A stretch of DNA of 64,000 bases. Source: Hornefia porci. GTDB taxonomy: Bacteria; Bacillota; Clostridia; Peptostreptococcales; Anaerovoracaceae. The position numbers were made by a program, and so were the translations under genes. Below, one piece after another: positions 1 to 64,000 of the stretch. The stretch is from contig NZ_MJIE01000001.1 of assembly GCF_001940235.1 (NCBI RefSeq), positions 1,674,001 to 1,738,000 of the forward strand, read 5' to 3'. Each line of letters begins with the position of its first letter. Positions within the stretch are counted from its first letter, which is position 1. The notes beneath the pieces are model-generated. The model saw only the letters and a list, made by a program, of their open reading frames with translations. It had not been told where the DNA came from and made no database searches.

Positions 1-880
1 AATCCTTCAGAACCTGCTCCGCCTGTGTACGCAGAACCTCTGCCTGGGAGAGGAGGGATTCCGCTTCCTTGCGCTCGGCGTCCGCCTTCTGCTGAATTTT
101 CTCATTGATGCGCTGCTGACGGACCATTGCCTCAGCAACTGCGGTCCGGGCGTCTTCCTCTGCCTTCTGACGAAGCTTTACAACCTCTCTGTCTGCTTCC
201 GCCCTCTTTGTCTCGATTTCCCTGGCCGCCGCAGCTTTCTTTGTTTCAATTTCTTTGTCCGCCGCAGCTCTTTTCGCTTCGATTTCCCTGGCCGCTTCTG
301 CCTTTTTCGCCTCCGCATCCATTTTGGCGGCATACCTGATGCCTACGGCTTCCTCCTCCGCCTGCTTCTTTGTTTCCGCGGCTTCCTCCTCCGCTTTCTT
401 ACGCGCGCCGGCTGCCTCATCAGCCGCCGCCTTGCGTCTGGCGTTGGCCTCAGCGAGAGCCTTCTTGCCTTCTTCCACTGCCGCGTTCTTCAGTGCGGCC
501 ACCTCTGCCGCGGTGCGCTGCTGCATCGTCCGGATATTGGAAAGATAGTCATTTGCGGTCTCCTGTGCCTTCTCAAAGATACCGCTCAGAGATGCGGTCG
601 CTTCCGCAATAGACCCCGCTTTATCCATCGTAATTTGGCGATTCTTCAGTTTTTCCTGCGCCTCCGAGAGCTGCTTCGCGGCCTCGTCATACTGCTTTTT
701 CACTGAGCTGAGCTGTCGTCTGGTACTGTTCAGTTTTTCCTGTGATTCTGCCAGAAGCTTATTCGCCTGCGCTCTGGTGACATCCATCTCCTGCTCCAGT
801 GCTTCTTTGTCCTCCGCCGCTCCCCGCAGCAGTTTAATCAGCTGTTCACGTGTCAGGTTCGCCAGTTCTCTGTCATTCAT
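1..880 (-). CDS. Ala/Glu/Lys-rich coiled-coil protein, C-terminus outside window
   Basis: An open frame runs on the minus strand from an ATG at 880 off the left edge, so at least 293 residues are present and the C-terminus is missing. A GGAAGGAG ribosome-binding site lies 9 bases before the start. The product has no signal peptide or membrane segment. It begins MNDRELANLTREQL and soon becomes continuous charged helix: heptad-like Ala/Glu/Lys/Arg repeats, with a quasi-repeat of the type AAxREIExKRA occurring three times around residues 205-240. This predicts a long cytoplasmic coiled coil, structural or scaffold-like. I do not recognise a family; DivIVA-like and SMC-like proteins share such composition but no diagnostic domain is seen. 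The next gene on the same strand (the cob operon) ends 178 bases upstream and is probably a separate unit. Confidence 0.8.
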   Translation of the reverse strand, partial: MNDRELANLTREQLIKLLRGAAEDKEALEQEMDVTRAQANKLLAESQEKLNSTRRQLSSVKKQYDEAAKQLSEAQEKLKNRQITMDKAGSIAEATASLSGIFEKAQETANDYLSNIRTMQQRTAAEVAALKNAAVEEGKKALAEANARRKAAADEAAGARKKAEEEAAETKKQAEEEAVGIRYAAKMDAEAKKAEAAREIEAKRAAADKEIETKKAAAAREIETKRAEADREVVKLRQKAEEDARTAVAEAMVRQQRINEKIQQKADAERKEAESLLSQAEVLRTQAEQVLKD

Positions 881-1057
881 ATCGTCGTACTCCTTCCGTA
901 TATCCCTCCGTGTTTTTTTACAAAAGCTTTTTCATATGTTTTTCGCACAGCGCGGACAGCGCGGCATGCTCTGCTGCGTGCGGTTTCGCGAATGCCGCGC
1001 GTTGTCGTCGGCCGGCGTTGTCGCCGTGAGTCGCTGCCAATCGCCGTGCTGAAAATG

Positions 1058-2776
1058 CTACTCGAAGATTTCCGCAGCGGCAGCCAGTTCCTGAATGATG
1101 CCGATGTGCTGTGGACAGACTTCCTCGCACTGCCCGCATTCGACGCATCTGGATGCCACGCCGCCGTCGCGGGTCTGCCACTCGTAGGTTCCCTGCGCAC
1201 CCGGATCATGATACAGGCTGCGATTGTTCATGGCCTTGAAAATTCCCGGGATCACGATCCCCTGCGGACAGCCTTTGACGCAGTAACCGCAGTTTGTACA
1301 GGGGATGCTGGGCAGACTGCGCATCTCCTCCGCCACCTTTTCCAGGAGCGCCCGTTCATCCTTTGTCAGAGGCTTGCCGCTGTCGGCGGTGTTCAGATTA
1401 TCCTCCATCTGCGCCAGATCCGACATGCCGCTGAGCACCGTCAGAACGCCGGGCAGCCCCAGCGCGAACCGCAGCGCCCAGGACGCCTGACCGGCCTGCG
1501 GATCAGCTTCCTCCAGGAGCTTCGCCGGACCCTCGGGAAGGTTGACCAGATTTCCGCCCCGCACCGGTTCCATCACAATAATCGGCTTGGCGTAAGCCCT
1601 TGCAGCTTCATAGCATTTCCGGGCCTCCACCGCTCCATCCTCCCAGTCCATGTAGTTGATCTGGAGCTGTACAAAATCAACGTCGCTGTGCGCGGCCAGC
1701 ACCTCCTCGAGGCGTTCTGCTTTGTCGTGAAAAGAAAAACCGTAGTTGCGGATCTTGCCTTCCGCCTTCTTCTCCTTCACAAAATCCCAGAGGTGATAAT
1801 CCTCGTAGAAATGCGTTCTGTCCTCGCCGAGATTGTGAAGCAGATAATAGTCGAAGTAGCCCGCTCCGGTGCGCCGCAGAGATGTCTCAAACATCTCCTT
1901 CGCCTCCGCCTCACTCTTCGCCAGAAATGCCGGGAGCTTGGTGGCGAGATAGAAGCTGTCTCTGGGATAGCGGTCCACAAGCGCCTCCTTCGCAGCAGTC
2001 TCCGACTCTCCGTTGTGGTAGCTGTAGGCCGTATCAAAATAATTATAGCCGCGTTTCATAAACAGATCGACCATCTGCTTCACGGTTTCGATATCGATTT
2101 CTTTGTCCTTCATCGGCAGACGCATGAGACCGAAGCCCAGCCGTCTGACGTCCGTAATCTTTTCGTAACTCACTGCTTCTCCTTCCTGTATTTCCACGAT
2201 ATATCCAAATCCCGGCTCGGGAATCCAGTCCCACATGCTGCCGTTTACATCGGGAAACAGCTCCATCATCATCGCGGCAATCACCCCGCCGTGGCAGACC
2301 GTCACCGTGACCGCATCCTGTCCGCCGTGCCTGTGTGACCACATTTTCAGCCGGTGGAGCCCGATCAGCTTCTTTCTGCCGGCAGACACGCGGCTGCGGA
2401 ACGCATTGCGGGACTCCCCTCCGGGCGGCTCCGCATCGCCCGTTTCATCGAAAGCCCAGCGGTCAAACTCCGGATTTCCTTTCATCTCATCGTAGGTATG
2501 GCACTCAAATTCGCCGAACCGCATCTCCTGCAGTTCGGGAATTACTTTGTACTCCCTCTCCCCATAGAGAATCCGCAGGGTCTCCACGGTTCTTCCCAGT
2601 CCGGAAACGATGAACTGAGCGTCGTCCGGAACCTCCGGGTAAACGCCTTTGTCACGAAGACGGCAGAGCGCTTCTCTCCCCTGCGGTGCCAGCGGAATGT
2701 CAACTCCGCCGTAGAACCAGCCTTTAAGGTTTCCCTCTGTCAGACCGTGACGCAGCAGAATCAGTCTGGACACCAT
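1058..2776 (-). CDS. Fusion: histidine phosphatase (CobC-like) + aldo/keto reductase + 2x[4Fe-4S] ferredoxin tail
   Basis: A single uninterrupted 572-aa frame joins two enzymes. Residues 1-200 are a histidine phosphatase (phosphoglycerate mutase superfamily): RHG at residues 9-11, a GEFE segment near 88-91 and the second active-site His in VCHGG (H162). From about residue 207 an aldo/keto reductase of the Fe-S type begins, with FDTAYSYHNGE (Asp and Tyr), ATKLP (Lys) and YYLLHN (His) as the usual tetrad. Its C-terminus carries two ferredoxin motifs, CTNCGYCVKGCPQG (about 493-506) and CVECGQCEEVCPQ (about 544-556). The frame stays open to 2851, but ATG 2776 overlaps the upstream stop in a TAATG, which implies translational coupling. 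As last gene of a cobT-cobU-cobS operon, the phosphatase half is plausibly the alpha-ribazole-phosphate phosphatase (CobC role, inferred). The reductase half has no known step in cobalamin assembly. Confidence 0.88.
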   Translation of the reverse strand: MVSRLILLRHGLTEGNLKGWFYGGVDIPLAPQGREALCRLRDKGVYPEVPDDAQFIVSGLGRTVETLRILYGEREYKVIPELQEMRFGEFECHTYDEMKGNPEFDRWAFDETGDAEPPGGESRNAFRSRVSAGRKKLIGLHRLKMWSHRHGGQDAVTVTVCHGGVIAAMMMELFPDVNGSMWDWIPEPGFGYIVEIQEGEAVSYEKITDVRRLGFGLMRLPMKDKEIDIETVKQMVDLFMKRGYNYFDTAYSYHNGESETAAKEALVDRYPRDSFYLATKLPAFLAKSEAEAKEMFETSLRRTGAGYFDYYLLHNLGEDRTHFYEDYHLWDFVKEKKAEGKIRNYGFSFHDKAERLEEVLAAHSDVDFVQLQINYMDWEDGAVEARKCYEAARAYAKPIIVMEPVRGGNLVNLPEGPAKLLEEADPQAGQASWALRFALGLPGVLTVLSGMSDLAQMEDNLNTADSGKPLTKDERALLEKVAEEMRSLPSIPCTNCGYCVKGCPQGIVIPGIFKAMNNRSLYHDPGAQGTYEWQTRDGGVASRCVECGQCEEVCPQHIGIIQELAAAAEIFE

Positions 2777-3168
2777 TATTTCACCACCTGTGGAATCCCG
2801 CAATAGATCCGGATCACGTGCTCCGCATGCTTTCCGAGGTAGACCAGACACCGTCCGACCTCCTCCCGCCAGGCGCGCTCATCCCTGTTCATCGGCACGA
2901 CCCCCTGGGTCACATCATCCGCCAGTATGATTTTGTCGCTCAGCGCGTCCACGTTGGACACCAGGTACTCCTTGGCCTCGATCCCTTCCCGGACGCAGGC
3001 CAGCACAAAACGGTCGAAATGGTTCAGCGCCCTCGCGTTCAGGTCCACGGACGGCCAGTAGCTGCCGTCGTTCTCGGCGCAGTCGAATATCTCTCCGTCC
3101 GACAGCCCGTATGTTTCCTTTGCGTAATCCAGCTTGCCCTGGAACGCTCCGCCAAATATCAATATCAT
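2776..3168 (-). CDS. Short CobU/CobP-like NTPase (second adenosylcobinamide kinase-type protein)
   Basis: This encodes 130 aa starting MILIFGGAFQGKLDYAK. The N-terminus matches the glycine-rich loop of adenosylcobinamide kinase/guanylyltransferases (usually GGARSGKS), but here it reads GGAFQGKL, with the Ser/Thr after Lys replaced by Leu. The protein is shorter than the 178-aa CobU of the same operon. The downstream part keeps DVTQGVVPMNRDERAWREEVG and ends in RIYCGIP, positions where CobU proteins carry EVGxGxVP and a VxGIP-like end; in those respects it is closer to canonical CobU than its neighbour. An AGAAGGAG site sits 10 bases before ATG 3168; an in-frame ATG at 3216 has no such site. 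The stop overlaps the next start (TAATG). It may divide kinase and guanylyltransferase work with the other CobU, or be regulatory; that is inference. Confidence 0.75.
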   Translation of the reverse strand: MILIFGGAFQGKLDYAKETYGLSDGEIFDCAENDGSYWPSVDLNARALNHFDRFVLACVREGIEAKEYLVSNVDALSDKIILADDVTQGVVPMNRDERAWREEVGRCLVYLGKHAEHVIRIYCGIPQVVK

Positions 3169-3253
3169 ATGTTGTCTTCTCCTTCTCTCGATTTCCCGCA
3201 GTCGCGCCGGCGTCATCGAACAAAGCCCGGGGCGGCTCTGCGTGTCTGTCCGT

Positions 3254-4051
3254 TCAGTTTCCCGCAGTCACCGTCAGTGTCACGATTCCCGCAAACTCCG
3301 ACCAGCAGATCATATATCCCGCGATGTCTCCGCTCATGCCGCCCAGCTGCCTCCGCGCATAGCGTCCGGCGATTCCCGCAGTCACCGCCATTTCGACAAT
3401 CATGAGTATGGCCGGGCGGAGAAAGCTCTGCCGGTACGCCAGTGCCAGTGCGGGCAGAACACAGATCGCGCATAAAACACCGTTCATCACATGCCATTTC
3501 CACTTCCCCGGCTGCCGGTAATCCTCCCTGTACTGGCTGGTGCCGAGCGGCCTGTGCCGCATCACGGCAGCGCCCGACAGGCTGCGGCTGAGCACCGGAA
3601 TCATGAAAAATGTCACACACGGGACTTTGTCCCAGCACACACTCATACACGCATACCACGTCAGCAGCAGGAACATCAGCGTTACCACGGCGAATGCTCC
3701 CACCGTGGAATCCTTCAGAATCCGCTGTTTGTCCTCCATGGGCCGGCGGGAGAGAATCGCGTCGTTGCAGTCCATGAAGCCGTCCAGATGCATGAACCCG
3801 CAGAGAGCGAACAGCAGAAACACCGCCAGAACCGCCGCCAGAGGCGAGGGGACCGCGAGGCCCTGCGGCTGCGCCGCGTCGATGCTCCGCATGCTCCAGA
3901 TCACCAGTCCCCATATGCTCCCGATAACCGCACCGGTCAGAGGCAGGAACGCCAGCATCATGTTCTTCAGCCCGCCGTCCCATTTTTTGTACGGGCAGGG
4001 AAGCGTAATAAAATTCCCCCACGCCATGAAAAAAGCCGTTATAAATTTCAT
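3254..4051 (-). CDS. cobS: Adenosylcobinamide-GDP ribazoletransferase (cobalamin synthase)
   Basis: A 265-aa integral membrane protein of the CobS/CobV family, which joins alpha-ribazole to adenosylcobinamide-GDP in the membrane. The family signature is visible as FMHLDGFMDCNDAILSRR (about residues 86-103), followed by DSTVGAFAV and several hydrophobic segments; length is normal for the family. The ATG at 4051 overlaps the last bases of cobU (ATGA), so the two are translationally coupled. It lies third in the cobT-cobU-cobS operon; a gap of 85 bases separates it from the small CobU-like gene. Function and family are secure. Confidence 0.95.
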   Translation of the reverse strand: MKFITAFFMAWGNFITLPCPYKKWDGGLKNMMLAFLPLTGAVIGSIWGLVIWSMRSIDAAQPQGLAVPSPLAAVLAVFLLFALCGFMHLDGFMDCNDAILSRRPMEDKQRILKDSTVGAFAVVTLMFLLLTWYACMSVCWDKVPCVTFFMIPVLSRSLSGAAVMRHRPLGTSQYREDYRQPGKWKWHVMNGVLCAICVLPALALAYRQSFLRPAILMIVEMAVTAGIAGRYARRQLGGMSGDIAGYMICWSEFAGIVTLTVTAGN

Positions 4052-4584
4052 TTCAGCTCCTTGAAAAATCCGAAACCCGTTTCAATGACCCGGTCGCAGA
4101 CCGCCGCCAGAGTCCGGTCGCAGAGGGCCAGCGCCCGCCGGTAATTCTCCGTCGCCGGGTCAAACACTCTGGCGTCCGAATAGATATAATCCGAGACGAA
4201 CACCGTGCTCCCGGTTTCCCGGGCGAACCGCTCGAGGTCTGCGGCAACCCGTGCTCCCGCATCCGGGTCATACTCGCCCTTCGGCGGAAACATCTCGTTG
4301 GAGAGAAGCGCCGTCACGCTGTCCATCAGAAACACGCCGTTTCTGTCCACGTCAGGTCTGTCCAGAAGAGCGCAGAGATCTGTTCCCTGCTCCAGAGTCG
4401 CGAACCCCCAGCCGTCTCTGGCCGCCAGGTGTCTGCGGATCCTGGTCCGGTCCTCCTGATCCGTCGGAATCATGGTCGCCACGTAATACAGCGCGGCTCC
4501 GCGGTCCGCCGCCATATCCCGGGCCAGTTCCTGGGCGTGAAGGGATTTCCCGTTTTTGCATCCTCCGCTGACAAATATATTCAT
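4048..4584 (-). CDS. cobU: Bifunctional adenosylcobinamide kinase / adenosylcobinamide-phosphate guanylyltransferase
   Basis: 178 aa beginning MNIFVSGGCKNGKSLHAQELA, with an intact P-loop (GGCKNGKS) at residues 7-14 and later IPTDQEDRTRIRRH and FLMDSVTALLSNEMF, which match CobU's nucleotide- and substrate-binding segments. The family phosphorylates adenosylcobinamide and transfers GMP from GTP. The C-terminus (RVIETGFGFFKELK) replaces the typical VxGIPxxxK end, so the guanylyltransferase end may be altered; the small CobU-like protein encoded downstream has the more typical end. The start codon overlaps the cobT stop (TGATG) and the stop overlaps the cobS start (ATGA), so the three genes are tightly coupled. 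Confidence 0.9.
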   Translation of the reverse strand: MNIFVSGGCKNGKSLHAQELARDMAADRGAALYYVATMIPTDQEDRTRIRRHLAARDGWGFATLEQGTDLCALLDRPDVDRNGVFLMDSVTALLSNEMFPPKGEYDPDAGARVAADLERFARETGSTVFVSDYIYSDARVFDPATENYRRALALCDRTLAAVCDRVIETGFGFFKELK

Positions 4585-5726
4585 CAGAAAAAGTTTCCTT
4601 TCTTGATTTCCTCCAGATATCCGGCGTCGATAGAACCCTCCGCCAGAGTCTTCATCAGATCCATGGACGCGCAGCCCGCTTCCATTATCTTGAAGGCGAC
4701 CGGACAGCCGCTGCCTTCGCCCAGCCGCATCCCCAGATCAAACATAGGCTTCAGTCCGAGACGTTCCATCGCGGTGTTGTAACCCACCTCCATGGACTTA
4801 TGAGAGGCGAACATATAATGAGTGACCAGCGGCTGGATCTCCCTCGCCATCACGGCCGCCACAATGGAGATAAACCCGTCGATGACCACCGGCATGCGGT
4901 TGCGGGCAGCGCCCAGATAGCATCCGGTCATGGCGCACAGATCGAAACCGCCGACGGCGGCCAGTTTGCCGATGGGATCCATATCCCGGCACCGGACGCC
5001 AGCGTCCCGGACAATGCGGATTTTCGTTTCCAGACCTTCATTATTCAACCCGCCGCCACGACCCACCAGATCCTCTGCCTCAACTCCGGTCACCGCGCTC
5101 AGCAGACACGAGCTGGTCGTCGTGTTTCCGATTCCCATTTCACCGATACCGCAAAGCTGAATCCCCGCCTTTTTCATGGCATCCGCCGCCTCGAATCCGG
5201 TCAGGATTCCCTGTATCGCCTGCCGGCGCGTCATCGCCGGCTCCTTCGCCAGGTTCTTTGTTCCCCGCGCGATGCTCCGGTTCACGATCTTCACCGGGAT
5301 GCTCCCGTCCTTCGTCAGCATGCTGTCCGTGTACAGTTCCTCCGGGATATCCTCCGCGACGCCCATGTCCACGTCCAGCACATCGATGCCGAAGTAGCGG
5401 GCCTGCGCGCTCATTCCGGTAATCCGCCGGGTAAAGTTGATGGTCTGGCACAAAGTAACGGTCTGGGGCGCGGAAGCCACGCCCTCCGCCACAACGCCGT
5501 TATCACCGCAGAACACGGCGATGCACTGCTTCCGCAGGTCGTTGCCCGTCACGTTTCCCGTGATTCCCGCCATCCGTATGGAAATATCCTCCAGCCGTCC
5601 GAGACTGCCGGGGACCTTCGCGAGTTCCTCCTGGCGGGCCGCCGCCTTCTCCATCGCCTCCCGGTCAGGCGGACAGATCTCCCGGCTTAGCGCTTCTATA
5701 TTTTTCTCATCTTTTTCACAAATCAT
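4584..5726 (-). CDS. cobT: Nicotinate-nucleotide--dimethylbenzimidazole phosphoribosyltransferase
   Basis: 380 aa from ATG 5726, which has a GAGGAG site 8 bases upstream; the frame is open to 5798 without a better start. CobT transfers phosphoribose from nicotinate mononucleotide to the lower-ligand base to give alpha-ribazole phosphate. Family features seen: PGSLGRLEDISIRMAGI near the N-terminus, FCGDNGVVAEGVASAPQTVT, GIGEMGIGNTTTSSCL (glycine-rich substrate loop) and LGMRLGEGSGCPVAF near the C-terminus, whose Glu is the catalytic position. Length is slightly above the usual 350. First gene of the cob operon; no B12 riboswitch can be recognised in the short region before it, which is unusual for such genes in Clostridia. 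Confidence 0.95.
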   Translation of the reverse strand: MICEKDEKNIEALSREICPPDREAMEKAAARQEELAKVPGSLGRLEDISIRMAGITGNVTGNDLRKQCIAVFCGDNGVVAEGVASAPQTVTLCQTINFTRRITGMSAQARYFGIDVLDVDMGVAEDIPEELYTDSMLTKDGSIPVKIVNRSIARGTKNLAKEPAMTRRQAIQGILTGFEAADAMKKAGIQLCGIGEMGIGNTTTSSCLLSAVTGVEAEDLVGRGGGLNNEGLETKIRIVRDAGVRCRDMDPIGKLAAVGGFDLCAMTGCYLGAARNRMPVVIDGFISIVAAVMAREIQPLVTHYMFASHKSMEVGYNTAMERLGLKPMFDLGMRLGEGSGCPVAFKIMEAGCASMDLMKTLAEGSIDAGYLEEIKKGNFF

Positions 5727-5799
5727 GACGCAAACTCCTCGTTTTGTTTTGAATACAAATATCTTATCATATTTTTGTCCAGAAAAAAAGTCGCGCATC

Positions 5800-5828
5800 T
5801 TGAAAGTCGGAACTCCCGTAAATATAAT
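5800..5828 (+). promoter_or_regulatory. Sigma-A type promoter for the EamA transporter
   Basis: TTGAAA at 5800-5805 and TATAAT at 5823-5828 are separated by exactly 17 bases, close to the sigma-A consensus. The expected start of transcription near 5835 falls inside the dyad at 5831-5854. It points toward the transporter at 5878. Confidence 0.7.
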
Positions 5829-5830
5829 CT

Positions 5831-5854
5831 AAGTATACTTACATAAGTATACTT
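5831..5854. promoter_or_regulatory. Dyad operator: two copies of palindrome AAGTATACTT
   Basis: The 10-base palindrome AAGTATACTT occurs at 5831-5840 and again at 5845-5854, separated by ACAT; the whole 24-base unit is nearly its own reverse complement. It covers the expected transcription start of the downstream promoter, which is the usual position for a repressor site. It lies between cobT (minus) and the EamA gene (plus) and could affect both. The regulator is unknown. Confidence 0.65.
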
Positions 5855-5877
5855 GATGAAGAAAGGTTATTGAGTTT

Positions 5878-6807
5878 ATGAACAAGAGACTGAAAAGTGA
5901 CATTCTGCTGCTTCTGACAGCATTCATATGGGGATCCGCCTTTGTCGCTCAGAAGGTGGGCGCAGATATCGGAACCTTTACGTTTAACGGCATACGGACC
6001 TTTATCGGCGGGCTGGCCCTGCTTCCCGTGATTCTGATTCTGGATTCCATGCAGAAGAAGAAAGGAAACGGCGAAGCCCCCGACCCAGCGCAGAAGGCTG
6101 CGGACCGGAAGGTTCTTCTGGCCGGCGGTCTCAGCTGCGGAATCGTGCTGTTCATCGCCTCGACACTTCAGCAGTACGGCATCTTTTTCACCACTGCCGG
6201 CAAATCCGGGTTCATCACATCGCTGTATGCGGTCATCGTACCGTTCCTGGCCGTCGCGACCGGCAAGCATGTGAAGAAAATCATCTGGCTCTGTGTGGTT
6301 CTGGGCGTGACCGGGCTGTATCTGCTGTGCATGACGCCGGGAGAAGCGTTCCGCATTCAGCGGGGAGATTTCTTCGTCCTGCTCTGCGCCTTCGCTTTCG
6401 CCGTGCACATCATGGTTATCGATTATTTCTCGCCAAAGACCAACGGCGTCAAGATGTCCTGCATCCAGTTCCTGACCGCGGGCGCGATCGGAATCGTATG
6501 TATGTTCATCTTCGAGAACCCGAGCATGACGGCGATTCTCCACAGCTGGTTCCCGATTCTGTATGCGGGCGTCTTCTCCTGCGGTATCGCCTACACCCTG
6601 CAGATCGTGGCACAGGCTGACGCGGATCCGTCGGAGGCGTCGCTGATCCTCTGCCTGGAGTCTGTATTCTCCGTCATCACCGGGGCGATCATGCTGCACG
6701 AGAGCATGGCTGTGCACGGTTATCTGGGATGCGCACTGATCTTCGCGGCGGTCGTAATGTCTCAGCTTCCCTCCAGAGAAGAGCGGCTGGCGGCGAAGAA
6801 CCGCTGA
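5878..6807 (+). CDS. EamA/DMT-family transporter
   Basis: 309 aa with about ten hydrophobic helices arranged as two EamA repeats. The first begins LLLLTAFIWGSAFVAQKVGAD; the second follows RGDFFVLLCAFAFAVHIMVIDYF. QADADPSEASLILCLESVFSVITG near residues 242-265 is a typical second-repeat motif. The family exports or exchanges small metabolites (amino acids, nucleosides, sugars); the substrate cannot be told. A GAAAGG site precedes the ATG. The gene has its own promoter and a dyad operator and is divergent from cobT, so co-regulation with cobalamin genes is possible but not shown. A hairpin terminator follows at 6851. Confidence 0.9.
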   Translation: MNKRLKSDILLLLTAFIWGSAFVAQKVGADIGTFTFNGIRTFIGGLALLPVILILDSMQKKKGNGEAPDPAQKAADRKVLLAGGLSCGIVLFIASTLQQYGIFFTTAGKSGFITSLYAVIVPFLAVATGKHVKKIIWLCVVLGVTGLYLLCMTPGEAFRIQRGDFFVLLCAFAFAVHIMVIDYFSPKTNGVKMSCIQFLTAGAIGIVCMFIFENPSMTAILHSWFPILYAGVFSCGIAYTLQIVAQADADPSEASLILCLESVFSVITGAIMLHESMAVHGYLGCALIFAAVVMSQLPSREERLAAKNR

Positions 6808-6850
6808 ACAAAATTGAGTCCTCTGAAACTGCGTTTCTAACGCATTCATT

Positions 6851-6910
6851 AAACACGAACAAAATGCGGACAGTCTACCCATATCGTTTGCATTTTGTTC
6901 GTGTTTTTGC
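6851..6910 (+). terminator. Intrinsic terminator, 17-bp perfect stem
   Basis: Arms 6851-6867 and 6890-6906 pair perfectly over 17 bases around a 22-base loop and are followed by a T tract (6904-6908). The long A/T-flanked stem could work in both directions, but only the upstream transporter needs it. Confidence 0.7.
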
Positions 6911-6961
6911 TGAAAGTGAAAAAATATTCGTTATTTCCGAAGGACAGAGACGAATAACTTC

Positions 6962-6991
6962 TTGAATCCGCCTTCTGAAGACGTGTATAAT
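6962..6991 (+). promoter_or_regulatory. Promoter of the purine permease leader
   Basis: TTGAAT (6962-6967) and TATAAT (6986-6991) with an 18-base spacer. Transcription would start near 6998, within the 5' arm of the first multi-hairpin domain, giving a leader of about 300 nucleotides before the permease ATG at 7297. Confidence 0.6.
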
Positions 6992-7103
6992 AATTAGTGT
7001 CTGCTCATTAAGTCCCCGTCGGACTTAATGGGCGCTGACGGCAGTTTGTCAGCAGCGCCGTGGCGCAAAATCCAACGGAAAGATGCGCCGGCAGACACTA
7101 ATT
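6992..7103 (+). ncRNA. Candidate structured leader domain 1 (three hairpins closed by an outer stem)
   Basis: An outer 13-bp perfect inverted repeat (6992-7004 with 7091-7103) encloses three hairpins: 7006-7015 with 7021-7030 (10 bp, 5-base loop), 7031-7037 with 7053-7059 (7 bp), and 7062-7067 with 7084-7089 (6 bp). The result is a cloverleaf-like four-way junction. It is not a tRNA and does not carry the conserved core of the purine riboswitch. It may be a cis-regulatory RNA of the permease or a nested palindromic repeat element; the sequence alone does not decide. With the predicted start near 6998 only about 8 bp of the outer stem would be transcribed. Confidence 0.5.
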
Positions 7104-7110
7104 GATGCTT

Positions 7111-7245
7111 GTGCTCAGGGATTCGGCCGTTTCCGAATCCCGCTGCCGCAGGCTTTTCGGATGAAACGCTTGAAAACCCTGCGGCGGGCCACCGAATATG
7201 CTCTCTGTATTATTGATATTTCAAGCATATTCGATGACTGAGCGC
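7111..7245 (+). ncRNA. Candidate structured leader domain 2 (three hairpins closed by an outer stem)
   Basis: Directly after domain 1, GTGCTCAG (7111-7118) can pair with CTGAGCGC (7238-7245, one G-U pair), enclosing hairpins 7119-7126/7133-7140 (8 bp), 7145-7152/7178-7185 (8 bp) and 7193-7202/7224-7233 (10 bp). It has the same three-hairpin plan as domain 1 but a different sequence. The permease start codon lies about 50 bases downstream with an AAGGAG site outside the structure. No known riboswitch class was recognised. Confidence 0.45.
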
Positions 7246-7296
7246 GCATTAACTATGTCTTTTTATTATTCATTCAACTAAAAGGAGAAAGAGTTT

Positions 7297-8658
7297 ATGG
7301 AAAAGTTTTTCAAGCTGAAGGAGAATGGCACGGATGTGCGGACTGAGGTTACCGCCGGCGTGACCACCTTCCTGGCGATGGTCTACATTCTCGCCGTCAA
7401 TCCCAACATCCTGGCTGCCTCCGGCATGAACAGCGCCGCGGTATTCACGGCTACCGCTGTCTCCGCCGGATTCGCCACGTTAATCATGGCGTTTTACGCA
7501 AATTATCCGGTCGCTCTGGCCTCCGGCATGGGTCTGAACGCCTATTTCGCGTTCAGCGTCTGCGTCCCGATGGCCAAGGCGGGCGTACAGGATCCCTGGA
7601 AAATCGCTCTGGCGGCGGTACTCTGTGAAGGTATCATTTTCATCCTGCTCTCTCTTACCCAGTTCCGTGAAAAGCTGGTCAACGACATCCCGATGAACCT
7701 GAAATACGGCATCACTTCCGGAATCGGTCTCTTCATCGTCATCGTCGGTCTGAAGGGCGCGGGCATCGTAATCGGCGATCAGTCCACACTGGTCACCATG
7801 GGCAAGGTCGGCTCCCCGGAATTCGTTCTGGCCATGGCAGGTCTGATCATCATCGCGGTTCTTCACCACTATCGAGTGAAGGGAGACATCCTCATCGGCA
7901 TCCTGGCCACCTGGATTCTGGGAATCATCGCGCAGGGCGCAGGCTGGTACAAGGTAGATGTTGACGCAGGCGTCTATTCTCTGATTCCGAGCTTCGCGGG
8001 AGGATTCCTGCCTGCCAAGATGAACATGTTCGCATTCGACTTCGACTGGATCGGAGCACACGTCATGGACTTCGTCGTCATCGTGTTCTCCTTCCTGTTT
8101 GTTGATATTTTCGACACTGCCGGAACCCTCATCGGCGTCGCCTCCAAGGGCAACCTGCTGGATGAGAACGGCAAACTCCCGAGAGCCAAGCAGGCGCTGC
8201 TGTCCGACGCCATCGGAACAGTCGCGGGAGCCTGCATGGGAACCTCCACAGTCACTTCCTATGTCGAGTCCAGCGCGGGCGTCGCGGCCGGCGGAAGAAC
8301 CGGTCTGACCTCACTGACCACAGGCGTACTGTTCTTTGTTTCCCTGCTGCTGTCCCCCATCTTCCTGGCAATCCCCAGCTTCGCCACAACCCCGGCTCTT
8401 CTCTGGGTCGGCCTGCTGATGCTGAGCTCAGTCAAGAACATGGTGTTCGACACAGATACCGACCTGGCGGACGTCGTTTCCGGGTTCATGGCCATCGTCA
8501 TGATGCCCTTCACCTACTCCATCGCCAACGGAATCATGTTCGGTATGCTCTCCTGGGTGCTGCTGAAGCTTCTGACCGGAAAAGCGAAGGAGATCAACGG
8601 AATCATGTGGATCTGCTTCTTCCTGTTCGTGGCCCGCATCATCACTCTGGTTGTATAA
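7297..8658 (+). CDS. NCS2-family purine (guanine/hypoxanthine) permease, PbuG/AzgA type
   Basis: 453 aa, polytopic. The N-terminus MEKFFKLKENGTDVRTEVTAGVTTFLAMVYILAVNP is the hallmark of the AzgA-like branch of the NCS2 permeases, which take up guanine, hypoxanthine or adenine with protons. Further family segments are ASGMGLNAYFAFSV, GITSGIGLFIVIVGLKGAGIV, FVDIFDTAGTLIGVASKGNLLDENG and TSTVTSYVESSAGVAAGGRTGLTS. Length is normal. An AAGGAG site precedes the ATG. The roughly 300-base leader with two structured domains suggests post-transcriptional control. A clear terminator follows at 8674. Confidence 0.93.
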   Translation: MEKFFKLKENGTDVRTEVTAGVTTFLAMVYILAVNPNILAASGMNSAAVFTATAVSAGFATLIMAFYANYPVALASGMGLNAYFAFSVCVPMAKAGVQDPWKIALAAVLCEGIIFILLSLTQFREKLVNDIPMNLKYGITSGIGLFIVIVGLKGAGIVIGDQSTLVTMGKVGSPEFVLAMAGLIIIAVLHHYRVKGDILIGILATWILGIIAQGAGWYKVDVDAGVYSLIPSFAGGFLPAKMNMFAFDFDWIGAHVMDFVVIVFSFLFVDIFDTAGTLIGVASKGNLLDENGKLPRAKQALLSDAIGTVAGACMGTSTVTSYVESSAGVAAGGRTGLTSLTTGVLFFVSLLLSPIFLAIPSFATTPALLWVGLLMLSSVKNMVFDTDTDLADVVSGFMAIVMMPFTYSIANGIMFGMLSWVLLKLLTGKAKEINGIMWICFFLFVARIITLVV

Positions 8659-8673
8659 CAAAGGATAATTCAG

Positions 8674-8708
8674 GGAGTGTGAGGAGTCTTTCTTCACACT
8701 CCTTTTTT
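8674..8708 (+). terminator. Intrinsic terminator of the purine permease
   Basis: GGAGTGTGA (8674-8682) pairs perfectly with TCACACTCC (8694-8702), followed by six T at 8703-8708. Confidence 0.85.
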
Positions 8709-8785
8709 CGTGAAATAATGCGTGCTCAGCCATCGACTATGCTTTGAGACAGCTCATCGCAGAGAGGTATACAGACACAGATAGG

Positions 8786-9960
<1,175 letters not shown>

Positions 9961-9973
9961 CTATGTTTTAAAG

Positions 9974-10006
9974 AGTATTGTTTATTCATACTATCTCCTG
10001 TATACT
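9974..10006 (+). promoter_or_regulatory. Promoter and likely PadR operator
   Basis: TTGTTT (9978-9983) and TATACT (10001-10006) with a 17-base spacer form a plausible promoter for the PadR gene. An inverted repeat, AGTAT (9974-9978) and ATACT (9988-9992), overlaps the -35 element; AT-rich repeats of this type are typical PadR binding sites, so autoregulation is likely (inference). Confidence 0.5.
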
Positions 10007-10036
10007 GAAAATGAAAATCTAACGAAAGGGATTCCT

Positions 10037-10393
10037 ATGGCCAGAGGACGAAGCAGTTTTAAGATGGGAACCGTGGAAATGCTGGTTCTCTATCTGTTAG
10101 AAAAGAAAGATTTATACGGGTATCAGCTGACGAATCTGATCCGGGAGATTTCAGAGGGCGATGTTGATATGCAGGAAAGCACTTTGTACCCCACCGTCTA
10201 CAAGCTTCGGGAGAAGGGCTATCTTTCGGAGCGGGAGGTCATCGTCGGCAAACGCCGTCTCCGGGTGTACTATCACCTGGAAGACTCCGGACGGGAACGG
10301 CTCGCTGACCTTCTGGAGGATTACCGGCAGATTACCCGCGGCATCCGGCGAATTCTGGAATGTGACACGCTGCCGGAGGAGCAGGAGAAATGA
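10037..10393 (+). CDS. PadR-family transcriptional regulator
   Basis: 118 aa winged-helix protein. FKMGTVEMLVLYLLEKKDLYGYQLTNLI is the PadR N-terminal signature and STLYPTVYKLREKGYLSER its recognition helix and start of the wing; YYHLEDSGRERLADLLEDYRQI is the dimerisation end. It likely represses its own operon. The stop overlaps the next start (ATGA at 10390), so the following small membrane protein is co-translated. PadR genes next to small membrane proteins with a helical N-terminal domain are common in Firmicutes. Confidence 0.92.
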   Translation: MARGRSSFKMGTVEMLVLYLLEKKDLYGYQLTNLIREISEGDVDMQESTLYPTVYKLREKGYLSEREVIVGKRRLRVYYHLEDSGRERLADLLEDYRQITRGIRRILECDTLPEEQEK

Positions 10394-10779
10394 ACGGGAA
10401 ACTGTCACGGGAGCTCAGCAGCTATTTCCGCCAGATCCGGCTTCTGATGCCCGTCTTCACCCGACGGGAGAAGCAGTTTCTGCGCATGTTCCGGGAACGG
10501 GTGCTCGCCTTTGCGGAGGAGAATGAATCCTGCGATCTGCCGGCGGTCATCCGGCGATTCGGAACGCCCCGGGACGTGGTCTCCGACTATCTGGACGCCA
10601 TGGACACGTCGGACCTTTTTCATCATCTTTCTGCGTGGAGGATGATCCGGCGCGTCATTATCATCATCATGCTGCTGGTCATTCTCACCGTAGAGATTCA
10701 ATGGGGAATGGTCGAGGTTTCCCGATACATCTGTAACCATCATCCCCGTATCGTTACAACTCTGACCGGGGGCAGATAA
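10390..10779 (+). CDS. Small single-pass membrane protein with HAAS/DUF1700-like N-terminus
   Basis: 129 aa. Residues 1-85 are helical and charged (LSSYFRQIRLLMPVFTRREKQFLRMFRERV, then AVIRRFGTPRDVVSDYLDAMD), a pattern seen in DUF1700/HAAS-type domains that accompany PadR regulators. A hydrophobic segment VIIIIMLLVILTVEI lies at about 89-103, with a short outer tail. The related gene at 10879 has the same layout and the segments RRFGTPRDVVSDYLDAMD and GKFGSAKDVVKSYLNAME correspond. The likely role is a membrane partner in PadR-linked envelope sensing; this is inferred from context only. Confidence 0.75.
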   Translation: MNGKLSRELSSYFRQIRLLMPVFTRREKQFLRMFRERVLAFAEENESCDLPAVIRRFGTPRDVVSDYLDAMDTSDLFHHLSAWRMIRRVIIIIMLLVILTVEIQWGMVEVSRYICNHHPRIVTTLTGGR

Positions 10780-10878
10780 AGCGCCGGGGAACGCTGCGGA
10801 ATGTTGCAGGCACCGCGCCGCGGGCTGCCGGAGAACGCCGCGGAACGTCGCAGGCAGGTTGAGGAAGGTTGAAGTAGT

Positions 10879-11268
10879 TTGAAGAAAAGCACCCTTGACA
10901 CGGAACTGAACACCTATTTTCGCAATATACGGCTGCTGTTTCCGGTCTATGCCGGGGCGGAGCGCCGCTATGTAAAGGCGCTGCGGCGAGAGATCCGAAT
11001 ATACGCCGAGGAGCACGAAGGCGCTTCAATCTCCGAGATTATCGGCAAATTCGGCTCGGCGAAGGACGTCGTGAAATCGTATCTGAACGCGATGGAAAAC
11101 GAGGAGCTTTACCGCTATCTCAGACGCTGGAATCGTATCCGCCGCTTTCTGGCGGTGATTCTTCTGGCCGCCTTCATCCTGTCGGCCGCGAAAATCGGTT
11201 TTGTTTTCTACAATTTCTACACCGGTCTCGACTCTATCGCGGTGACAGAGGAGACGGTAATCGAATAG
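10879..11268 (+). CDS. Paralogue of the preceding small membrane protein (TTG start)
   Basis: 129 aa, same length and layout as the protein at 10390: helical N-terminus (LNTYFRNIRLLFPVYAGAERRYVKALRREI), FGSAKDVVKSYLNAM motif, and a membrane segment near residues 88-108 (FLAVILLAAFILSAAKIGFVF). The start is a TTG at 10879 with GAGGAAGG about 10 bases upstream; no ATG fits. A 99-base GC-rich spacer with repeated GCCGCGG/GGAACG words separates it from its paralogue. It probably arose by tandem duplication and belongs to the PadR operon. Confidence 0.72.
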   Translation: MKKSTLDTELNTYFRNIRLLFPVYAGAERRYVKALRREIRIYAEEHEGASISEIIGKFGSAKDVVKSYLNAMENEELYRYLRRWNRIRRFLAVILLAAFILSAAKIGFVFYNFYTGLDSIAVTEETVIE

Positions 11269-11332
11269 CGCCCGCCGCACGTGCGGGTCAGAACCGGAAA
11301 AAGCATCCACATCCAATCACGGGAGAAGAAAC

Positions 11333-11950
11333 ATGTGCAGAAAAGGAAGAACAATCAAAATAACGGGGCTGCTGACCGCTGTTTTCCTGCTGTTCCTCAC
11401 GGTCCAGCCGGTCCTCGCGGCAGACGGTGAACAGAGTACCAGCATCCGGCGGCTTCCTGACGGAAGTTACTATGAAACTATTGTCGAGACCGTCCCTGGG
11501 CAGCCGGGGGCACTTGCTTCGTCGAGGATTTTCGCTCCGTCAGGAGTTTATACCGTGACAAAATCCAAGACTACCCGCTACCGCAGCGCATCCGGGTCTG
11601 TTTTGTGGTTCGTGAAGGTCACCGGCACCTTCCGGTACGGCAGAGGCTCCTCAACCTGCCTTTCCTCCCGGGTCACAGCTAAATCCAGAAACAAAAGATG
11701 GAAGGTGACCAACCGCCGCGCCGGGAAAATCAAAAACAAGGCTATCGCGTCCGCAACCGCCAAACGATACGAAAACGGAGAGGTGGTACAGAAGATCCAC
11801 AAAACCGTCACGCTGACCTGCACTGCCTCGGGACATTTCTATAAACGGGCGCACCGCACCGGAGCCGAAGGGCGCCGCCATTCCTCTGAAAAAAGGCAGC
11901 GCCGCGGCGCACAGTCCGGCGGCGAAGTGCGCCGGCAGAGCATGTATTAA
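11333..11950 (+). CDS. Secreted protein of unknown function with extended basic C-terminus
   Basis: 205 aa with a signal peptide (GLLTAVFLLFLTVQPVLAADG, cleavage after about residue 29). The mature part contains YTVTKSKTTRYRSASGSVLWFVKVTGTFRYG, then Ser/Thr- and Lys-rich strands and ends its ordered part with KTVTLTCTASGHFYK near residue 172. This resembles a group of secreted beta proteins common in Clostridia (DUF5626-like, not certain). The last 33 residues are very basic and Arg/Ser/Gly-rich, out of character with the rest; they run into the neighbouring gene, and the stop codon overlaps that of the convergent gene by two bases (TTAA at 11947-11950). The original stop was probably lost. 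Confidence 0.7.
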   Translation: MCRKGRTIKITGLLTAVFLLFLTVQPVLAADGEQSTSIRRLPDGSYYETIVETVPGQPGALASSRIFAPSGVYTVTKSKTTRYRSASGSVLWFVKVTGTFRYGRGSSTCLSSRVTAKSRNKRWKVTNRRAGKIKNKAIASATAKRYENGEVVQKIHKTVTLTCTASGHFYKRAHRTGAEGRRHSSEKRQRRGAQSGGEVRRQSMY

Positions 11951-12678
11951 ATGAGCTCCAGCATCTCCTCCAGGATCATTTCCTTCTCCTCCGGAGAATC
12001 CACCCTGGCCGCTTCCTTCCGGTATTCCGCCATCATAGCGCTGAAGATGTCATCCAGCCCCGGCGGAGTATAGCTGATCGTGTTTGCACCCGCGGCGATG
12101 GTCTCCCGGATGGTGTCGTCCGTGGGTCCACCCGTAGCAATGATGGGCACTCCCGGAAACTCCGCCCGGATATGCCGGACCAGCTCCGGCGTTTTGGCCG
12201 CGGCGGATACGTTCAGAATCGACGCTCCCGCGTCCAGACGTGCTTCAATATCTGTATTTTCATTAACCACTGTGGCGATGACCGGGATATCGATTACCCT
12301 CTTGATCATCTCGATATTTCCGTTCTGCATCGGCGAATTGACGACGACCCCGTACGCGCCGTCCGCTTCCGCATCCTTGGCGATCAGCGCGGTCCGCACG
12401 CCCTGTGTCGTTCCGCCTCCCACGCCGCAGAACACAGGAATCGACGCGGTATTGATAATCGTCGTATTGATGATCTGCTGCGGCGTAAACGGATATACGG
12501 CAAGCACCGCATCCGCGTTGCAGTTACGTATGATAGCGATATCCGTGGTGAAAATGCAGGATTTAATCCTGCGGCCCAGCACCACCATTCCCTTGGCGCT
12601 CCAGATCACCTCAGGCATCTGAATTGACTTGGCTCTCAATGTTCCGTTAATTCTCGGTATGTCCTTGTAAGTCATCAT
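11947..12678 (-). CDS. TIM-barrel protein (HisA/ThiE-like fold), function unknown
   Basis: 243 aa from ATG 12678 (an adjacent ATG at 12675 is equally possible); a GGGGG site lies 5-8 bases upstream. The sequence shows alternating strands and helices: MVVLGRRIKSCIFTTDIAIIRNC, ADAVLAVYPF, IPVFCGVGGGTTQGVR, GAYGVVVNSPMQNGNIEMI, IPVIATVVNE, GASILNVSAAAKTPELV, VPIIATGGPTDDTIRETIAAGANTISYTPP. The last segments resemble the phosphate-binding end of HisA/ThiE-type barrels. Such proteins are often annotated only as hydrolase. The start lies inside the 3' end of the kinase gene (32-base overlap), so it is translated as the last gene of the six-gene operon. Confidence 0.7.
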   Translation of the reverse strand: MMTYKDIPRINGTLRAKSIQMPEVIWSAKGMVVLGRRIKSCIFTTDIAIIRNCNADAVLAVYPFTPQQIINTTIINTASIPVFCGVGGGTTQGVRTALIAKDAEADGAYGVVVNSPMQNGNIEMIKRVIDIPVIATVVNENTDIEARLDAGASILNVSAAAKTPELVRHIRAEFPGVPIIATGGPTDDTIRETIAAGANTISYTPPGLDDIFSAMMAEYRKEAARVDSPEEKEMILEEMLELI

Positions 12679-14323
12679 TGCATCCCCCTTCATTACTTGT
12701 ATCATCTGTGCGGCCTGCGCGGCCGCCGTCTGTATCGACCGCATGACCTGTCCGGCCGCATGTTCCGTCTGCATCATCCGTCTCCGGAGGAGTCTTCTCC
12801 GGATCTGACGCCGGCCCATCCGGTTCTGACACCGCCGGCCCATCCGGTTTCGGAGGCGCCTCCGCCGTTCCGAAAAGCTGCCGGTCCAGCGCGTCCTCTG
12901 TGACATTCATCTCCACCACCGGAAACAGGATTTCTGTCGTATAAATCTTCTCCTCCTCCATGGCGTGAAAGGCGCCGTTCATATCCTCACAGAGCCGCTT
13001 GCAGGTCCGGACGCCGATTTTGGTGCTCTCCACCTTCTTCGCCTCTTCATGGATATGATTCTGCAGCACCAGCTTGATTCTGTCCAGAATCAGATCTGCC
13101 TTTATTTCCACGGAGAAAGAGTGATCCGCATACTTCATGATATTTGAAAACAGATTGTCGAAGAGCCGCCGCATGGAAGAGATGTCCACATCCACCAGAA
13201 ATCCCTCCGGCACATTGTACTGCAGATTCACATTGAACCCGCAGCCGATGGTCTCCGCCACGTGCTCCACCAGAAGCTGCTGAAACAGAATCCCTGCATC
13301 CATCCGCTCCAGCCTGATCTCCTGTTCCTGATTGCCGAAAACGAGGAAATACCGGAACAGCCTGTCGGAAAGATCCTTCAGCTGAAACGCCTTTTCCCTG
13401 CAGGATCCGATGTACCGGTCCAGCTCCTCGCGAGACTCAAACTTGCCACTCTCAATAATGTCCAGGTATCCGATCAGGGAGGTCAGCGGCGTCCGGATAT
13501 CATGAGACATAGACGTGATCAGTTGCGTATTGGCGTCCCAGGCGGCCTTCTCGTTCCCCATCTTTTCAAGAATCGCGGTCCGCATCACATCCACGCTCGC
13601 CGCCAGCTCTCCGATCTCATCCCGATGTCCCGGAACGATGCGCCGGTTCAGATCCCCTTCGCTGATTTTCCGGACATCGTCAGAAAGGTCGCTGACCCGC
13701 TCCAGCACCGTACTGTTGTAGATGAGAATAGTCATCAGGAACAGCACCGCCGCGATTAAGACCGCAACGATATCCATGATATAGTACCAGCGCTTCTCTC
13801 CGTTGACGTTGATATATGTATAGTACGTCCCGTCCGCAAACGTCACGTACCGGTTATAGACATCCTCCTTGAAATCCTCAGGGCTCAGATGCTTCACCGT
13901 GTCTGATTCCGTCGTCCTCGCTCTGTTCTTCTGCACCGTCAGGCTTCCGTCCTGCGCGCCGCGCGTATCGCTGGAATCCACAATCCAGCCGCCGCTGAAC
14001 ACATCCTTGTTGTTATCCCAGACAAGCAACTGCGTGTAGCTTTTTCCGGCGAGCCAGTTCTGCAGCGCCCGGCTGTCCGTCGCCTTTACGTGATTTTCTC
14101 CGACAAAGGCTTTCAGCTCGCGGTAGCGGTCCCCGACCGCCGCGGCCTTGGCTTTGTCCGAGAGATAATATCTCTGCGCAACATAGTCTTCAAGCACAGA
14201 GCACGCCAGAAACCCGCCGACCGCGAATACCGCCGCGACAAGCACGGCCACGATCAGCTTGAAATTCAGCGACAGATAATGCACGCTCCACCAGTTCCTG
14301 ATTTTCACCCTGCATTTATTCAA
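12647..14323 (-). CDS. Sensor histidine kinase
   Basis: 558 aa. An N-terminal membrane helix (about 23-44), an extracytoplasmic domain of about 140 residues, a second helix (about 183-203), a HAMP linker, then the dimerisation box TSMSHDIRTPLTSLIGYL with the phospho-His near residue 275. The ATP domain has an N-box (LFDNLFSNIMKYA) but its G boxes are degenerate (VESTKIGVRTCKRLCEDMNG in place of GxGxGL), so kinase activity may be reduced. After about residue 465 comes a Pro/Asp/Gly/Thr-rich low-complexity tail that overlaps the next gene. The start overlaps the response regulator's end by 8 bases; the two form a two-component pair. Confidence 0.9.
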   Translation of the reverse strand: MNKCRVKIRNWWSVHYLSLNFKLIVAVLVAAVFAVGGFLACSVLEDYVAQRYYLSDKAKAAAVGDRYRELKAFVGENHVKATDSRALQNWLAGKSYTQLLVWDNNKDVFSGGWIVDSSDTRGAQDGSLTVQKNRARTTESDTVKHLSPEDFKEDVYNRYVTFADGTYYTYINVNGEKRWYYIMDIVAVLIAAVLFLMTILIYNSTVLERVSDLSDDVRKISEGDLNRRIVPGHRDEIGELAASVDVMRTAILEKMGNEKAAWDANTQLITSMSHDIRTPLTSLIGYLDIIESGKFESREELDRYIGSCREKAFQLKDLSDRLFRYFLVFGNQEQEIRLERMDAGILFQQLLVEHVAETIGCGFNVNLQYNVPEGFLVDVDISSMRRLFDNLFSNIMKYADHSFSVEIKADLILDRIKLVLQNHIHEEAKKVESTKIGVRTCKRLCEDMNGAFHAMEEEKIYTTEILFPVVEMNVTEDALDRQLFGTAEAPPKPDGPAVSEPDGPASDPEKTPPETDDADGTCGRTGHAVDTDGGRAGRTDDTSNEGGCNDDLQGHTEN

Positions 14324-15023
14324 TCCGGTAACCCTTTCCCCAGACAGTCTTGATAATTTTCGATTTGCTCACGTTGTCCTCCAGCTTTTTCCGAAGGTTC
14401 AGCACGTGCACCATAATCGTGTTCCCGGCGGACGGAAGGTACTTCTCACCCCAGACGCTCTCATAGAGGTCTTTGTTCTGCACCACCTCTCCCCGGTGCT
14501 CCATGAAATACCGGAGAATGTCGAACTCCTTGTCGGTCAGGTTGATCCGGGTGCCGTTCCTGCGCACAGAACGGGTCCGGATATCCACCACCACGTTCTC
14601 CGCCAGCACCTGTGTATTCTCGTCCGCGGTACGGACGGGATACGTGTTATATTCCGTATGGCGCCGGATGAGGGATTTCACCTTCATCAGCAGCTCCGTC
14701 TGGGAGAACGGTTTCACCAGAAAATCGTCGCCGCCGCTGGTATACGCCGCCACCTTATCCTGATCCTGCGATTTCGCGGTGAGGAACAAAATAGGAACCG
14801 ACGAGGTCTCCCGCACTCTGGCGCAGACCTCCAGCCCGTCCATCCCGGGCATCATGATGTCCAGAATCATCAGATCCGGCGACGGTCCGGCAAGCACGCG
14901 CTCCACCGCCTTCCGGCCGTTCTCCGCTTCCTCCACGGCAAATCCCTCGCTGCCGAGAAGCACCGACAGCACCTTCCGGATATCGGGATCGTCGTCCACA
15001 ACCAGAATTCTGTTATGACTCAT
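14316..15023 (-). CDS. OmpR/PhoB-family response regulator
   Basis: 235 aa. The receiver domain has the acidic pair (VVDDDPD), phospho-Asp in LMILDIMMPGMDG, Thr in FLTAKS and Lys in LVKPFS. The C-terminal winged helix (residues 130-235) has NLTDKEFDILRYFMEHRGEVVQNKDLYESVWG and the typical end NTIMVHVLNLRKKLE...VWGKGYRIE. It works with the kinase encoded immediately downstream. It overlaps the upstream HAD gene by 11 bases, so regulator, phosphatase and kinase are expressed together. Confidence 0.95.
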   Translation of the reverse strand: MSHNRILVVDDDPDIRKVLSVLLGSEGFAVEEAENGRKAVERVLAGPSPDLMILDIMMPGMDGLEVCARVRETSSVPILFLTAKSQDQDKVAAYTSGGDDFLVKPFSQTELLMKVKSLIRRHTEYNTYPVRTADENTQVLAENVVVDIRTRSVRRNGTRINLTDKEFDILRYFMEHRGEVVQNKDLYESVWGEKYLPSAGNTIMVHVLNLRKKLEDNVSKSKIIKTVWGKGYRIE

Positions 15024-15804
15024 TTTCCCTCCTTCCTCCGCCTTCGCCGCACACGCTGACGCCCGCCGCAGCCTCCGTGCCGACGCCCGGCGCGCCGCTC
15101 ATGCTTATAACAGCCGCCTCGCTCGCGCCGTCTTCGCCGCACAGCAGGTCGAAATCCTCCAGGCTCTCGTAATAGAAATCCGCCGTCCGTATGATTTCCT
15201 CCCGGTCCTTTTCGCTGACCGGATCATAAACCCCGACCGTCCGGAAGCCCGCCGCCTCAGCGGTCCGGATCGCATAAAGCCCGTCCTCGAACACCCATGT
15301 GTACTCCGGCTGCGTCTGCATGCAGTCCTCCGCCGCATAGAAAATCGCCGGACTGTTCTTTGTCGCCCCCACCTCGCTGCAGGTGAAGATTCCCTCAAAG
15401 AGCTCCCGGATTCCCAGCCGGTCAAACGCCGCCTCAATGCATTTCCGATGCGTGGAGGTCGCCACAGTCAGATGGATCTCCGCGTCGTACATCTGCTGAA
15501 GAAGCTTCCGGGCGCCGGGCTTGAAGTCCGCCTCGCGAAAGTAGAACTGCTCCACCTGCTCATCGATTCCCCGGGCAATCTCCGGAATCGACATGGTCAG
15601 TCCGTAATGATCGATCAGATACTGCGCGCCGGTTTCCACCGTTTCCTCGAACAGCAGATCCCCCAGTCCGGGCTCCGCCTGAATTCCCAGCGTGGCCAGA
15701 AAACGCGCCCCCGCGTCGTGCCACACCGGCATCGTGTCCAGCAGCGTGCCGTCCACGTCGAAGATAACGCCGTCAATCATTCTGTTGCAGTTCTTCTGAT
15801 TCAT
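15013..15804 (-). CDS. HAD-superfamily hydrolase, beta-phosphoglucomutase-like
   Basis: 263 aa. Motif I is DVDGTLLDTMPVWHDAG (nucleophile and acid Asp), motif II is VATSTHRKCIEAAF, motif III the Lys in VGATKNSP and motif IV FEDGLYAIRTAEAAG; a helical cap lies between motifs I and II. This is the phosphatase/phosphoglucomutase subgroup acting on small phosphorylated metabolites; substrate unknown. The ATG at 15804 overlaps the preceding stop (ATGA). The last 40 residues (from about 225) are Ala/Gly/Ser/Glu-rich, unlike the family, and end inside the response regulator gene. Confidence 0.85.
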   Translation of the reverse strand: MNQKNCNRMIDGVIFDVDGTLLDTMPVWHDAGARFLATLGIQAEPGLGDLLFEETVETGAQYLIDHYGLTMSIPEIARGIDEQVEQFYFREADFKPGARKLLQQMYDAEIHLTVATSTHRKCIEAAFDRLGIRELFEGIFTCSEVGATKNSPAIFYAAEDCMQTQPEYTWVFEDGLYAIRTAEAAGFRTVGVYDPVSEKDREEIIRTADFYYESLEDFDLLCGEDGASEAAVISMSGAPGVGTEAAAGVSVCGEGGGRRENES

Positions 15805-16418
15805 ATCTGATATTTCCTGTATTCCTTTCCTGTTTCAAGATCAACCCACGTAAACGTCTCCTCCTCCAGCAGCATATAGCTGTGGGGGCTGTCCTCCTTC
15901 GGTATGGACACCGACCCCGGATTCATGTACAGAAAATCCGGAAAGCCCTCGCACCGGGGCACGTGGGTATGCCCGTTCAGCAGAATCGTTCCCGGCGTCA
16001 TCGGCGGTCTGTGCTCCGGATTCCAGATGTGTCCGTGGGTGGCGTAGATCGTAAGACGCTCTGTCATGAACAAAGCATAATCCGCCAGAACCGGGAAGTC
16101 CAGCACCATCTGGTCCACCTCTGCCTCGCAGTTGCCTCTCACGCAGAGGATCCGGTCCGCATACGGGTTCAGCATCCGGATAACCTCCTTCGGTGCATAG
16201 TCCCGCGGCAGATCATTCCGCGGTCCGTGATACAGAATGTCGCCCAGCAGCAGAAGCCGCTCCGCGCCGGATGTCCGGAAAGCCTCAAGCATACGCCGGC
16301 AGTAATACGCCGACCCGTGAATGTCAGACGCAATCATGAGCTTCGTCCGCCCCTCCGCTCCCGGCGACTTCTTCGCTTCCGCTGTTCCTGCCGTTTCCTT
16401 TCCTTTATTTGCAGGCAT
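15801..16418 (-). CDS. yfcE: YfcE/MJ0936-type metallophosphoesterase
   Basis: 205 aa. All metal-binding motifs are present: SDIHGS, LLLGDILYHGP, VRGNCEAEVD, THGH and NGHTHVP. Length is near the usual 180 plus a 26-residue charged N-terminal extension (Lys/Glu/Ala-rich) before the first strand. The family hydrolyses phosphodiesters in vitro and its physiological role is uncertain. Second gene of the six-gene operon, 9 bases after the 65-aa protein and overlapping the HAD gene by 4 bases. Confidence 0.88.
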   Translation of the reverse strand: MPANKGKETAGTAEAKKSPGAEGRTKLMIASDIHGSAYYCRRMLEAFRTSGAERLLLLGDILYHGPRNDLPRDYAPKEVIRMLNPYADRILCVRGNCEAEVDQMVLDFPVLADYALFMTERLTIYATHGHIWNPEHRPPMTPGTILLNGHTHVPRCEGFPDFLYMNPGSVSIPKEDSPHSYMLLEEETFTWVDLETGKEYRKYQI

Positions 16419-16427
16419 CCGCCCCTC

Positions 16428-16625
16428 CTATCTCGCGAAGGTACTGACGTAAACGCTGACGCCGTACCCGTCGTTAAAGACTACAACATACCAGCGCTTT
16501 CCGATCCGCCGGCCGTCCATACCGTTGTCCCGGATGGCCTTGACCTCCTCCGATTGCCGGATTTCCTCCAGCATTTTGCGGTCTATGATCTTGCCGTCCA
16601 GGTTCGTGATTTCTTCTCTCGTCAT
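16428..16625 (-). CDS. Small hypothetical protein (65 aa)
   Basis: Begins MTREEITNLDGKIIDRKMLEEIRQSEEVKAIRD and ends with a likely beta hairpin, RRIGKRWYVVVFNDGYGVSVYVSTFAR. An AGAGGTGA site lies 7 bases before the ATG. No cysteine, signal peptide or membrane segment. It is the first gene of the six-gene minus-strand operon, 9 bases before yfcE. I do not recognise the family; the good ribosome-binding site and tight spacing support a real gene. Confidence 0.7.
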   Translation of the reverse strand: MTREEITNLDGKIIDRKMLEEIRQSEEVKAIRDNGMDGRRIGKRWYVVVFNDGYGVSVYVSTFAR

Positions 16626-16820
16626 AATTCGTCACCTCTGATTTTATAGAAAAAATTATACCATATTATGCGGTTCCCTTCAATTCATGATATTCGGTTC
16701 GGCCCCGCCTGCGATATTCGGTTTCGCCCCCCGCGAAGGGATGCGCGCCCCGGGGAAAGCACAAAAAACGCGGAAAAGCTGCAAAAAACCGCGAATATCC
16801 GACCGTTGGGCACGAAACAC

Positions 16821-16849
16821 TTGTAATTTTTATTGTTAACCATTATAAT
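16821..16849 (+). promoter_or_regulatory. Promoter of the secreted C39-like protease
   Basis: TTGTAA (16821-16826) and TATAAT (16844-16849) with a 17-base spacer, 80 bases before the start at 16929. The rest of the 303-base divergent gap (16626-16928) contains only GC-rich, weakly repetitive sequence with no other recognisable feature. Confidence 0.6.
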
Positions 16850-16928
16850 AAGGAGACAGGACGCCGCGCGGGTTTCTCCGCGCGCTGTTTCAGAGTATTC
16901 ATCCGGAATCGAAAGAAACGAGGTTGAC

Positions 16929-18299
16929 ATGAACAGTACGTTGAAGCGGAATATTATTGTTGCCCTGCTCTGCGCCGGAATCGCTGTCACATTTTCGGCC
17001 GCGACACTGACGAGCAAGGCCTTTGCCGCGACAAAGAAACCCGCGCAGACGAAGATCTCCTATACTGCCAGCAAGGAGGAAAGCCGGCTGGACGTGAAGT
17101 GGAAGAAGGTTTCCTGCTCGGGCTACCAGATTAAAGTTGCGACGAACAAAAAATTCACTCATAATAAAAGAGTTCTGACTCTAAAAGGGAAGAGTGCGAC
17201 GCAGACGACCTTCACCGATCTGATCCGTGGCAAGGTATATTACATTGAAGTCCGCGCGTATAAGCAGAAAGGGAAATCCCGTTATTACGGGAAATGGAGC
17301 AGCGTGAAGAAATGCTGGGTATTTTCCTATGCCGGGCGGGTCACCACGAAGCCGACCTGCGAATCGGGCGTGAAGACTTACCTGGATCCCTCCAGCGGCG
17401 CTGTGACGGGAACCAAGGTCATTCCCATGACCCACTCTCACGAAATTTCCAGGAAGACCGCACGCCGGATCACCGGTAAAACCGCCCACACCACCGGCGT
17501 CTGCGCAGCATGTGATCAGCCCTTTAATTATATCCGTCGCACTCTCGCGGACAAAAGCAAGGTCACCTTTGTTGCGCCGAAGAACACTGACGCCAACGTC
17601 ACCAACCCGACCGTCACCAACAGCGACGGCTACACCTACAACTACAAGCTCTACTACCAGAATTCTACCGCTCTGGATTACAAATATCCGGAATATCAGG
17701 CCTATCTGAAGGCGCACGGCTGTTCCACCTGCTCACTGACCACCGTGCTGAACGCCACCGTTCCGGCGCTTGCAGACTACACGCCGGACAGAGTCATCGA
17801 GGAAGTGGAGCGGACCGTCTTCGGCACTGACGCGGTAAACGCGAATATGAGCAAAACTCTGAGCAAACAGATGCCGGTCAACCTGAAAGGCATCTCCACA
17901 ATCCTCACCTACTACGGCGTGAAAAACAAGTACGTCTACAAATATACTGCAGCCTCCGCGAAGAAGGAGATCACCGCTCATCTTAAGGAGGGCAATCCTG
18001 TCATCATCACGCTGCCCGGCAAGAACAATTATGCCGGCGGCACGCACACCATGGTCATGCTGGGACTGGACGAAAACGGGGACGTCATCATGGGTGACTC
18101 GCTGAAACAGAGCAGCGGCAAATGGGGAAAGGACAACCGGCTCGTGAAGTTTGACACGGCCAAAAACGGCAACGTCAATACGGTGAGCAGCATCGTGAAA
18201 AGCTTCAGCGCCTATTCCACCTCCAAATCCAAGGTGACCAGGAGCATGTACTATACAAAGGCAAAAGCCGGAAACATCGGATACGTTCTGGTCAACTGA
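16929..18299 (+). CDS. Secreted C39-like peptidase with an N-terminal fibronectin III-like domain
   Basis: 456 aa from ATG 16929 (GAGG 6 bases upstream). A signal peptide ends near ALTSKAFA (residue 33). Residues 40-125 form a fibronectin type III-like domain (LDVKWKKVSCSGYQIKVATNKKF...GKVYYIEVRAYK). A Cys/His-containing linker follows (GVCAACDQPF). The C-terminal 230 residues resemble C39-family thiol peptidases: HGCSTCSLTTVLN gives the candidate nucleophile Cys, GGTHTMVMLG the His and IMGDSLKQ the third residue. Activity on wall-linked peptides or proteins is likely; no ABC partner for leader-peptide processing is adjacent. Confidence 0.8.
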   Translation: MNSTLKRNIIVALLCAGIAVTFSAATLTSKAFAATKKPAQTKISYTASKEESRLDVKWKKVSCSGYQIKVATNKKFTHNKRVLTLKGKSATQTTFTDLIRGKVYYIEVRAYKQKGKSRYYGKWSSVKKCWVFSYAGRVTTKPTCESGVKTYLDPSSGAVTGTKVIPMTHSHEISRKTARRITGKTAHTTGVCAACDQPFNYIRRTLADKSKVTFVAPKNTDANVTNPTVTNSDGYTYNYKLYYQNSTALDYKYPEYQAYLKAHGCSTCSLTTVLNATVPALADYTPDRVIEEVERTVFGTDAVNANMSKTLSKQMPVNLKGISTILTYYGVKNKYVYKYTAASAKKEITAHLKEGNPVIITLPGKNNYAGGTHTMVMLGLDENGDVIMGDSLKQSSGKWGKDNRLVKFDTAKNGNVNTVSSIVKSFSAYSTSKSKVTRSMYYTKAKAGNIGYVLVN

Positions 18300-18411
18300 C
18301 GCGCGCTCAGCCGCCGGATTACGCGCTGCGGCACAGATGCACGGCAGGCGCAACAGGCACACGCCGCATACGACAGATGTACGATGAATACGATAACAAT
18401 AACGGACAAAT

Positions 18412-19707
18412 ATGCTGAATAAAATCTGTGATCTGCTGGAGAAAACCGGCAACATCAGAAGAAGTTCCTATCTGTGGAACGCCATAAACGCGATGCTTTC
18501 TGCCCTGCAGAGTCCGGTCATCCTGATGGTGATGACCCGGACCAACGGCGTCTACGACGCCGGGGTCTTCAGCATCGCTTTTGCTGTTGCGAGCCTGATG
18601 CTCTATGTGGGCCTCTACGGTCTGCGTCGTTTCCAGGCCTCGGACATTCATGAAAAATACAGTTTCCAGGAATACCAGGCCATGCGCTTTGTCACCTGCG
18701 GTGCCATGATCGTCGCTTCTGTCGCCTACTGCGTCTACGGTATCGGCTTCAAGGGCTACGGCCCGGAGAAGGCCGCTGTCGTTTTTCTGATGTGCATGCT
18801 GAAGCTGGTGCAGGCCTATACTGATGTCATCCACGGAAATATGCAGCAGAAGGATCGCCTGGATGTGGCCACAAAATGCTCCTCCGTCCGCTATGTCCTG
18901 GAGGTCCTGGGATTAATTGCTGCGCTGGCGGTGACGCATGACCTCCTGCTTTCCAGCATCGTCTGCGTCGCGGTCTCCGTCATCGGAATGATGCTGACGA
19001 CTGTCAACGCCGGCCATCGCTACTGCGAATCCTACCGTCCCTCCATCAGCCGCGGGAAATTCCGCACGCTGCTCATCGACGGCTTCCCCATCTTCATCAG
19101 CCTGTTTCTGAACATGTATATCAGCAACGCGCCGAAATACGCCATCGACGCCTATCTCACAGAAGAAATCCAGGCCGTCTATAATATTATTTTCATGCCC
19201 GCCTTCATGGTCATGCTCATCGCCAACTTCATTTTCAATCCCATTCTGACGTCTTATGCGGAGCTGTGGCTGTCCGGCACCCGCGAAGCCTTCCTCGAGC
19301 TGAACCGCCGGATCCGGCAGCAGCTGCTGCTCGTCCTGGGACTTACTGTGCTCGGTCTTGCAGTCGCATGGACAATCGGCATCCCGATCCTGTCCTGGAT
19401 CTTCGGCGTGGATCTTCACGCCTACCGGATAGAGCTGTGTATCGTCATGATCGGCGGCGGCGCGCTGGCGTACGCCACCTTCTTCAGTACCGTTGTCACG
19501 ATTATCCGTGAACAGAACTTCCTTCTGGTATGCTACGGCATAGCGGCGCTGGCCGCTTTCGTCCTGTCCGGCATCCTTGTCAGAAACCACGGAATCCTGG
19601 GAGCGGCGACCCTGTACGCAGTAATCATGACAATTCTGGCCGTACTGCTGGCAGTCCTGACATTCAAAAAGCTGTCCGACGCCCGCAGAAATCTGCAAAA
19701 CGCCTGA
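18412..19707 (+). CDS. Wzx-like polysaccharide flippase (MOP superfamily)
   Basis: 431 aa with about 12 membrane helices. The N-terminal NIRRSSYLWNAINAMLSALQSPVILMVMTRTNGVYDAGVFSIAFAVASLM and central FPIFISLFLNMYISNAPKYAIDAYL match lipid-linked oligosaccharide flippases of the Wzx/polysaccharide biosynthesis type. The family moves undecaprenyl-linked glycans across the membrane. It precedes two convergent wall-enzyme genes and lies a few kilobases from the glycopolymer locus, which makes a cell-envelope role plausible. Confidence 0.85.
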   Translation: MLNKICDLLEKTGNIRRSSYLWNAINAMLSALQSPVILMVMTRTNGVYDAGVFSIAFAVASLMLYVGLYGLRRFQASDIHEKYSFQEYQAMRFVTCGAMIVASVAYCVYGIGFKGYGPEKAAVVFLMCMLKLVQAYTDVIHGNMQQKDRLDVATKCSSVRYVLEVLGLIAALAVTHDLLLSSIVCVAVSVIGMMLTTVNAGHRYCESYRPSISRGKFRTLLIDGFPIFISLFLNMYISNAPKYAIDAYLTEEIQAVYNIIFMPAFMVMLIANFIFNPILTSYAELWLSGTREAFLELNRRIRQQLLLVLGLTVLGLAVAWTIGIPILSWIFGVDLHAYRIELCIVMIGGGALAYATFFSTVVTIIREQNFLLVCYGIAALAAFVLSGILVRNHGILGAATLYAVIMTILAVLLAVLTFKKLSDARRNLQNA

Positions 19708-19768
19708 CAGCTATAAACATCAGTTTTCTTGTTTCCTTCAGTCAGTTCCTGTCTTTCGGCCTTTCAGC

Positions 19769-20782
19769 TCAGTAGCCCCGCCGTATGGATACGATCTTCC
19801 GGAAATTCACCTTGGAAATGCTGATTCCCTTGCGAATCGCATGGATGACCTTTCCGTTCCCCATGTAAATCGCGACGTGGTTTCCGTAGTAGACGATGTC
19901 GCCGGCCTTCGCCTGAGAAAGCGATACAGCGCGTCCGTAATGTCCGATGGCCGTGCGGCCTTTGGGAAGAGTGATTCCGTATTTCTGGTACATCGCTCTG
20001 ACAAAGGCTACGCAGTCGATTCCGTGATACAGGTCGTTTCCGCCCAGCTTATACGGATTTCCCAGATAGCGAATCCCTTCTTTGGAGATCTTCACGCCGA
20101 GCTCATCGTTCAGCTTGCTCGTATACTCATCGTAATCGGACCATTTGAGATCCGTCGGCATATTCTGGTTTCCGGTCAGAACCACCGCATTTTCCGGCTC
20201 CTCCAGAACCTTCACGCCGGTCTTCTTCTTTGAAATCAGCTTCCCGTTCTCATTCGTCAGCCGATAGGTAATCCTGCTGGAGCCGGCCTTGCCTTTGTCC
20301 TGCACCTTGCTCTCGAAAGCGGACAGTGTGGAGTCGTATTTGAAAGTAACTTTCCGGTCAGTTTTCTTTGTCTTATACTTCTCAGAGACCGTCGTCACAG
20401 TAAACATCGGATCCTCTTCTGTATTCCCGTCCAGAATCGCCTGCACAGCTTCCGTTCTGGTCTTCACCGTGGGGGCGTCCTCGAACAGGGACAGTTTACG
20501 TTCCTGAATCTTCACCTTTGTGTCATAGGAGACCTTCTTCAAAACGGCGCCCTTGGGCGTGTAACTGGCGGCCACGTCCTTCATGACCTTTTTCCCGGTG
20601 GACTTCCCGTTGACAACCGCAACCTCTTTTCCTCCGATCAGAATCGAGTAGGGCTCCTTCACAACGGTGCCGTTGGCGTAGGCCGCGCGCGGCGTCATCA
20701 GCACCAGCGCGACGATTCCCGTGGCAATCAGCGCAGCCACAATCAAAATCGCAATAGCTAATTTACTGTGTTTCCTGACCAT
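19769..20782 (-). CDS. Secreted NlpC/P60 endopeptidase with a G5-like domain
   Basis: 337 aa. An N-terminal signal or anchor (LAIAILIVAALIATGIVALVLM, then PRAAYA) precedes a region of beta repeats. Residues 125-205 (FTVTTVSEKYKTKKTDRKVTFKYDSTL...GSSRITYRL...KVLEEPENAVVLTG) match the G5 domain. The C-terminal NlpC/P60 domain has YLGNPYKLGGNDLYHGIDCVAFVRAMYQKYG with the nucleophile Cys, GDIVYYGNHVAIYMGNGKVIHA with the His, and ISKV downstream. It probably cleaves peptidoglycan stem peptides. Same strand as the L,D-transpeptidase gene, 87 bases downstream of it. Confidence 0.9.
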   Translation of the reverse strand: MVRKHSKLAIAILIVAALIATGIVALVLMTPRAAYANGTVVKEPYSILIGGKEVAVVNGKSTGKKVMKDVAASYTPKGAVLKKVSYDTKVKIQERKLSLFEDAPTVKTRTEAVQAILDGNTEEDPMFTVTTVSEKYKTKKTDRKVTFKYDSTLSAFESKVQDKGKAGSSRITYRLTNENGKLISKKKTGVKVLEEPENAVVLTGNQNMPTDLKWSDYDEYTSKLNDELGVKISKEGIRYLGNPYKLGGNDLYHGIDCVAFVRAMYQKYGITLPKGRTAIGHYGRAVSLSQAKAGDIVYYGNHVAIYMGNGKVIHAIRKGISISKVNFRKIVSIRRGY

Positions 20783-20869
20783 CGATCTTTCTCACTCCTT
20801 CTGGAAATAACTGCCGTTTCACATAAACATTTACCCCGTTCGCACGGATTGCAGACGCCTCGCCGCAGA

Positions 20870-22462
20870 TCAGTAGCTGATTACCTTCGTTCCGTTCGGA
20901 ATATGCCTGTAAATCCAGACGGCGTATTTCTCGTCCAGGCGGACGCAGCCCCGGGTATTCGGCTGTCCGCTGTTGCTCATTCCCTTGACCACTCTGCGTG
21001 TTCCCTCATACCAGCAGATGGTATGGAAGGAGTCCCCTCCGGTGAAGAAGGACAGGTGCGTGTAATAATACGGATTGCCGTGCTTCGTCAGGCGTGTCCG
21101 CTTCATCTTATGCTTATGAATCGTAAAGCTCTTGCTCTTCGGCGTCGGCTGCTGGAACTTGCCGCTGCAGCAGCGGAAGGATTTATACACCTTCCAGTGC
21201 CCCTTTTTGCCCTTGAAGATCGTGACATGCTGCGTGTACTGGCTGATCCAGATGAGGTAACGGGTCTTGCTTCCGTATTTCTTTTTGTTGACCCATTTTT
21301 CCTTTACCTTCTTCGTCCAGTCGTTGTTCTTATCCAGTTTCTTGCTGTACGGAACATTTCCCTTTACTGTCTTGCAGTCCTTCCAGCGGACCCATCCCTT
21401 CCGGATGACCTTGCCGCTCTTTCCGTCCTTCAGCTGCTTGACATAGATTCGCTTGGGAACATCCCAGTTCAGAATTTTTCTCGGATATTTGTCGGTCACA
21501 ATAACATAGGTTCCCTTCTTGAGCGTTCCCTTGCTCTTGCTTCCGGTTCTGGACGTGTACAGCTTCGCACTGGTCTTTGTTGTCGTATACCACTTGATGG
21601 TTCTGACGCCGCAGGTCAGATACCAGTTCACCGTGACCGATTTGCGGGCGGAAGCCTCAGAGGCTGTCTGATAGTCTGAGCCGTTGCTGCTTCCCTTGTA
21701 AATCGCTCTCACATAATAGTAGTAGGTTTTCTTTCCCGAGCGGTTCTTATCCACGTAGGACGTCGTCTTTCCGCTGCTGATGGTCTTCGTCTGCTTCGCG
21801 GGAATCTCCGACTTGCTTGTCGTGCGGTAAATCAGGTATCCCGACGCGTCGCTTACCTTCTTCCATTTAATCGTAACATTATTGTCGCTCTTGGGACATT
21901 TCACGCTGACGCCGGTCGGCGCGGACAGAAATTTATATCCGCTTAACAGAGCGGACTCGAAAACCTGCGCGGTCTCTCCCTGCTTCGCGGCCGTGCAGAC
22001 AAGCTTATACTTCGTTCCGCTGTCCTGGATCTTATAAACAAAGCTCGCAATGTCTGTGACCTTCGTCAGGACTTTATCGTTCTGGTCCTTCAGCTCGTAG
22101 GTCAGAGTCCAGCCGGCGTCCGTCAGCTTCTTCTGCTGTGCGGGATCCAGCCAGGCACCCGTAAATTTCACCGCGAACTGACCCGGCGTATTCTGTGCGG
22201 CGTCCGATGTCACCGGCTTCGCGCTCAGCTTCAGCGGAGCCTTGCTCTGTGTTTCAGCCGAGCTGACCGAAGCTTTGTCCGGCGTCTCTGCCTCCGCGGA
22301 CCCGCTTTCCGCCGCGGAGCTGTTATCCTCCGTCTGCACCCCCGATGTGCTCTGCCCTGCCTGAGTATCCTCAGCAAACGCAGGCACCGCCACGAACGTC
22401 GTGCCGATCATCGCGACCGTCAGAACCATGCAGACAACCTTCTTCAATCTCTTTCTGTGCAT
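20870..22462 (-). CDS. Secreted L,D-transpeptidase (YkuD) with fibronectin III and SH3-like domains
   Basis: 530 aa from ATG 22462, with AAGGAG about 10 bases upstream; the frame is open further but no better start is seen. Signal peptide to PAFA (residue 33), then a Ser/Ala/Glu-rich linker to about residue 85. A fibronectin III-like domain (about 180-275: SAPTGVSVKCPKSDNNVTIKWKKVSDASGYLIYR) and an SH3-like region follow. The YkuD domain occupies the last 140 residues, with SFHTICWYEG and the catalytic SNSGQPNTRGCVRL. The enzyme makes 3-3 cross-links or attaches proteins in peptidoglycan. Confidence 0.9.
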   Translation of the reverse strand: MHRKRLKKVVCMVLTVAMIGTTFVAVPAFAEDTQAGQSTSGVQTEDNSSAAESGSAEAETPDKASVSSAETQSKAPLKLSAKPVTSDAAQNTPGQFAVKFTGAWLDPAQQKKLTDAGWTLTYELKDQNDKVLTKVTDIASFVYKIQDSGTKYKLVCTAAKQGETAQVFESALLSGYKFLSAPTGVSVKCPKSDNNVTIKWKKVSDASGYLIYRTTSKSEIPAKQTKTISSGKTTSYVDKNRSGKKTYYYYVRAIYKGSSNGSDYQTASEASARKSVTVNWYLTCGVRTIKWYTTTKTSAKLYTSRTGSKSKGTLKKGTYVIVTDKYPRKILNWDVPKRIYVKQLKDGKSGKVIRKGWVRWKDCKTVKGNVPYSKKLDKNNDWTKKVKEKWVNKKKYGSKTRYLIWISQYTQHVTIFKGKKGHWKVYKSFRCCSGKFQQPTPKSKSFTIHKHKMKRTRLTKHGNPYYYTHLSFFTGGDSFHTICWYEGTRRVVKGMSNSGQPNTRGCVRLDEKYAVWIYRHIPNGTKVISY

Positions 22463-22585
22463 TCCTTTATCTCTCCTTACTGCATCAGTGTGTTCGACTT
22501 CCAGATCACACATGCATCTTCCCTATACTCACTCGCATATATAATGTAGTTTACCATATCGGAGCGGCAATATCAACAAAAAACG

Positions 22586-22660
22586 GCCGGGGCGAGGGTC
22601 AGTAACAGCCGGGGCGAGAAGCTGAAAGGGGCGCAGAGAGGTCCTGAAACGGCCGGGGCG
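22586..22660. repeat. Short GC-rich repeats in 22-bp register
   Basis: GCCGGGGCG occurs at 22586, 22608 and 22652, offsets of 22 and 44 bases, between the divergent transpeptidase and membrane protein genes. The surrounding sequence is G-rich and purine-biased. Confidence 0.6.
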
Positions 22661-22762
22661 GGGCGCTGCAAAAGAACCGCGGCGGAGCACTGCGAAAACG
22701 TCTGCGGCTGTAATTCGTTGATATTCCTTGCTATTTTCCGGACTCTGTGTAAAAATAAGCGT

Positions 22763-24154
22763 ATGAGACGTATGAGAAATGTTTGTAACGTGAAGAATCA
22801 GAGCAGGCCGGATCTGCTGTATGTCATGATATGTGCCGCGGTTTTTCTGGCTGAAGCTTTTCTGGCCCGGCGCCAGTCAATCCGGTACGGCGGCGGATAC
22901 ATGTCCGACGTGTCTTTGTATGTAAAAATCGCCCGGCGGAATCCCACTCCGACGCGCGCCGTCAACTGGCTGTTCAGCCACCTTATGGATCTGTGCGGAA
23001 ATACACTGGGAATCGCTGTCCTTCTGGGGCTTGCGGTTTCGCTGACGATGGTCGCAAACTACCTGCTGCTGCGCTATCTGTTCTGCAGCCGGTTTTCGGA
23101 AAACGGAGGCAGACTCTCAGGCGCTGGCGCCCCCGGATTCCGGGAAACAGGTACGCCGTTCCCAGAGGCGGGCGATACGGCGACGGGATGCTGTGCAGAC
23201 GCTTCTGCCGACCGGCGGCTTCTGGAGGCAGCCTCTGTCGCAGCTTTGTTCTCCGGCCCCGTCTACATTCCGCATCTGATGCCGTATTTCTACGAGAAAA
23301 CGCTGAGCAAGTACGCCTGGCAGAGTCCGACGCAGATTATGATGATGCCTCTCGCGATACTTGCACTTCTGCTGTTTTTCCGCATCCGGGAGCGATATTT
23401 CCGGCGGATTGCCCCGGGGCAGTGGCTGCTGCTGAGCCTGGCGTTTCTGGCCTCGGCGTGGGCCAAGCCCAGTTTCATCATGATTTTCTATCCGCTGATG
23501 GCGGCGATCCTGCTCCGGGATCTGATTTTCGGCAGGAGGGAATGCGGAAGTGTCGGGAGGCGGTTTCGCAGCGTTCTGATTCTCGGGTGCTCCGCCCTTC
23601 CGGGAATGGTCTATTTTCTCTACCTGAACAAAGCCATGTTCGGCGGTGCTCCGGGAGCCGCCGGCGCGGGCGCTTCAGAAGCGGCCGGAGCTGCCGCATC
23701 GGCCGCCGCCTCCGGCGGAGACGGCAGTGTGATCATCCAGTTCGGTCGGGCCTATTTCAACCAGGACTTCTCCGTTCCTCTGAGCCTTCTGGCCGGTCTT
23801 CTGTTCCCTCTGCTGGTGCTCCTCTTCAACCTTCCGGCCCTGCGTGATATCCGCTATGCCTCCGGATGGCTGCTGCTGCTCATCGGCATCGCAGAGCATT
23901 TCACGTTCAGCGAGACGGGACGGCGAGCCGCTCACGGCAATTTCGCCTGGGGGAAAAAGGCGGGCGCATACCTGCTGTTTCTGCTGAGTATCTGGAAATT
24001 CGCGGAAAACTGGCGGGATCCGCAGTTCCTGCAGCGACGTCCGGGGCTGCGGCGGCTGTACTTCGTTCTGGGGCTTGTGCTGCTGGGGCTTCACGTGGTT
24101 TGCCAGTTGTATTACTTCCAGCTGCTGCTGCGGGGACATCACTACATGATGTGA
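22763..24154 (+). CDS. Polytopic membrane protein of unknown function
   Basis: About 463 aa from ATG 22763; a TTG at 22718 in frame is the alternative, and neither has a strong ribosome-binding site. At least nine hydrophobic segments alternate with Arg-rich cytoplasmic loops. The N-terminal loop RYGGGYMSDVSLYVKIARRNPT and NAWFSHLMD-like region recall GT-C-type membrane glycosyltransferases or polymer-modifying proteins, without a diagnostic motif. Two loops are low-complexity: about residues 105-135 (Gly/Ala/Thr) and an Ala/Gly/Ser run near 290-320. It sits between wall enzymes and the PaaK/CapK-like gene, so an envelope glycan role is plausible but unproven. Confidence 0.65.
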   Translation: MRRMRNVCNVKNQSRPDLLYVMICAAVFLAEAFLARRQSIRYGGGYMSDVSLYVKIARRNPTPTRAVNWLFSHLMDLCGNTLGIAVLLGLAVSLTMVANYLLLRYLFCSRFSENGGRLSGAGAPGFRETGTPFPEAGDTATGCCADASADRRLLEAASVAALFSGPVYIPHLMPYFYEKTLSKYAWQSPTQIMMMPLAILALLLFFRIRERYFRRIAPGQWLLLSLAFLASAWAKPSFIMIFYPLMAAILLRDLIFGRRECGSVGRRFRSVLILGCSALPGMVYFLYLNKAMFGGAPGAAGAGASEAAGAAASAAASGGDGSVIIQFGRAYFNQDFSVPLSLLAGLLFPLLVLLFNLPALRDIRYASGWLLLLIGIAEHFTFSETGRRAAHGNFAWGKKAGAYLLFLLSIWKFAENWRDPQFLQRRPGLRRLYFVLGLVLLGLHVVCQLYYFQLLLRGHHYMM

Positions 24155-24213
24155 CCGCGGTTCGCCGCAGGATATTACTGGATAAGACGACACTTTGATG
24201 CTATAATGGAACT

Positions 24214-25503
24214 ATGTTTGAGAATTTGGAAAAGAAGCTGGTCAATCTGCTGATTTTCACGGATCTGGCCAAGATGAAGAAAAAAATCCCGGAGGATTTC
24301 TCCGGAGTCAAAAGAATTCAGGATCGGCGTGTTCGCAGGCTCGTGCGGAAGGCGTACAGGATCCCGTTCTACAAAGAACGGTTCGACGCTGCGGGCGTGA
24401 AGCCGGAGGACATCCGGACCGGTGCGGACCTCACCCGTCTGCCTTTGTTGCATAAGGAAGAGCTGCGCGCCTGGATGAAAGAAGAAGCGAAGAACCCCAG
24501 GTATGACAACTGGTACCACGACACCACCAGCGGATCGTCCGGCGAACCGCTGATGATTCTTCTGTCGCCCAGGGAAAAGGCCTACATGATGGCCAACTGG
24601 TTCCGGGTCATGATGCTGGCAGGCTACAACCCCTTCCTCGGTAAAACCATGAGCCGCAAGAGCGCGCACAGCGTTTCCGCCGGCTACGACACCGCGCTCC
24701 AGCGCCTGGGCATCCTGCGCCGCGGATTTCTGGACCAGTACGCGCCGGAGGAGGAAATGATCCGGCAGGTCAATGAATACAAGCCGGACTTCCTTTACAT
24801 GAATAAAACCGAGCTCATGCGGCTCTGCCTGTACTGCAGACAGCACGGCAGCAAAATATATCAGCCGAGGTTCTTTGTGCCCACCGGAGAAAAAACCGAC
24901 GACATCGCCCGCCGGCTGTTCAAGGAGGTTCTGGGCCCCGGCATCATCGACTCCTACGGAACAGCCGAGACCGGCGCCTGCATGGTGAAGATCGGCGAGA
25001 GCCCGGAGTACGTGGTCCACAACGATTCCTTTGTGGTAAACATCTACGACGACAACGACCGGCCGGCCGACGACGGCAAGATCGTGGTGACACCGCTGTA
25101 CAAGACCGACCTGCCGCTGATTAATTACTCCATCGGCGACAAAGCCACATCCGTGACCCGGAACGGCGTCCGGTTCATCACCGGCGTGCAGGGCAGAATG
25201 AACGATTTCTTCCGGTACGAGACCGGAGAAGTCACCACATTCTTCGAAATCGCGCCCATCATCGCTCACTGCACCGACATCCTGCAGATCCGCTTCATCC
25301 AGGAATCCTACGATATGATCCGGATCCAGTGCGTCTATAACAAAGAAGAATCCGAACGCACCAGAGATGAAGTAGCCGCACAGCTCACCGCGGATCTGAA
25401 CAGAAAATTCAAGCACCCCTTCCGAATCGAGTACGACTGGATGGACTCCATTCCGCCGGACGAGAACGGCAAGCTTCGGATGATTGTCTGCAAGGTAAAA
25501 TAG
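24214..25503 (+). CDS. PaaK/CapK-like adenylate-forming enzyme
   Basis: 429 aa. Motifs of the phenylacetate-CoA ligase/CapK family: RLPLLHKEELRAWM, the ATP loop DTTSGSSGEPL, YMNKTELM, DSYGTAETGACM, and the hinge NYSIGDKATSV followed by GVQGRMNDFF. In polysaccharide loci such enzymes activate acids for transfer to sugars; in catabolic settings they form CoA esters. No paa genes are nearby, and flippase and membrane genes are, so the envelope alternative is favoured (inference). A TATAAT at 24202-24207 lies so close to the ATG that the transcript could be nearly leaderless. Confidence 0.85.
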   Translation: MFENLEKKLVNLLIFTDLAKMKKKIPEDFSGVKRIQDRRVRRLVRKAYRIPFYKERFDAAGVKPEDIRTGADLTRLPLLHKEELRAWMKEEAKNPRYDNWYHDTTSGSSGEPLMILLSPREKAYMMANWFRVMMLAGYNPFLGKTMSRKSAHSVSAGYDTALQRLGILRRGFLDQYAPEEEMIRQVNEYKPDFLYMNKTELMRLCLYCRQHGSKIYQPRFFVPTGEKTDDIARRLFKEVLGPGIIDSYGTAETGACMVKIGESPEYVVHNDSFVVNIYDDNDRPADDGKIVVTPLYKTDLPLINYSIGDKATSVTRNGVRFITGVQGRMNDFFRYETGEVTTFFEIAPIIAHCTDILQIRFIQESYDMIRIQCVYNKEESERTRDEVAAQLTADLNRKFKHPFRIEYDWMDSIPPDENGKLRMIVCKVK

Positions 25504-25534
25504 GCGGCGCGGCATTCAGCGCGAGACGGCCGAG

Positions 25535-25620
25535 AAGCGCGGGACAGTCGGCGAGACGACGCGGACACAGAACCGCGAGTCGCGGAACAGTCGGCGAGAC
25601 GCACCGGCACAGAACCGCGA
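25535..25620. repeat. Imperfect tandem repeat, unit about 43 bp, two copies
   Basis: CAGTCGGCGAGACG recurs at 25545 and 25588 and CACAGAACCGCGA at 25566 and 25608, giving a unit of 42-43 bases between the convergent genes ending at 25503 and 25640. A third partial unit (AAGCGCGAGCCGACCG) follows. The strand is CG-dinucleotide rich. Confidence 0.7.
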
Positions 25621-25639
25621 AGCGCGAGCCGACCGCCTC

Positions 25640-26008
25640 TCACCTTCTCCGCTCCTCGGACAGCACTTCAAAGCCCTGCGCCTGAAAATAGTCCTTTGTC
25701 TTATACGCAAAGCTGTTATTTGCGCCCAGACTTATGTTGAACAGGCCATCGCCGCCTCCGCATCCGTTAATCAGGACTCTCTGCTCACCGTCCTGTTCGC
25801 TGAGGAGAATGATGACAGTGGCGTAGCTGCTGTTCCTGAAATAAAACCGCTCATACAGCATCTGACAGACAGTAAGGTCCGTTCCCTCAAGCCACGTCTC
25901 CGTCAGAAACTCGGCAAACGTTTCATTATATTTCCTCCGAAACGCAGACGCGATATCTTTCAGTTCGCCCTGCGCCGGGCGTCTCATCTTAATCGTTGTA
26001 AGGCTCAT
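25640..26008 (-). CDS. Small protein of unknown function (DUF6054-like, tentative)
   Basis: 122 aa beginning MSLTTIKMRRPAQGELKDIASAFRRKYNETFAEFL, with an AAGGAG site 9 bases upstream. It has an alpha/beta pattern with a glycine-rich turn (LINGCGGGDGLFNIS) and ends FQAQGFEVLSEERRR. There is no signal or membrane segment. A single-gene unit next to the AT-rich patch, but of normal GC. The family assignment is from memory of similar short Firmicutes proteins and is weak. Confidence 0.6.
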   Translation of the reverse strand: MSLTTIKMRRPAQGELKDIASAFRRKYNETFAEFLTETWLEGTDLTVCQMLYERFYFRNSSYATVIILLSEQDGEQRVLINGCGGGDGLFNISLGANNSFAYKTKDYFQAQGFEVLSEERRR

Positions 26009-26193
26009 CGCACAGACTCCTTTCTTATCGGGAACAAATATCTTTTTCTGCTGCGCATGGCATCACCTCTTTCTTTCCACAGTCTTTCTGCAATAACTTC
26101 TGCCCTTTTGAACAAAACTCTCCGGAACGCGAATCCTTGATATCCGGATCCGGAGGCTGTATTGAAGAGACGGCACCCGTCTCTTTCACCCCT

Positions 26194-26807
26194 TCACACA
26201 TAGAAACGTAAAAAAAGGGCAAAAGGGGACAGCAAAATAAAATTTTTTTCTTTTTTTATCAAAACGCGGAGCAGGCAAATCCTCTCTCCTAAGCATATCT
26301 TTGTTAAATATGAACAGAGACTGATGTCTGTTGCCGCCAGGTACTTGTCAAAGGTCATGAGAAATATGTCGAGAAGGTTAACCTGTCCCACCGGATAAGA
26401 CTTGGGTGTCGCAAGAAGTGTTCCCGGCAGGCTTCCTGCGGTAACAATATGATATTCCCCGACGTCTTCCCTAAAATATTTTAAGGAATTTAAAGCTTCA
26501 GGGCATTCCTGTATCTCGTCAAGAACAATAAGTGTATCCTCCGGAACTATCTTCTTTCCTGAAATCAGTGAAAGAATTTCAACAATCCGGTGTGGGTTCT
26601 TGTTTTTTTCAAATATTGATTTCAATTCCTCTTCTTCATCGAAGTTGAAATATACAAAGCTGTCATATTCACATTCTCCAAACTCTTTCATCAGCCAGGC
26701 ATCAGTCAGGTTTTGCCGACCTGACGCGCCCCTCGGAGAATCAGGGGTTTTCGTTCAGGATCGGATTTCCACTGAATGAGCTTGTCAATGGCTTTTCGTT
26801 TTAATGT
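26194..26807 (-). pseudogene. Broken AAA-type ATPase gene (DUF4143 family)
   Basis: On the minus strand, reading from 26804, the sequence encodes LKRKAIDKLIQWKSD...RKPLILRGARQVGKT, the classic start and Walker A of the AAA/DUF4143 ATPases. Immediately after GKT comes an extra 11 bases with a stop, and the normal continuation (WLMKEFGECEYDSFVYFNFDEEEE) resumes in another frame. Walker B (LIVLDEIQECPEAL) and sensor region (HIVTAGSLPGTLLA) follow, to a break near FLMTFDKYLAA, after which the C-terminal domain is absent. No ATG, GTG or TTG is in frame next to the ribosome-binding site GGAGG, so the start also seems lost. A later frame at 26691-26194 stays open for 165 codons. Confidence 0.8.
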
Positions 26808-26842
26808 GTTCGCCTCCTTCTATTACTCTAAGACAACGTTAT

Positions 26843-26950
26843 CACGTTTTTACACGATTTACAACGCGAATCAAACACATTTTTACGTACAATTGGCAGT
26901 GAAAAATACATTTTTGCACGTAATTTCGACAGTATAATGCACATTTTTAC
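26843..26950. repeat. Four phased 11-bp repeats (CACATTTTTAC type)
   Basis: Related words begin at 26843 (CACGTTTTTAC), 26876 (CACATTTTTAC), 26907 (TACATTTTTGC) and 26940 (CACATTTTTAC). Spacings are 33, 31 and 33 bases, close to three helical turns, so all copies face the same side of the DNA. They lie just upstream of the broken ATPase gene. An operator array or protein-binding iteron set is the likely meaning; no origin genes are nearby. Confidence 0.6.
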
Positions 26951-27075
26951 AAAGAAGCCGGTCCGGTTTCGTACCTGACAGGTTCCTGCGGCTTGAAAAA
27001 TTCTCTACCCGCTGCACAAATCCAGTTCGCGCATAAGCATCATATATATTGAATATTTATTTAAAATATGATTAA

Positions 27076-27104
27076 TTGACAATAGTCTAAAAAGAGTGTA
27101 CACT
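27076..27104 (+). promoter_or_regulatory. Strong promoter before the small secreted protein
   Basis: A consensus TTGACA (27076-27081), a 17-base spacer and TACACT (27099-27104). Transcription would start near 27111, giving a 235-base leader. Confidence 0.7.
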
Positions 27105-27110
27105 GGTTTT

Positions 27111-27346
27111 GTGGTATTGGGGAGTTGTTCTCTTTTGGAACTTAACGATTGATTTCTTTGTTTACAAAAATCTAATTCCCCGAAGAGCCGTATGGCTCTT
27201 CTCTTCGGTATACCCAAATGCGGTCGTGTCTCCACCCATCAAAAGAGAGGGGACTTGTCATATTATATTCGGGCTACTTTCGCGATAACACATTCAGAGA
27301 CTGGCATAACTTAAAATATGCTATAGCAAAAAGAAAGGACTTCATT
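27111..27346 (+). other. Long leader with hairpins before the small secreted protein
   Basis: The leader contains an 8-bp hairpin (27182-27189 with 27194-27201, GAAGAGCC and GGCTCTTC), possible long-range pairing of GGGGA near 27119 with TCCCC near 27176, and G-rich and C-rich tracts at 27230-27257. No known riboswitch was recognised. The rest of the gene-free stretch 26808-27346 is AT-rich and holds the phased repeats and the promoter. Confidence 0.35.
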
Positions 27347-27652
27347 ATGAATAACTGTAAAGTTAGAAATCGATTAGCATCTGTGATCATCTGCATCATT
27401 GCTATTGTAACATCGTTCTCATGTACAATCTTCGCTGATGATGATGCATCTTCTGCAGAGCCTCTTCGTGCACAAGCCAGTTGTAAATCTCATTGTTACG
27501 GTGTTACCAACGAACAACACAAACGCGCGCATTATACAACCATCCGCGGTTCAGGCAATACTCCTGCAGCCGCAAAATCCGATCACAACCGAAATATGAA
27601 AAAGCATAAAGCCTCTATGCCGAAAGCCACTCATGATGGTAAGTATTTCTAA
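27347..27652 (+). CDS. Small secreted Cys/His/Lys-rich protein
   Basis: 101 aa from ATG 27347 (GAAAGGA upstream; the frame is open from 27218). A clear signal peptide, RLASVIICIIAIVTSFSCTIFADDD, is cleaved near residue 32 after FA. The mature part is about 65-70 residues: SCKSHCYGVTNEQHKRAHYT, then a basic tail rich in Lys, His, Asn and Ala, ending ATHDGKYF. One CxxxC pair could form a disulfide. Size, charge and a strong private promoter resemble secreted bacteriocin-like or signalling peptides, but no family is recognised. Codon usage is AT-rich compared with the neighbours, suggesting recent acquisition. A multi-gene ABC cluster follows. Confidence 0.65.
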   Translation: MNNCKVRNRLASVIICIIAIVTSFSCTIFADDDASSAEPLRAQASCKSHCYGVTNEQHKRAHYTTIRGSGNTPAAAKSDHNRNMKKHKASMPKATHDGKYF

Positions 27653-27681
27653 ATATTAGGATCATTACCCTATTATATAAT

Positions 27682-27753
27682 ATGGCCGACCTTAAACGCT
27701 TACAGCGGATGGAATTTTCATCCGCTGTAAAGTACCTTTTGTCCGCCCATTAG
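27682..27753 (+). pseudogene. Truncated duplicate of the lipoprotein N-terminus
   Basis: A 23-codon frame contains LQRMEFSSAVKYLL, matching LQRTEFSSAVKCLL at the start of the lipoprotein at 27967, and the DNA around it (27695-27745) aligns with 27985-28035. It ends at a TAG where the lipoprotein continues into its hydrophobic region. Within it TTACAGCGGATG (27700-27711) and CATCCGCTGTAA (27719-27730) form a perfect 12-bp hairpin. A weaker third copy (LLTALQRTSST) is encoded near 27787-27820. The rest of 27653-27966 holds no gene. Confidence 0.6.
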
Positions 27754-27966
27754 TCTGTATCAAACTTAATGGTCGCTGACAACGATTTGTTAACCGCGCT
27801 ACAGCGAACGAGTTCAACTGCAAGCAGAAACCGACAGTTTCCCGGTTATCTGCTGTGGTATGATAAAATTTTCAACCCGCATATCGATGCAAAAGCCTGC
27901 TACCGGACGGACAAGGAAAAAGCACTGAAAATGACTGACTTAATCGATAAAACGACGGTGATATTT

Positions 27967-29022
27967 ATGAAAAAAACAACCTTAACATCCCTACAGCGGA
28001 CGGAATTCTCATCTGCTGTGAAATGCCTGTTGAGTCTTCTGCTCTGCATCCTGCTGTTTCTTCTGGCCGGGTGCGGTGACAAAGGCTCGGACACGGAGAC
28101 ATTCTACAAAGCAAAAGAACTCAAGCTCCCGGAAAACCTGAACCGCATTGAGGAAATGTACTTTGACGGCAACGACATCTACGTCGGCGGAGTCCGGGAG
28201 CAGAACGCGCGCAGCGTTACAGCCGTTGTTTTGAAAAGCCGGGATTCCGGCTCCTCCTGGACGAGAATACTGAAGAAGACATACACCTGCCCGGATGTGC
28301 GGAATTTTCTTTCTCTGGACGTGAAGTTCTCCATGAGCAGCAGCGGCATCGCCGTGATGAGTGCCATTGAAACCGGACGCTCCGTTAAGGATGTGCGTGT
28401 GGAGGTCCGTTCCGGAGAGATGTTCGATTATCGCGGAAAACGCCTGACGACACTGAAGCTCCCACCGCAGATGAACATTGCTCATGTAATAATGGATTCC
28501 GAATACTCCGGGTACGGCACTCTGGATATCGATGATGACGAATGTCTCGCCAAAATCCTTCATTTCAACGGCCAAACCGGCAAATATAAAATTGTCGCTG
28601 ACAACGAATACGATTATGATTTTCAGCTTGCCGGCAGAAGGATCTACATCGAAGGCAAATGCCTCGACACCCGCAATTACAAAACCCTGGCTGCCCCGGA
28701 CTCCGTCAAAGCCGTATGGAAGGACGAGAAGGAATATTTTTCAGACCAGAAAAAGCTTGCTGACGGATCAAAATATCTCTGGCGTGTAGTTCAGACACCG
28801 GAAAAAGAAACCCTGTGCTTTGCACTGACGCGGGAAGGGATCTACCGCTTTGCCGGCGACACCAGAACTCAGGTGGGAGAATCGCCTTCCAAAACACTGG
28901 GAGAAAATAAATACACCTTTGACCGGTTCTTCGTCCGTGATTCTGACGAATTCTTTGTTCCATACAATGACGACACCTTCTGGAACGGACTTCGGCTGAT
29001 TCAATACCGGCAGAAAAAATAA
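27967..29022 (+). CDS. Asp-box (BNR-like) lipoprotein A of the ABC cluster
   Basis: 351 aa from ATG 27967; the frame extends back to 27769 but those residues show no homology to secreted proteins. The N-region is long, followed by LLSLLLCILLFLLAGCGDKG with lipobox LAGC, so the protein is predicted to be lipid-anchored outside. The mature part has an Asp-box SRDSGSSWTRIL near residue 88 and repeated beta strands typical of beta-propellers. The lipoprotein at 30442 is a paralogue: LYLCGVKTHGERNISVLCFRTKDDGKNWESV there corresponds to IYVGGVREQNARSVTAVVLKSRDSGSSWTRI here. Role inferred from context: surface component of the ABC system. Confidence 0.75.
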   Translation: MKKTTLTSLQRTEFSSAVKCLLSLLLCILLFLLAGCGDKGSDTETFYKAKELKLPENLNRIEEMYFDGNDIYVGGVREQNARSVTAVVLKSRDSGSSWTRILKKTYTCPDVRNFLSLDVKFSMSSSGIAVMSAIETGRSVKDVRVEVRSGEMFDYRGKRLTTLKLPPQMNIAHVIMDSEYSGYGTLDIDDDECLAKILHFNGQTGKYKIVADNEYDYDFQLAGRRIYIEGKCLDTRNYKTLAAPDSVKAVWKDEKEYFSDQKKLADGSKYLWRVVQTPEKETLCFALTREGIYRFAGDTRTQVGESPSKTLGENKYTFDRFFVRDSDEFFVPYNDDTFWNGLRLIQYRQKK

Positions 29023-29085
29023 TCCCGCTGACCTTCGGGATATACGCGTGAACCGGCGCGGTTAAATCGGAAAGGAGGGCGGCCG

Positions 29086-30387
29086 ATGAGGACGATGAAA
29101 AAATACAATCATACAGTAAGCGTAATCCCGCGCGTCATCATACTCGCACTCGTATTCGCGCTGACTTCCACGCTGATGCTTTACGCATATCACCGCCCTT
29201 CCGGAACGGAGGCTGCGGATCTGAAAATCTGCATGATGAACGGCGATGATAATCTCAGCGGTCTTCTGACAAGCGCCGCATCAGACTGCGGGATCACAGC
29301 GGATATACGACAGGTCGTAACAGATTACGAGATGGACGCCGGCGACGCCCGGAAAAAAATCAATCTGGAACTGATGAGCAGCACGGGACCGGACATCCTC
29401 ATCCTGGACGATATGGATCCGACTCCGTACATAAAATCCGGAAAACTGCTGGATCTCCGGTCAATTGCCGGAGACTCCGGCGTTCCCGCCGAGGTGAAGC
29501 AGCAGTTTACATCGAAGGGCAAATGCTTCGCCCTCCCCGCCGCACAGACCCTTTTCGTATACGCTGCCGACGGATCTGCGGGAAGGGAACTGCCGAACAC
29601 ATCCGGATTCGGAACACTTCTCCGTTTCGCACAGAAAAACAACCTGTACTTCGGGAACGCCTATGATAACATTGCCGCAATCGCCTGCAGACTGTATGTT
29701 GAGCCGCGGCTCACAGGAGTCCGAAGCAGCGACCGCCGTCTGCTCTGCGATTTCTATCAGTCCCTGCAGCGCCTGCGCGGCCAGAGCCGTCAGAAATACG
29801 AAGCAGCATCCTTCCAGCGGTTGAATATGCAGCTGAATCCCCTCTTTTCCTTCGAGGGAATCGGGCACGGAGGAACCGGAGTTTCCATGGACTATCTCTG
29901 CAGCATTGAAGACTTTCAGCTTTTGCAGCTGCTGTCAGATAAGGACCGTCTCCGGTACAGGCTGGCTGAGGAAAACGGCCGCATCATTTCCATGCCCTGC
30001 TGCATCGTAGCCGTCAACAAAAATGGAGCGCACCGGAGCACTGCGGTGAAATATCTCCGGTATCTGATGTCAGAGGAAGGGCAGCAGCTGGTCAGCGACA
30101 GTTCCCTGCTCCCCTCCGATCTGAACTCCCTGTCTGGGATTATGAGGCGCACCACTGAATCCGACAGGATTTCGGAATACAACACTTTGACCCTCCCTGC
30201 GCTGCGTTCCCAGACAGTCCGGCTGCTGACCCGCGACCTCGGCAACAGACTCACCAGCCGCGTTACAGACGGCGTTCTGATGGACATTGTGATGACGGAA
30301 GCGAACGAATATATAAACGGAAACCAGACTCTGGACGCAGCCGTAGAGCGGGCGGTAGACAGGATCCGTATCGTCCGTTCGGAATGA
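29086..30387 (+). CDS. Extracellular solute-binding protein (family 1 type), N-terminally anchored
   Basis: 433 aa; an AAAGGAGGG site precedes ATG 29086. The N-terminus has a basic start and one hydrophobic helix (VIILALVFALTSTLMLYAY) without a lipobox Cys, so it is a membrane anchor or a poorly cleaved signal. The fold pattern is that of carbohydrate-type binding proteins: LKICMMNGDDNLSGLLTSAA, STGPDILILDDMDPTPYIKSGKLLDL, FALPAAQTLFVYAADGS and, near the end, MPCCIVAVNKNGAHRSTAVKYLRYLMSEEGQQLVSDSSLLPS. It should deliver substrate to the two permeases encoded downstream. Ligand unknown. Confidence 0.85.
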   Translation: MRTMKKYNHTVSVIPRVIILALVFALTSTLMLYAYHRPSGTEAADLKICMMNGDDNLSGLLTSAASDCGITADIRQVVTDYEMDAGDARKKINLELMSSTGPDILILDDMDPTPYIKSGKLLDLRSIAGDSGVPAEVKQQFTSKGKCFALPAAQTLFVYAADGSAGRELPNTSGFGTLLRFAQKNNLYFGNAYDNIAAIACRLYVEPRLTGVRSSDRRLLCDFYQSLQRLRGQSRQKYEAASFQRLNMQLNPLFSFEGIGHGGTGVSMDYLCSIEDFQLLQLLSDKDRLRYRLAEENGRIISMPCCIVAVNKNGAHRSTAVKYLRYLMSEEGQQLVSDSSLLPSDLNSLSGIMRRTTESDRISEYNTLTLPALRSQTVRLLTRDLGNRLTSRVTDGVLMDIVMTEANEYINGNQTLDAAVERAVDRIRIVRSE

Positions 30388-30441
30388 TTAGCTGCCTGCA
30401 CCATTATCAGCTTCAGAAACTTTTATCTATGGAGGCTTAGT

Positions 30442-31425
30442 GTGAAGAAATCACTCTTAATCATTTTGTCCGTCGCCGCAGCACTGCTTCTGATGCTCCT
30501 CTCCGGATGCGCAGATAAAAACGGCGCACAGAAAATGACGGAAAAGAAAATTTCTCCGCCAGAAAAGCTGTCATACATTTCCTCGATTTCGTGGGAAAAT
30601 GACAGCCTCTACCTGTGCGGAGTAAAAACACATGGCGAGAGGAATATCAGCGTACTATGCTTCCGCACAAAGGATGACGGGAAAAACTGGGAGTCTGTCT
30701 GGAAGGAGAAATACACAGCATCGCCGGGAATGGCCCGCCTGGAGGCAACGGCAGATTTTCACGCCGGGCAGATATGGGTCTCATGGAGTTATCTGCGGCA
30801 GGAAAACCTGTCCGGCGCCTTTACCGACGAATCCGCACTGTACGATTCGAAGAAGGGTATTATCGGCAGAGCGTCCGGTGACAAGGCCCGGACAATCTTG
30901 CAGGCAGGGCTTTCAGGCAGCAGCAGGATATTCACGGCCACGCCGGAATATCAGTTCAGAAGCTGTGATTACCGGACCGGCAAGGTGAAGGACATCTCTT
31001 TGAAGAACTGCAGCGGCGTTGCGGACATCGCTCAGTCTGGAAACATCCTGTACCTCAAAGGACTGAACGGCGGAGCAGCGTGCTGCGACGCCGGCACGGG
31101 GAAACAGGTCTCCATCGGGAAAATTGCCGGCGCCCTCTTTCAGTACATGGATAAACAAAAGGCCGTCGGAAACGAGCGGGAGTATGCCGTATACTCCAGT
31201 GATTCCGAAGAAATCGCAGGGTTTTATCTGGATCGCAACGGCATCATGCGGTTTACAAAGGACGGATCGCAGAGGCTGGCCGACAAGGAGGATGTGAGTT
31301 TCGGAAACAAGGATATCACTTTTGTTGACTCCGCAGCAAAGGACAGTTCCACGATCTATGCCTCAGTCTCCTCCTCCTCCGGGGATTCATGCAGTCTTTA
31401 CCGATATACACTCAAGGAAAAGTAG
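30442..31425 (+). CDS. Asp-box (BNR-like) lipoprotein B, paralogue of lipoprotein A
   Basis: 327 aa with a GTG start at 30442 and GGAGG 7 bases upstream. Signal IILSVAAALLLMLLSGCADK with lipobox LSGC. It shares with lipoprotein A the SISWENDSLYLCGV start of the mature domain and the Asp-box TKDDGKNWESV, then beta-rich repeats (YRTGKVKDISLKNC, GVADIAQSGNILYLKGLNGG). Two such paralogues flanking a solute-binding protein is unusual for an importer. They may capture or sense an extracellular polymer or peptide (inference). Confidence 0.75.
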   Translation: MKKSLLIILSVAAALLLMLLSGCADKNGAQKMTEKKISPPEKLSYISSISWENDSLYLCGVKTHGERNISVLCFRTKDDGKNWESVWKEKYTASPGMARLEATADFHAGQIWVSWSYLRQENLSGAFTDESALYDSKKGIIGRASGDKARTILQAGLSGSSRIFTATPEYQFRSCDYRTGKVKDISLKNCSGVADIAQSGNILYLKGLNGGAACCDAGTGKQVSIGKIAGALFQYMDKQKAVGNEREYAVYSSDSEEIAGFYLDRNGIMRFTKDGSQRLADKEDVSFGNKDITFVDSAAKDSSTIYASVSSSSGDSCSLYRYTLKEK

Positions 31426-31437
31426 GAGGGGAAGAAT

Positions 31438-32286
31438 ATGCTCCGTGAATTCCATCCTGTTAAATTCATACTGCCCTCTCTCGCCGGCGTCAGTCTCTTC
31501 CTTCTGGTGCCGTACATTGACGTGCTGTTCCGCTCCTTCTGGCGGACGTCGGACGGGCGGTTCGCAGGGCTGGACAATTACCGGGAAGTGATCTGCAACG
31601 AAGCCTTCCGTCTTGCGATGAAGAACACCTTTCTGTTTGATCTGGTCTGTATACCGCTTCTTCTCATCGGGTCACTCCTGATCGCTCTGTTCCTGTTTGA
31701 AGGTCCGAGGGGAGCGGGAGTCCTGAAGACAGGTTTTCTCATCCCCATGGCGATTCCCACCGCCTCCGTCGTCCTGATGTGGCGGTTTCTGTTCGACCAG
31801 CAGGGAATTCTCAACGGAATACTTACCGGCAGCGGTCATGCGGCAGTTCACTGGATGGACAGCGGCATCGCGTTCTGGATCCTGGTGGGCAGCTATATCT
31901 GGAGGAATCTCGGGTACAACCTTATTCTGTGGCTGGCGGCGCTCTCCACAGTTCCCCGGTCATCGACGGAAGCTGCCCGGCTGGATGCGGCGGGGCATCT
32001 GGCGCGGCTGCGGTATGTGATTCTGCCTCATATCCGGGGCGCATCCTTTGTAATCATCGTGCTTGCGCTTCTGAATTCCTTCAAGGTGTTCAGGGAAGCT
32101 TACCTTGTGGCGGGGGACTATCCCGACAGCAGCATCTATATGATACAGAACCTCTTCAACAACTGGTTCCTGAGCCTGGACACCGACAAAATGGCTGCGG
32201 GCGCGACCATCGATTCAGCAATCCTGATTCTGCTGATTCTGCTCCTGCAGAGAACATGGGAAATGCGAGGTGAGACTGATGCGTAG
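31438..32286 (+). CDS. ABC transporter permease, MalF/UgpA type
   Basis: 282 aa, six membrane helices. The EAA loop that contacts the ATPase is EAARLDAAGHLARLRYVILPHIRG (about residues 181-204). N-terminal FILPSLAGVSLFLLVPYIDVLFRSFW is typical of MalF-type carbohydrate permeases. A GGAGGGG site precedes the ATG, 12 bases after the lipoprotein stop. It overlaps the start of the second permease by 8 bases, so the pair is coupled. Confidence 0.92.
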   Translation: MLREFHPVKFILPSLAGVSLFLLVPYIDVLFRSFWRTSDGRFAGLDNYREVICNEAFRLAMKNTFLFDLVCIPLLLIGSLLIALFLFEGPRGAGVLKTGFLIPMAIPTASVVLMWRFLFDQQGILNGILTGSGHAAVHWMDSGIAFWILVGSYIWRNLGYNLILWLAALSTVPRSSTEAARLDAAGHLARLRYVILPHIRGASFVIIVLALLNSFKVFREAYLVAGDYPDSSIYMIQNLFNNWFLSLDTDKMAAGATIDSAILILLILLLQRTWEMRGETDA

Positions 32287-33121
32287 AGCTGTTGTCTTCA
32301 CACTGCTGGCGATTCTCGCCTTTGTCATGTGCTATCCTGTGCTCTTCATCCTCACAGGCTCTCTGATGAGCGGCGATGAGCTGTCCTCCCGGCTGTCGGA
32401 GCTGCTCTTCTACAAAGGCGGGGGCTATGTGGACTGGGCTTTGTTCCCCCGAAAGGTTTCCCCGGAATCTTTCCGGGAACTGTTCCTGTTCCAGCCCGGA
32501 TTTTTCCGCCTCTTCTGGAACACGGTGCTGATCACGGGAGGCGTGCTGCTGGGACAGCTGCTGATTGCAGCTCCGGCAGCCTGGGGATTCGCGCAATACA
32601 GGTTCCGCGGCAGAGGTCTGCTGTTTACGCTGTACATCATCCTGATGATGCTCCCTTTCCAGGTGCTCATGCTCCCGGAATATATTCATCTGGGTGCGAT
32701 GGGACTTCTGAACAGCCTTCCGGCAGTCATCCTTCCCGGAGTTTTCTCGACTTTTCCGGTTTTCATTGAGTACAACTTCTTCCGGGGAATTCCGTCCTCC
32801 GTGGTGGAGGCGGCACGGCTGGACGGCGCCGGAGAACCGGATATCTTTCTGCGCATCGGTCTGCCCGCAGGACGCGCAGGAATTGCCGCGGCCATGATGC
32901 TGCAGTTTCTGGAATACTGGAGCATCATCGAACCTCCGATGGCGTTTCTGGATTCCCCTGCTAAATGGCCGCTGTCGCTGTTCATCCCATCGATTTCTGT
33001 CGATAACGCCGGGATCGCCTTTGTCGCCTCCCTCATTGCCATGTTCCCGGCAATCCTGATCTTCCGCATCGGGCAGCCCGCCCTGGAGGGAGGTATCGCC
33101 GCGATGGGCGTAAAAAGGTAG
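32279..33121 (+). CDS. ABC transporter permease, MalG/UgpE type
   Basis: 280 aa from ATG 32279 with GAGGTGA upstream; an in-frame ATG at 32270 is less likely. It contains the MalG-type features: an N-terminal helix, a large periplasmic-side loop, ILMMLPFQVLMLPEYIHLGAMGLLNSLPAVILPGVFSTFPVFIEYNFFRGIP and the EAA loop VEAARLDGAGEPDIFLRIGLPAGRAG. It pairs with the preceding permease. The stop is 9 bases before the small membrane protein gene. Confidence 0.92.
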   Translation: MRRAVVFTLLAILAFVMCYPVLFILTGSLMSGDELSSRLSELLFYKGGGYVDWALFPRKVSPESFRELFLFQPGFFRLFWNTVLITGGVLLGQLLIAAPAAWGFAQYRFRGRGLLFTLYIILMMLPFQVLMLPEYIHLGAMGLLNSLPAVILPGVFSTFPVFIEYNFFRGIPSSVVEAARLDGAGEPDIFLRIGLPAGRAGIAAAMMLQFLEYWSIIEPPMAFLDSPAKWPLSLFIPSISVDNAGIAFVASLIAMFPAILIFRIGQPALEGGIAAMGVKR

Positions 33122-33130
33122 GTGTCCTGA

Positions 33131-33505
33131 ATGGAACGGAAAATATTAATCGGCATCGCAGTCGCGTTTCTGGCTGTCATGATTGTCTTCACCTTCACCT
33201 CGCAGTATACCGCCCGGGCACTTCTGCCCGTAATCACCGCCGGGGAGGCCGACCGGGACGGATGGGTGGATTCCTCTGCGGTGCATTACGACGAATCCGG
33301 AAAAGCCTTTGTCTACTGGGTCGTGCCGAAGGAAACCATACTCGGGGAAGCCCTCGTCCTCAGCAGATACCCGGTCTGCGTGAAGGCGACGAAAGGAAAG
33401 AAAATACAGGCGAAGGGCGCGGAGCAGCTGAATCAGATCGCACTCCGCTGCAACCGGGAAATGGAGGACGGTATGAAGGTCCGACTGGATGAGGAGGAGA
33501 AATAA
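33131..33505 (+). CDS. Small membrane-anchored protein resembling a detached adaptor C-terminal domain
   Basis: 124 aa: one membrane helix (ILIGIAVAFLAVMIVFTF) then an outer domain, WVDSSAVHYDESGKAFVYWVVPKETILGEALVLSRYPVCVKATKGKKIQAKG. The order VxxxAVHxDxxGKxxVYxV...ILGEALV is what I would expect in the membrane-proximal C-terminal part of HlyD/MacA-type adaptors of Firmicutes ABC exporters; here it stands alone with its own anchor. It is encoded between the permease and ATPase genes and overlaps the ATPase start by one base (TAATG), so it is probably part of the complex. The family match is tentative. Confidence 0.6.
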   Translation: MERKILIGIAVAFLAVMIVFTFTSQYTARALLPVITAGEADRDGWVDSSAVHYDESGKAFVYWVVPKETILGEALVLSRYPVCVKATKGKKIQAKGAEQLNQIALRCNREMEDGMKVRLDEEEK

Positions 33506-34266
33506 TGGCGACTCTGGTTCTGAACAATATCAGCAAGGCTTTTACAAAGGGCACTCCCGTGGTGCGCGAAATGAATCTCCGGGTTGCCGACGGGGAATTC
33601 ATCGTCATCGTCGGTCCCTCCGGCTGCGGAAAATCCACGACTCTCCGCCTCATCGCCGGACTTGAGGCTCCCGATGCAGGGCAGGTTCTGCTGGACGGTG
33701 AGGACATCGCGGCAATCAGTCCCGGAGGGCGGAACATCGCCATGGTCTTTCAGGATTACGCACTGTACGCCGGCATGAGTGTGTTTGAGAATATCGCGTT
33801 TCCGCTGCGAATGCGAAAGCTTCCGAAGGACGAGATACAGCAAAAGGTTGCGGAAACGGCCGCACTGCTCGATCTGACAGAGCTCCTCCCGCGGAACGTC
33901 CGGAAACTTTCCGGCGGAGAGAAACAGCGTGTTGCCATGGGACGGGCGATCGTGCGTCAGCCCCGGCTTTTTCTGATGGACGAACCGCTGTCGAATCTGG
34001 ACGCCAGGCTGAGAGGACAGATCCGCAAGGAAATACGACGGCTGCACCGGCAGCTGGGAATCACAACGGTGTATGTTACCCACGACCAGATTGAGGCGCT
34101 GACTCTTGCCGACCGGATTATCGTGATGGGAGACGGCGTCGTGCATCAGACAGGCACGCCGCGGGAAATCTACCGCCGGCCTGCTGATTCCTTCGTTGAA
34201 GAATTTTTCTGCGCACAACTGAAAGAATATATCGCAGAGCGCGCGGCAGTTCTGAAGGAACTCTGA
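33505..34266 (+). CDS. ABC transporter ATPase, MalK/UgpC type, lacking the regulatory domain
   Basis: 253 aa. Walker A GPSGCGKST, Q-loop MVFQDYALYAGMSV, signature LSGGEKQRVAMGRA, Walker B LFLMDEPLSNLDA and H-loop VYVTHD are all intact, and the end QTGTPREIYRRPADSFVEEFF is MalK-like. MalK/UgpC proteins usually run to about 370 residues with a C-terminal OB-fold domain; this one stops just after the nucleotide-binding domain, so EIIA-type or substrate regulation through that domain is absent. Last gene of the cluster, convergent with the ATP-grasp gene. Confidence 0.92.
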   Translation: MATLVLNNISKAFTKGTPVVREMNLRVADGEFIVIVGPSGCGKSTTLRLIAGLEAPDAGQVLLDGEDIAAISPGGRNIAMVFQDYALYAGMSVFENIAFPLRMRKLPKDEIQQKVAETAALLDLTELLPRNVRKLSGGEKQRVAMGRAIVRQPRLFLMDEPLSNLDARLRGQIRKEIRRLHRQLGITTVYVTHDQIEALTLADRIIVMGDGVVHQTGTPREIYRRPADSFVEEFFCAQLKEYIAERAAVLKEL

Positions 34267-34302
34267 ACGGAGGCTGAGAAAAAACACTCCTGACCTTATT
34301 CT

Positions 34303-35514
34303 TCACGCCTCCCCGGCTACCCTGATATCGATATGCTCCAGAGCCTGATGGAGTTTCTCCACGGCAGCCCCCAGCGTATCGCCCTTTGTAATCACATGAC
34401 CGATGCGGTGAGGTCCTACCCGGAAGGCGTGAACGCTGTCTCCGGGCGCATAATCGAACTGAATCTGTACGATGTCCGGGTCTGACGGATCGTTGCGGTT
34501 TTCCTGTGACAAAATCACCCCGTCTCTGTCGCTGGTGAGCAGCATGCTGGCGTTCGGCGTCAGCCGCGGTCTGCCGGAATCGTCCTTTATCGCCCGGAAG
34601 TCCACATGCTCTCCCAGCGCGACGCGGAGGATCTTCTCATAGTAATCGAAGCCGTAATAGATGGAAACCAGCTCCGCAAGACAGGTCGCGCCGGAACGCC
34701 CGCCCAGCTCCAGCACATAGGTTTTGCCGTCACGCATGATGAAATCGGCGTTGATGGCGCAGTTGTCCAGCTTCATGGCTGCGATGGCCTTCTCCAGCTG
34801 CTCCCGGACGTCCGGAGCGCATGCGCGGTCTGTTTCAAACGGCGCATAATGACCCACCGGCACGCCGGTGTCTCCTCTGAACACGTAGTCGCCGTGAGGA
34901 AGAATGAACTCCACCTTTCCGTCCTGTACAAAGGCCTGTGCACCGAACTCATCTCCTTCAATGAATTCCTCTGCGATGAAATAGTCGGACCGGGTATTTT
35001 CCAGCGCGTTATGCCGGGCCTCCCGGAAATCCGCCGGCGAGTCCACCCGTGTGATTCCCCGGCTGCCAGAGGAATCCACCGACTTGAAAATCAGAGGAAA
35101 CTCCAGTCCCTCCAGCAGTTCCTCATAATCTTCCCGTGCGAAGGGAATCTTGCGGAACCGGGCGGTCCGTACCCCGTATTCCTCATAGCGGGACTTCATG
35201 GCCAGTTTGTTGGATGCGATTTCCGCGGCCTCTGCGGAAAGCCCTCTCAGCCCCAGCGCATCGCATACCCGGCCGATAGTGATCACCGCCACGTCAGTTC
35301 CGGCAGTGACGATGCCGTCAACATTCTCTTCCCGGGCAATCTTCAGAATCGCCTCGTGATCCACTGTGTTCTCATAGCAGACCTTGTCCGCCAGCGGAAA
35401 TCCGGGGTAGTTTCCGGGTATGCTGGCCACGATGGTGTACAGGCCCATGCGCTTTGCCGCGCGGATCAGAGGAACCTGATAGATCCCCGCTCCCAGAATC
35501 AGTATCTTCTTCAT
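34303..35514 (-). CDS. ATP-grasp family ligase
   Basis: 403 aa. N-terminal Rossmann-like start KKILILGAGIYQVPLIRAAKRMGL, then the ATP-grasp core: SNKLAMKSRYEEYGV, PLIFKSVDSSGSRGITRV (glycine-rich loop with Lys), DYFIAEEFIEGDEFGAQAFV, INADFIMRDGKTYVLELGGRSGATCLAEL (metal-binding Glu and Asn-like positions). Such enzymes ligate a carboxylate to an amine or thiol with ATP. The start overlaps the stop of the GT2 gene (ATGA), so they act together. In this locus, acylation or aminoacylation of the sugar made by WecE is an attractive role (inference). Confidence 0.85.
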   Translation of the reverse strand: MKKILILGAGIYQVPLIRAAKRMGLYTIVASIPGNYPGFPLADKVCYENTVDHEAILKIAREENVDGIVTAGTDVAVITIGRVCDALGLRGLSAEAAEIASNKLAMKSRYEEYGVRTARFRKIPFAREDYEELLEGLEFPLIFKSVDSSGSRGITRVDSPADFREARHNALENTRSDYFIAEEFIEGDEFGAQAFVQDGKVEFILPHGDYVFRGDTGVPVGHYAPFETDRACAPDVREQLEKAIAAMKLDNCAINADFIMRDGKTYVLELGGRSGATCLAELVSIYYGFDYYEKILRVALGEHVDFRAIKDDSGRPRLTPNASMLLTSDRDGVILSQENRNDPSDPDIVQIQFDYAPGDSVHAFRVGPHRIGHVITKGDTLGAAVEKLHQALEHIDIRVAGEA

Positions 35515-36617
35515 TTCCGTACGTCCTTTCCCGCGGGCGCCGCGGCGGCCGCGCCGCCTGTGTCATGCTTTGTCGCGGCGGCAGCTGTGTGATTCGTGCT
35601 ACCGTCAGCCACGCGCTCTGCGGCAGCTTCTCCGCGCTCCGTGCCGGCCGCGGCAGCTGCGCCGCCCGTGTCGTTCTTTGTCGCGGCGGCCTCTCCGCCT
35701 GTATAGATATTCCGCACCACGAACTGCGGATTGTTGCTCATTGTCAGGAACATCCTGCCGATGTACTCACCGATAAGCCCCAGGAACATCATGATTACGC
35801 CGGAGAAAAAGAATATGGCGCACATCATGGACGACCAGCCCACGGCGGTAGACGGGAGCATCAGCTTGCGGATGAACACGACGATCGCCCCGATGAGACC
35901 TGCCGCCGCGATTACCGCGCCGAACCGTGTGGCGATCCGCAGCGGTACAATGCTGTAGCCCATGATGTTGGACCAGAGCCCCAGAAGCTTTTTCAGCGTG
36001 TAGCCGGACGTGCCGTAGGCGCGGTCGAAGTGCTTAATCGGCACACAGGAGATATTCCGCGTGGTCCGCAGGAACAGCCCCTGAAGATGAGTGTACCGGC
36101 TTTTGTACTGGATGATATAGTCCCGGACGAATCCGCGGATAATCCAGAAGCTGGAGGTCTTCATGTCCTTCGGCTTGCCGATCAGAATCCGCACTGACAT
36201 ATAGTTTACCCAGCTGCCGAAGTTCCTGAAGCCGGAGTGTTTCTTCTCCGGGTAGTAGCCGTATACGATATCGAAGCCTTTGTCAAACTCCTCGAACAGA
36301 ATCGGAAGCTGTGAGGGATGGGTCTGCATGTCGTCGTCCATCCCGATGAGCACGTCGCCCTCCGCGTAATTCAGCCCCGCCATAATCGCGTTATGCTGTC
36401 CGCTGTTCATGGCGAGCTCCACCACCTTCACAAAGTCGTAGTCGTCCGCCAGCGCCCGCAGCTCGCAGACGGTCTCTCCCCCGTCCGGAGAATAGTCGTC
36501 CACAAGGACGAACTCAAAGGGCGTCCGCCCGATTTCCGTCATCTTCTCTGCCGTCAGCTCCACCACCTGACGGATGGTGTGGGACGATTTATAGCATGGA
36601 ATTACAATCGAATACAT
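35511..36617 (-). CDS. GT2 glycosyltransferase of the CsbB/ArnC type (polyprenyl-phosphate sugar synthase)
   Basis: 368 aa. The GT-A domain begins MYSIVIPCYKSSHTIRQVVE with VLVDDYSPDGG and the DxD-like GMDDDMQTHPSQLP; two C-terminal membrane helices follow (FGAVIAAAGLIGAIVVFIRKL and MCAIFFFSGVIMMFLGLIGEYIGR). This is the layout of enzymes that load a sugar onto undecaprenyl phosphate. The last about 60 residues are Ala/Gly/Thr-rich with TKNDTGGAAAAA and TKHDTGGAAAAA, a 108-base duplication in the DNA. Divergent from wecE; the ATP-grasp gene overlaps downstream. Confidence 0.9.
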   Translation of the reverse strand: MYSIVIPCYKSSHTIRQVVELTAEKMTEIGRTPFEFVLVDDYSPDGGETVCELRALADDYDFVKVVELAMNSGQHNAIMAGLNYAEGDVLIGMDDDMQTHPSQLPILFEEFDKGFDIVYGYYPEKKHSGFRNFGSWVNYMSVRILIGKPKDMKTSSFWIIRGFVRDYIIQYKSRYTHLQGLFLRTTRNISCVPIKHFDRAYGTSGYTLKKLLGLWSNIMGYSIVPLRIATRFGAVIAAAGLIGAIVVFIRKLMLPSTAVGWSSMMCAIFFFSGVIMMFLGLIGEYIGRMFLTMSNNPQFVVRNIYTGGEAAATKNDTGGAAAAAGTERGEAAAERVADGSTNHTAAAATKHDTGGAAAAAPAGKDVRK

Positions 36618-36694
36618 ACCTTCATTCCTTACCGCGGCCCGCGGCCGCCTTAGATTTCATACCATCAATTATACACGAAAATAACAGAAATTCA

Positions 36695-36723
36695 ATGATT
36701 TTGCCCTCTGCTTATGGTATAAT
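36695..36723 (+). promoter_or_regulatory. Extended -10 promoter of the glycopolymer operon
   Basis: TATAAT at 36718-36723 is preceded by TGG, an extended -10 element; the -35 (TGATTT, 36695-36700, 17-base spacer) is weak. It lies in the divergent region between the GT2 gene and wecE. Confidence 0.55.
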
Positions 36724-36784
36724 GGACATGACCTCTGCACAGGTCGCCATCACTGAAACAAAGGACATTCTAAAGGATATTTTC

Positions 36785-37921
36785 ATGCATATTAAATTCA
36801 ACGTACCACCATATACCGGCAGAGAGAAGGAAGCCATCTGCCGGGCCATCGACAGCGGAAAAATCTGCGGCGACGGCGAATTCACAAGGAAATGCAGCGA
36901 CTGGCTGAAGGAGCAGACCGGATCTCCCGGAGTTCTCCTGACCACCTCCTGCTCCTCCGCCCTCGAGATGGCGGCTCTTCTGGCGGACATTCAGCCGGGA
37001 GACGAAGTGATTCTCCCCTCCTATACCTTTGTATCCACCGCCAACGCATTTGTTCTCCGGGGAGCGCGCCTGGTGTTCGTGGACATCCGGCCCGACACGA
37101 TGAACATCGACGAGACGCTGATTGAGGACGCGGTCACGGAGAAGACCCGCGCCATCGTTCCGGTTCATTACGCCGGCGTAGGATGCGAGATGGACGTCAT
37201 CATGGACATCGCCCGCCGTCACAGCCTGAAGGTGGTGGAAGACGCGGCCCAAGGCGTCATGGCCTTCTACCGGGGCAGGGCTCTGGGAACCATCGGAGAC
37301 TACGGCTGCTTCAGCTTCCATGAAACCAAGAATTACAGCATGGGCGAGGGCGGCGCGATTCTGATCCGCAGCGATGAGGATCTGGAGCGGGCGGAAATCG
37401 TCCGGGAGAAGGGCACCGACCGCAGCCGTTTCCTGCGGGGCCAGGTGGACAAATATTCCTGGGTGGACGTGGGCTCCTCCTATCTCCCCAGCGAGCTGAA
37501 CGCGGCCTATCTGTATCCGCAGCTTCTGCTGGCAGAGGAGATCAACCGTGACCGTCTGACAAGCTGGAATCGCTATTACACGATGCTCAAACCCCTTGAG
37601 GACAGCGGCCGCATACGGCTTCCGTACATTCCGGACGAGTGCCGGCACAACGCCCATATGTTCTATCTGAAAACCGCGGATCTGGAGGAGCGCACGGCGC
37701 TGATCCGGTATCTGGGAGAACGGGAGATTTCCGCGGTGTTCCACTATGTACCCCTGCATTCCGCCCGGGCGGGCCGGAAATTCGGCCGGTTCCACGGCGA
37801 GGACCGATATACCACAAAGGAAAGTCAGCGGCTCGTAAGACTGCCGATGTATTACGGACTGAGCGAAGAGAACATTGAGGTAGTGACGGATGCAATCAGA
37901 AGCTTTTATCAATCCCGATAA
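36785..37921 (+). CDS. wecE: dTDP-4-amino-4,6-dideoxygalactose transaminase (WecE/RffA-like)
   Basis: 378 aa from ATG 36785 with AAAGGA 8 bases upstream. A DegT/DnrJ/EryC1-type PLP enzyme: FNVPPYTGREKEAICRAIDSGKICGDGEFTRKC is diagnostic of the WecE branch; TTSCSSALEMAALL, PSYTFVSTANAFVLRG, VVEDAAQGV and the PLP-Lys in FSFHETKNYSMGEGGAI follow. WecE converts dTDP-4-keto-6-deoxyglucose (the RmlB product) into dTDP-4-amino-4,6-dideoxygalactose (Fuc4N) with glutamate as amino donor. Length is the family norm. It overlaps the YfhO gene by 32 bases, indicating coupled translation. Confidence 0.92.
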   Translation: MHIKFNVPPYTGREKEAICRAIDSGKICGDGEFTRKCSDWLKEQTGSPGVLLTTSCSSALEMAALLADIQPGDEVILPSYTFVSTANAFVLRGARLVFVDIRPDTMNIDETLIEDAVTEKTRAIVPVHYAGVGCEMDVIMDIARRHSLKVVEDAAQGVMAFYRGRALGTIGDYGCFSFHETKNYSMGEGGAILIRSDEDLERAEIVREKGTDRSRFLRGQVDKYSWVDVGSSYLPSELNAAYLYPQLLLAEEINRDRLTSWNRYYTMLKPLEDSGRIRLPYIPDECRHNAHMFYLKTADLEERTALIRYLGEREISAVFHYVPLHSARAGRKFGRFHGEDRYTTKESQRLVRLPMYYGLSEENIEVVTDAIRSFYQSR

Positions 37922-40790
37922 CGCGGCAGAAAACCGTTCTGCCTTCAGGAAGCAGTTTCTCCTCTACACCCTGCTGTTCATCATTACGGCGCTGGGAGTC
38001 TACCTCTGCTTCCTGTATTTTCATGTGACCTTCCTGCGGACCAACCACGGGAACTTCGACGGCATCGCCCAGACCTACCCGGCCTACGCCAGCATCCGGG
38101 AATACTTCGCCGCCCTGTTCTCTGGAAACGGGAAGGGCTTCTGGTCCTGGAGCCTCGGCCTGGGCGACGATTACTTTGAACTGCTGAAAAGCAAGCTGGC
38201 CAACCCTCTGACCTGGCTGATCGTGGCGGTGCCGGAGAAGTATCTGGACGTGGCCTACGACCTGGTCACGGTCTTCCGCCAGTACCTTGCCGGCGTTGCC
38301 TTCCTGTTCTTCGCCCGGGAGGTCTCTCTGAACGGGAGCCAGCGGGTCGCCGGAGCTCTCTGCTATACCTTCTCAGGCTGGATGATCACCGCCGCCGGCG
38401 CACAGGGTGCTTTCCTGAACGCGGCAGTCGTGCTTCCCCTCCTGATCATGGGCGCGGAACGGCTCCTGAAGGGGAAATCCCCTCTCCTGTTCATCCTTTC
38501 CGTCTTTCTGTTTTTTGTATCCGGCGTGACGTGGACATATGTGGGAGGCATCACCGCCGTCCTGTATTTTGTGCTCCGCTACTTTCATTACAACAAAGGA
38601 AAGGGCCCCGGCGCATTCCTGCGCTCTGCCGGCTATTACTGTATCTGCGGCGTCGCGGGGATATTAATATCCTCCGTCTTCGCCTTCTCCATGGTGCTGT
38701 CGCTGTCCGACGCAACCACGAGCGCCGCCTACGAGCCTCATACCGTCGTGTACACGCTGAAGGCCTATCTGAACTGGCTGCTGTCGTTCACGTCCATTGC
38801 CAGAACCAGCACCTACTACACCTACCTGTATATGCCGATTCTGTGCGTGATGGTTCTGCCCCTCGCGGTAAAGAACATCCGCCGGGGAAGCACCGCCGCC
38901 GTCATGGCCGGGATCCTCTTCATCGCGTCGTTCTTCCCGGTGACCGGAAAATTTTTCAACGGCTTCAGCTACAGCGTGGGGCGCTGGTTCTTCGTGCTGG
39001 TGTTCTTCCTGGTCTGGGCCGCCGTCGAAACGCTCGGACAGGAGGATTTCACCTCTAAACGGGGACTCCGCCTCATGGCTCTCTGGCTGGCTTTTCTCGG
39101 CGTCTGGAACATCGGCGTCTGTTATCTGTGGCTGAAAATCGCGGCGCTGAACGACGTCTGCGCCACCGCGGTCAGCCTTCTGTTCGGATTCCTGATTCTC
39201 CTCTGCCTCCGGCTCTGGAAGCACACGGACTTTCTGCACCGGCTCACGGAACGCCGCAGAAAACGGCTGCTGGGTGCCGCTGTGATTCTGCTGACTATGA
39301 TCAGCGTCATGGGCGCGGAGAATTTCAATGTCTTCCCCTGGTTCAGCGATTCGCTGTACTATTACGCCAGGGTGGGCGGCATCCGCGAAAACTTCGCTCA
39401 GTCCACCCAGAAGGCCGCTCAGACGCTGCAGCGGCAGGACTCCTCCTTCTTCCGCACCGACCAGGTGGACGGCAACAACGACACCCGCGTGGCGCGTGTT
39501 CAGGCCAACGAGAACCTGTATTTCGGGAACCGTTCTGTCTATATGTACTTCTCGACCATCAGCCGCAGGTGGCTCCTGTTTAACAAAGCCATGGGCAACA
39601 ACGCCGGATACTTCGACCGAACCACCAGTTTCTCCAACGACAACCGAGCCGCTCTGGATCTGCTGATGGGCGTGAAATACTTCCTCGGGGACAGCAGCAC
39701 CAAACGCCCGGGAGCCTCGGACTACGCTCCCTTCGGCTTCACCTATGACCGCACGGTCGATGGAGTACAGGTCCTGAAAAGCCGGTACTCCATCGGTCTC
39801 GGAACCACCTTCTCCGGCTACATCACTGAGTCGGAGCTGATGAAGTATCCGCCCCTTGTGCGGGAACAGGTTCTGCTGCAGGCTGCGGTCGTTCCCGACG
39901 AATCTGTCTCACAGGTCCGGGGACTGACTCATCTGAAGGCCTCCGACATCAGAACGTCCATCCGCTCCCTGGACTACCGGATCCGGAACGAGAAAAACCT
40001 GACTGTCCGGAAGTCTTCTATGACGGTGAAGGGCCGCGGAGGCAGCTTCACCATTGACGTTCCCCGGAGCGCGGACGCCGCGAACTGCCAGCTGGTTCTG
40101 TCCTTCCGGGGACTGACCCGCCGAACCAATACCTATGAGGAACGGGAACGGCTGGCCGGACGCTCCGGCAGCGCCGTCACCCTTACCGACAAAATCAGCC
40201 GGGTATCCTTTGTCGACGACGAAGCCTTCACCATCTATGCCTCCAAAGGCCTCGTGGAGAAGGACGCCATGTACCGGAAGGGGAAGAATCAGGCTCTGAC
40301 GGACATCGACGACTACAACATCAACCTTGGCTATTACAAAGACGCCTCCGGGCAGATTCACATCCGCATTGACAATCTGGGAGAATACAGTTTCCGGAGC
40401 CTGAAGGTCTACGCCGTTCCGATGGATGTCTATCAGGAGAACGCGCCGAAGCTGCAGCAGAACCGCTACCGCATCACCGGCTTCACCAATGACCGTGTGA
40501 AGGGAACGGTAAATGCGCAGAAGGACTCCGTCCTCTTCCTGTCCATCCTGGACAACCCCGGCTGGAAGGTCCGCATCGACGGAAGGCCGGTATCGAAAAT
40601 CCGGGACACCGACCTGGCCTTCACCGGAGTACGGGTAAGCGCCGGAAAACACACCGTGGAGCTGCGGTACAGTCCGGTGGTGCTTCGCCCCGCCGCGCTG
40701 TTGACAATTACCGGCATTCTTGCCATAATCATTATCGAGGTTCTGCGCAGGAGGCGCGGGGCGCGGAATAAATATTTTGTCGCGAAGTAA
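37890..40790 (+). CDS. yfhO: YfhO-family membrane glycosyltransferase
   Basis: 966 aa. The N-terminal half has about 12 membrane helices with [32 protein letters not shown] and [22 protein letters not shown], typical of YfhO; the C-terminal half (from about 470) is a large outer domain with a final helix ([19 protein letters not shown]). YfhO is the GT-C enzyme that moves a sugar from undecaprenyl phosphate to lipoteichoic acid in Bacillus and Staphylococcus together with CsbB and GtcA. Here a CsbB-like GT2, Fuc4N-forming enzymes and an LtaS-like protein are adjacent. Confidence 0.9.
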
Positions 40791-40803
40791 GGAGTTATCA
40801 TTT

Positions 40804-41676
40804 ATGAAAGGAATTGTTCTTGCCGGCGGAAAAGGCACCCGGCTCTATCCCATGACCCGGGCCGTATCCAAGCAGCTTCTGCCGATTTACGACAAACCGC
40901 TGATCTATTATCCGATCTCTGTGCTGATGCTGGCGGGGATCCGGGACATTCTGATAATCTCGACGCCGGAGGACATCGGCGCTTACGAAGAGCTCCTGGG
41001 CGACGGCAGCAGGCTGGGGCTGAATTTCAGCTACCGGATTCAGGAGAAGCCCCGGGGGCTGGCGGACGCTTTCATCATCGGCGCGGACTTCATCGGCAAT
41101 GACCGTGTATGTCTGGTGCTGGGCGACAACGTCTTCTACGGTCAGGATTTCACCCGGCTTCTGAATATGGCCAAAGAACACCGGGAGGGCGCAGCAATCT
41201 TCGGCTACCCGGTACGGAATCCCCGGGCGTTCGGCGTGGTGGAATTCGATGAGAACCATAACGTCATTTCCATCGAGGAAAAGCCGGAAAACCCCAAAAG
41301 CAGCTTCGCGGTTCCCGGACTGTATTTCTACGACAATGACGTCGTCCGCATCGCGAAGGAGATCCGCCCCTCAGCGCGGGGCGAGCTGGAAATCACTTCC
41401 GTCAACAACGCCTATTTGGAGGCGGGCCGGCTGAAGGTGATACTGATGGGGCGGGGTATGGCGTGGCTGGACACCGGCACGCCGGAAGGAATGCTGAAGG
41501 CCGCCCAGTTCGTGGAGGCGGTTCAGTCGCGGCAGGGCTTCTACATCTCCTGCCTGGAGGAAATCGCCTGGCGCAGGGGATTCATCAACGATGCGGAGCT
41601 GCGCGCCATCGGAGAAAGTCTGAGCATGACCGACTACGGCCAGTACCTTCTGTCCCTGCCGGATGCGAACGTGTAG
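40804..41676 (+). CDS. rmlA: Glucose-1-phosphate thymidylyltransferase
   Basis: 290 aa from ATG 40804 (AAGGAG 9 bases upstream). [46 protein letters not shown] is the nucleotide-binding signature; [25 protein letters not shown] and [10 protein letters not shown] follow, ending LPDANV. It makes dTDP-glucose from glucose-1-phosphate and dTTP, the entry to the pathway that continues with RmlB and WecE. The length matches short RmlA enzymes. Confidence 0.96.
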
Positions 41677-41724
41677 AGGCCGCCGTGAACGCATACGGCC
41701 GGATGCAATTGCATGGAGCGGCTG

Positions 41725-41760
41725 CGAACATCGCCGAACATCGCCGAACATGCCGAACAT
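41725..41760. repeat. Short tandem repeat between rmlA and rmlB
   Basis: CGAACATCGC is repeated, with the last units losing bases (CGAACATCGC, CGAACATCGC, CGAACATGC, CGAACAT), in the 100-base gap before the rmlB ribosome-binding site. Confidence 0.7.
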
Positions 41761-41776
41761 ATTGAAGGAGAAAGAC

Positions 41777-42796
41777 ATGCATATATTAGTAACCGGAGGG
41801 GCCGGTTTTATCGGCTCCAATTTTATTTTTTATCTGGCGGAACATCATCCGGACTGGCAGATCACCTGTCTGGACAAGCTCACCTATGCAGGGAACCTGG
41901 AAACGCTGGACTCCGTCAGGAACAAAGCCGGATTTGACTTTGTCCGGGGAGACATCGCCGACCGTGATTTTGTAAATGACTTATTCAGTCAGGGGCACTT
42001 CGACATTGTCGTCAACTTTGCTGCGGAATCTCACGTGGACCGCTCCATCGAAGACCCCGGCGTCTTCCTGAAGACAAATGTCCTGGGTACGCAGGTTCTG
42101 ATGGACGCCTGCCGCCGGTCGGGGATCCGCCGGTTCCACCAGGTGGGCACCGACGAGGTATACGGCGATCTGCCGCTGGACCGGCCCGATCTGTTCTTCA
42201 CGGAGACCACTCCGCTGACCGCCTCCAGCCCGTATTCCGCCAGCAAGGCCTCGGCGGATCTTCTGGTCATGGCCTATCACCGGACCTACGGGCTGCCGGT
42301 CACCATCAGCCGCTGCTCGAACAACTACGGTCCCTGGCAGTTTCCGGAAAAGTTGATTCCGCTGATGATCATCAACGCCCTCTCTGACAAAGCGCTGCCC
42401 GTCTACGGAACCGGGCAGAATGTCCGGGACTGGCTGTATGTGGAGGATCACTGCAAAGCCATTGACCTCATTCTGACAGACGGACAGGACGGCGAGATAT
42501 ACAACATCGGCGGTCACAATGAGAAGTCCAATCTGGAGGTGGTGAAAACGATTCTCCGCCGGCTGAACAAGCCGGAGAGCCTGATTACCTTCGTCAGCGA
42601 CCGCAAAGGCCACGACCTGCGCTACGCCATCGATCCGGCCAGAATCAGCCGGGAGCTGGGCTGGCTGCCGGACACCCGGTTCGAGGACGGAATCCGCCGC
42701 ACCATCGACTGGTACCTGGAGAACCGCCCCTGGTGGGAGCATATCGTCAGCGGCGACTACCGTCAATACTACGAGAAGATGTACCGCGGCCGGTGA
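41777..42796 (+). CDS. rmlB: dTDP-glucose 4,6-dehydratase
   Basis: 339 aa from ATG 41777, with GAAGGAG 6 bases upstream. Extended short-chain dehydrogenase: NAD loop TGGAGFIGSNF, AAESHVDRSI, GTDEVYGDL, catalytic SPYSASKASADL (Tyr-x-x-x-Lys) and SNNYGPWQFPEKLIP. It forms dTDP-4-keto-6-deoxyglucose, the substrate of WecE. No rmlC or rmlD is present in the window, which argues against dTDP-rhamnose and for an amino sugar as the local product. Confidence 0.96.
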   Translation: MHILVTGGAGFIGSNFIFYLAEHHPDWQITCLDKLTYAGNLETLDSVRNKAGFDFVRGDIADRDFVNDLFSQGHFDIVVNFAAESHVDRSIEDPGVFLKTNVLGTQVLMDACRRSGIRRFHQVGTDEVYGDLPLDRPDLFFTETTPLTASSPYSASKASADLLVMAYHRTYGLPVTISRCSNNYGPWQFPEKLIPLMIINALSDKALPVYGTGQNVRDWLYVEDHCKAIDLILTDGQDGEIYNIGGHNEKSNLEVVKTILRRLNKPESLITFVSDRKGHDLRYAIDPARISRELGWLPDTRFEDGIRRTIDWYLENRPWWEHIVSGDYRQYYEKMYRGR

Positions 42797-42886
42797 CGAC
42801 GGCCTGCGTGGCGAGGAGGACTCGGCGAACGGCAGGTTCGCAGCCGGCAGATCTGCAGCTTCGGGAGAGACGACATCCAGCGAGTT

Positions 42887-42998
42887 CGCGAACGGGCTGC
42901 AGCCGGCGGCGACCGGGACAATGTCCGGCAGATCCGCGAACGGGCTGCGGCCGGCGGCGAGAGGGACAATGTCCGGCAGATCCGCGAACGGGCTGCGC
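42887..42998. repeat. 48-bp tandem repeat, about 2.3 copies
   Basis: CGCGAACGGGCTGC begins at 42887, 42935 and 42983 (exact 48-base period). The unit also contains GGGACAATGTCCGGCAGATC. A more diverged partial unit lies before it (42840-42886), including GGCAGATCTGCAGCTTCG at 42846, which reappears almost unchanged inside the downstream LTA-synthase gene at 45570. The array fills the 274-base gap between rmlB and that gene. Confidence 0.8.
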
Positions 42999-43070
42999 GG
43001 CGAGGCGACGAGCAAATTTAAGTGATATAGAACGTGATACAGGAATAGAAGGAAAGGAAATACTGTTTTT

Positions 43071-46000
43071 ATGAAAGCAATTCTGAAGGAAATCCGTGTC
43101 AAAAAAGTCATTTCAATTGTACTGCTGATTTTATGCTGCCTGTTTCTTATCTATGAAATCGACAGCATGCGCTATCCGCTGACGTACCTGTATAATGTGC
43201 GCTATGCAGAAGGAACCTCCTACAATTTAGCTAAGAAGGTCCTTCCTCTATCTGTTCTCGAGAACAAGACTGACCCCACGAAACGCGACTACAGCAAGCT
43301 GGACAAAATCAGCGGAAACAACGACGACCTCATTTCCTACTACCTTCGCAGACCGCACACCGATTACGTCAGACTGAAGGGGTCGCAGACCATCCGGCAG
43401 ACCTTTGTGGCTAAAGATGACAAAATCAAGCGCCTTCAGTTATTCTTCCACAACCCCGGCAGCACTTCCACCGCGGGACGCCTCACCGTCTCCGTGCTGG
43501 ACAGCGACGGGAACAAAATCTGTTCCTCCTCCCTCTCCGCGGGGCTGACTCTCAACGACACGCTGACTGCCTTCGACTTCACCCAGGACTCCACAGCGGT
43601 AAACGCCAACCGCGTGGCAGGCAGCAAGGTCTCCGCCAAAACCTCGGACGGATACTCCCTGAAAAAGGGTGAGCGTTATACGATACAGATTAAAGGCGAC
43701 GGGGTACGGGCTTCCTCCGGCTCTGTTTTCGGAATCTATCTGGCAAAAGGAACCTACTCTGGGGCTGAGCTCACCGTCGACGGAAAGAGCTTCGGTAAGA
43801 CGCAGCTACTCTGCGGCGTCAACTACCTGCATTTGTCGAAAACTCTGCTGTACTTCTTCTTCGGCTGTATGCTCATCGCACTGCTGCTGATTCTGCTGCC
43901 GCTGAACCATATCAGCGAAGTGCTGCGCCGCCGCGTGAAGAACGAAAAATGGCGGGAGCGCATCGATGTGAACCGGGCCGTCTCCAGGCTCATGTTCGTC
44001 ATCACGCCCTTCTTCTGCTACTGGCTGGTGCAGAAGTCAGACGGCAAAGGCCTGCGGACCATCTTCCGTCTTAAAAATATATTCTTTGACTTCGACGGGC
44101 TGATGACTATCACGATTTTAATTATGATCATGGCGATTTTCTATCTGATTTTCAACCGGACGCAGATCGCCTCACTGCTGACCACGTTCCTGACCTTTGC
44201 CTTCTGCATGGCGAACTATTTCCTGATTCTGTTCCGGAACGACCCGTTAATCGCCACGGATTTCAGTTCCATCGGCACAGCTATGGACGTTGCGGCAAAT
44301 TATACGATCTCCTTCAGCAAACGGTCTCTCTGGCTTATCGTCATGACCCTGGTTTTCCTGGCGCTGGTACTCTCGCTGAAAAGCGTCCGTGGCCTGCGGC
44401 TCCGCTACCGGGCCGTGCTTCTGGTGGCCTGCGGACTCTGGGGCGGCTGGTTCTACGGCGTGGTGCTGAACACCAACTTCCTGAACCAGCACGGCGTGTT
44501 CGTCTCCGGCTTCAACGCGAAAGGCGGTTACCACCGCCACGGATCTGTAGTAGGCTTTGTATACACCGTAAAAAACTCCCGGATCGAGAAGCCCTCCGGC
44601 TACTCCGTGAACAAAGTGAAATCCATCGCGTCGAAGTACACCTCTGACACCACGGACGGCTCCGCGACGGTCTCAAAGAAAACGCCTAACATCATCGTCA
44701 TCATGGACGAGGCCTTCGCTGATTTCAGCCTGGTAGGAAATGTGCAGACTTCAGGCGACTACCTGCCCTTCTACCACAGCCTGAAAAAGAACACCGTCAA
44801 GGGCGTCCTGTACCCCTCGATTTTCGGCGGCCGCACGGCCGACACAGAGTTCGAATGCCTGACGGGCAACAGCATGCAGTTCTACCCGCTGAACGCTGTG
44901 CCGTATAACACGAATATCCGCAGCAAGATGCCCTCCCTGGCCTACGCTCTTGAAGCTCAGGGGTACCGGGGCAATATCGCCTTCCACCCCGGCGTCCGGA
45001 CCTCCTACAACCGGAACCGCGTCTACCCGCTGCTGGGATTCGAGAAGTACATCTCTCAAGAGAATCTGAAGGATCCGGAGAAGATCCGGGCCTATATTTC
45101 CGATGAGGAGGATTTCCGTCAGATCCGCAGAAGCTACGAGGCGTACAAAGGAAAGGGCAGCTCTGCTCCGTTCTTCATGTTCAATGTCACCATTCAGAAT
45201 CACAGTGACTTCAAGCTTACCAGCGGCTATGTGGAAAAGGAGGTCACCGTCACCGACGGCAGCCTGGCCGACGAGCAGACCGAACAGTACATCAATCTGG
45301 CCAAAAAGACAGACGAGGCCCTGAAGAACCTGATCACCTACTTCCGGAACACCGACGAGCCGACGATGATCGTCCTCTTCGGCGACCACGAGCCCCACGT
45401 CGGCGCCACCTTCTACGACACCCTGAAGGAACGCATGACCGGCGCCTCCGATGTAGAAAAACAGCTCTGCAAATACAAGGTGCCCTTCATGATCTGGACC
45501 AACTACGACAACGACTACGCCTCAAAAATCACCACCTACGCGGCGTCAGCTTCGGATGGGACGGCGCACGGCAGATCCGCAGCTTCGAGTGGGTCCACGA
45601 GCGCCGGAAAGTCCACCAACGGCAAGTCCGCGGGCGCCGGAAAGACCGCAGCTTCGGGCGGGACGACGAGCGCCGGAAAGTCCACGAGCGCAAAGTCCAC
45701 CGGCGCCGAAAAATCCGCGAACGCGAGCGGTGCAGCAACCGCAACCGCCGCAAAATCGGCCGCCAATAACGCAGCCGGCGACACCGATGGACTACAGATC
45801 AGCGCCAACTACATCGGCCCATATATCCTGAAACTAATCGACGGAAAAATGACCGGCTACGACAAGTATCTGCTCTCTCTGCAGAAAAAGGTTCCCGTCA
45901 CAAGCGCCGTTGCCTACATGGGCGACAACGGGAAATTCTACTCCGCAACTGCCGGCAGCAAATACCGCAAATACCTGAATCAGTACCACATTCTTCAGTA

Positions 46001-46073
46001 TAACAATACCGTCGATACAAAAAACAGAGTGAACGATTTCTTCTATCTGAAGAATAAAAGTAACAAGAAGTGA
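43071..46073 (+). CDS. LTA synthase family protein (sulfatase fold) with jelly-roll and low-complexity insertions
   Basis: 1000 aa, versus about 650 for typical LtaS. One N-terminal helix (VISIVLLILCCLFLIYEI), then an extracellular beta domain (about 65-240, LTVSVLDSDGN...GERYTIQIKGDG) like a carbohydrate-binding jelly roll, five further helices (about 262-480), and the sulfatase-fold catalytic domain from about 540. There PNIIVIMDEAF gives a metal ligand, GGRTADTEFECLTG the nucleophile Thr and VLFGDHEPHVG metal ligands. Between IWTNYDNDYASKI and ISANYIGPYIL, about residues 825-903, sits an Ala/Ser/Gly/Lys/Thr-rich insertion with AGKST units. It should polymerise glycerol-phosphate-like units outside the membrane. 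Confidence 0.9.
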   Translation: MKAILKEIRVKKVISIVLLILCCLFLIYEIDSMRYPLTYLYNVRYAEGTSYNLAKKVLPLSVLENKTDPTKRDYSKLDKISGNNDDLISYYLRRPHTDYVRLKGSQTIRQTFVAKDDKIKRLQLFFHNPGSTSTAGRLTVSVLDSDGNKICSSSLSAGLTLNDTLTAFDFTQDSTAVNANRVAGSKVSAKTSDGYSLKKGERYTIQIKGDGVRASSGSVFGIYLAKGTYSGAELTVDGKSFGKTQLLCGVNYLHLSKTLLYFFFGCMLIALLLILLPLNHISEVLRRRVKNEKWRERIDVNRAVSRLMFVITPFFCYWLVQKSDGKGLRTIFRLKNIFFDFDGLMTITILIMIMAIFYLIFNRTQIASLLTTFLTFAFCMANYFLILFRNDPLIATDFSSIGTAMDVAANYTISFSKRSLWLIVMTLVFLALVLSLKSVRGLRLRYRAVLLVACGLWGGWFYGVVLNTNFLNQHGVFVSGFNAKGGYHRHGSVVGFVYTVKNSRIEKPSGYSVNKVKSIASKYTSDTTDGSATVSKKTPNIIVIMDEAFADFSLVGNVQTSGDYLPFYHSLKKNTVKGVLYPSIFGGRTADTEFECLTGNSMQFYPLNAVPYNTNIRSKMPSLAYALEAQGYRGNIAFHPGVRTSYNRNRVYPLLGFEKYISQENLKDPEKIRAYISDEEDFRQIRRSYEAYKGKGSSAPFFMFNVTIQNHSDFKLTSGYVEKEVTVTDGSLADEQTEQYINLAKKTDEALKNLITYFRNTDEPTMIVLFGDHEPHVGATFYDTLKERMTGASDVEKQLCKYKVPFMIWTNYDNDYASKITTYAASASDGTAHGRSAASSGSTSAGKSTNGKSAGAGKTAASGGTTSAGKSTSAKSTGAEKSANASGAATATAAKSAANNAAGDTDGLQISANYIGPYILKLIDGKMTGYDKYLLSLQKKVPVTSAVAYMGDNGKFYSATAGSKYRKYLNQYHILQYNNTVDTKNRVNDFFYLKNKSNKK

Positions 46074-46135
46074 CGGAAGGTTCAGGGCCCCGTTAGGCGA
46101 AAGCGTCGGCGGGACCGTTTCAGAACAAAACTGCC

Positions 46136-46179
46136 GGTACTCAAGGCTCAGTCCGATGGTACTCAAGGCTCAGTCCGAT
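46136..46179. repeat. Perfect 22-bp tandem duplication
   Basis: The 22 bases starting GGTACTCAAGGCTCAG at 46136 are repeated exactly from 46158 to 46179, within the gene-free stretch 46074-46920. That stretch also contains two copies of the dispersed hairpin repeat and a C-rich tract; no coding sequence was recognised in it. Confidence 0.9.
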
Positions 46180-46275
46180 TTTCGACAGACCCGCACAGAT
46201 ATAGTCAGTTTAACTCCGGGTCTGAACGAACCCGAACTGTTCACAGTAGAGCCGTTTGAGTTAGACGCACTCTGA

Positions 46276-46314
46276 TCTGCCACATTTTTGGTTTTTTTCG
46301 AGAAATGTGGCAGA
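46276..46314. repeat. Dispersed hairpin repeat, copy 1
   Basis: TCTGCCACATTT (46276-46287) and AAATGTGGCAGA (46303-46314) form a 12-bp stem around a T-rich loop. The core TGCCACATTTTTGG...TGTGGCAGATTT is shared with copies at 46484 and 51857; GAGTTAGA upstream is also shared with copy 3 in the opposite orientation. Confidence 0.75.
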
Positions 46315-46483
46315 TTTTAGAGCGTTTTTAGTATGTATAACATATATTACAAAATTAGAGTATTGAAATTTCGGCATTCGTACCCGCTTTTGCAAAATCC
46401 TGCCGTGTAAAACCGGCCAAACATGAACTCACTGTACATTTTTATGCGTTTACTGGCAAAAAGTGTAAATCTGACGCGAGGAT

Positions 46484-46577
46484 TCTGCCACATTTTTGGA
46501 TTTTTTGGCGATTTGTGGCAGATTTTCCAATCAAGGTACTTTTAAGCGCCTTTGTAATCGCCAATTTACGATATGAT
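46484..46577 (+). repeat. Dispersed hairpin repeat, copy 2
   Basis: TCTGCCACA (46484-46492) pairs with TGTGGCAGA (46514-46522). The similarity to copy 3 extends past the hairpin through CTTTTAAGCG and TGTAATCGCCAATTTACGAT, about 90 bases in all. Copy 3 is in inverted orientation 5.3 kb away. Confidence 0.8.
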
Positions 46578-46617
46578 GACTCCCACTGCTCTCATTTTGT
46601 CACCATACAGGGAACCC

Positions 46618-46780
46618 ATCAGTGATCCCCCTCGTCGCCCCCTCTCGTCGACTATCCACATCGCTTGCACCTGCGCCCCTCGTCGACCACCCTCACCTGC
46701 GCCCCGCGCCGACCTACTCGCCGTCCATCCGCACCCCCTCGCCGACCGTCCCTCACCTCTCGCCCCGCAACCCCAGTAAT
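46618..46780. other. C-rich, G-poor degenerate repeat tract
   Basis: A strongly strand-asymmetric stretch made of variants of CGCCCCCTCGTCGACC and CACCTGCGCCCC. It is not a convincing coding region: the only open frame is Pro/His-rich and lacks a ribosome-binding site. Confidence 0.55.
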
Positions 46781-46815
46781 TTCAACACTTTACCGTTATA
46801 AATCGCTTCCGAATG

Positions 46816-46833
46816 TATAATTGTATTTATAAT
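46816..46833 (+). promoter_or_regulatory. Candidate promoter of the 2-oxoacid oxidoreductase operon
   Basis: Two TATAAT boxes, 46816-46821 and 46828-46833, lie about 90-100 bases before the first gene; the -35 regions are weak. Confidence 0.4.
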
Positions 46834-46920
46834 GTTTTTTCCGCGGGCGGCATCTTCATTTGTGATATATTCAGTACAGAAACCTTATCATTCATCAGAG
46901 TTGAAGGAGAAACGAGGAAA

Positions 46921-47115
46921 ATGCTAAAAGGAAAAAAACTATGCACAGAGCCCGAGTGGTGCAAGGGCTGCGGCTACTGTGCGGAGTTCTGTCCCAAGAA
47001 AGTGCTGATAATACGGCAGGAAAAAGTTGTCGTCGAAAACCCTGACGACTGCATATGCTGCGGCCTCTGCGAACAGCGGTGTCCGGATTATGCAATCTGG
47101 GTAGAGGAGGCGTAG
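46921..47115 (+). CDS. korD: 2-oxoacid:ferredoxin oxidoreductase, ferredoxin (delta) subunit
   Basis: 64 aa with two [4Fe-4S] motifs, CKGCGYCAEFCP and CICCGLCEQRCP. Start ATG 46921, with GAAGGAG and AGGAAA upstream. In this enzyme family the ferredoxin-like subunit passes electrons from the thiamine diphosphate centre to free ferredoxin. First gene of a four-gene operon in the order delta, alpha, beta, gamma, 2 bases before the alpha gene. Confidence 0.9.
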   Translation: MLKGKKLCTEPEWCKGCGYCAEFCPKKVLIIRQEKVVVENPDDCICCGLCEQRCPDYAIWVEEA

Positions 47116-47117
47116 AG

Positions 47118-48260
47118 ATGGCGGAGAAACAGAAACGATTCCAGCTCCTGCAGGGAAACGAGGCCTGCGTCGAGGGCGCTCTGGCCGCCGGAATGCGGTT
47201 TTTCGCAGGCTACCCCATAACCCCGTCCACGGAAATCGCGGAACGCAGCGCAGTACGTCTGCCGCAGGTCGGCGGTAAATTTATGCAGATGGAGGACGAG
47301 ATTGCCAGCATAGCGGCGGCGCTGGGCGCGTCTGTGGCAGGCACAAAATCCATGACGGCGACCTCCGGTCCGGGATTTTCCCTGAAGCAGGAAAATATCG
47401 GCTACGCCACCATCGCAGAAATCCCAATCGTTATCGTTGACGTCATGCGGTCCGGTCCCTCCACCGGCCTTCCCACATCCCCCTCGCAGGGCGACGTGAT
47501 GCAGGCCAAATGGGGTACCCACGGAGATCATCCGGTCATTGCCATATGCCCGTGCTCCGTCCAGGACACCTTCAACCAGACTGTCCGCGCCTTCAACCTG
47601 GCCGAACGGTTCCGCACCCCGGTGATCCTGCTGATGGACGAAATCGTCGGACATATGCGGGAAGGCTGCGAGATCATTCCGTCAGACGAGCTGGAAATCC
47701 ATAACCGGAACACCCACATGATCAACTCCATGCCTTACGCCTTCGGCGAGGGCCAGTACGTTCCGCACATGACCTCCTTCGGAGACGGACACCTTTACAA
47801 CATCACAGGACTGTTCCATGACGAGGCCGGCTTCCCCACCAACGACAACCGGATCGCCGGTGCAGAGAACGACCGCATCATGAAAAAGATCCAGATATAC
47901 AAATACAGCGGAATCCTCGATTACGAAGAATACCAGATGGAAGACGCCGATATCGGAATCGTCTGCTACGGCGGCACCACACGGGCCGTCCGCGAGGCCG
48001 TGGACGAGGCCCGGGACATGGGCTACAACGTCGGAATGTTCCGCCCCGTCACACTCTGGCCCTTCCCGGAATACGAGCTCGTATCAAGAGCCCGTCAGCT
48101 GCGCCGTCTCATCGTGGTAGAGCATAATTACGGGCAGGTCCTGCTGACCGTAGAGGGTATCATCAAAGGAGATACAAAGGTGGAATTTATCGGCAAGGTC
48201 AACGGCACCGCCATCAGCCCCACCGAAATCATCAAGAAAATAGAAGAGGGGGATGAATAA
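47118..48260 (+). CDS. korA: 2-oxoacid:acceptor oxidoreductase, alpha subunit
   Basis: 380 aa. The start YPITPSTEIAERSA and GDEIASIAAALGASVAGTKSMTATSGPGFSLKQENIGYA-like region (MEDEIASIAAALGASVAG, TATSGPGFSLKQENIG) are typical; RSGPSTGLPTSPSQGDVMQA is the family signature, and the C-terminal third (YGGTTRAVREAV, FRPVTLWPFP, VEHNYGQV) is the transketolase C-like domain. The subunit forms the CoA and substrate-binding side of the enzyme, of the 2-oxoglutarate or branched-chain 2-oxoacid type; the exact substrate is not determinable here. Confidence 0.92.
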   Translation: MAEKQKRFQLLQGNEACVEGALAAGMRFFAGYPITPSTEIAERSAVRLPQVGGKFMQMEDEIASIAAALGASVAGTKSMTATSGPGFSLKQENIGYATIAEIPIVIVDVMRSGPSTGLPTSPSQGDVMQAKWGTHGDHPVIAICPCSVQDTFNQTVRAFNLAERFRTPVILLMDEIVGHMREGCEIIPSDELEIHNRNTHMINSMPYAFGEGQYVPHMTSFGDGHLYNITGLFHDEAGFPTNDNRIAGAENDRIMKKIQIYKYSGILDYEEYQMEDADIGIVCYGGTTRAVREAVDEARDMGYNVGMFRPVTLWPFPEYELVSRARQLRRLIVVEHNYGQVLLTVEGIIKGDTKVEFIGKVNGTAISPTEIIKKIEEGDE

Positions 48261-48261
48261 T

Positions 48262-49086
48262 ATGCCAAGCAAATTAGTACAGGAAACCATGCGGACCAGA
48301 AGACTCCCTCACATCTGGTGCCCCGGCTGCGGCCACGGCATTCTGATGCGGGACGTCTGCCAGGCCATCTATAACGTGGGCCTTCCCAAGGAACGGGTCG
48401 CCATCGTCAGCGGAATCGGCTGTTCCTCACGGGCGGCGGGATACATGAACTACAACACTCTGCACACCACCCACGGGAGAGCCATCGCCTTTGCCACCGG
48501 AATCAAAATGGCCCGCCCCGAGCTCCACGTCATCGTCGTGACCGGAGACGGAGACGCGGCGGCGATCGGCGGAAACCATCTGATCCACGCCTGCCGGCGG
48601 AACATCGATATGACCGTTGTGATTTTCAACAACAACATCTACGGCATGACCGGCGGGCAGTATTCCCCCACGACGCCGACCGGCGAGAAGGGAACGACGG
48701 CACCCTATGGAAACATCGACGGAGATTTCGACCTTCCTAAGCTGTCCGAGGCTGCCGGCGCTACCTACACGGCAAGGGGAGACTGCTTCCACGTTCCGCA
48801 GATGATCCGCCTCATCGAGAACGGCATCCGGCACAAAGGATTTTCCGTAATCGAGGGCGTCAGCATCTGCCCGACCTACTACGGTCGCAAGAACAAAAAA
48901 GGATCCGCCGTGGAGATGATGCATTGGCAGGAACAAAACTGTATCGACATAAAAAAGGCGGCGAAAATGGAGCCCGCTGAGCTCGAGGGAAAAGTGCTTC
49001 TCGGTGAGTTCAGCCGCGTAGAAGGTCGCCCGGAGTACGTTGAGGAATACGACAAAATCATCCATATCGCAGGAGGTGACCGGTAA
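48262..49086 (+). CDS. korB: 2-oxoacid:ferredoxin oxidoreductase, beta subunit
   Basis: 274 aa. ATG 48262 is preferred to the in-frame ATG at 48253 because GAGGGGG then lies at a normal distance. It binds thiamine diphosphate and a [4Fe-4S] cluster: WCPGCGHGI, SGIGCSSRAAGYMNYNTLHTTHGRA, VTGDGDAAAIGGNHLIHACRRN and NNNIYGMTGGQ (metal-pyrophosphate motif). The stop overlaps the gamma start (TAATG). Confidence 0.94.
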   Translation: MPSKLVQETMRTRRLPHIWCPGCGHGILMRDVCQAIYNVGLPKERVAIVSGIGCSSRAAGYMNYNTLHTTHGRAIAFATGIKMARPELHVIVVTGDGDAAAIGGNHLIHACRRNIDMTVVIFNNNIYGMTGGQYSPTTPTGEKGTTAPYGNIDGDFDLPKLSEAAGATYTARGDCFHVPQMIRLIENGIRHKGFSVIEGVSICPTYYGRKNKKGSAVEMMHWQEQNCIDIKKAAKMEPAELEGKVLLGEFSRVEGRPEYVEEYDKIIHIAGGDR

Positions 49087-49637
49087 TGGCGAAAGAACAG
49101 CTGAGATTCACAGGTTCCGGCGGTCAGGGCGTCATCCTGGGAACCATTATCATGGCAGAGGCCGCCTTCCTGGACGGCAAACAGGTTGTCCAGTCCCAGT
49201 CCTACGGGCCGGAAGCGCGGGGTGGACTCTGTAAAGCCGAGACCATCGTAGACGACAAGCCGATTAACTATACGAAGATCGAGACGCCGACCTTCCTTTT
49301 GTCCCTGTCGCAGAATTCCTTCGACAAATTCAGCAAGAAGCTCGCCCCCGGCGCCGCCATCATCGTGGACGACTCCGTCCGGGTGCCGGAGCGGATTTCC
49401 CAGAAGCATGAGGTGCTGCGGCTTCCCATCATCCAGTCCGCCATCGATGTGATCGGGAAAAAGGTTTCGGCCAACATCATCGCGTGCGGAGCGGTAAATG
49501 AGGCACTGCATCTAGCCTCCCAGAAGTCCATGGAGGAAGCGGTCCTCGCCCATATTCCAAAGGGCAGCGAAGCGCTGAATCTGAAAGCGGTTCGTCTGGG
49601 CGCCAAACTGGTGCAGGACCGGCGCAGGACAGAATAG
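49086..49637 (+). CDS. korC: 2-oxoacid:ferredoxin oxidoreductase, gamma subunit
   Basis: 183 aa. FTGSGGQGVILGTIIMAEAA and SQSYGPEARGG are the signatures of the gamma domain of the pyruvate/2-oxoacid oxidoreductases. It completes the alpha-beta-gamma-delta set. No clear terminator follows; 178 bases separate it from the next gene. Confidence 0.93.
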   Translation: MAKEQLRFTGSGGQGVILGTIIMAEAAFLDGKQVVQSQSYGPEARGGLCKAETIVDDKPINYTKIETPTFLLSLSQNSFDKFSKKLAPGAAIIVDDSVRVPERISQKHEVLRLPIIQSAIDVIGKKVSANIIACGAVNEALHLASQKSMEEAVLAHIPKGSEALNLKAVRLGAKLVQDRRRTE

Positions 49638-49814
49638 CCCCGAAAGGACTCCGCCACAGCAGCTCGTACTGCACAGAGCGAGCCAGCCGCCGCAGCAGAC
49701 CGTGTTTTTCTACGAGCCGGACGATGGCGCAGGGAATATCAGACTCTCCTCACAATATCTTCTCCTTCTTTTCAGATTACGTGTTATACTATTCTGAAAG
49801 AGGAGGAAGTGATC

Positions 49815-50612
49815 ATGACCACACCATGGCAGAAGGAATGGAACCGCATGCAGCGACAGGAATACGAGTATCTTCAGAAAGGGCGGTTCAGGAAGGAATC
49901 CCGCTTGAACCGGCTTCTGGAAAAGCACGTTCCGGACGCTCTTCAGGACAAACTGGATCTCGCGTTTTCCAAGGCCTTTGAATTGATATTCGAGAAGGGA
50001 ACCGGCGTCATCGAGAAGACCTACAATAAAAACGGCATTGAAGAATCCTTTGTGGAGGAGCGAGAGGAAGCTCTGTCCCGGGGCGATCGGGAATCCCTGC
50101 GCCACATCTCCAACAAGGCCGGAGCCGCAGGCGGCCGTAATCTTTTGTTCTCCGGAGGAGCCGGAATCGGCATGGGCATCCTGGGCGTAGGCCTCCCGGA
50201 CATTCCTTTGTTCACCGCCACGATGCTCAAGGGAATCTATGAGATCGCCCTCCACTTCGGCTACAGCTACGACACGCCGCAGGAAAAATATTTCATCCTG
50301 CGCATCATCGAAGCATCTCTGTGCTGCGGCAAGGAGCTGGATGAGCAGAACGCGCAGATCAATCGGTTTCTGGATCGTCCCGAACTGCCAAAGGACTACG
50401 ACCAGCACGCCCAGATCCGCAAGTCCTCCGCAGCCCTTTCCACAGAGCTCCTGTATATGAAATTTCTGCAGGGCGTTCCCGTGGTAGGCGCGGTGGGCGG
50501 CGCATACGATGCGATTTATATGAACAAAATCACGAAATACGCTCAGCTGAAGTATCATCGCCGGTTCCTCATCGATCACAGCGATCCTCTGGACGGTCCG
50601 GCGCTCGCATGA
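49815..50612 (+). CDS. EcsC-family protein
   Basis: 265 aa from ATG 49815 (GAGGAGG 8 bases upstream; a GTG at 49809 is also in frame). EcsC-family features: VIEKTYNKNGIEESF, SFAGGAGIG-like FSGGAGIGMGILGVGLPDIPLFTATMLKGIYEIALHFGYSYDTPQEKYFILRIIE, and the C-terminal GVPVVGAVGGAYDAIYMNKI. Two glycine-rich hydrophobic segments suggest membrane contact. EcsC's biochemical role is unknown. It has its own promoter-like TATACT upstream. The 231-base gap after it contains GC-rich sequence without a recognised feature. Confidence 0.85.
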   Translation: MTTPWQKEWNRMQRQEYEYLQKGRFRKESRLNRLLEKHVPDALQDKLDLAFSKAFELIFEKGTGVIEKTYNKNGIEESFVEEREEALSRGDRESLRHISNKAGAAGGRNLLFSGGAGIGMGILGVGLPDIPLFTATMLKGIYEIALHFGYSYDTPQEKYFILRIIEASLCCGKELDEQNAQINRFLDRPELPKDYDQHAQIRKSSAALSTELLYMKFLQGVPVVGAVGGAYDAIYMNKITKYAQLKYHRRFLIDHSDPLDGPALA

Positions 50613-50843
50613 GCCGGCTGCGAAGCGCTCGAAGACATCCCGCAACCGAACGACCAACGAAGTGTGCGCCCGGCGAATAATCCGCGGAGAGTAAGAATGC
50701 GGCCGGCCGCGAAGTTTCAAGGGCCAATCCGGGCACACGCGTAAGGACGCATACGGTCGCATAAGGAAATTTACATACATTTAACTCCGATAAAGACATC
50801 AATTTTACTTTGTGATGCTATCATCAACAGGAAAGGAGAAAAA

Positions 50844-51617
50844 ATGGAACAGTTGAAAAACAAAAAAGGATTCATATGCGACATGGACGGCGTTATCTAT
50901 CACGGAAATGTGCTGCTTCCGGGCGTAAAGGAGTTCGTGGAATGGCTTCAGCGAGAAGAGAAAGAATATCTTTTCCTGACCAACGCCAGCGGCAAAACGC
51001 CTTTGGAGCTCCAGATGAAGCTTTCCCGAATGGGGCTGAACGTCGGCAAGGAGCACTTCTATACCAGCGCACTTGCAACCGCAAGATTCGTCAGCCAGCA
51101 GATGGAGCACTGCACCGCCTACGTCATCGGCGAACCGGGACTGGTGGGGGCGCTCTACGAATGCGGCGTTGCTATCTCCGACCGCAATCCTGATTATGTG
51201 ATTGTGGGCGAGGTACAAAATTATAACTATGAGACGATCTGCAAGGCGGTTTCTCTGGTGCGGGAGGGTGCTCGCCTTATCGGGACCAATTCTGATGTGA
51301 CCGGCCCCTCCGATCTGGGAATCGTCCCTGCATGCCGGGCTCTGATCTCGCCGATTGAAATGGCCACCGGCAAGCAGGCATATTTTGTCGGTAAACCCAA
51401 TCCGCTGATGATGCGTACCGGCCTTCGGATTCTGGGCGTCCACTCGGAAGACGCTGCCATGATCGGCGACCGCATGGATACTGATATCATCGCCGGCATC
51501 GAGAGCGGCCTGGATACAGTTCTTGTTCTGTCCGGCGTTACCAGCCGCGAACAGGTCAGCCTCTTCCCTTATCGTCCCCGTCTTATCCTCAACGGCGTAG
51601 GCGACATCGCAAAATAA
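50844..51617 (+). CDS. HAD-IIA family sugar/nucleotide phosphatase (NagD-like)
   Basis: 257 aa. FICDMDGVIYHGN is motif I, FLTNASGKTP motif II, the C2B-type cap lies between, VGKPNPLMM has the motif III Lys and MIGDRMDTDIIAGIESGLDTVLVLSGVT is motif IV. Members dephosphorylate sugar phosphates, nucleotides or pyridoxal phosphate. AAAGGAG precedes the ATG. Monocistronic by appearance. Confidence 0.93.
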   Translation: MEQLKNKKGFICDMDGVIYHGNVLLPGVKEFVEWLQREEKEYLFLTNASGKTPLELQMKLSRMGLNVGKEHFYTSALATARFVSQQMEHCTAYVIGEPGLVGALYECGVAISDRNPDYVIVGEVQNYNYETICKAVSLVREGARLIGTNSDVTGPSDLGIVPACRALISPIEMATGKQAYFVGKPNPLMMRTGLRILGVHSEDAAMIGDRMDTDIIAGIESGLDTVLVLSGVTSREQVSLFPYRPRLILNGVGDIAK

Positions 51618-51856
51618 CCTGCAAAATCGCCACGCATGGCGCGGCACTCCCGAACCGCAGCAGTGCCCCTCGAACTGCGATAGTACGGCAGCCGCATATG
51701 GACGGCGAAAGTCTAGAAAAATGCTGCGAGACAGCTGTTAAAATCAGAAAACATCCCCGGCCAACGATACTATCCAGTGAAGAATTGGAACTAATCAACG
51801 GACAACTCAACTATATAATCCTACTGAAGATATAGGAGTCTTGATAACGCGCACCA

Positions 51857-51944
51857 CATCGTAAATTGGCGATTACAGAGCCGCTTAAAAGGCCGTTGGT
51901 CGCCAAATCTGCCACAAAATCGAAAAAAAACCAAAAATGTGGCA
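51857..51944 (-). repeat. Dispersed hairpin repeat, copy 3 (inverted)
   Basis: The reverse complement of this stretch matches copy 2: the GCCACATTTTTGG...TGTGGCAGATTT core, then CTTTTAAGCG and TGTAATCGCCAATTTACGAT. It sits in the 509-base gene-free stretch 51618-52126, whose remainder is mixed: a C-rich part near 51980-52040 and an AT-rich promoter-like part before 52127. Confidence 0.8.
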
Positions 51945-52126
51945 ACTTTAAACGCCTCTAACTCGTTTGCCACTTACCACTCTATCCTCAGCCGAACCAT
52001 CGCCATCCGCCCGACTGCCCGCGCATATTTCTCACCTCACAGTTATACACCACCCGACAATTTCTGTTAACAACAGGGCTTTTTTATGATAAGATGTTCG
52101 GTAGTAGAAACGGAGGGAATCATTTA

Positions 52127-52897
52127 ATGAAGAAAATATATTACAATGGCCGCTTCCACACGATGGTGCCGTCGTCATCGGCGGTGGACGCGATCTGTTG
52201 CGAGGACGGCGTCATTACAGCGGTCGGACGATATGATGATTTCAGTGAGGAGCTGCTGCGGGAGGCGGAGCTTCATGACCTTGACGGTGCTGTTGTTTTT
52301 CCGGGATTTATCGACACCTACAGTGCGCCTGCCATTGACGCTTTTGACAATGCGGCGGAGACGGACCCGGAATTCGGGGAGTCGGAGGTGCTGTACTGGG
52401 TCGGGGAGGCTGTAGACTATTTGAACGACAAAGGCGTATGCGTGCTTTGTCTCCACGGCCCCGGCGATAGAAGGAGAGCGCCATTCCGCAGATTCATCGG
52501 AACTGAAGACTCATCGATTATTTACGATGTGTCCTGGCAGACCGCCTTTGAGAAGGAGCTCTATGACGGCTGCTTCGATGCAATTCTGGAAAACCCGCGC
52601 ACCAGCCTGCTTTTGTTCAACCCTGTGTATGATGACAGCAAAAGCGTGCAGGACGCCATCCTGCGCCTGACGCGCACCGCGGCGGAGAATATCGGCCGGC
52701 TGGAGGATATGGGAACGATTGAAGTCGGGAAGAAGGCAAACTTCACCGTCTTCGACGAGGACCCGTACGAGAAGGATCTGAAGGCCTTCGCGCATTCGCA
52801 CGCCGATCTGATCATAAACGAGGGCAATATTGTTTACAGCGCTTACGACCAGGCCATGGAGGAGCTTTATGACCTGTTGTCGAATCAGATGTTTTAG
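52127..52897 (+). CDS. Amidohydrolase-like protein lacking the catalytic barrel
   Basis: 256 aa from ATG 52127 with GGAGGG 9 bases upstream. The N-terminus (KKIYYNGRFHTMVPSSSAVDAICCEDGVITAVGRYDD...VVFPGFIDTYSAP) and C-terminus (IGRLEDMGTIEVGKKANFTVFDEDPYEKDL...IVYSAYDQ) are the two halves of the composite beta domain of YtcJ-type amidohydrolases (normally about 540 aa). The metal-binding barrel between them is almost absent: the GFIDxHxH motif reads GFIDTYSAP, and about 280 residues are missing. It keeps a good ribosome-binding site and an open frame, so it may be a remnant or a non-catalytic protein. The DUF4430 lipoprotein gene follows after 9 bases. Confidence 0.75.
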   Translation: MKKIYYNGRFHTMVPSSSAVDAICCEDGVITAVGRYDDFSEELLREAELHDLDGAVVFPGFIDTYSAPAIDAFDNAAETDPEFGESEVLYWVGEAVDYLNDKGVCVLCLHGPGDRRRAPFRRFIGTEDSSIIYDVSWQTAFEKELYDGCFDAILENPRTSLLLFNPVYDDSKSVQDAILRLTRTAAENIGRLEDMGTIEVGKKANFTVFDEDPYEKDLKAFAHSHADLIINEGNIVYSAYDQAMEELYDLLSNQMF

Positions 52898-52906
52898 GGG
52901 GAAATT

Positions 52907-53335
52907 ATGAAAAAGAAACTTTCGATTATATTTATCTGCGCGCTGTCGCTGGGGCTGGCTGTGTGCGTTACCGGATGCAGGGACAAAAGCAGCTCTTCTG
53001 CCGAGGAATCCGTCGTCAATCCGATTAATCTCCTGATTTCCATCGACTATCCGGGCAGGGCGAACAAGCCGGACCTGGAGAACTTCAAGTTCAAGGCGGA
53101 GGAGGAGTCTTCGGTGCTGGAGGCTACGGAGCTTTACTGCAATATCAGCGAGATACAGCTTCTCGTCGATACCACAAATAATGAGGTGCAGGGAATCAAC
53201 GGAATCAACAACGGTGAGCTGAAGAAAAATTATGTGTGGAAGTACAAAATCAACGGCAAGGAGGTCAGTGACAATCCCCAGGATTACGATTTGAAGGATG
53301 GGGATAACATCACCTGGTATTATACAAAAAAATAA
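52907..53335 (+). CDS. DUF4430-domain lipoprotein
   Basis: 142 aa. Signal LSIIFICALSLGLAVCVTGCRDK with lipobox VTGC (Cys near residue 24). The mature part is one DUF4430 / transcobalamin C-terminal-like beta domain: INLLISIDYPG, VLEATELYC and the typical end NYVWKYKINGKEVSDNPQDYDLKDGDNITWYY. These domains occur in surface proteins that bind cobalamin or similar ligands, or act as adhesion modules. Transcribed with the truncated amidohydrolase. Confidence 0.88.
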   Translation: MKKKLSIIFICALSLGLAVCVTGCRDKSSSSAEESVVNPINLLISIDYPGRANKPDLENFKFKAEEESSVLEATELYCNISEIQLLVDTTNNEVQGINGINNGELKKNYVWKYKINGKEVSDNPQDYDLKDGDNITWYYTKK

Positions 53336-53462
53336 CTAAAAATGCGAATCAACCGCATTCCTTCACGCAATCTTCACATAAATACCTTATACTATGGTTG
53401 TTCAATCGAGTTTGGTATTTTATATACCAACTTTCCTTCTTTTATTGAATACACACACTTTC

Positions 53463-53500
53463 AGAAAAAGAGTCTCATCCCTCGATGGGTCTCTTTTTCT
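53463..53500. terminator. Bidirectional terminator between convergent genes
   Basis: Arms 53463-53479 and 53484-53500 pair over 17 bases with two mismatches, with A-rich and T-rich outer ends, so it can stop transcription from both the DUF4430 gene and the GntR gene. Confidence 0.65.
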
Positions 53501-53545
53501 ATGTCTTTTTTCATGCCTTCGCGATGCGGGCTCAGCATGGTCCAG

Positions 53546-53632
53546 CAACACAAGGCTTCACGGCCCACCGCCGCGGCCACGCCTCGCCAACGCAAGAATT
53601 CTGCGGTGCGGCCCACTGCCGCGCCAACACAA
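53546..53632. repeat. GC-rich direct repeats, 48-bp offset
   Basis: CGGCCCAC occurs at 53561 and 53609 (48 bases apart), and CAACxCAA words at 53546, 53588 and 53625. They lie in the 312-base gap between the DUF4430 and GntR genes, which has no other gene. Confidence 0.5.
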
Positions 53633-53647
53633 AAACCCTGTCCGCCG

Positions 53648-54316
53648 TTATTCCATCCTTGCCAGGCTCGCCTCGGCGCGGCGGCGGGATTCATCCAGAT
53701 GGCGGGACATGGCCTGCCGCGCCGCCTCCTCATCCCCGGCGGCAAGCGCATCCCGGATTGCTTTGTGCTCTGCAGAGATTTCCCGAAGATTTTTCTCCTC
53801 ATAAAAGACATTGCGGCGGTTCATACGGATGTATCCTTTGTAGGAGCGCAGAACCCGGGCCATGAAACGGCTCCCCGCAGCTTCATAAATTATATCGTGA
53901 AAGCCCTCGTTCAGCTCCAGAACCTGCGACGCATCCTCGCGGCCGGCGTAAAAATCCATCAGATCGCAATGGTCTGTGAGCCGCTGCACATAGTCCGGCG
54001 TCATATGCCTGCAGGCCCATTCCACCGCCAGACCCTCCAGCGCCTTTCGCACCGCGTAGATGTCCTCTATATCCTGACGGGTGATTCCCTGTGCGAAACA
54101 GCCGCGGTTCTTCCTGTATTCCACAAGACCCTCATCCTCCAGGATTTTGAATGCCTCGCGCACCGGCGTCCGGCTGACCCTCAGCTCCCCGGCGATTCTG
54201 TTTTCCTTCAGCTGCTCGCCGATTCCGTATTCCCCGTGCAGAATCCGGTCGCGGAGAATGCCTGCAATCTCGCGGGACAGAGAGAATTCCAGAGTAAATT
54301 TTTTTCGTTCCGTCAT
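53648..54316 (-). CDS. GntR-family (FadR/FCD subgroup) regulator
   Basis: 222 aa from ATG 54316 (AGGAG 7 bases upstream; an ATG at 54334 is less likely). The winged-helix part has IAGILRDRILHGEYGIGEQLKENRIAGELRVSRTPVREAFKILEDEGLVEYRKNRGCFAQ; the rest is an all-helical FCD domain with DIEDIYAVRKALEGLAVEWA and RDALAAGDEEAARQAMSRHLDESRRRAE. It lies downstream of ftcD behind a terminator and is the likely regulator of the histidine utilisation genes (inference from position). Confidence 0.9.
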   Translation of the reverse strand: MTERKKFTLEFSLSREIAGILRDRILHGEYGIGEQLKENRIAGELRVSRTPVREAFKILEDEGLVEYRKNRGCFAQGITRQDIEDIYAVRKALEGLAVEWACRHMTPDYVQRLTDHCDLMDFYAGREDASQVLELNEGFHDIIYEAAGSRFMARVLRSYKGYIRMNRRNVFYEEKNLREISAEHKAIRDALAAGDEEAARQAMSRHLDESRRRAEASLARME

Positions 54317-54332
54317 TTCTTTCTCCTGATAC

Positions 54333-54362
54333 AAAAAACTGCCCTCAGTGATTCAGGGCAGT
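54333..54362 (-). terminator. Intrinsic terminator of the hut operon
   Basis: On the minus strand ACTGCCCT and AGGGCAGT (54338-54345 and 54355-54362) form an 8-bp stem followed by six T. It separates ftcD from the regulator gene. Confidence 0.8.
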
Positions 54363-54427
54363 CGTATTGCGGCGTCGGGTCGAAATCCGGGTCAACCGGC
54401 CGGCCGGCTGAACGGTTCCGTTTCCGA

Positions 54428-55336
54428 TCAGATGATGTGGTTCTCCAGAATCTGCTTCTCGAAATCGAAATCGTTGGTCTGCATATAGTACTGCGCACAG
54501 TCCACCATCGCCTTCATCGGGCAGAGTCCGATGATCTCGGTTTTGGTGACGTGAACGCCGTAGCGCGCCGCCTCGAATTTCACGGTTTCCACCACGCGGT
54601 AAAGAGGCGTCTGCTCGAAATTCGTCATATTGCAGGAGACCTGCGCATATTTGCGTCCGGTTTCCTCATCCTCGATTTCAAAACCCATGGACTTGACGCA
54701 CTTGAATCCGCCGTCCTTCTCGCGGATGATCTTCGCAATGTTCTTTGCGATCTGCACGTCGTCCGTATCCAGGTCCAGATTAAACGCCACAAGCGGCGGT
54801 CTGGCGCCGACTGCCGTCACGCCGGCCGTCGGATGGATTCTGCGTCCGCCGAAATCCGGTTCCCAGTCCGGTTCCTGGACCTTCTCCGCCATACCCTCAA
54901 ACTGACCTTTACGGATTTTCACGAGGTTCTGCCGCTCCGGACGCGTTGCAGATTCCTCATAAAGGAAGACCGGAACGCCCGCCTCGTCCGCGATGCGCTT
55001 TCCAACCACTTTGGAAAGCTCGATGCAGTCCTCCGTCGTGCAGTCCTTGATGGGGAGGAACGGCATTACGTCCACCGCACCCATCCGAGGATGCTCGCCC
55101 TCATGGTGATTCAGGTCGATCAGCTCCGCGGCCTTCTTCACCAGCTTGACGCTCGCTTCTTCTACTGCCTTTGCATCACCGATATATGTGATGACACTCC
55201 TATTATGACTTTCATCAGAGGAATAGTCAAGCAGCGTGCAGCCGGGCGTGCTGCGGATTTCATCCACACAGGCCTCTACCACCTCCGGCCGTCTCCCTTC
55301 GCTGATGTTTGGAATACTTTCGATAATCTGTGCCAT
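54428..55336 (-). CDS. ftcD: Glutamate formimidoyltransferase
   Basis: 302 aa. MAQIIESIPNISEGRRPEVVEAC and LLDYSSDESHNRSVITYIGD match the formiminotransferase domain, with EGEHPRMGAVDVMPFLPI and PTAGVTAVGARPPLVAFNLDL downstream. It moves the formimino group from formiminoglutamate to tetrahydrofolate. It is the stand-alone form; the cyclodeaminase is encoded separately upstream by fchA. Last structural gene of the hut operon, 180 bases after fchA. Confidence 0.95.
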   Translation of the reverse strand: MAQIIESIPNISEGRRPEVVEACVDEIRSTPGCTLLDYSSDESHNRSVITYIGDAKAVEEASVKLVKKAAELIDLNHHEGEHPRMGAVDVMPFLPIKDCTTEDCIELSKVVGKRIADEAGVPVFLYEESATRPERQNLVKIRKGQFEGMAEKVQEPDWEPDFGGRRIHPTAGVTAVGARPPLVAFNLDLDTDDVQIAKNIAKIIREKDGGFKCVKSMGFEIEDEETGRKYAQVSCNMTNFEQTPLYRVVETVKFEAARYGVHVTKTEIIGLCPMKAMVDCAQYYMQTNDFDFEKQILENHII

Positions 55337-55444
55337 TGCGTTTTCTCCTTTTGAAGTACAAATGATTCTGCCCGCCGCCTCGCCGGTTCCGGCGGGCGTT
55401 TTCTGTCACGGGGTTATACTGATTTCCGCTGCGGCGTCGGCTCG

Positions 55445-55514
55445 CGGCGTTCGCCGTCTTGCCGCATTGTGGCGCGGCGTCGCAGCAATTGTCGGCGCTC
55501 GCCGTCTTGCCGCA
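55445..55514. repeat. GC-rich direct repeat, 48-bp offset
   Basis: CGGCG(T/C)TCGCCGTCTTGCCGCA occurs at 55445-55466 and 55493-55514, exactly 48 bases apart, in the gap between fchA and ftcD. The second copy touches the 3' end of fchA. Confidence 0.75.
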
Positions 55515-55516
55515 GG

Positions 55517-56143
55517 TTATAACGATTCTGTGATAGCGCTGAAGCAGCGGGAGGAAATCACCGACGCTTCCTCATACATTTTCTGCCCCTCCGCGCCGAA
55601 ATAGGAAGCCTTCTCCGCGTCCTTGACGCCCGGCAGATTAATCAGGACGTTCATCCACGCTCCGAACACACAGGACCGGAGCTGCAGAATGCCGACGCCC
55701 AGATCGCTGGCGCAGTTCGGATTGGAATGCCCGACCAGCGTTTCCGCAAGCTTCAGGCCCTCATACCCCAGCTGCATCGTGCGGAAGGGAACCTCCGTCG
55801 CCACCAGCGTTCCGTCCGCGATGGCCTTCTTCCGTGCCGCCTTCTCTTCTTCGGTGCCCTTCGGCAGCTTAAACGCGTCCGAGATCAGGTTATAGGCGTC
55901 TGTGTCTTTGTCCACCGCAGCCGTGAGCTCACGGTACAAAGGCAGCCCCTTCTCCTTCGCCGCGGCGCAGATGTCCTGGAAATCCGCGTACTTTTCCTTC
56001 CCCAGTGTGAGATCAGCGACCATCACGAACAAAGCGCAGCCCTCCGCGCCCGAAAGGGCGCTGACAGAACCGCCGCCGGGCGCCGGTGCGTCAGATTTCA
56101 GTACGTCCAGAAATTCATTCACCTTCATGTCGACTAATTTCAT
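55517..56143 (-). CDS. fchA: Formiminotetrahydrofolate cyclodeaminase
   Basis: 208 aa from ATG 56143, which overlaps the hutI stop (ATGA). All-helical cyclodeaminase: SDAPAPGGGSVSALSGAEGCALFVMVADLTLGK near the N-terminus and VGHSNPNCASDLGVGILQL in the middle are diagnostic. It converts formimino-tetrahydrofolate to methenyl-tetrahydrofolate and ammonia, following FtcD. Length is typical. Confidence 0.95.
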   Translation of the reverse strand: MKLVDMKVNEFLDVLKSDAPAPGGGSVSALSGAEGCALFVMVADLTLGKEKYADFQDICAAAKEKGLPLYRELTAAVDKDTDAYNLISDAFKLPKGTEEEKAARKKAIADGTLVATEVPFRTMQLGYEGLKLAETLVGHSNPNCASDLGVGILQLRSCVFGAWMNVLINLPGVKDAEKASYFGAEGQKMYEEASVISSRCFSAITESL

Positions 56144-57378
56144 TTTATAATTTTTCCTTTCTTGACGACCCTCGCGGTCATATTTGAGCCAAAACGATAA
56201 CAGAGCATTTCCATATCCGGCGCATCCCAGATCACGAGATCTGCCTGCTTTCCGACCTCCAGCGTCCCTACCCGGTCGCCTCTGCCCACCGCGCAGGCCG
56301 GATTGATGGTCACCGCGGTCAGAACCTCCTCCGGCAGCATCCTGTATTTCAGACACGCCAGATTCATCACGAACTGAAGGTTCATAGACGGGCAGGAACC
56401 CGGATTGAAGTCACTGGCACAGGCCACCGGAATTCCCATTTCAATCATCCGGCGAGCCGGTGCGTAGTTCGCCCCCAGATAGAAGGACGTCGCGGGAAGA
56501 CACATCGCAGTCGTACCTCCCTTCGCCATCGATTCCAGTCCCTCTTCATCGATGGAAATCAGGTGCTCCGCACTGACGCAGCCCAGTTCCCCCGCCAGAC
56601 GGGAGCCTCCGATAGCCTCAATTTCATCCGCGTGAATCCTCAGTCCGAAGCCCAGCTCCTTCGCCCGCAGAAGGTATTTCCGGCTCTGCTCATAGTTGAA
56701 CACTGAATCCTCGCAGAAGATGTCCGCGAATTCCGCCAGTTTATGCTCCTTCACATAAGGGAGCATCTCGCCGCATACCATGTCGATAAACTCATCGGGC
56801 CTGCCTTTGTACTCCTCGGGAATCGCGTGCGGCCCCATAAAGGTGGGGATCACGTCCATGGCGTGAAACTCGTTCAGCCGCCCGATGACCTCCAGCATCT
56901 TCATCTCGCTGTTGAAATCGAGTCCGTAACCGCTCTTGGCCTCGCAGGTGGTGACTCCGTGGTTCATCATCTCGTCCAGGAATTTTCCGGTCTTGTAGCA
57001 GAGATCCGCCTCGTCCGCCTCTCTGGTTTTCCGCACCGTGTCCAGGATTCCGCCGCCGGCCCGGAGGATGTCCAGATATGTGGCGCCCTTCAGCTTCATC
57101 GCCACCTCATGCTGCCGGTAGCCGCCGAAGACCATATGGGTATGCCCGTCCACAAGGCCCGGCGTGACCAGCCGGTAATTCGCATCCAGAACCACGTCTG
57201 CGCTCTCCGACCCCAGAGGGAGATCGCCTCCGTCGGTAATCTCAGTGATCACGCCGTCCCGGATATAGACGGCCGCGTCCCGGAGCTTCCGGTTTTCGCC
57301 CTGCTCCGCGCCCCGGTGGCTGTAGCTGCCCACCGGAGTCTGCAGGGTGCCGATGTTTTTTATCAGTAATGTAGACAT
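56140..57378 (-). CDS. hutI: Imidazolonepropionase
   Basis: 412 aa amidohydrolase. Metal ligands in PGLVDGHTHMVFGG; substrate-binding residues in KSGYGLDFNSEMKMLEVIG; further metal ligands in FGLRIHADEIEAIGG, SAEHLISI and the Asp of ASDFNPGSCPSMNLQFVMNLAC. It opens imidazolone propionate to formiminoglutamate. Start 57378, 8 bases after the hutU stop. Confidence 0.96.
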   Translation of the reverse strand: MSTLLIKNIGTLQTPVGSYSHRGAEQGENRKLRDAAVYIRDGVITEITDGGDLPLGSESADVVLDANYRLVTPGLVDGHTHMVFGGYRQHEVAMKLKGATYLDILRAGGGILDTVRKTREADEADLCYKTGKFLDEMMNHGVTTCEAKSGYGLDFNSEMKMLEVIGRLNEFHAMDVIPTFMGPHAIPEEYKGRPDEFIDMVCGEMLPYVKEHKLAEFADIFCEDSVFNYEQSRKYLLRAKELGFGLRIHADEIEAIGGSRLAGELGCVSAEHLISIDEEGLESMAKGGTTAMCLPATSFYLGANYAPARRMIEMGIPVACASDFNPGSCPSMNLQFVMNLACLKYRMLPEEVLTAVTINPACAVGRGDRVGTLEVGKQADLVIWDAPDMEMLCYRFGSNMTARVVKKGKIIK

Positions 57379-57386
57379 ACGATCTC

Positions 57387-59411
57387 CTATTTCACAAATC
57401 GGTCAACGACGCTTTCCACCAGCTCGTCGTCTGCCAGGAACGGCAGTGTGATATGACCTTTCCCGTCGTAATTTCTGTTGTATGCAGCCGCGGTGGAGAG
57501 AGCGTTCTCGTTTCTGGCCCAGCTTCTCCGTGCCACGCCTCCCATCACGTCCCACATGATGGCGGAGCGAATGATCTCATCCACACGCTCAGAGCCGTCC
57601 AGCAGCAGACCGAAGCCGCCGTTGACCGCTTTTCCGATGCCGACGCCGCCGCCGTTATGCAGCGCGCAGAGGGACATTCCTCTGGCCGCGTTGCCGGCAT
57701 AGCACTGCACCGCCATATCCGCCATGACATTGGAGCCGTCCTTGATGTTGGAGGTCTCACGGAACGGGGAATCCGTACCGGATACGTCGTGATGATCCCG
57801 GCCCATCATGATCGGACCGCATTTTCCCTCCCGAACCAGCTTGTTAAATGCCAGCGCGATGTCCCGTCGGCCTTCCGCGTCCTGATAAAGTATGCGGGCC
57901 TGGGTTCCGACCACCAGCTTATTTTTCCCGGCATCGCGGATCCATACCCAGTTGTCTCTGTCCTGCGCTCTGCGGTTCGGGTCGATGGTGTCCATCGCCG
58001 CTTTGTCCGTCGCCGCCAGGTCCTCCGGTTTTCCGGAGAGGCAGACCCAGCGGAATGGGCCGTATCCGTAGTCAAACAGCACCGGACCCATGATGTCCTC
58101 TACATAAGAGGGCCAGATGAACCCGTCTTTGTCGTCCACGCCGTTCTTCGACATTTCCTTAATGCCGGAATCATACATCGCCTTCATAAAGGAATTGCCG
58201 TAGTCGAAGAAGTAGCTTCCTCTCTCCGTCAGAGTGCGAATCGCCTCGAAATGCCTGCGCAGAGTTTTGTCCACCTGCCGGCGGAATTCCTCTCTGTCGC
58301 TGTGCAGAAGCTCTGTGCGCTCCTCGAAGCTCATACCCGCCGGGCAGTAGCCTCCGTTATACACGTTATGGCAGGAGGTCTGATCGGACAGAAGATCGAT
58401 CTTGAAATTCTTCTCGACCGCGGCCTCCAGCAGATCCACGATATTTCCATGGTAAGCGATGGAGATTCCCTCCTTCGCCGCTTTCTTCTCATTGGCCAGC
58501 CGGAAAATTTCGTCCAGATCGTCCATGACCACGTCCACCCATCCCTGGTCGTGCCGTGTCTCAATGCGGGAGTAATCCACCTCGGCGAAGATTCCCACAG
58601 CATTGGCGATGTTCGCGGCCTTCGGCTGCGCGCCGCTCATTCCGCCCAGGCCTGAGGATACAAAGGTATGTCCGGCCAGGTCGTCCTGCTCCGCAACGCC
58701 CAGGTACTTTCTGCCTGCGTTGAGAATCGTGTTGAAGGTTCCGTGAACAATACCCTGCGGTCCGATGTACATCCAGCCGCCGGCAGTCATCTGTCCGTAG
58801 TTGGCCACGCCCATTTCCTCCGCGATTTCCCAGTCCTCCAGGTTGTCGTATTCTCCGATCATCAGAGCGTTGGTGATGATGACGCGGGGCGCGTCCGGTT
58901 TGGAGGGGAACAGTCCCAGCGGATTTCCGGACTCTACGACCAGCGTCTGATCCTCCGTCAGCTCCTCCAGATATTTCTTGATCAGCCGGTACTGAAGCCA
59001 GTTCTGGCAGACGGATCCGGTTTCGCCGTAGGTGACCAGCTCATAGGGGTACAGCGCCACCTCGAAATCCAGGTTGTTGTCGATCATGACCTGAAAGGCC
59101 TTTCCGGCCAGGCACTTTCCTTTGTACTCATCGATGGGCTTTCCGTAGATTCTTCCTTCCGGACGATAGCGGTACGCGTACACACGACCATATGTGGTCA
59201 GTTCTTCCATAAATTCCGGCGCCAGTTTCTCGTGCAGTTCTTCCGGCACATAGCGCAGGGCGTTCTTCAGTGCGATTTTCGCCTGCGCCCTGGTGAGCCG
59301 GAATCCCCGGTCCGGCGCTCTCCGGATTCCCTCCTGAAATTCCGGGTAATCGGGATATTCATTTCCCAGCTGAATTTTCATTGCGCCTTTTATCTCGTTG
59401 TTATTAAGCAT
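57387..59411 (-). CDS. hutU: Urocanate hydratase
   Basis: 674 aa, the longer form of urocanase (the common form is about 550). Family segments: QMTAGGWMYIGPQGIVHGTF, SSGLGGMSGAQPKAANIANAVG, GIKEMSKNGVDDKDGFIWPSYVEDIMGPVLFDYGYGPFRWVCLSG, MGRDHHDVSGTDSPFRET and HNGGGVGIGKAVNGGFGLLLDG. It hydrates urocanate using NAD+ as an electrophile. Second gene of the operon, 12 bases after hutH. Confidence 0.96.
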   Translation of the reverse strand: MLNNNEIKGAMKIQLGNEYPDYPEFQEGIRRAPDRGFRLTRAQAKIALKNALRYVPEELHEKLAPEFMEELTTYGRVYAYRYRPEGRIYGKPIDEYKGKCLAGKAFQVMIDNNLDFEVALYPYELVTYGETGSVCQNWLQYRLIKKYLEELTEDQTLVVESGNPLGLFPSKPDAPRVIITNALMIGEYDNLEDWEIAEEMGVANYGQMTAGGWMYIGPQGIVHGTFNTILNAGRKYLGVAEQDDLAGHTFVSSGLGGMSGAQPKAANIANAVGIFAEVDYSRIETRHDQGWVDVVMDDLDEIFRLANEKKAAKEGISIAYHGNIVDLLEAAVEKNFKIDLLSDQTSCHNVYNGGYCPAGMSFEERTELLHSDREEFRRQVDKTLRRHFEAIRTLTERGSYFFDYGNSFMKAMYDSGIKEMSKNGVDDKDGFIWPSYVEDIMGPVLFDYGYGPFRWVCLSGKPEDLAATDKAAMDTIDPNRRAQDRDNWVWIRDAGKNKLVVGTQARILYQDAEGRRDIALAFNKLVREGKCGPIMMGRDHHDVSGTDSPFRETSNIKDGSNVMADMAVQCYAGNAARGMSLCALHNGGGVGIGKAVNGGFGLLLDGSERVDEIIRSAIMWDVMGGVARRSWARNENALSTAAAYNRNYDGKGHITLPFLADDELVESVVDRFVK

Positions 59412-59423
59412 CTGCGTTTCCTC

Positions 59424-60965
59424 CTATTTCAGTGTAACCTCTTTTTCCACAACCTCCAGCAGGCTGTTGTCTTTAATCATTTCATCGAATTTCACCAGCT
59501 CGTCGTGCATGATCACATCCTGATCGATGGGATCTGACTTTGTTCTGATATATTCATAAGCGGCCTTTGTCGCCGGCGCCAGGTTGGAAATCTTACTCTC
59601 TCCGATCTTCTCTCTCAGCCAGATCGCCTGAGCCGCCGTGGCAATCTCGATTCCCAGCACCTTCTCCGCGTTGTCCAGGACCATTGCCGCCGTTCTCGCG
59701 GAGGTCGTTCCCATGGATACGTGATCCTCCTGATTTCCGGAGGACGGGATGGAATCCACGCAGGCCGGATGGTCATAGATTTTGTTCTCCGAAACCATGG
59801 ACGCGGCCGCATACTGGGCGATCATGAAGCCGGAGCAGACGCCCGCATGCAGGGTCAGGAATCCGGGAAGTCCCTCTGAAAGCGACGGGTTGATCATCCG
59901 CTCCGCCCGGCGTTCGGAAACGTCCGCCAGCTCGGAAACAGCGATTTTCAGAAAGTCGAAGGCCAGTGCCATCGGCTGTCCGTGGAAGTTTCCGCCGGAG
60001 ATTACATCATCGTCATCCGGGAACACGATGGGATTGTCAGTCACCGCATTGATTTCTCTGGACACCGCATCGTACACATATTCGATGGCGTCTCTGCTGG
60101 CGCCGTGGATCTGCGGAACGCAACGGAGCGTATACGGATCCTGCACCTTGGTGTTCTGCACCCTCATGGCGTTCTTGCTTCCCTTCAGCAGGGTCCGCAG
60201 ATTCTCTGCCGACTCGATCTGTCCTTTGTGCCCGCGAAGCTCGTGAACCTTGGGATCATACGCCTTGGTGATACCGTGAAGTGCTTCTGCGGTCATCGCG
60301 GCCGCCAGGTCGGCCACCTTCATCAGGTGCATCGCATCCCACAAAACATTCACGCCGACGGCGGTCATCATCTGTGTTCCGTTGTTCAGTGCGAGGCCCT
60401 CCTTGGCCGCCAGCTCCACCGGCCGGATGCCCTCCTTCTCCATGGCCTCTGCCGCCGGCATGATCTGACCTTTATACTCGACGTTCCCGAGTCCGATGAG
60501 TCCCAGTGCGATGAAGGAAAGCGGCGCCAGATCGCCGGAGGCTCCCAGGCTTCCCTTGCAGGGGATCTGCGGATGGATGCCTGCGTTCAGCATGTCCACC
60601 ATCGTCTGAATCGTGGAGAACCGGATTCCGGAGTTGCCCCGGGACAAAGCGTTGCAGCGGAGCAGCATCGCCGCTCTCACGTATTTCTGTTCGTAGGGTT
60701 CGCCCATGCCGCAGGTATGACTGATGATCAGGTTATGCTGCAGCGCGGTCGTCTCATCGCGATCGATGAAAACGTTTGCGAATTTGCCGAATCCTGTCGT
60801 CAGGCCGTAAATGATCGCGCCCTCGTCCAGTTTTTTGTCGATGTAGGCCCTCGCCTTGTTCACTCTCTTCTCCGCGTCCGGAGAGATGCTGACTTCCTCC
60901 ATTCCGCGGCAGACGCGGATTACTTCTTCTACTGTAAGGTCTTTCCCGTTGATTACTACTGCCAT
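59424..60965 (-). CDS. hutH: Histidine ammonia-lyase
   Basis: 513 aa. The MIO cofactor triad Ala-Ser-Gly lies in GSLGASGDLAPLSF (about residues 140-153); YGLTTGFGKFANV, NGTQMMTAVG, QIHGASRDAIEYV, NFHGQPMALAFDFLKIA and SSGNQEDHVSMGTTSARTA are all standard. It deaminates histidine to urocanate. GGAG lies 9 bases before the ATG. First gene of the hut operon. Confidence 0.97.
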   Translation of the reverse strand: MAVVINGKDLTVEEVIRVCRGMEEVSISPDAEKRVNKARAYIDKKLDEGAIIYGLTTGFGKFANVFIDRDETTALQHNLIISHTCGMGEPYEQKYVRAAMLLRCNALSRGNSGIRFSTIQTMVDMLNAGIHPQIPCKGSLGASGDLAPLSFIALGLIGLGNVEYKGQIMPAAEAMEKEGIRPVELAAKEGLALNNGTQMMTAVGVNVLWDAMHLMKVADLAAAMTAEALHGITKAYDPKVHELRGHKGQIESAENLRTLLKGSKNAMRVQNTKVQDPYTLRCVPQIHGASRDAIEYVYDAVSREINAVTDNPIVFPDDDDVISGGNFHGQPMALAFDFLKIAVSELADVSERRAERMINPSLSEGLPGFLTLHAGVCSGFMIAQYAAASMVSENKIYDHPACVDSIPSSGNQEDHVSMGTTSARTAAMVLDNAEKVLGIEIATAAQAIWLREKIGESKISNLAPATKAAYEYIRTKSDPIDQDVIMHDELVKFDEMIKDNSLLEVVEKEVTLK

Positions 60966-61459
60966 AATAAAATCTCCTCATTGAATGCTGATTCTGCTCT
61001 TTTGAATAATTAACTGCAAAATCGTATAAATATAACTTTACACCCTTCTCTTTCCGATACAGATTATTATACCTTTTTTGCCTTCCCTCTGCTATACTTT
61101 TTTGAGAATAATTTGTGTTTTTTACGAGGATTCAGCCTTTTCTCCCAATTTTTTCCTCTGTTTCCCGCAAATACTTTACCACTGTGTCCTGTTAAAGTAT
61201 TAGAGCTTTATCGTGGATAATTATTAAATCGTTAATATTCTGTCATCTCTATTGACGGCTGAAGCATTCGCATTACTGGATTTTTCAGACTTCTGCGGCA
61301 CGCGGCCGCGCCGCAGCCCGTCCGGAAAGCCTTTGTCCCCGGAACAGGAGCTCCTGTTTTCATAAATATGCAGTACGCCCCGGTGGAAATTCCTCTGCGC
61401 CTGCGTTATAATAGACGGTAGAAGGCCTGCTGAGAAAAGCCGGACAGGAGGAGGAAAAT
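60966..61459. other. Divergent intergenic region between hutH and the DUF2148 gene
   Basis: 494 bases without a gene. On the minus strand a TATAAT (61066-61071) is the best -10 for the hut operon, with a weak -35. The central part is AT-rich with several T tracts; the right part (61290-61350) is GC-rich. No riboswitch-like structure was recognised. Confidence 0.5.
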
Positions 61460-62023
61460 ATGCTTAGATACGTAGAAGATATGGAAGCGGAGCTCGCTCT
61501 CGCCACAGCAGAGAAAATGGTAGCGGCGATCAAAACCGCACCGAAGGCAAGCGGTCAGGACAAGGTGGTGGCTGCAATCGCCTCCGGCAGCGACAAGGAC
61601 CGTATCGTCCGGAAAATGCGCAAGCTCGGGGAGGAGTATGAGGAGGAATTCATCACCCGGGACGCGGGATGTCTGGAGAAATGCAAATGCGTTGTGCTCG
61701 TCGGTGTCCGCGACGTTCCGCACGGGCTGGATCACTGCGGGATGTGCGGTTTTGAAAACTGCGCAGAGCTGCGGAAAGCGGGCGGAAACTGCGCGCTGAC
61801 CACAACAGATCTGGGCATCGCAATCGGCTCGGCGGTTTCCATCGCCGCTGACAGCCGTGTGGACAACCGTGTCATGTATTCCGTCGGGAAGGCAGTGAGC
61901 CAGATGGACATCTTTCCGTCCGACGTGCGCGTATGCTACGGCATACCGCTCTCCATTTCCGCCAAGAGCATTTTCTTTGACCGGGGTCCCGGCGCGGTGC
62001 TCATTTCGGGGAAAGACGAGTAG
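61460..62023 (+). CDS. DUF2148 ferredoxin-domain protein
   Basis: 187 aa. Cys-rich segments CLEKCKC (about residue 72) and LDHCGMCGFENCAELRKAGGNCAL (about 91-114) are typical of DUF2148 proteins, which are thought to bind an Fe-S cluster; GIAIGSAVSIAADSRVDNRVMYSVGKA and PLSISAKSIFFDR follow. Found mainly in anaerobes; function unknown. AGGAGGA precedes the ATG at 61460. Single-gene unit. Confidence 0.88.
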   Translation: MLRYVEDMEAELALATAEKMVAAIKTAPKASGQDKVVAAIASGSDKDRIVRKMRKLGEEYEEEFITRDAGCLEKCKCVVLVGVRDVPHGLDHCGMCGFENCAELRKAGGNCALTTTDLGIAIGSAVSIAADSRVDNRVMYSVGKAVSQMDIFPSDVRVCYGIPLSISAKSIFFDRGPGAVLISGKDE

Positions 62024-62135
62024 GCGCGACCACGGCCGCACGGCATCAGCCCGCGAAGAGCAGCGGCACGCAGCCGTTTCCGGCGCAATACCGCGCGACG
62101 ACCACGGCGACTGCGGCGGCAAAATAACGATGCAT

Positions 62136-62175
62136 AAAAAATAACAGGGACCTCGGAATTCTCCGGGGTTCCCTG
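62136..62175 (-). terminator. Terminator of the rpsF-ssb-rpsR operon
   Basis: Arms 62145-62156 and 62163-62175 form a GC-rich imperfect stem; on the minus strand TTATTTTTT follows. It lies 28 bases past the rpsR stop. Confidence 0.8.
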
Positions 62176-62202
62176 ATATGCGACTTTATATGTGTGATTT
62201 GC

Positions 62203-62436
62203 TTAGTCTGCGACGTATGGCAGCAAAGCGACGATTCTTGCGCGCTTGATTGCGGTGGTCAGCTCTCTCTGATGCTTGGCGCAAGTTCCGGTGATCCGCT
62301 TCGGAAGGATCTTACCTCTTTCGGTAACGTACTTCTTCAGCTTCTCTACATCTTTGTAATCGATTGCTTCTGATTTATCCGCACAAAACTGGCATACCTT
62401 TCTTCTTCTCGGTCCGCCATGTCTTCTGTTATCCAT
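62203..62436 (-). CDS. rpsR: Ribosomal protein bS18
   Basis: 77 aa. [49 protein letters not shown] is standard S18, with the Cys residues of the zinc-binding form. Start ATG 62436, 19 bases after the ssb stop, with AAAGGAG upstream. Third gene of the conserved rpsF-ssb-rpsR operon. Confidence 0.98.
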
Positions 62437-62455
62437 TATCTGTGATCTCCTTTCA

Positions 62456-62899
62456 TTAGAATGGAACGTCGTCTTCGATTGCCTCGAAGGCGGGGGGAAC
62501 CGCTGCTTCCGGTTCCTGCTGTCTCTGCGGCGCCGGAGCGGACTGAGGTCTTGCGTAATTCTGAGAACCGCCGTCCTGACGGTCTCCTCCCCAATCGATG
62601 AATTCAACCCGATTGGCAACGACATCCGTCGTGTAGACCGTCTCTCCGTTCTTGTTCTGGTAGCTTCCGGTCTGGATTCTGCCCTCGATCGCAACCTTAC
62701 GGCCCTTGGTCAGATACTTCTCACAGGTTTCCGCCTGTCTTCCGAACACCGTGATCCGGGGGAAGTCCGCCTTCCTCTCCTCACCGGCCCTCGTCGGACG
62801 ATCGATCGCGATGGTGAAGGTAGCGACAGCCATCTGTGACGCTGTGTACCGCACCTCCGGGTCTCTGGTCAGTCTTCCGATCAGTTGAACACTATTCAT
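62456..62899 (-). CDS. ssb: Single-stranded DNA-binding protein
   Basis: 147 aa. The OB fold is [19 protein letters not shown]...[42 protein letters not shown]; a Gln/Pro/Ala-rich linker leads to the acidic tip DDVPF, which binds partner proteins. Normal length. It lies between rpsF and rpsR. Confidence 0.97.
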
Positions 62900-62931
62900 T
62901 CCTGCACCTCGATTCTACTCTTTGGCATCCT

Positions 62932-63222
62932 TTATCTGGCATCCTTGTTGATGACCAGATGTCTCATTACATCGTCGGAAATTCTCAGCCTTCTGTTCAG
63001 CTCCTTCGGCAGCTCCGGAGCGGCCTGGAACTCGAGAACGACGTAGTAGCCTTCCTCCTTCTTCTCGATCGGATAAGCCAGCTTTCTCATTCCCCAGACA
63101 TCTGTTTTGGAAACCTCGCCGCCTCCGTTGGTAATGATCCCAGTGACCTTCTCAACGACAGCGTTCTTCTTCTCCTCTTCCAGAGTCGGATTGATAATGA
63201 ACATCAATTCATAGTTTGTCAT
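62932..63222 (-). CDS. rpsF: Ribosomal protein bS6
   Basis: 96 aa. NYELMFIINPTLEEEKKNAVVEKVTGIITNGGGEVSKTDVWGMRKLAYPIEKKEEGYYVVLEFQ is standard S6. A GGAGGTG site precedes the ATG at 63222. First gene of the operon. Confidence 0.98.
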   Translation of the reverse strand: MTNYELMFIINPTLEEEKKNAVVEKVTGIITNGGGEVSKTDVWGMRKLAYPIEKKEEGYYVVLEFQAAPELPKELNRRLRISDDVMRHLVINKDAR

Positions 63223-63250
63223 TTTATTTCACCTCCCTGTGGACTTGATG

Positions 63251-63271
63251 GCACTGCGTCCCGCGCAGTGC
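63251..63271 (-). promoter_or_regulatory. Leader hairpin of the rpsF operon (possible S6:S18 autoregulatory site)
   Basis: GCACTGCG (63251-63258) and CGCAGTGC (63264-63271) form a perfect 8-bp stem with a 5-base loop, in the 5' leader about 30 bases before rpsF. Known S6:S18-binding leaders sit in this place, but the conserved bulge was not identified. Confidence 0.4.
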
Positions 63272-63314
63272 AGAGATTGCATGCATCCGCAGCTCCCTGC
63301 GAATACGCCCTATT

Positions 63315-63343
63315 ATTATACACATTTGCACGGCAAAAATCAA
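63315..63343 (-). promoter_or_regulatory. Promoter of rpsF-ssb-rpsR
   Basis: On the minus strand TTGATT (63343-63338), 17 bases and TATAAT (63320-63315). It gives a leader of about 85 bases. Confidence 0.75.
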
Positions 63344-63452
63344 GATAAATATTTCCTGCGAGCGGAGCGCAGAGGGAACTCCTGAAACCCTTTCCCTGAA
63401 CAGATGAACTGCATAAGACAATACTGCACGAGTTGTCACTAATCTAAAAAAC

Positions 63453-63466
63453 TGTAGAATTCTACA
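63453..63466. promoter_or_regulatory. Palindromic operator, upstream copy
   Basis: TGTAGAATTCTACA, a perfect 14-base palindrome, within a wider imperfect dyad (AATCTAAAAAA...TTTTTTTAGATT, 63441-63478). The identical palindrome recurs at 63527. Confidence 0.75.
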
Positions 63467-63483
63467 TTTTTTTAGATTACCTC

Positions 63484-63512
63484 TTGAAATCAATGCATAT
63501 ACCCGATATAAT
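63484..63512 (+). promoter_or_regulatory. Promoter of the ATPase gene at the right edge
   Basis: TTGAAA (63484-63489), 17-base spacer, TATAAT (63507-63512). It sits between the two identical palindromes. Confidence 0.75.
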
Positions 63513-63526
63513 TTATTTGAAAAAAA

Positions 63527-63540
63527 TGTAGAATTCTACA
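63527..63540. promoter_or_regulatory. Palindromic operator, downstream copy
   Basis: A second exact TGTAGAATTCTACA, 74 bases from the first, placed just after the expected transcription start (about 63519) and just before the ribosome-binding site AAGGAG (63544-63549). Confidence 0.75.
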
Positions 63541-63554
63541 AAAAAGGAGATTAT

Positions 63555-64000
63555 GTGATTAAAAGGGATAATTATCTCCGGCGGCTCATATCAAATAGAG
63601 ATAACGGTTTTCCCAAGGTGATTACCGGCATAAGGAGATGCGGCAAGTCATATTTACTTAAGGAAATATACAGGCAGTATTTGATTGATCAGGGAGTAAA
63701 CAGCGATGCTATTCTGATCCTGGAACTTGATGATTTCCGAAATGCGAGATACAGAGATCCGATAGAATTGGGCAATTATGTCCGGGAATACTGCAAGTCC
63801 AAAGAGCAGTGTTATGTCATTCTGGACGAGATACAGATGGTTTTTACAATTAAAAATCCGGTTCTTACAGATGGAAAGCATATTCCTGCCGGCAAAACAG
63901 ATACTGAAGTGGTCTCCTTTGTTGATGTTATACTGGGGCTTTCGCGCGAGAAGAATATAGATCTTTATGTGACCGGGTCAAATTCCAGGATGCTTTCTTC
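63555..64000 (+). CDS. AAA-type ATPase (DUF4143-family-like), 3' end outside window
   Basis: At least 148 residues from a GTG at 63555 with AAGGAG 5 bases upstream; an overlapping ATG at 63553 meets a stop at once. Walker A is VITGIRRCGKSYLLKEIY, Walker B YVILDEIQMV, and the sensor segment is LYVTGSNSRMLSS at the window edge. This is the N-terminal ATPase part of the archaeal/bacterial DUF4143-type ATPases, which usually continue into a C-terminal nuclease-like domain. Between Walker B and the sensor an insertion of about 20 residues (TIKNPVLTDGKHIPAGKTDTE) is present. AT-richer than its neighbours, like the related broken gene at 26.2 kb, which suggests an acquired gene. Confidence 0.82.
   Translation, partial: MIKRDNYLRRLISNRDNGFPKVITGIRRCGKSYLLKEIYRQYLIDQGVNSDAILILELDDFRNARYRDPIELGNYVREYCKSKEQCYVILDEIQMVFTIKNPVLTDGKHIPAGKTDTEVVSFVDVILGLSREKNIDLYVTGSNSRMLS

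Follow-up and report, generated by a model that had tools for sequence, protein, structure and literature searches.

We analysed a window of 64,000 nucleotides of the Hornefia porci genome, which carries a gene set that appears to be the counterpart, in gut Clostridia, of the aminoarabinose route tagging the lipopolysaccharide of Gram-negative bacteria. In the reading that we favour, and which the sequence makes fairly probable, acylated dTDP-4-amino-4,6-dideoxygalactose (dTDP-Fuc4N) would be the donor from which a GT2 enzyme loads undecaprenyl phosphate (C55-P), and the lipid-linked sugar would then be flipped and transferred to a surface polymer by a YfhO protein, in an Arn-like pathway with Gram-positive parts. 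All seven genes that an earlier note on this DNA had read in 34303..46073 were found where it placed them. The linked members that it overlooked (a flippase, an AMP-forming ligase and perhaps a second GT-C-like protein) lie 9-16 kb away, outside that span. The features are the following:

18412..19707, plus strand: Wzx-type flippase (PF01943 24.9 bits, below the cut-off of 28.2)
22763..24154, plus strand: membrane protein of no assigned family, perhaps a second GT-C transferase; its start codon is uncertain
24214..25503, plus strand: PaaK/CapK-like AMP-forming ligase, conserved module partner
34303..35514, minus strand: ATP-grasp ligase of 403 aa with ATP-grasp_4 and LAL_C2 domains (Pfam), proposed to acylate the 4-amino group
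35511..36617, minus strand: GT2 polyprenyl-phosphate-sugar synthase, by homology of the ArnC/CsbB/PgfS type, with two hydrophobic C-terminal segments
36785..37921, plus strand: WecE, dTDP-4-amino-4,6-dideoxygalactose transaminase (NF008687 and TIGR02379 over cut-off)
37890..40790, plus strand: YfhO family GT-C-type membrane glycosyltransferase of 966 aa (PF09586, 314 bits)
40804..41676, plus strand: RmlA, glucose-1-phosphate thymidylyltransferase (TIGR01207, 467 bits, cut-off 361)
41777..42796, plus strand: RmlB, dTDP-glucose 4,6-dehydratase (TIGR01181, 488 bits, cut-off 365; the model scan began at 41768 and the gene start was taken as 41777)
43071..46073, plus strand: GacH/LtaS-type sulfatase-fold phosphoglycerol transferase (PF00884), 1000 aa in length, including a long N-terminal region

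The synthesis of dTDP-Fuc4N by RmlA, RmlB and WecE, as the earlier note had it, is well supported by family identity, all three proteins being above the cut-offs of curated models. RmlA and RmlB would produce dTDP-4-keto-6-deoxyglucose, whose amination by WecE would give dTDP-Fuc4N. WecE matched NF008687 (625 bits, cut-off 375) and TIGR02379 (621 bits, cut-off 435) over its full length, and the solved WecE chains 4piw/4zah at E 1.4e-166. RmlC and RmlD had both been reported as absent. The absence of RmlC extends to the whole genome, in which no PF00908 match was found by a search that was positive in 11 of 14 control genomes; that of RmlD can be stated for the seven locus proteins, among which RmlB alone cross-matched RmlD models (PF04321, 45 bits; TIGR01214, 38 of 224 bits).

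The wecE gene diverges from the ATP-grasp and GT2 genes, which lie on the minus strand with a 4-base overlap, in agreement with the coupling that had been noticed. The ATP-grasp protein has the two domains of an L-amino-acid ligase, PF13535 (38.7 bits, cut-off 27) and PF18603 (54 bits, cut-off 29.4), and its residues K103, K144, E269 and R273 are invariant across an alignment of 38 sequences. It stayed below cut-off with all 24 NCBIfam models listed for it. Its nearest solved chain was 4dim, followed by the L-amino-acid ligases BacD and BL00235, with which it has in common the ATP-grasp fold and the LAL_C2 domain, whereas it is distant from both and is linked to sugar genes. Family and linkage suggest that it acylates the sugar amine: the 4-amino group of dTDP-Fuc4N would receive from the enzyme a carboxylic acid, which may be an amino acid.

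The best PDB match of the GT2 enzyme was ArnC (E 5e-37), a closeness that the earlier note had missed, followed by sll0501 (7e-30), which we take to be of the GtrB type, and this comparison supports the polyprenyl-phosphate-sugar type assigned earlier; with the ArnC equivalog model it scored 145 of 529 bits, far under the cut-off. Homology and the two C-terminal segments are those of the GT-A enzyme that makes the C55-P-sugar in multi-component transmembrane glycosylation, and this strong homology argues that the protein would load the sugar onto undecaprenyl phosphate. The YfhO protein, the only match of its family in the whole genome, is assigned to the GT-C type by PF09586 and showed 11 hydrophobic segments, the segments of both proteins coming from a crude hydrophobicity scan. 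It would transfer the flipped sugar to an extracytoplasmic polymer.

Related loci were collected with the ATP-grasp ligase as seed, and the best 80 of 159 confirmed loci were compared; many of these stop at contig ends, so that absences from them are weak. Neighbours were clustered after a longest-ORF picker, which kept antisense ORFs; the counts exclude clusters c10, c32, c38 and c41. The GT2 was present in 78 of the best 80 of 159 loci, where a same-strand GT2 adjoins 84 of 89 ATP-grasp copies, among them 7 of the 9 diverged paralogues. Within the fetched stretches, WecE was seen in 33 and YfhO in 44 of these 80. In a genome search for 50 of the 80 loci (the 30 left out, mainly short or similar, were selected before the results), WecE was over cut-off in 49 genomes, and the remaining one had only a contig-edge fragment. 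ATP-grasp proteins that are only 23-27% identical also lie within WecE-GT2-ATP-grasp operons, in three other, distant families. Both results tie the ligase to the amino sugar, as had been supposed.

The flippase at 18412..19707 has relatives next to or close to the ATP-grasp gene in 24 of the best 80 of 159 loci; the best of the full-length copies are 52-65% identical to it, and the relative in locus L023 is above the Pfam cut-off. A linked flippase of the GtrA or Wzx type is therefore present by homology, in the form of a Wzx-like protein that is itself under the cut-off, and it would turn the lipid-linked sugar outward. The genome's one GtrA match, beside a gene which presumably resembles a tyrosyl-tRNA synthetase, is unlinked, about 134 kb before the window, and was rejected. 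In favour of a flippase of the Wzx type, one such protein, GacK, is a proposed substitute of GtcA (PMC8035078). By analogy, flipping by the Wzx-type protein would be followed by transfer by YfhO. In the 38 kb fetched around the module of the same-genus genome G009, no flippase was found. The Wzx protein at 18412..19707 could also serve a different polymer.

Relatives of the AMP-forming ligase occur in 60 of the best 80 of 159 loci, and the protein is 85% identical to the product of the gene directly 3' of the ATP-grasp gene in L017. Its linkage suggests that it acts on the same product as the ATP-grasp enzyme, on which it would carry out a second acyl-activating step. A gene for L-lactate dehydrogenase is found in 13 of the 80 loci and adjoins the AMP ligase in 9 of the 13; both are present, apart, in L030 and L067, and no AMP ligase was seen in L038 and L057. 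In five of the 80 loci a PanE-like gene directly follows the AMP ligase. The 2-hydroxy-acid dehydrogenase that some lineages have beside the ligase is a hint, and only a hint, of a hydroxy-acyl cap. We put forward tentatively that the two ATP-dependent ligases, the AMP-forming one acting after or besides the ATP-grasp enzyme, build on C55-P a short acyl or aminoacyl tag, which is placed on the wall polymers of gut Clostridia and is widespread. The protein encoded at 22763..24154, with relatives at E <= 1e-10 in 6 of the best 80 of 159 loci (main segments 29-36% identical), is perhaps a second GT-C transferase and a member of the module.

The search for the same gene set in related genomes, which the earlier note had proposed, covered 297 genomes of the order, of which 18 have the ATP-grasp ligase and 279 do not. 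WecE was found in 16 of 18 genomes with the ligase vs. 16 of 279 without, the AMP ligase in 15 vs. 6, and YfhO in 16 vs. 43, the last result agreeing with its supposed role of GT-C partner. In all 15 genomes with both ligases, the two lie no more than about 23 kb apart on the same contig. The set of 18 takes in four with 39-46% identity (G225, G312, G335, G351); in the 14 at 59% identity or more, WecE was present in 13, the AMP ligase in 13 and YfhO in 14. The gene grouping recurs and exceeds chance, with the 18 positives falling in 4 of 135 genera, so that the tests are not independent. As for single genomes, same-genus G005 (88% complete) has GT2 (76%), WecE (69%), YfhO and the AMP ligase without a close ATP-grasp ligase, a 27% relative being the only one, 6 kb away. 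G265 contains the ATP-grasp ligase, the AMP ligase and YfhO with no WecE over cut-off, and G335, with its 39% ATP-grasp protein, lacks WecE, the AMP ligase and YfhO. Neither RmlA nor RmlB turned up in the 38 kb of G009 that were fetched around its module.

In the Arn pathway, ArnB, ArnA, ArnC, ArnEF and ArnT put 4-amino-4-deoxy-L-arabinose on lipid A. The series ArnB, formylation by ArnA, ArnC, ArnEF and ArnT would correspond to WecE, ATP-grasp ligase, GT2, flippase and YfhO. The locus is alike in its PLP 4-aminotransferase and, by PDB match, in an ArnC-like C55-P-sugar synthase, and is proposed to be alike in an N-acylated amino sugar and in GT-C transfer outside the membrane. It differs in the sugar nucleotide (dTDP-Fuc4N instead of UDP-Ara4N), in the Gram-positive host, in having the ATP-grasp enzyme (and the AMP ligase) in place of the ArnA formyltransferase, and in a Wzx-type flippase and YfhO instead of ArnT. 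ArnB and ArnT as such were not recognised, the ArnB model giving 182 of 631 bits and the GT-C being YfhO by Pfam, and no ArnD was seen among the locus proteins scanned. Enterobacterial common antigen relies on RmlA-RmlB-WecE-WecD, and dTDP-Fuc4N synthesis is identical; the locus has a C55-P-sugar GT2 instead of the WecF lipid-III assembly, and no WecD among its seven proteins. With systems of the CsbB-GtcA-YfhO type it shares a GT2 with membrane segments, a flippase and a YfhO GT-C, whereas the amino-deoxyhexose with its own pathway and the two ligases set it apart; the sugars added by multi-component transmembrane systems are, in Table 1 of a 2021 review (PMC8035078), Gal, Glc, GlcNAc or unknown only.

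If the proposed pathway is true, gut Clostridia, among which Anaerobutyricum hallii (L065) has the locus, would gain another means to alter the charge of their surface, and this could bear on antimicrobial peptides, phages and recognition by the host. A function would also be suggested for two ligase families, one of them the family of the solved chain 4dim. We infer the steps past dTDP-Fuc4N, as the earlier note did, and with them the acyl group, the order of the steps and the acceptor; the model makes acid, acceptor and step order directly testable.

As to the acceptor, the earlier note had proposed a lipoteichoic-acid-like polymer, and the first alternative is that the sugar decorates lipoteichoic acid made by the adjoining LtaS-like enzyme. 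The sulfatase-fold gene does start 274 bases past RmlB, and CsbB/YfhO pairs glycosylate lipoteichoic acid in B. subtilis and S. aureus, but the same source has them acting on wall teichoic acid too, in Listeria (PMC8035078). Moreover, a linked copy of the gene was seen in just 2 of the best 80 of 159 loci, so that it was rejected as a core part; the 38 kb fetched around the G009 module did not show it either. The enzyme reached 49 of 970 bits with the LtaS equivalog model, and its solved relatives were GacH (5wcx, E 1.4e-21, the best), LtaP and VP1736, with LtaS not among them. Some related loci hold wall-teichoic-acid-type genes instead (Glyphos_transf, TagD-like, TagG-like and LCP). Lipoteichoic acid is one candidate acceptor, which we do not favour and consider unlikely; more likely is a secondary wall polymer, teichoic or of another kind, and the enzyme at 43071..46073 would be accessory and lineage-specific. 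The match with GacH suggests a comparison with group A Streptococcus, where GacI is the GT-A enzyme, GacK the Wzx-type flippase and GacL the GT-C enzyme (PMC8035078). By this comparison, which we regard as doubtful, GT2, Wzx and GT-C would attach the amino sugar to a secondary wall polysaccharide as a side chain, after which glycerol phosphate would be added by the GacH-like enzyme. The locus resembles GacI-GacK-GacL-GacH in all four components, the last being a phosphoglycerol transferase of the GacH type, but has a different sugar and an ATP-grasp ligase, and the genome, without RmlC, has no dTDP-rhamnose route for a rhamnan. Conservation of the module does not extend to the GacH-like gene, and GacH is the nearest solved relative of each of the two sulfatase-fold enzymes found in the genome, so that the match may mean only 'phosphoglycerol transferase'. 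In this lineage the enzyme may nonetheless add glycerol phosphate.

Incorporation of the sugar into a Wzx/Wzy capsule repeat unit, instead of onto C55-P as a monosaccharide, seems to us quite unlikely. It would agree with the Wzx-type flippases, which form two clusters, one present in 33 and the other in 24 of the best 80 of 159 loci, with multi-pass membrane proteins without family that could be polymerases (c16 in 13 of these loci, c46 in 7) and with the Fuc4N predicted in the capsule of Clostridium butyricum (PMC12342839). However, the GT2 is a member of the ArnC/GtrB group of C55-P-sugar synthases, and neither Wzy nor an initiating transferase was seen among 26 neighbour-cluster representatives inspected, 14 of them family-scanned, in a look that was not systematic. 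A protein acceptor, as for PgfS/PgfM2 or in flagellin glycosylation, is very improbable: GT2 and YfhO do match the PgfS and PgfM2 models, both far under cut-off, and Fuc4N is predicted on the flagellin of two C. butyricum strains (PMC13317340), but no flagellin was noticed in the same unsystematic inspection of 26 representatives.

A scan of the window for known RNA motifs gave none that reached the gathering threshold. A replacement of D-alanylation by the module was considered and rejected: DltD was found in 2 of 18 genomes with the ATP-grasp ligase vs. 69 of 279 without, a difference that is not significant (Fisher p 0.26), and DltD is present in the H. porci genome itself. In favour of the Arn-like reading, a few loci have, beside a paralogous GT2 or WecE, small EamA proteins with weak similarity to ArnE/ArnF, counted by cluster only so that diverged copies may be missed; their clusters c36 and c37 each occur in 5 of the best 80 of 159 loci, or in 4 and 3, respectively, by a second count.

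The seven-gene set at 34303..46073 is real; the system is a conserved variant of known transmembrane polymer glycosylation, with an amino-deoxyhexose that is probably acylated. The gene content was confirmed as the earlier note gave it:

34303-35514, minus strand, ATP-grasp ligase, overlapping the GT2 gene by four bases
35511-36617, minus strand, GT2, overlapping the ATP-grasp gene by the same four bases
plus strand, divergent from this pair, WecE, YfhO, RmlA, RmlB and a sulfatase-fold enzyme of 1000 residues

The ATP-grasp protein was 99% identical to that of Hornefia butyriciproducens strain WCA-MUC-591-APC-3H (locus L016) and, judged from this protein, the source genome (2.8 Mb) would lie close to that species. 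Long low-complexity stretches were seen at the C-terminus of GT2 (Ala/Thr-rich, about 35514-35690) and in the sulfatase-fold protein (Ser/Ala/Gly/Lys-rich, about 45530-45790). Just past the locus, four genes (46813-49637) resemble a 2-oxoacid:ferredoxin oxidoreductase operon, of which the family scan covered the ferredoxin part only.

WecE scored above the two curated cut-offs (625/375 and 621/435 bits), and the solved structures nearest to it were WecE-type transaminases. By the established chemistry of their families, RmlA, RmlB and WecE are predicted to yield dTDP-4-amino-4,6-dideoxygalactose (dTDP-Fuc4N) from glucose-1-phosphate, in agreement with the earlier proposal; the claimed absence of RmlC also held, no match being found anywhere in the genome. 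The single YfhO match in the genome was the locus copy. The nearest solved chains of GT2 were ArnC (E 5e-37) and then GtrB-type sll0501 (7e-30), both of them undecaprenyl phosphate-sugar synthases. The ATP-grasp protein contained the LAL_C2 domain of L-amino-acid ligases; its nearest solved chain was 4dim (entry name phosphoribosylglycinamide synthetase), followed by BacD and BL00235, and K103, K144, E269 and R273 were invariant in an alignment of 38 sequences. Because family scans detected no acetyl- or formyltransferase among the seven locus proteins, it is the obvious candidate for acylating the 4-amine. In the Arn route, formylation of the amine comes ahead of the ArnC step, which by analogy suggests that acylation may precede the GT2 step here.

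When a single genome was scanned for each species, 159 ATP-grasp relatives were confirmed, the best 80 of which were kept as loci; going by record titles, these came mostly from Lachnospiraceae and other Clostridia of gut and rumen, Anaerobutyricum hallii DSM 3353 (L065) included. Among these best 80 of 159, GT2 was found in 78, the AMP-forming ligase in 59, YfhO in 44, Wzx-like flippases of two clusters in 33 and 24, WecE within the fetched stretch in 33, RmlA in 13, RmlB in 9 and the sulfatase-fold enzyme in 2. When all ATP-grasp copies in these loci were counted, a same-strand GT2 adjoined 84 of 89, including 7 of 9 diverged paralogues; in loci L019 and L030, one GT2 was common to two ATP-grasp copies flanking it on both sides. 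Besides the main pair, the stretches of L019, L030, L026, L032 and L050 also carried a second, diverged GT2/ATP-grasp pair (ATP-grasp 30-45% identity). Loci without WecE in the fetched stretch have it elsewhere in the genome: in the 50 of 80 ATP-grasp genomes searched, WecE was over the cut-off in 49, the 50th containing a contig-edge fragment, as compared to 1 of 14 control genomes (E. coli alone).

Sequence comparison indicates that the window holds further members of the module beyond this interval:

18412-19707, Wzx-type flippase, itself under the Pfam cut-off, with relatives in 24 of the best 80 of 159 loci (best full-length copies 52-65% identity)
22763-24154, membrane protein, with relatives in 6 of the best 80 of 159 loci
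24214-25503, PaaK-like AMP-forming ligase, 85% identical to the gene immediately following ATP-grasp in locus L017, with relatives in 60 of the best 80 of 159 loci

In a same-genus genome (G009), the AMP ligase likewise lies about 17 kb from ATP-grasp and the window layout of ATP-grasp, GT2, WecE and YfhO is kept; the 38 kb around its module gave no match for the sulfatase-fold gene, RmlA, RmlB, the flippase or the 22763-24154 protein. The region 16833-22513, which lies among and next to the separated pieces of the module, encodes an fn3-containing protein, a G5-NlpC/P60 protein and a YkuD L,D-transpeptidase; a YkuD cluster also occurs in 24 of the best 80 of 159 loci. In the same best 80 of 159, L-lactate dehydrogenase was found in 13 (e.g., L067 14173-15135), adjoining the AMP ligase in 9, and a PanE-type reductase in 5 (e.g., L049 14143-15078), neighbours that hint at a 2-hydroxy acid.

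Co-occurrence was determined in one set of 297 genomes from the order (ATP-grasp and AMP ligase E <= 1e-60, YfhO E <= 1e-20, WecE over cut-off), where ATP-grasp was present in 18, WecE in 32, AMP ligase in 21 and YfhO in 59. WecE was found in 16/18 genomes with ATP-grasp vs. 16/279 without (p 7e-16; such p-values overstate independence, since the 18 positives are confined to 4 of 135 genera), AMP ligase in 15/18 vs. 6/279 and YfhO in 16/18 vs. 43/279. WecE was present in 20 of the 21 genomes with AMP ligase, all four genes occurred together in 13 genomes, and in 15/15 genomes having both ATP-grasp and AMP ligase the two shared a contig and were no more than about 23 kb apart. There were counter-examples: G265 and G335 contained ATP-grasp with WecE not over the cut-off, and the same-genus G005 (88% complete) had no close ATP-grasp while keeping GT2, WecE, YfhO and AMP ligase. 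Downstream of its GT2 are relatives of neighbour-protein clusters c34 and c59, which resemble an MBOAT and an SGNH-type protein, with a 27% ATP-grasp 6 kb further. In places, therefore, the ligase may have been lost, or it may be replaceable. In a same-genus genome (L114 3308-6748), MBOAT-like and SGNH-like genes take the place of ATP-grasp after the GT2 orthologue.

The earlier note had tentatively assigned the sugar to a lipoteichoic-acid-like polymer made by an LtaS-like synthase, which was not borne out. The sulfatase-fold enzyme was nearest to GacH (1e-21; LtaP 1e-9), as was the other sulfatase-fold match of the genome (LtaS at 2e-10), and therefore lipoteichoic acid is not accepted as the shown polymer. 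Some related loci contained wall-teichoic-acid-type genes (best 80 of 159): Glyphos_transf in 20, TagD-like in 9, TagG-like in 8 and LCP, as two clusters, in 12 and 11. Glyphos_transf, the TagD-like cytidylyltransferase and one LCP cluster were Pfam-checked; the names of the TagG-like and the other LCP cluster are putative. In the source genome, Glyphos_transf matched seven times, six of these matches lying between 976 and 997 kb. Small EamA proteins whose similarity to ArnE/ArnF is weak and below the cut-offs stand beside paralogous GT2 or WecE in a few loci. GacK has been proposed as a Wzx-type flippase that takes the role of GtcA (PMC8035078).

In a search of mainly open-access literature, no paper joined ATP-grasp with WecE, none linked dideoxygalactose to teichoic acid in Clostridia, and the sole match for Fuc4N with lipoteichoic acid was a review on acyltransferases. 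This gene set was not described in a broader search, mainly of titles and abstract beginnings. Two reports have predicted Fuc4N, one in a C. butyricum capsule together with TagGH (PMC12342839) and one on the flagellin from two C. butyricum strains (PMC13317340), so Fuc4N on Clostridium surfaces is not new as a prediction; as far as these searches show, the ligase-GT2-YfhO set is.

In three other families, loci L109, L110 and L111 carry GT2 and a WecE-like transaminase followed by an ATP-grasp of only 23-27% identity in one operon, preceded in L111 by an RmlB-like gene; therefore, transaminase, GT2 and ATP-grasp appear to form an ancient functional unit. The L110 transaminase was over NF008687 (407/375) and under TIGR02379 (331/435), and its GT2, without the C-terminal part, was nearest to ArnC. 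Near these operons is a putative GT-C-like membrane protein, about 500 residues long; the L110 copy gave no family match. Downstream in L110 (10264-12937), the family scan identified an ABC importer whose binding protein is of the SsuA/NMT1 type, and similar genes were seen at the same place in L109 (4837-7299) and L111 (9581-10525); such importers might bring in the acid that is ligated.
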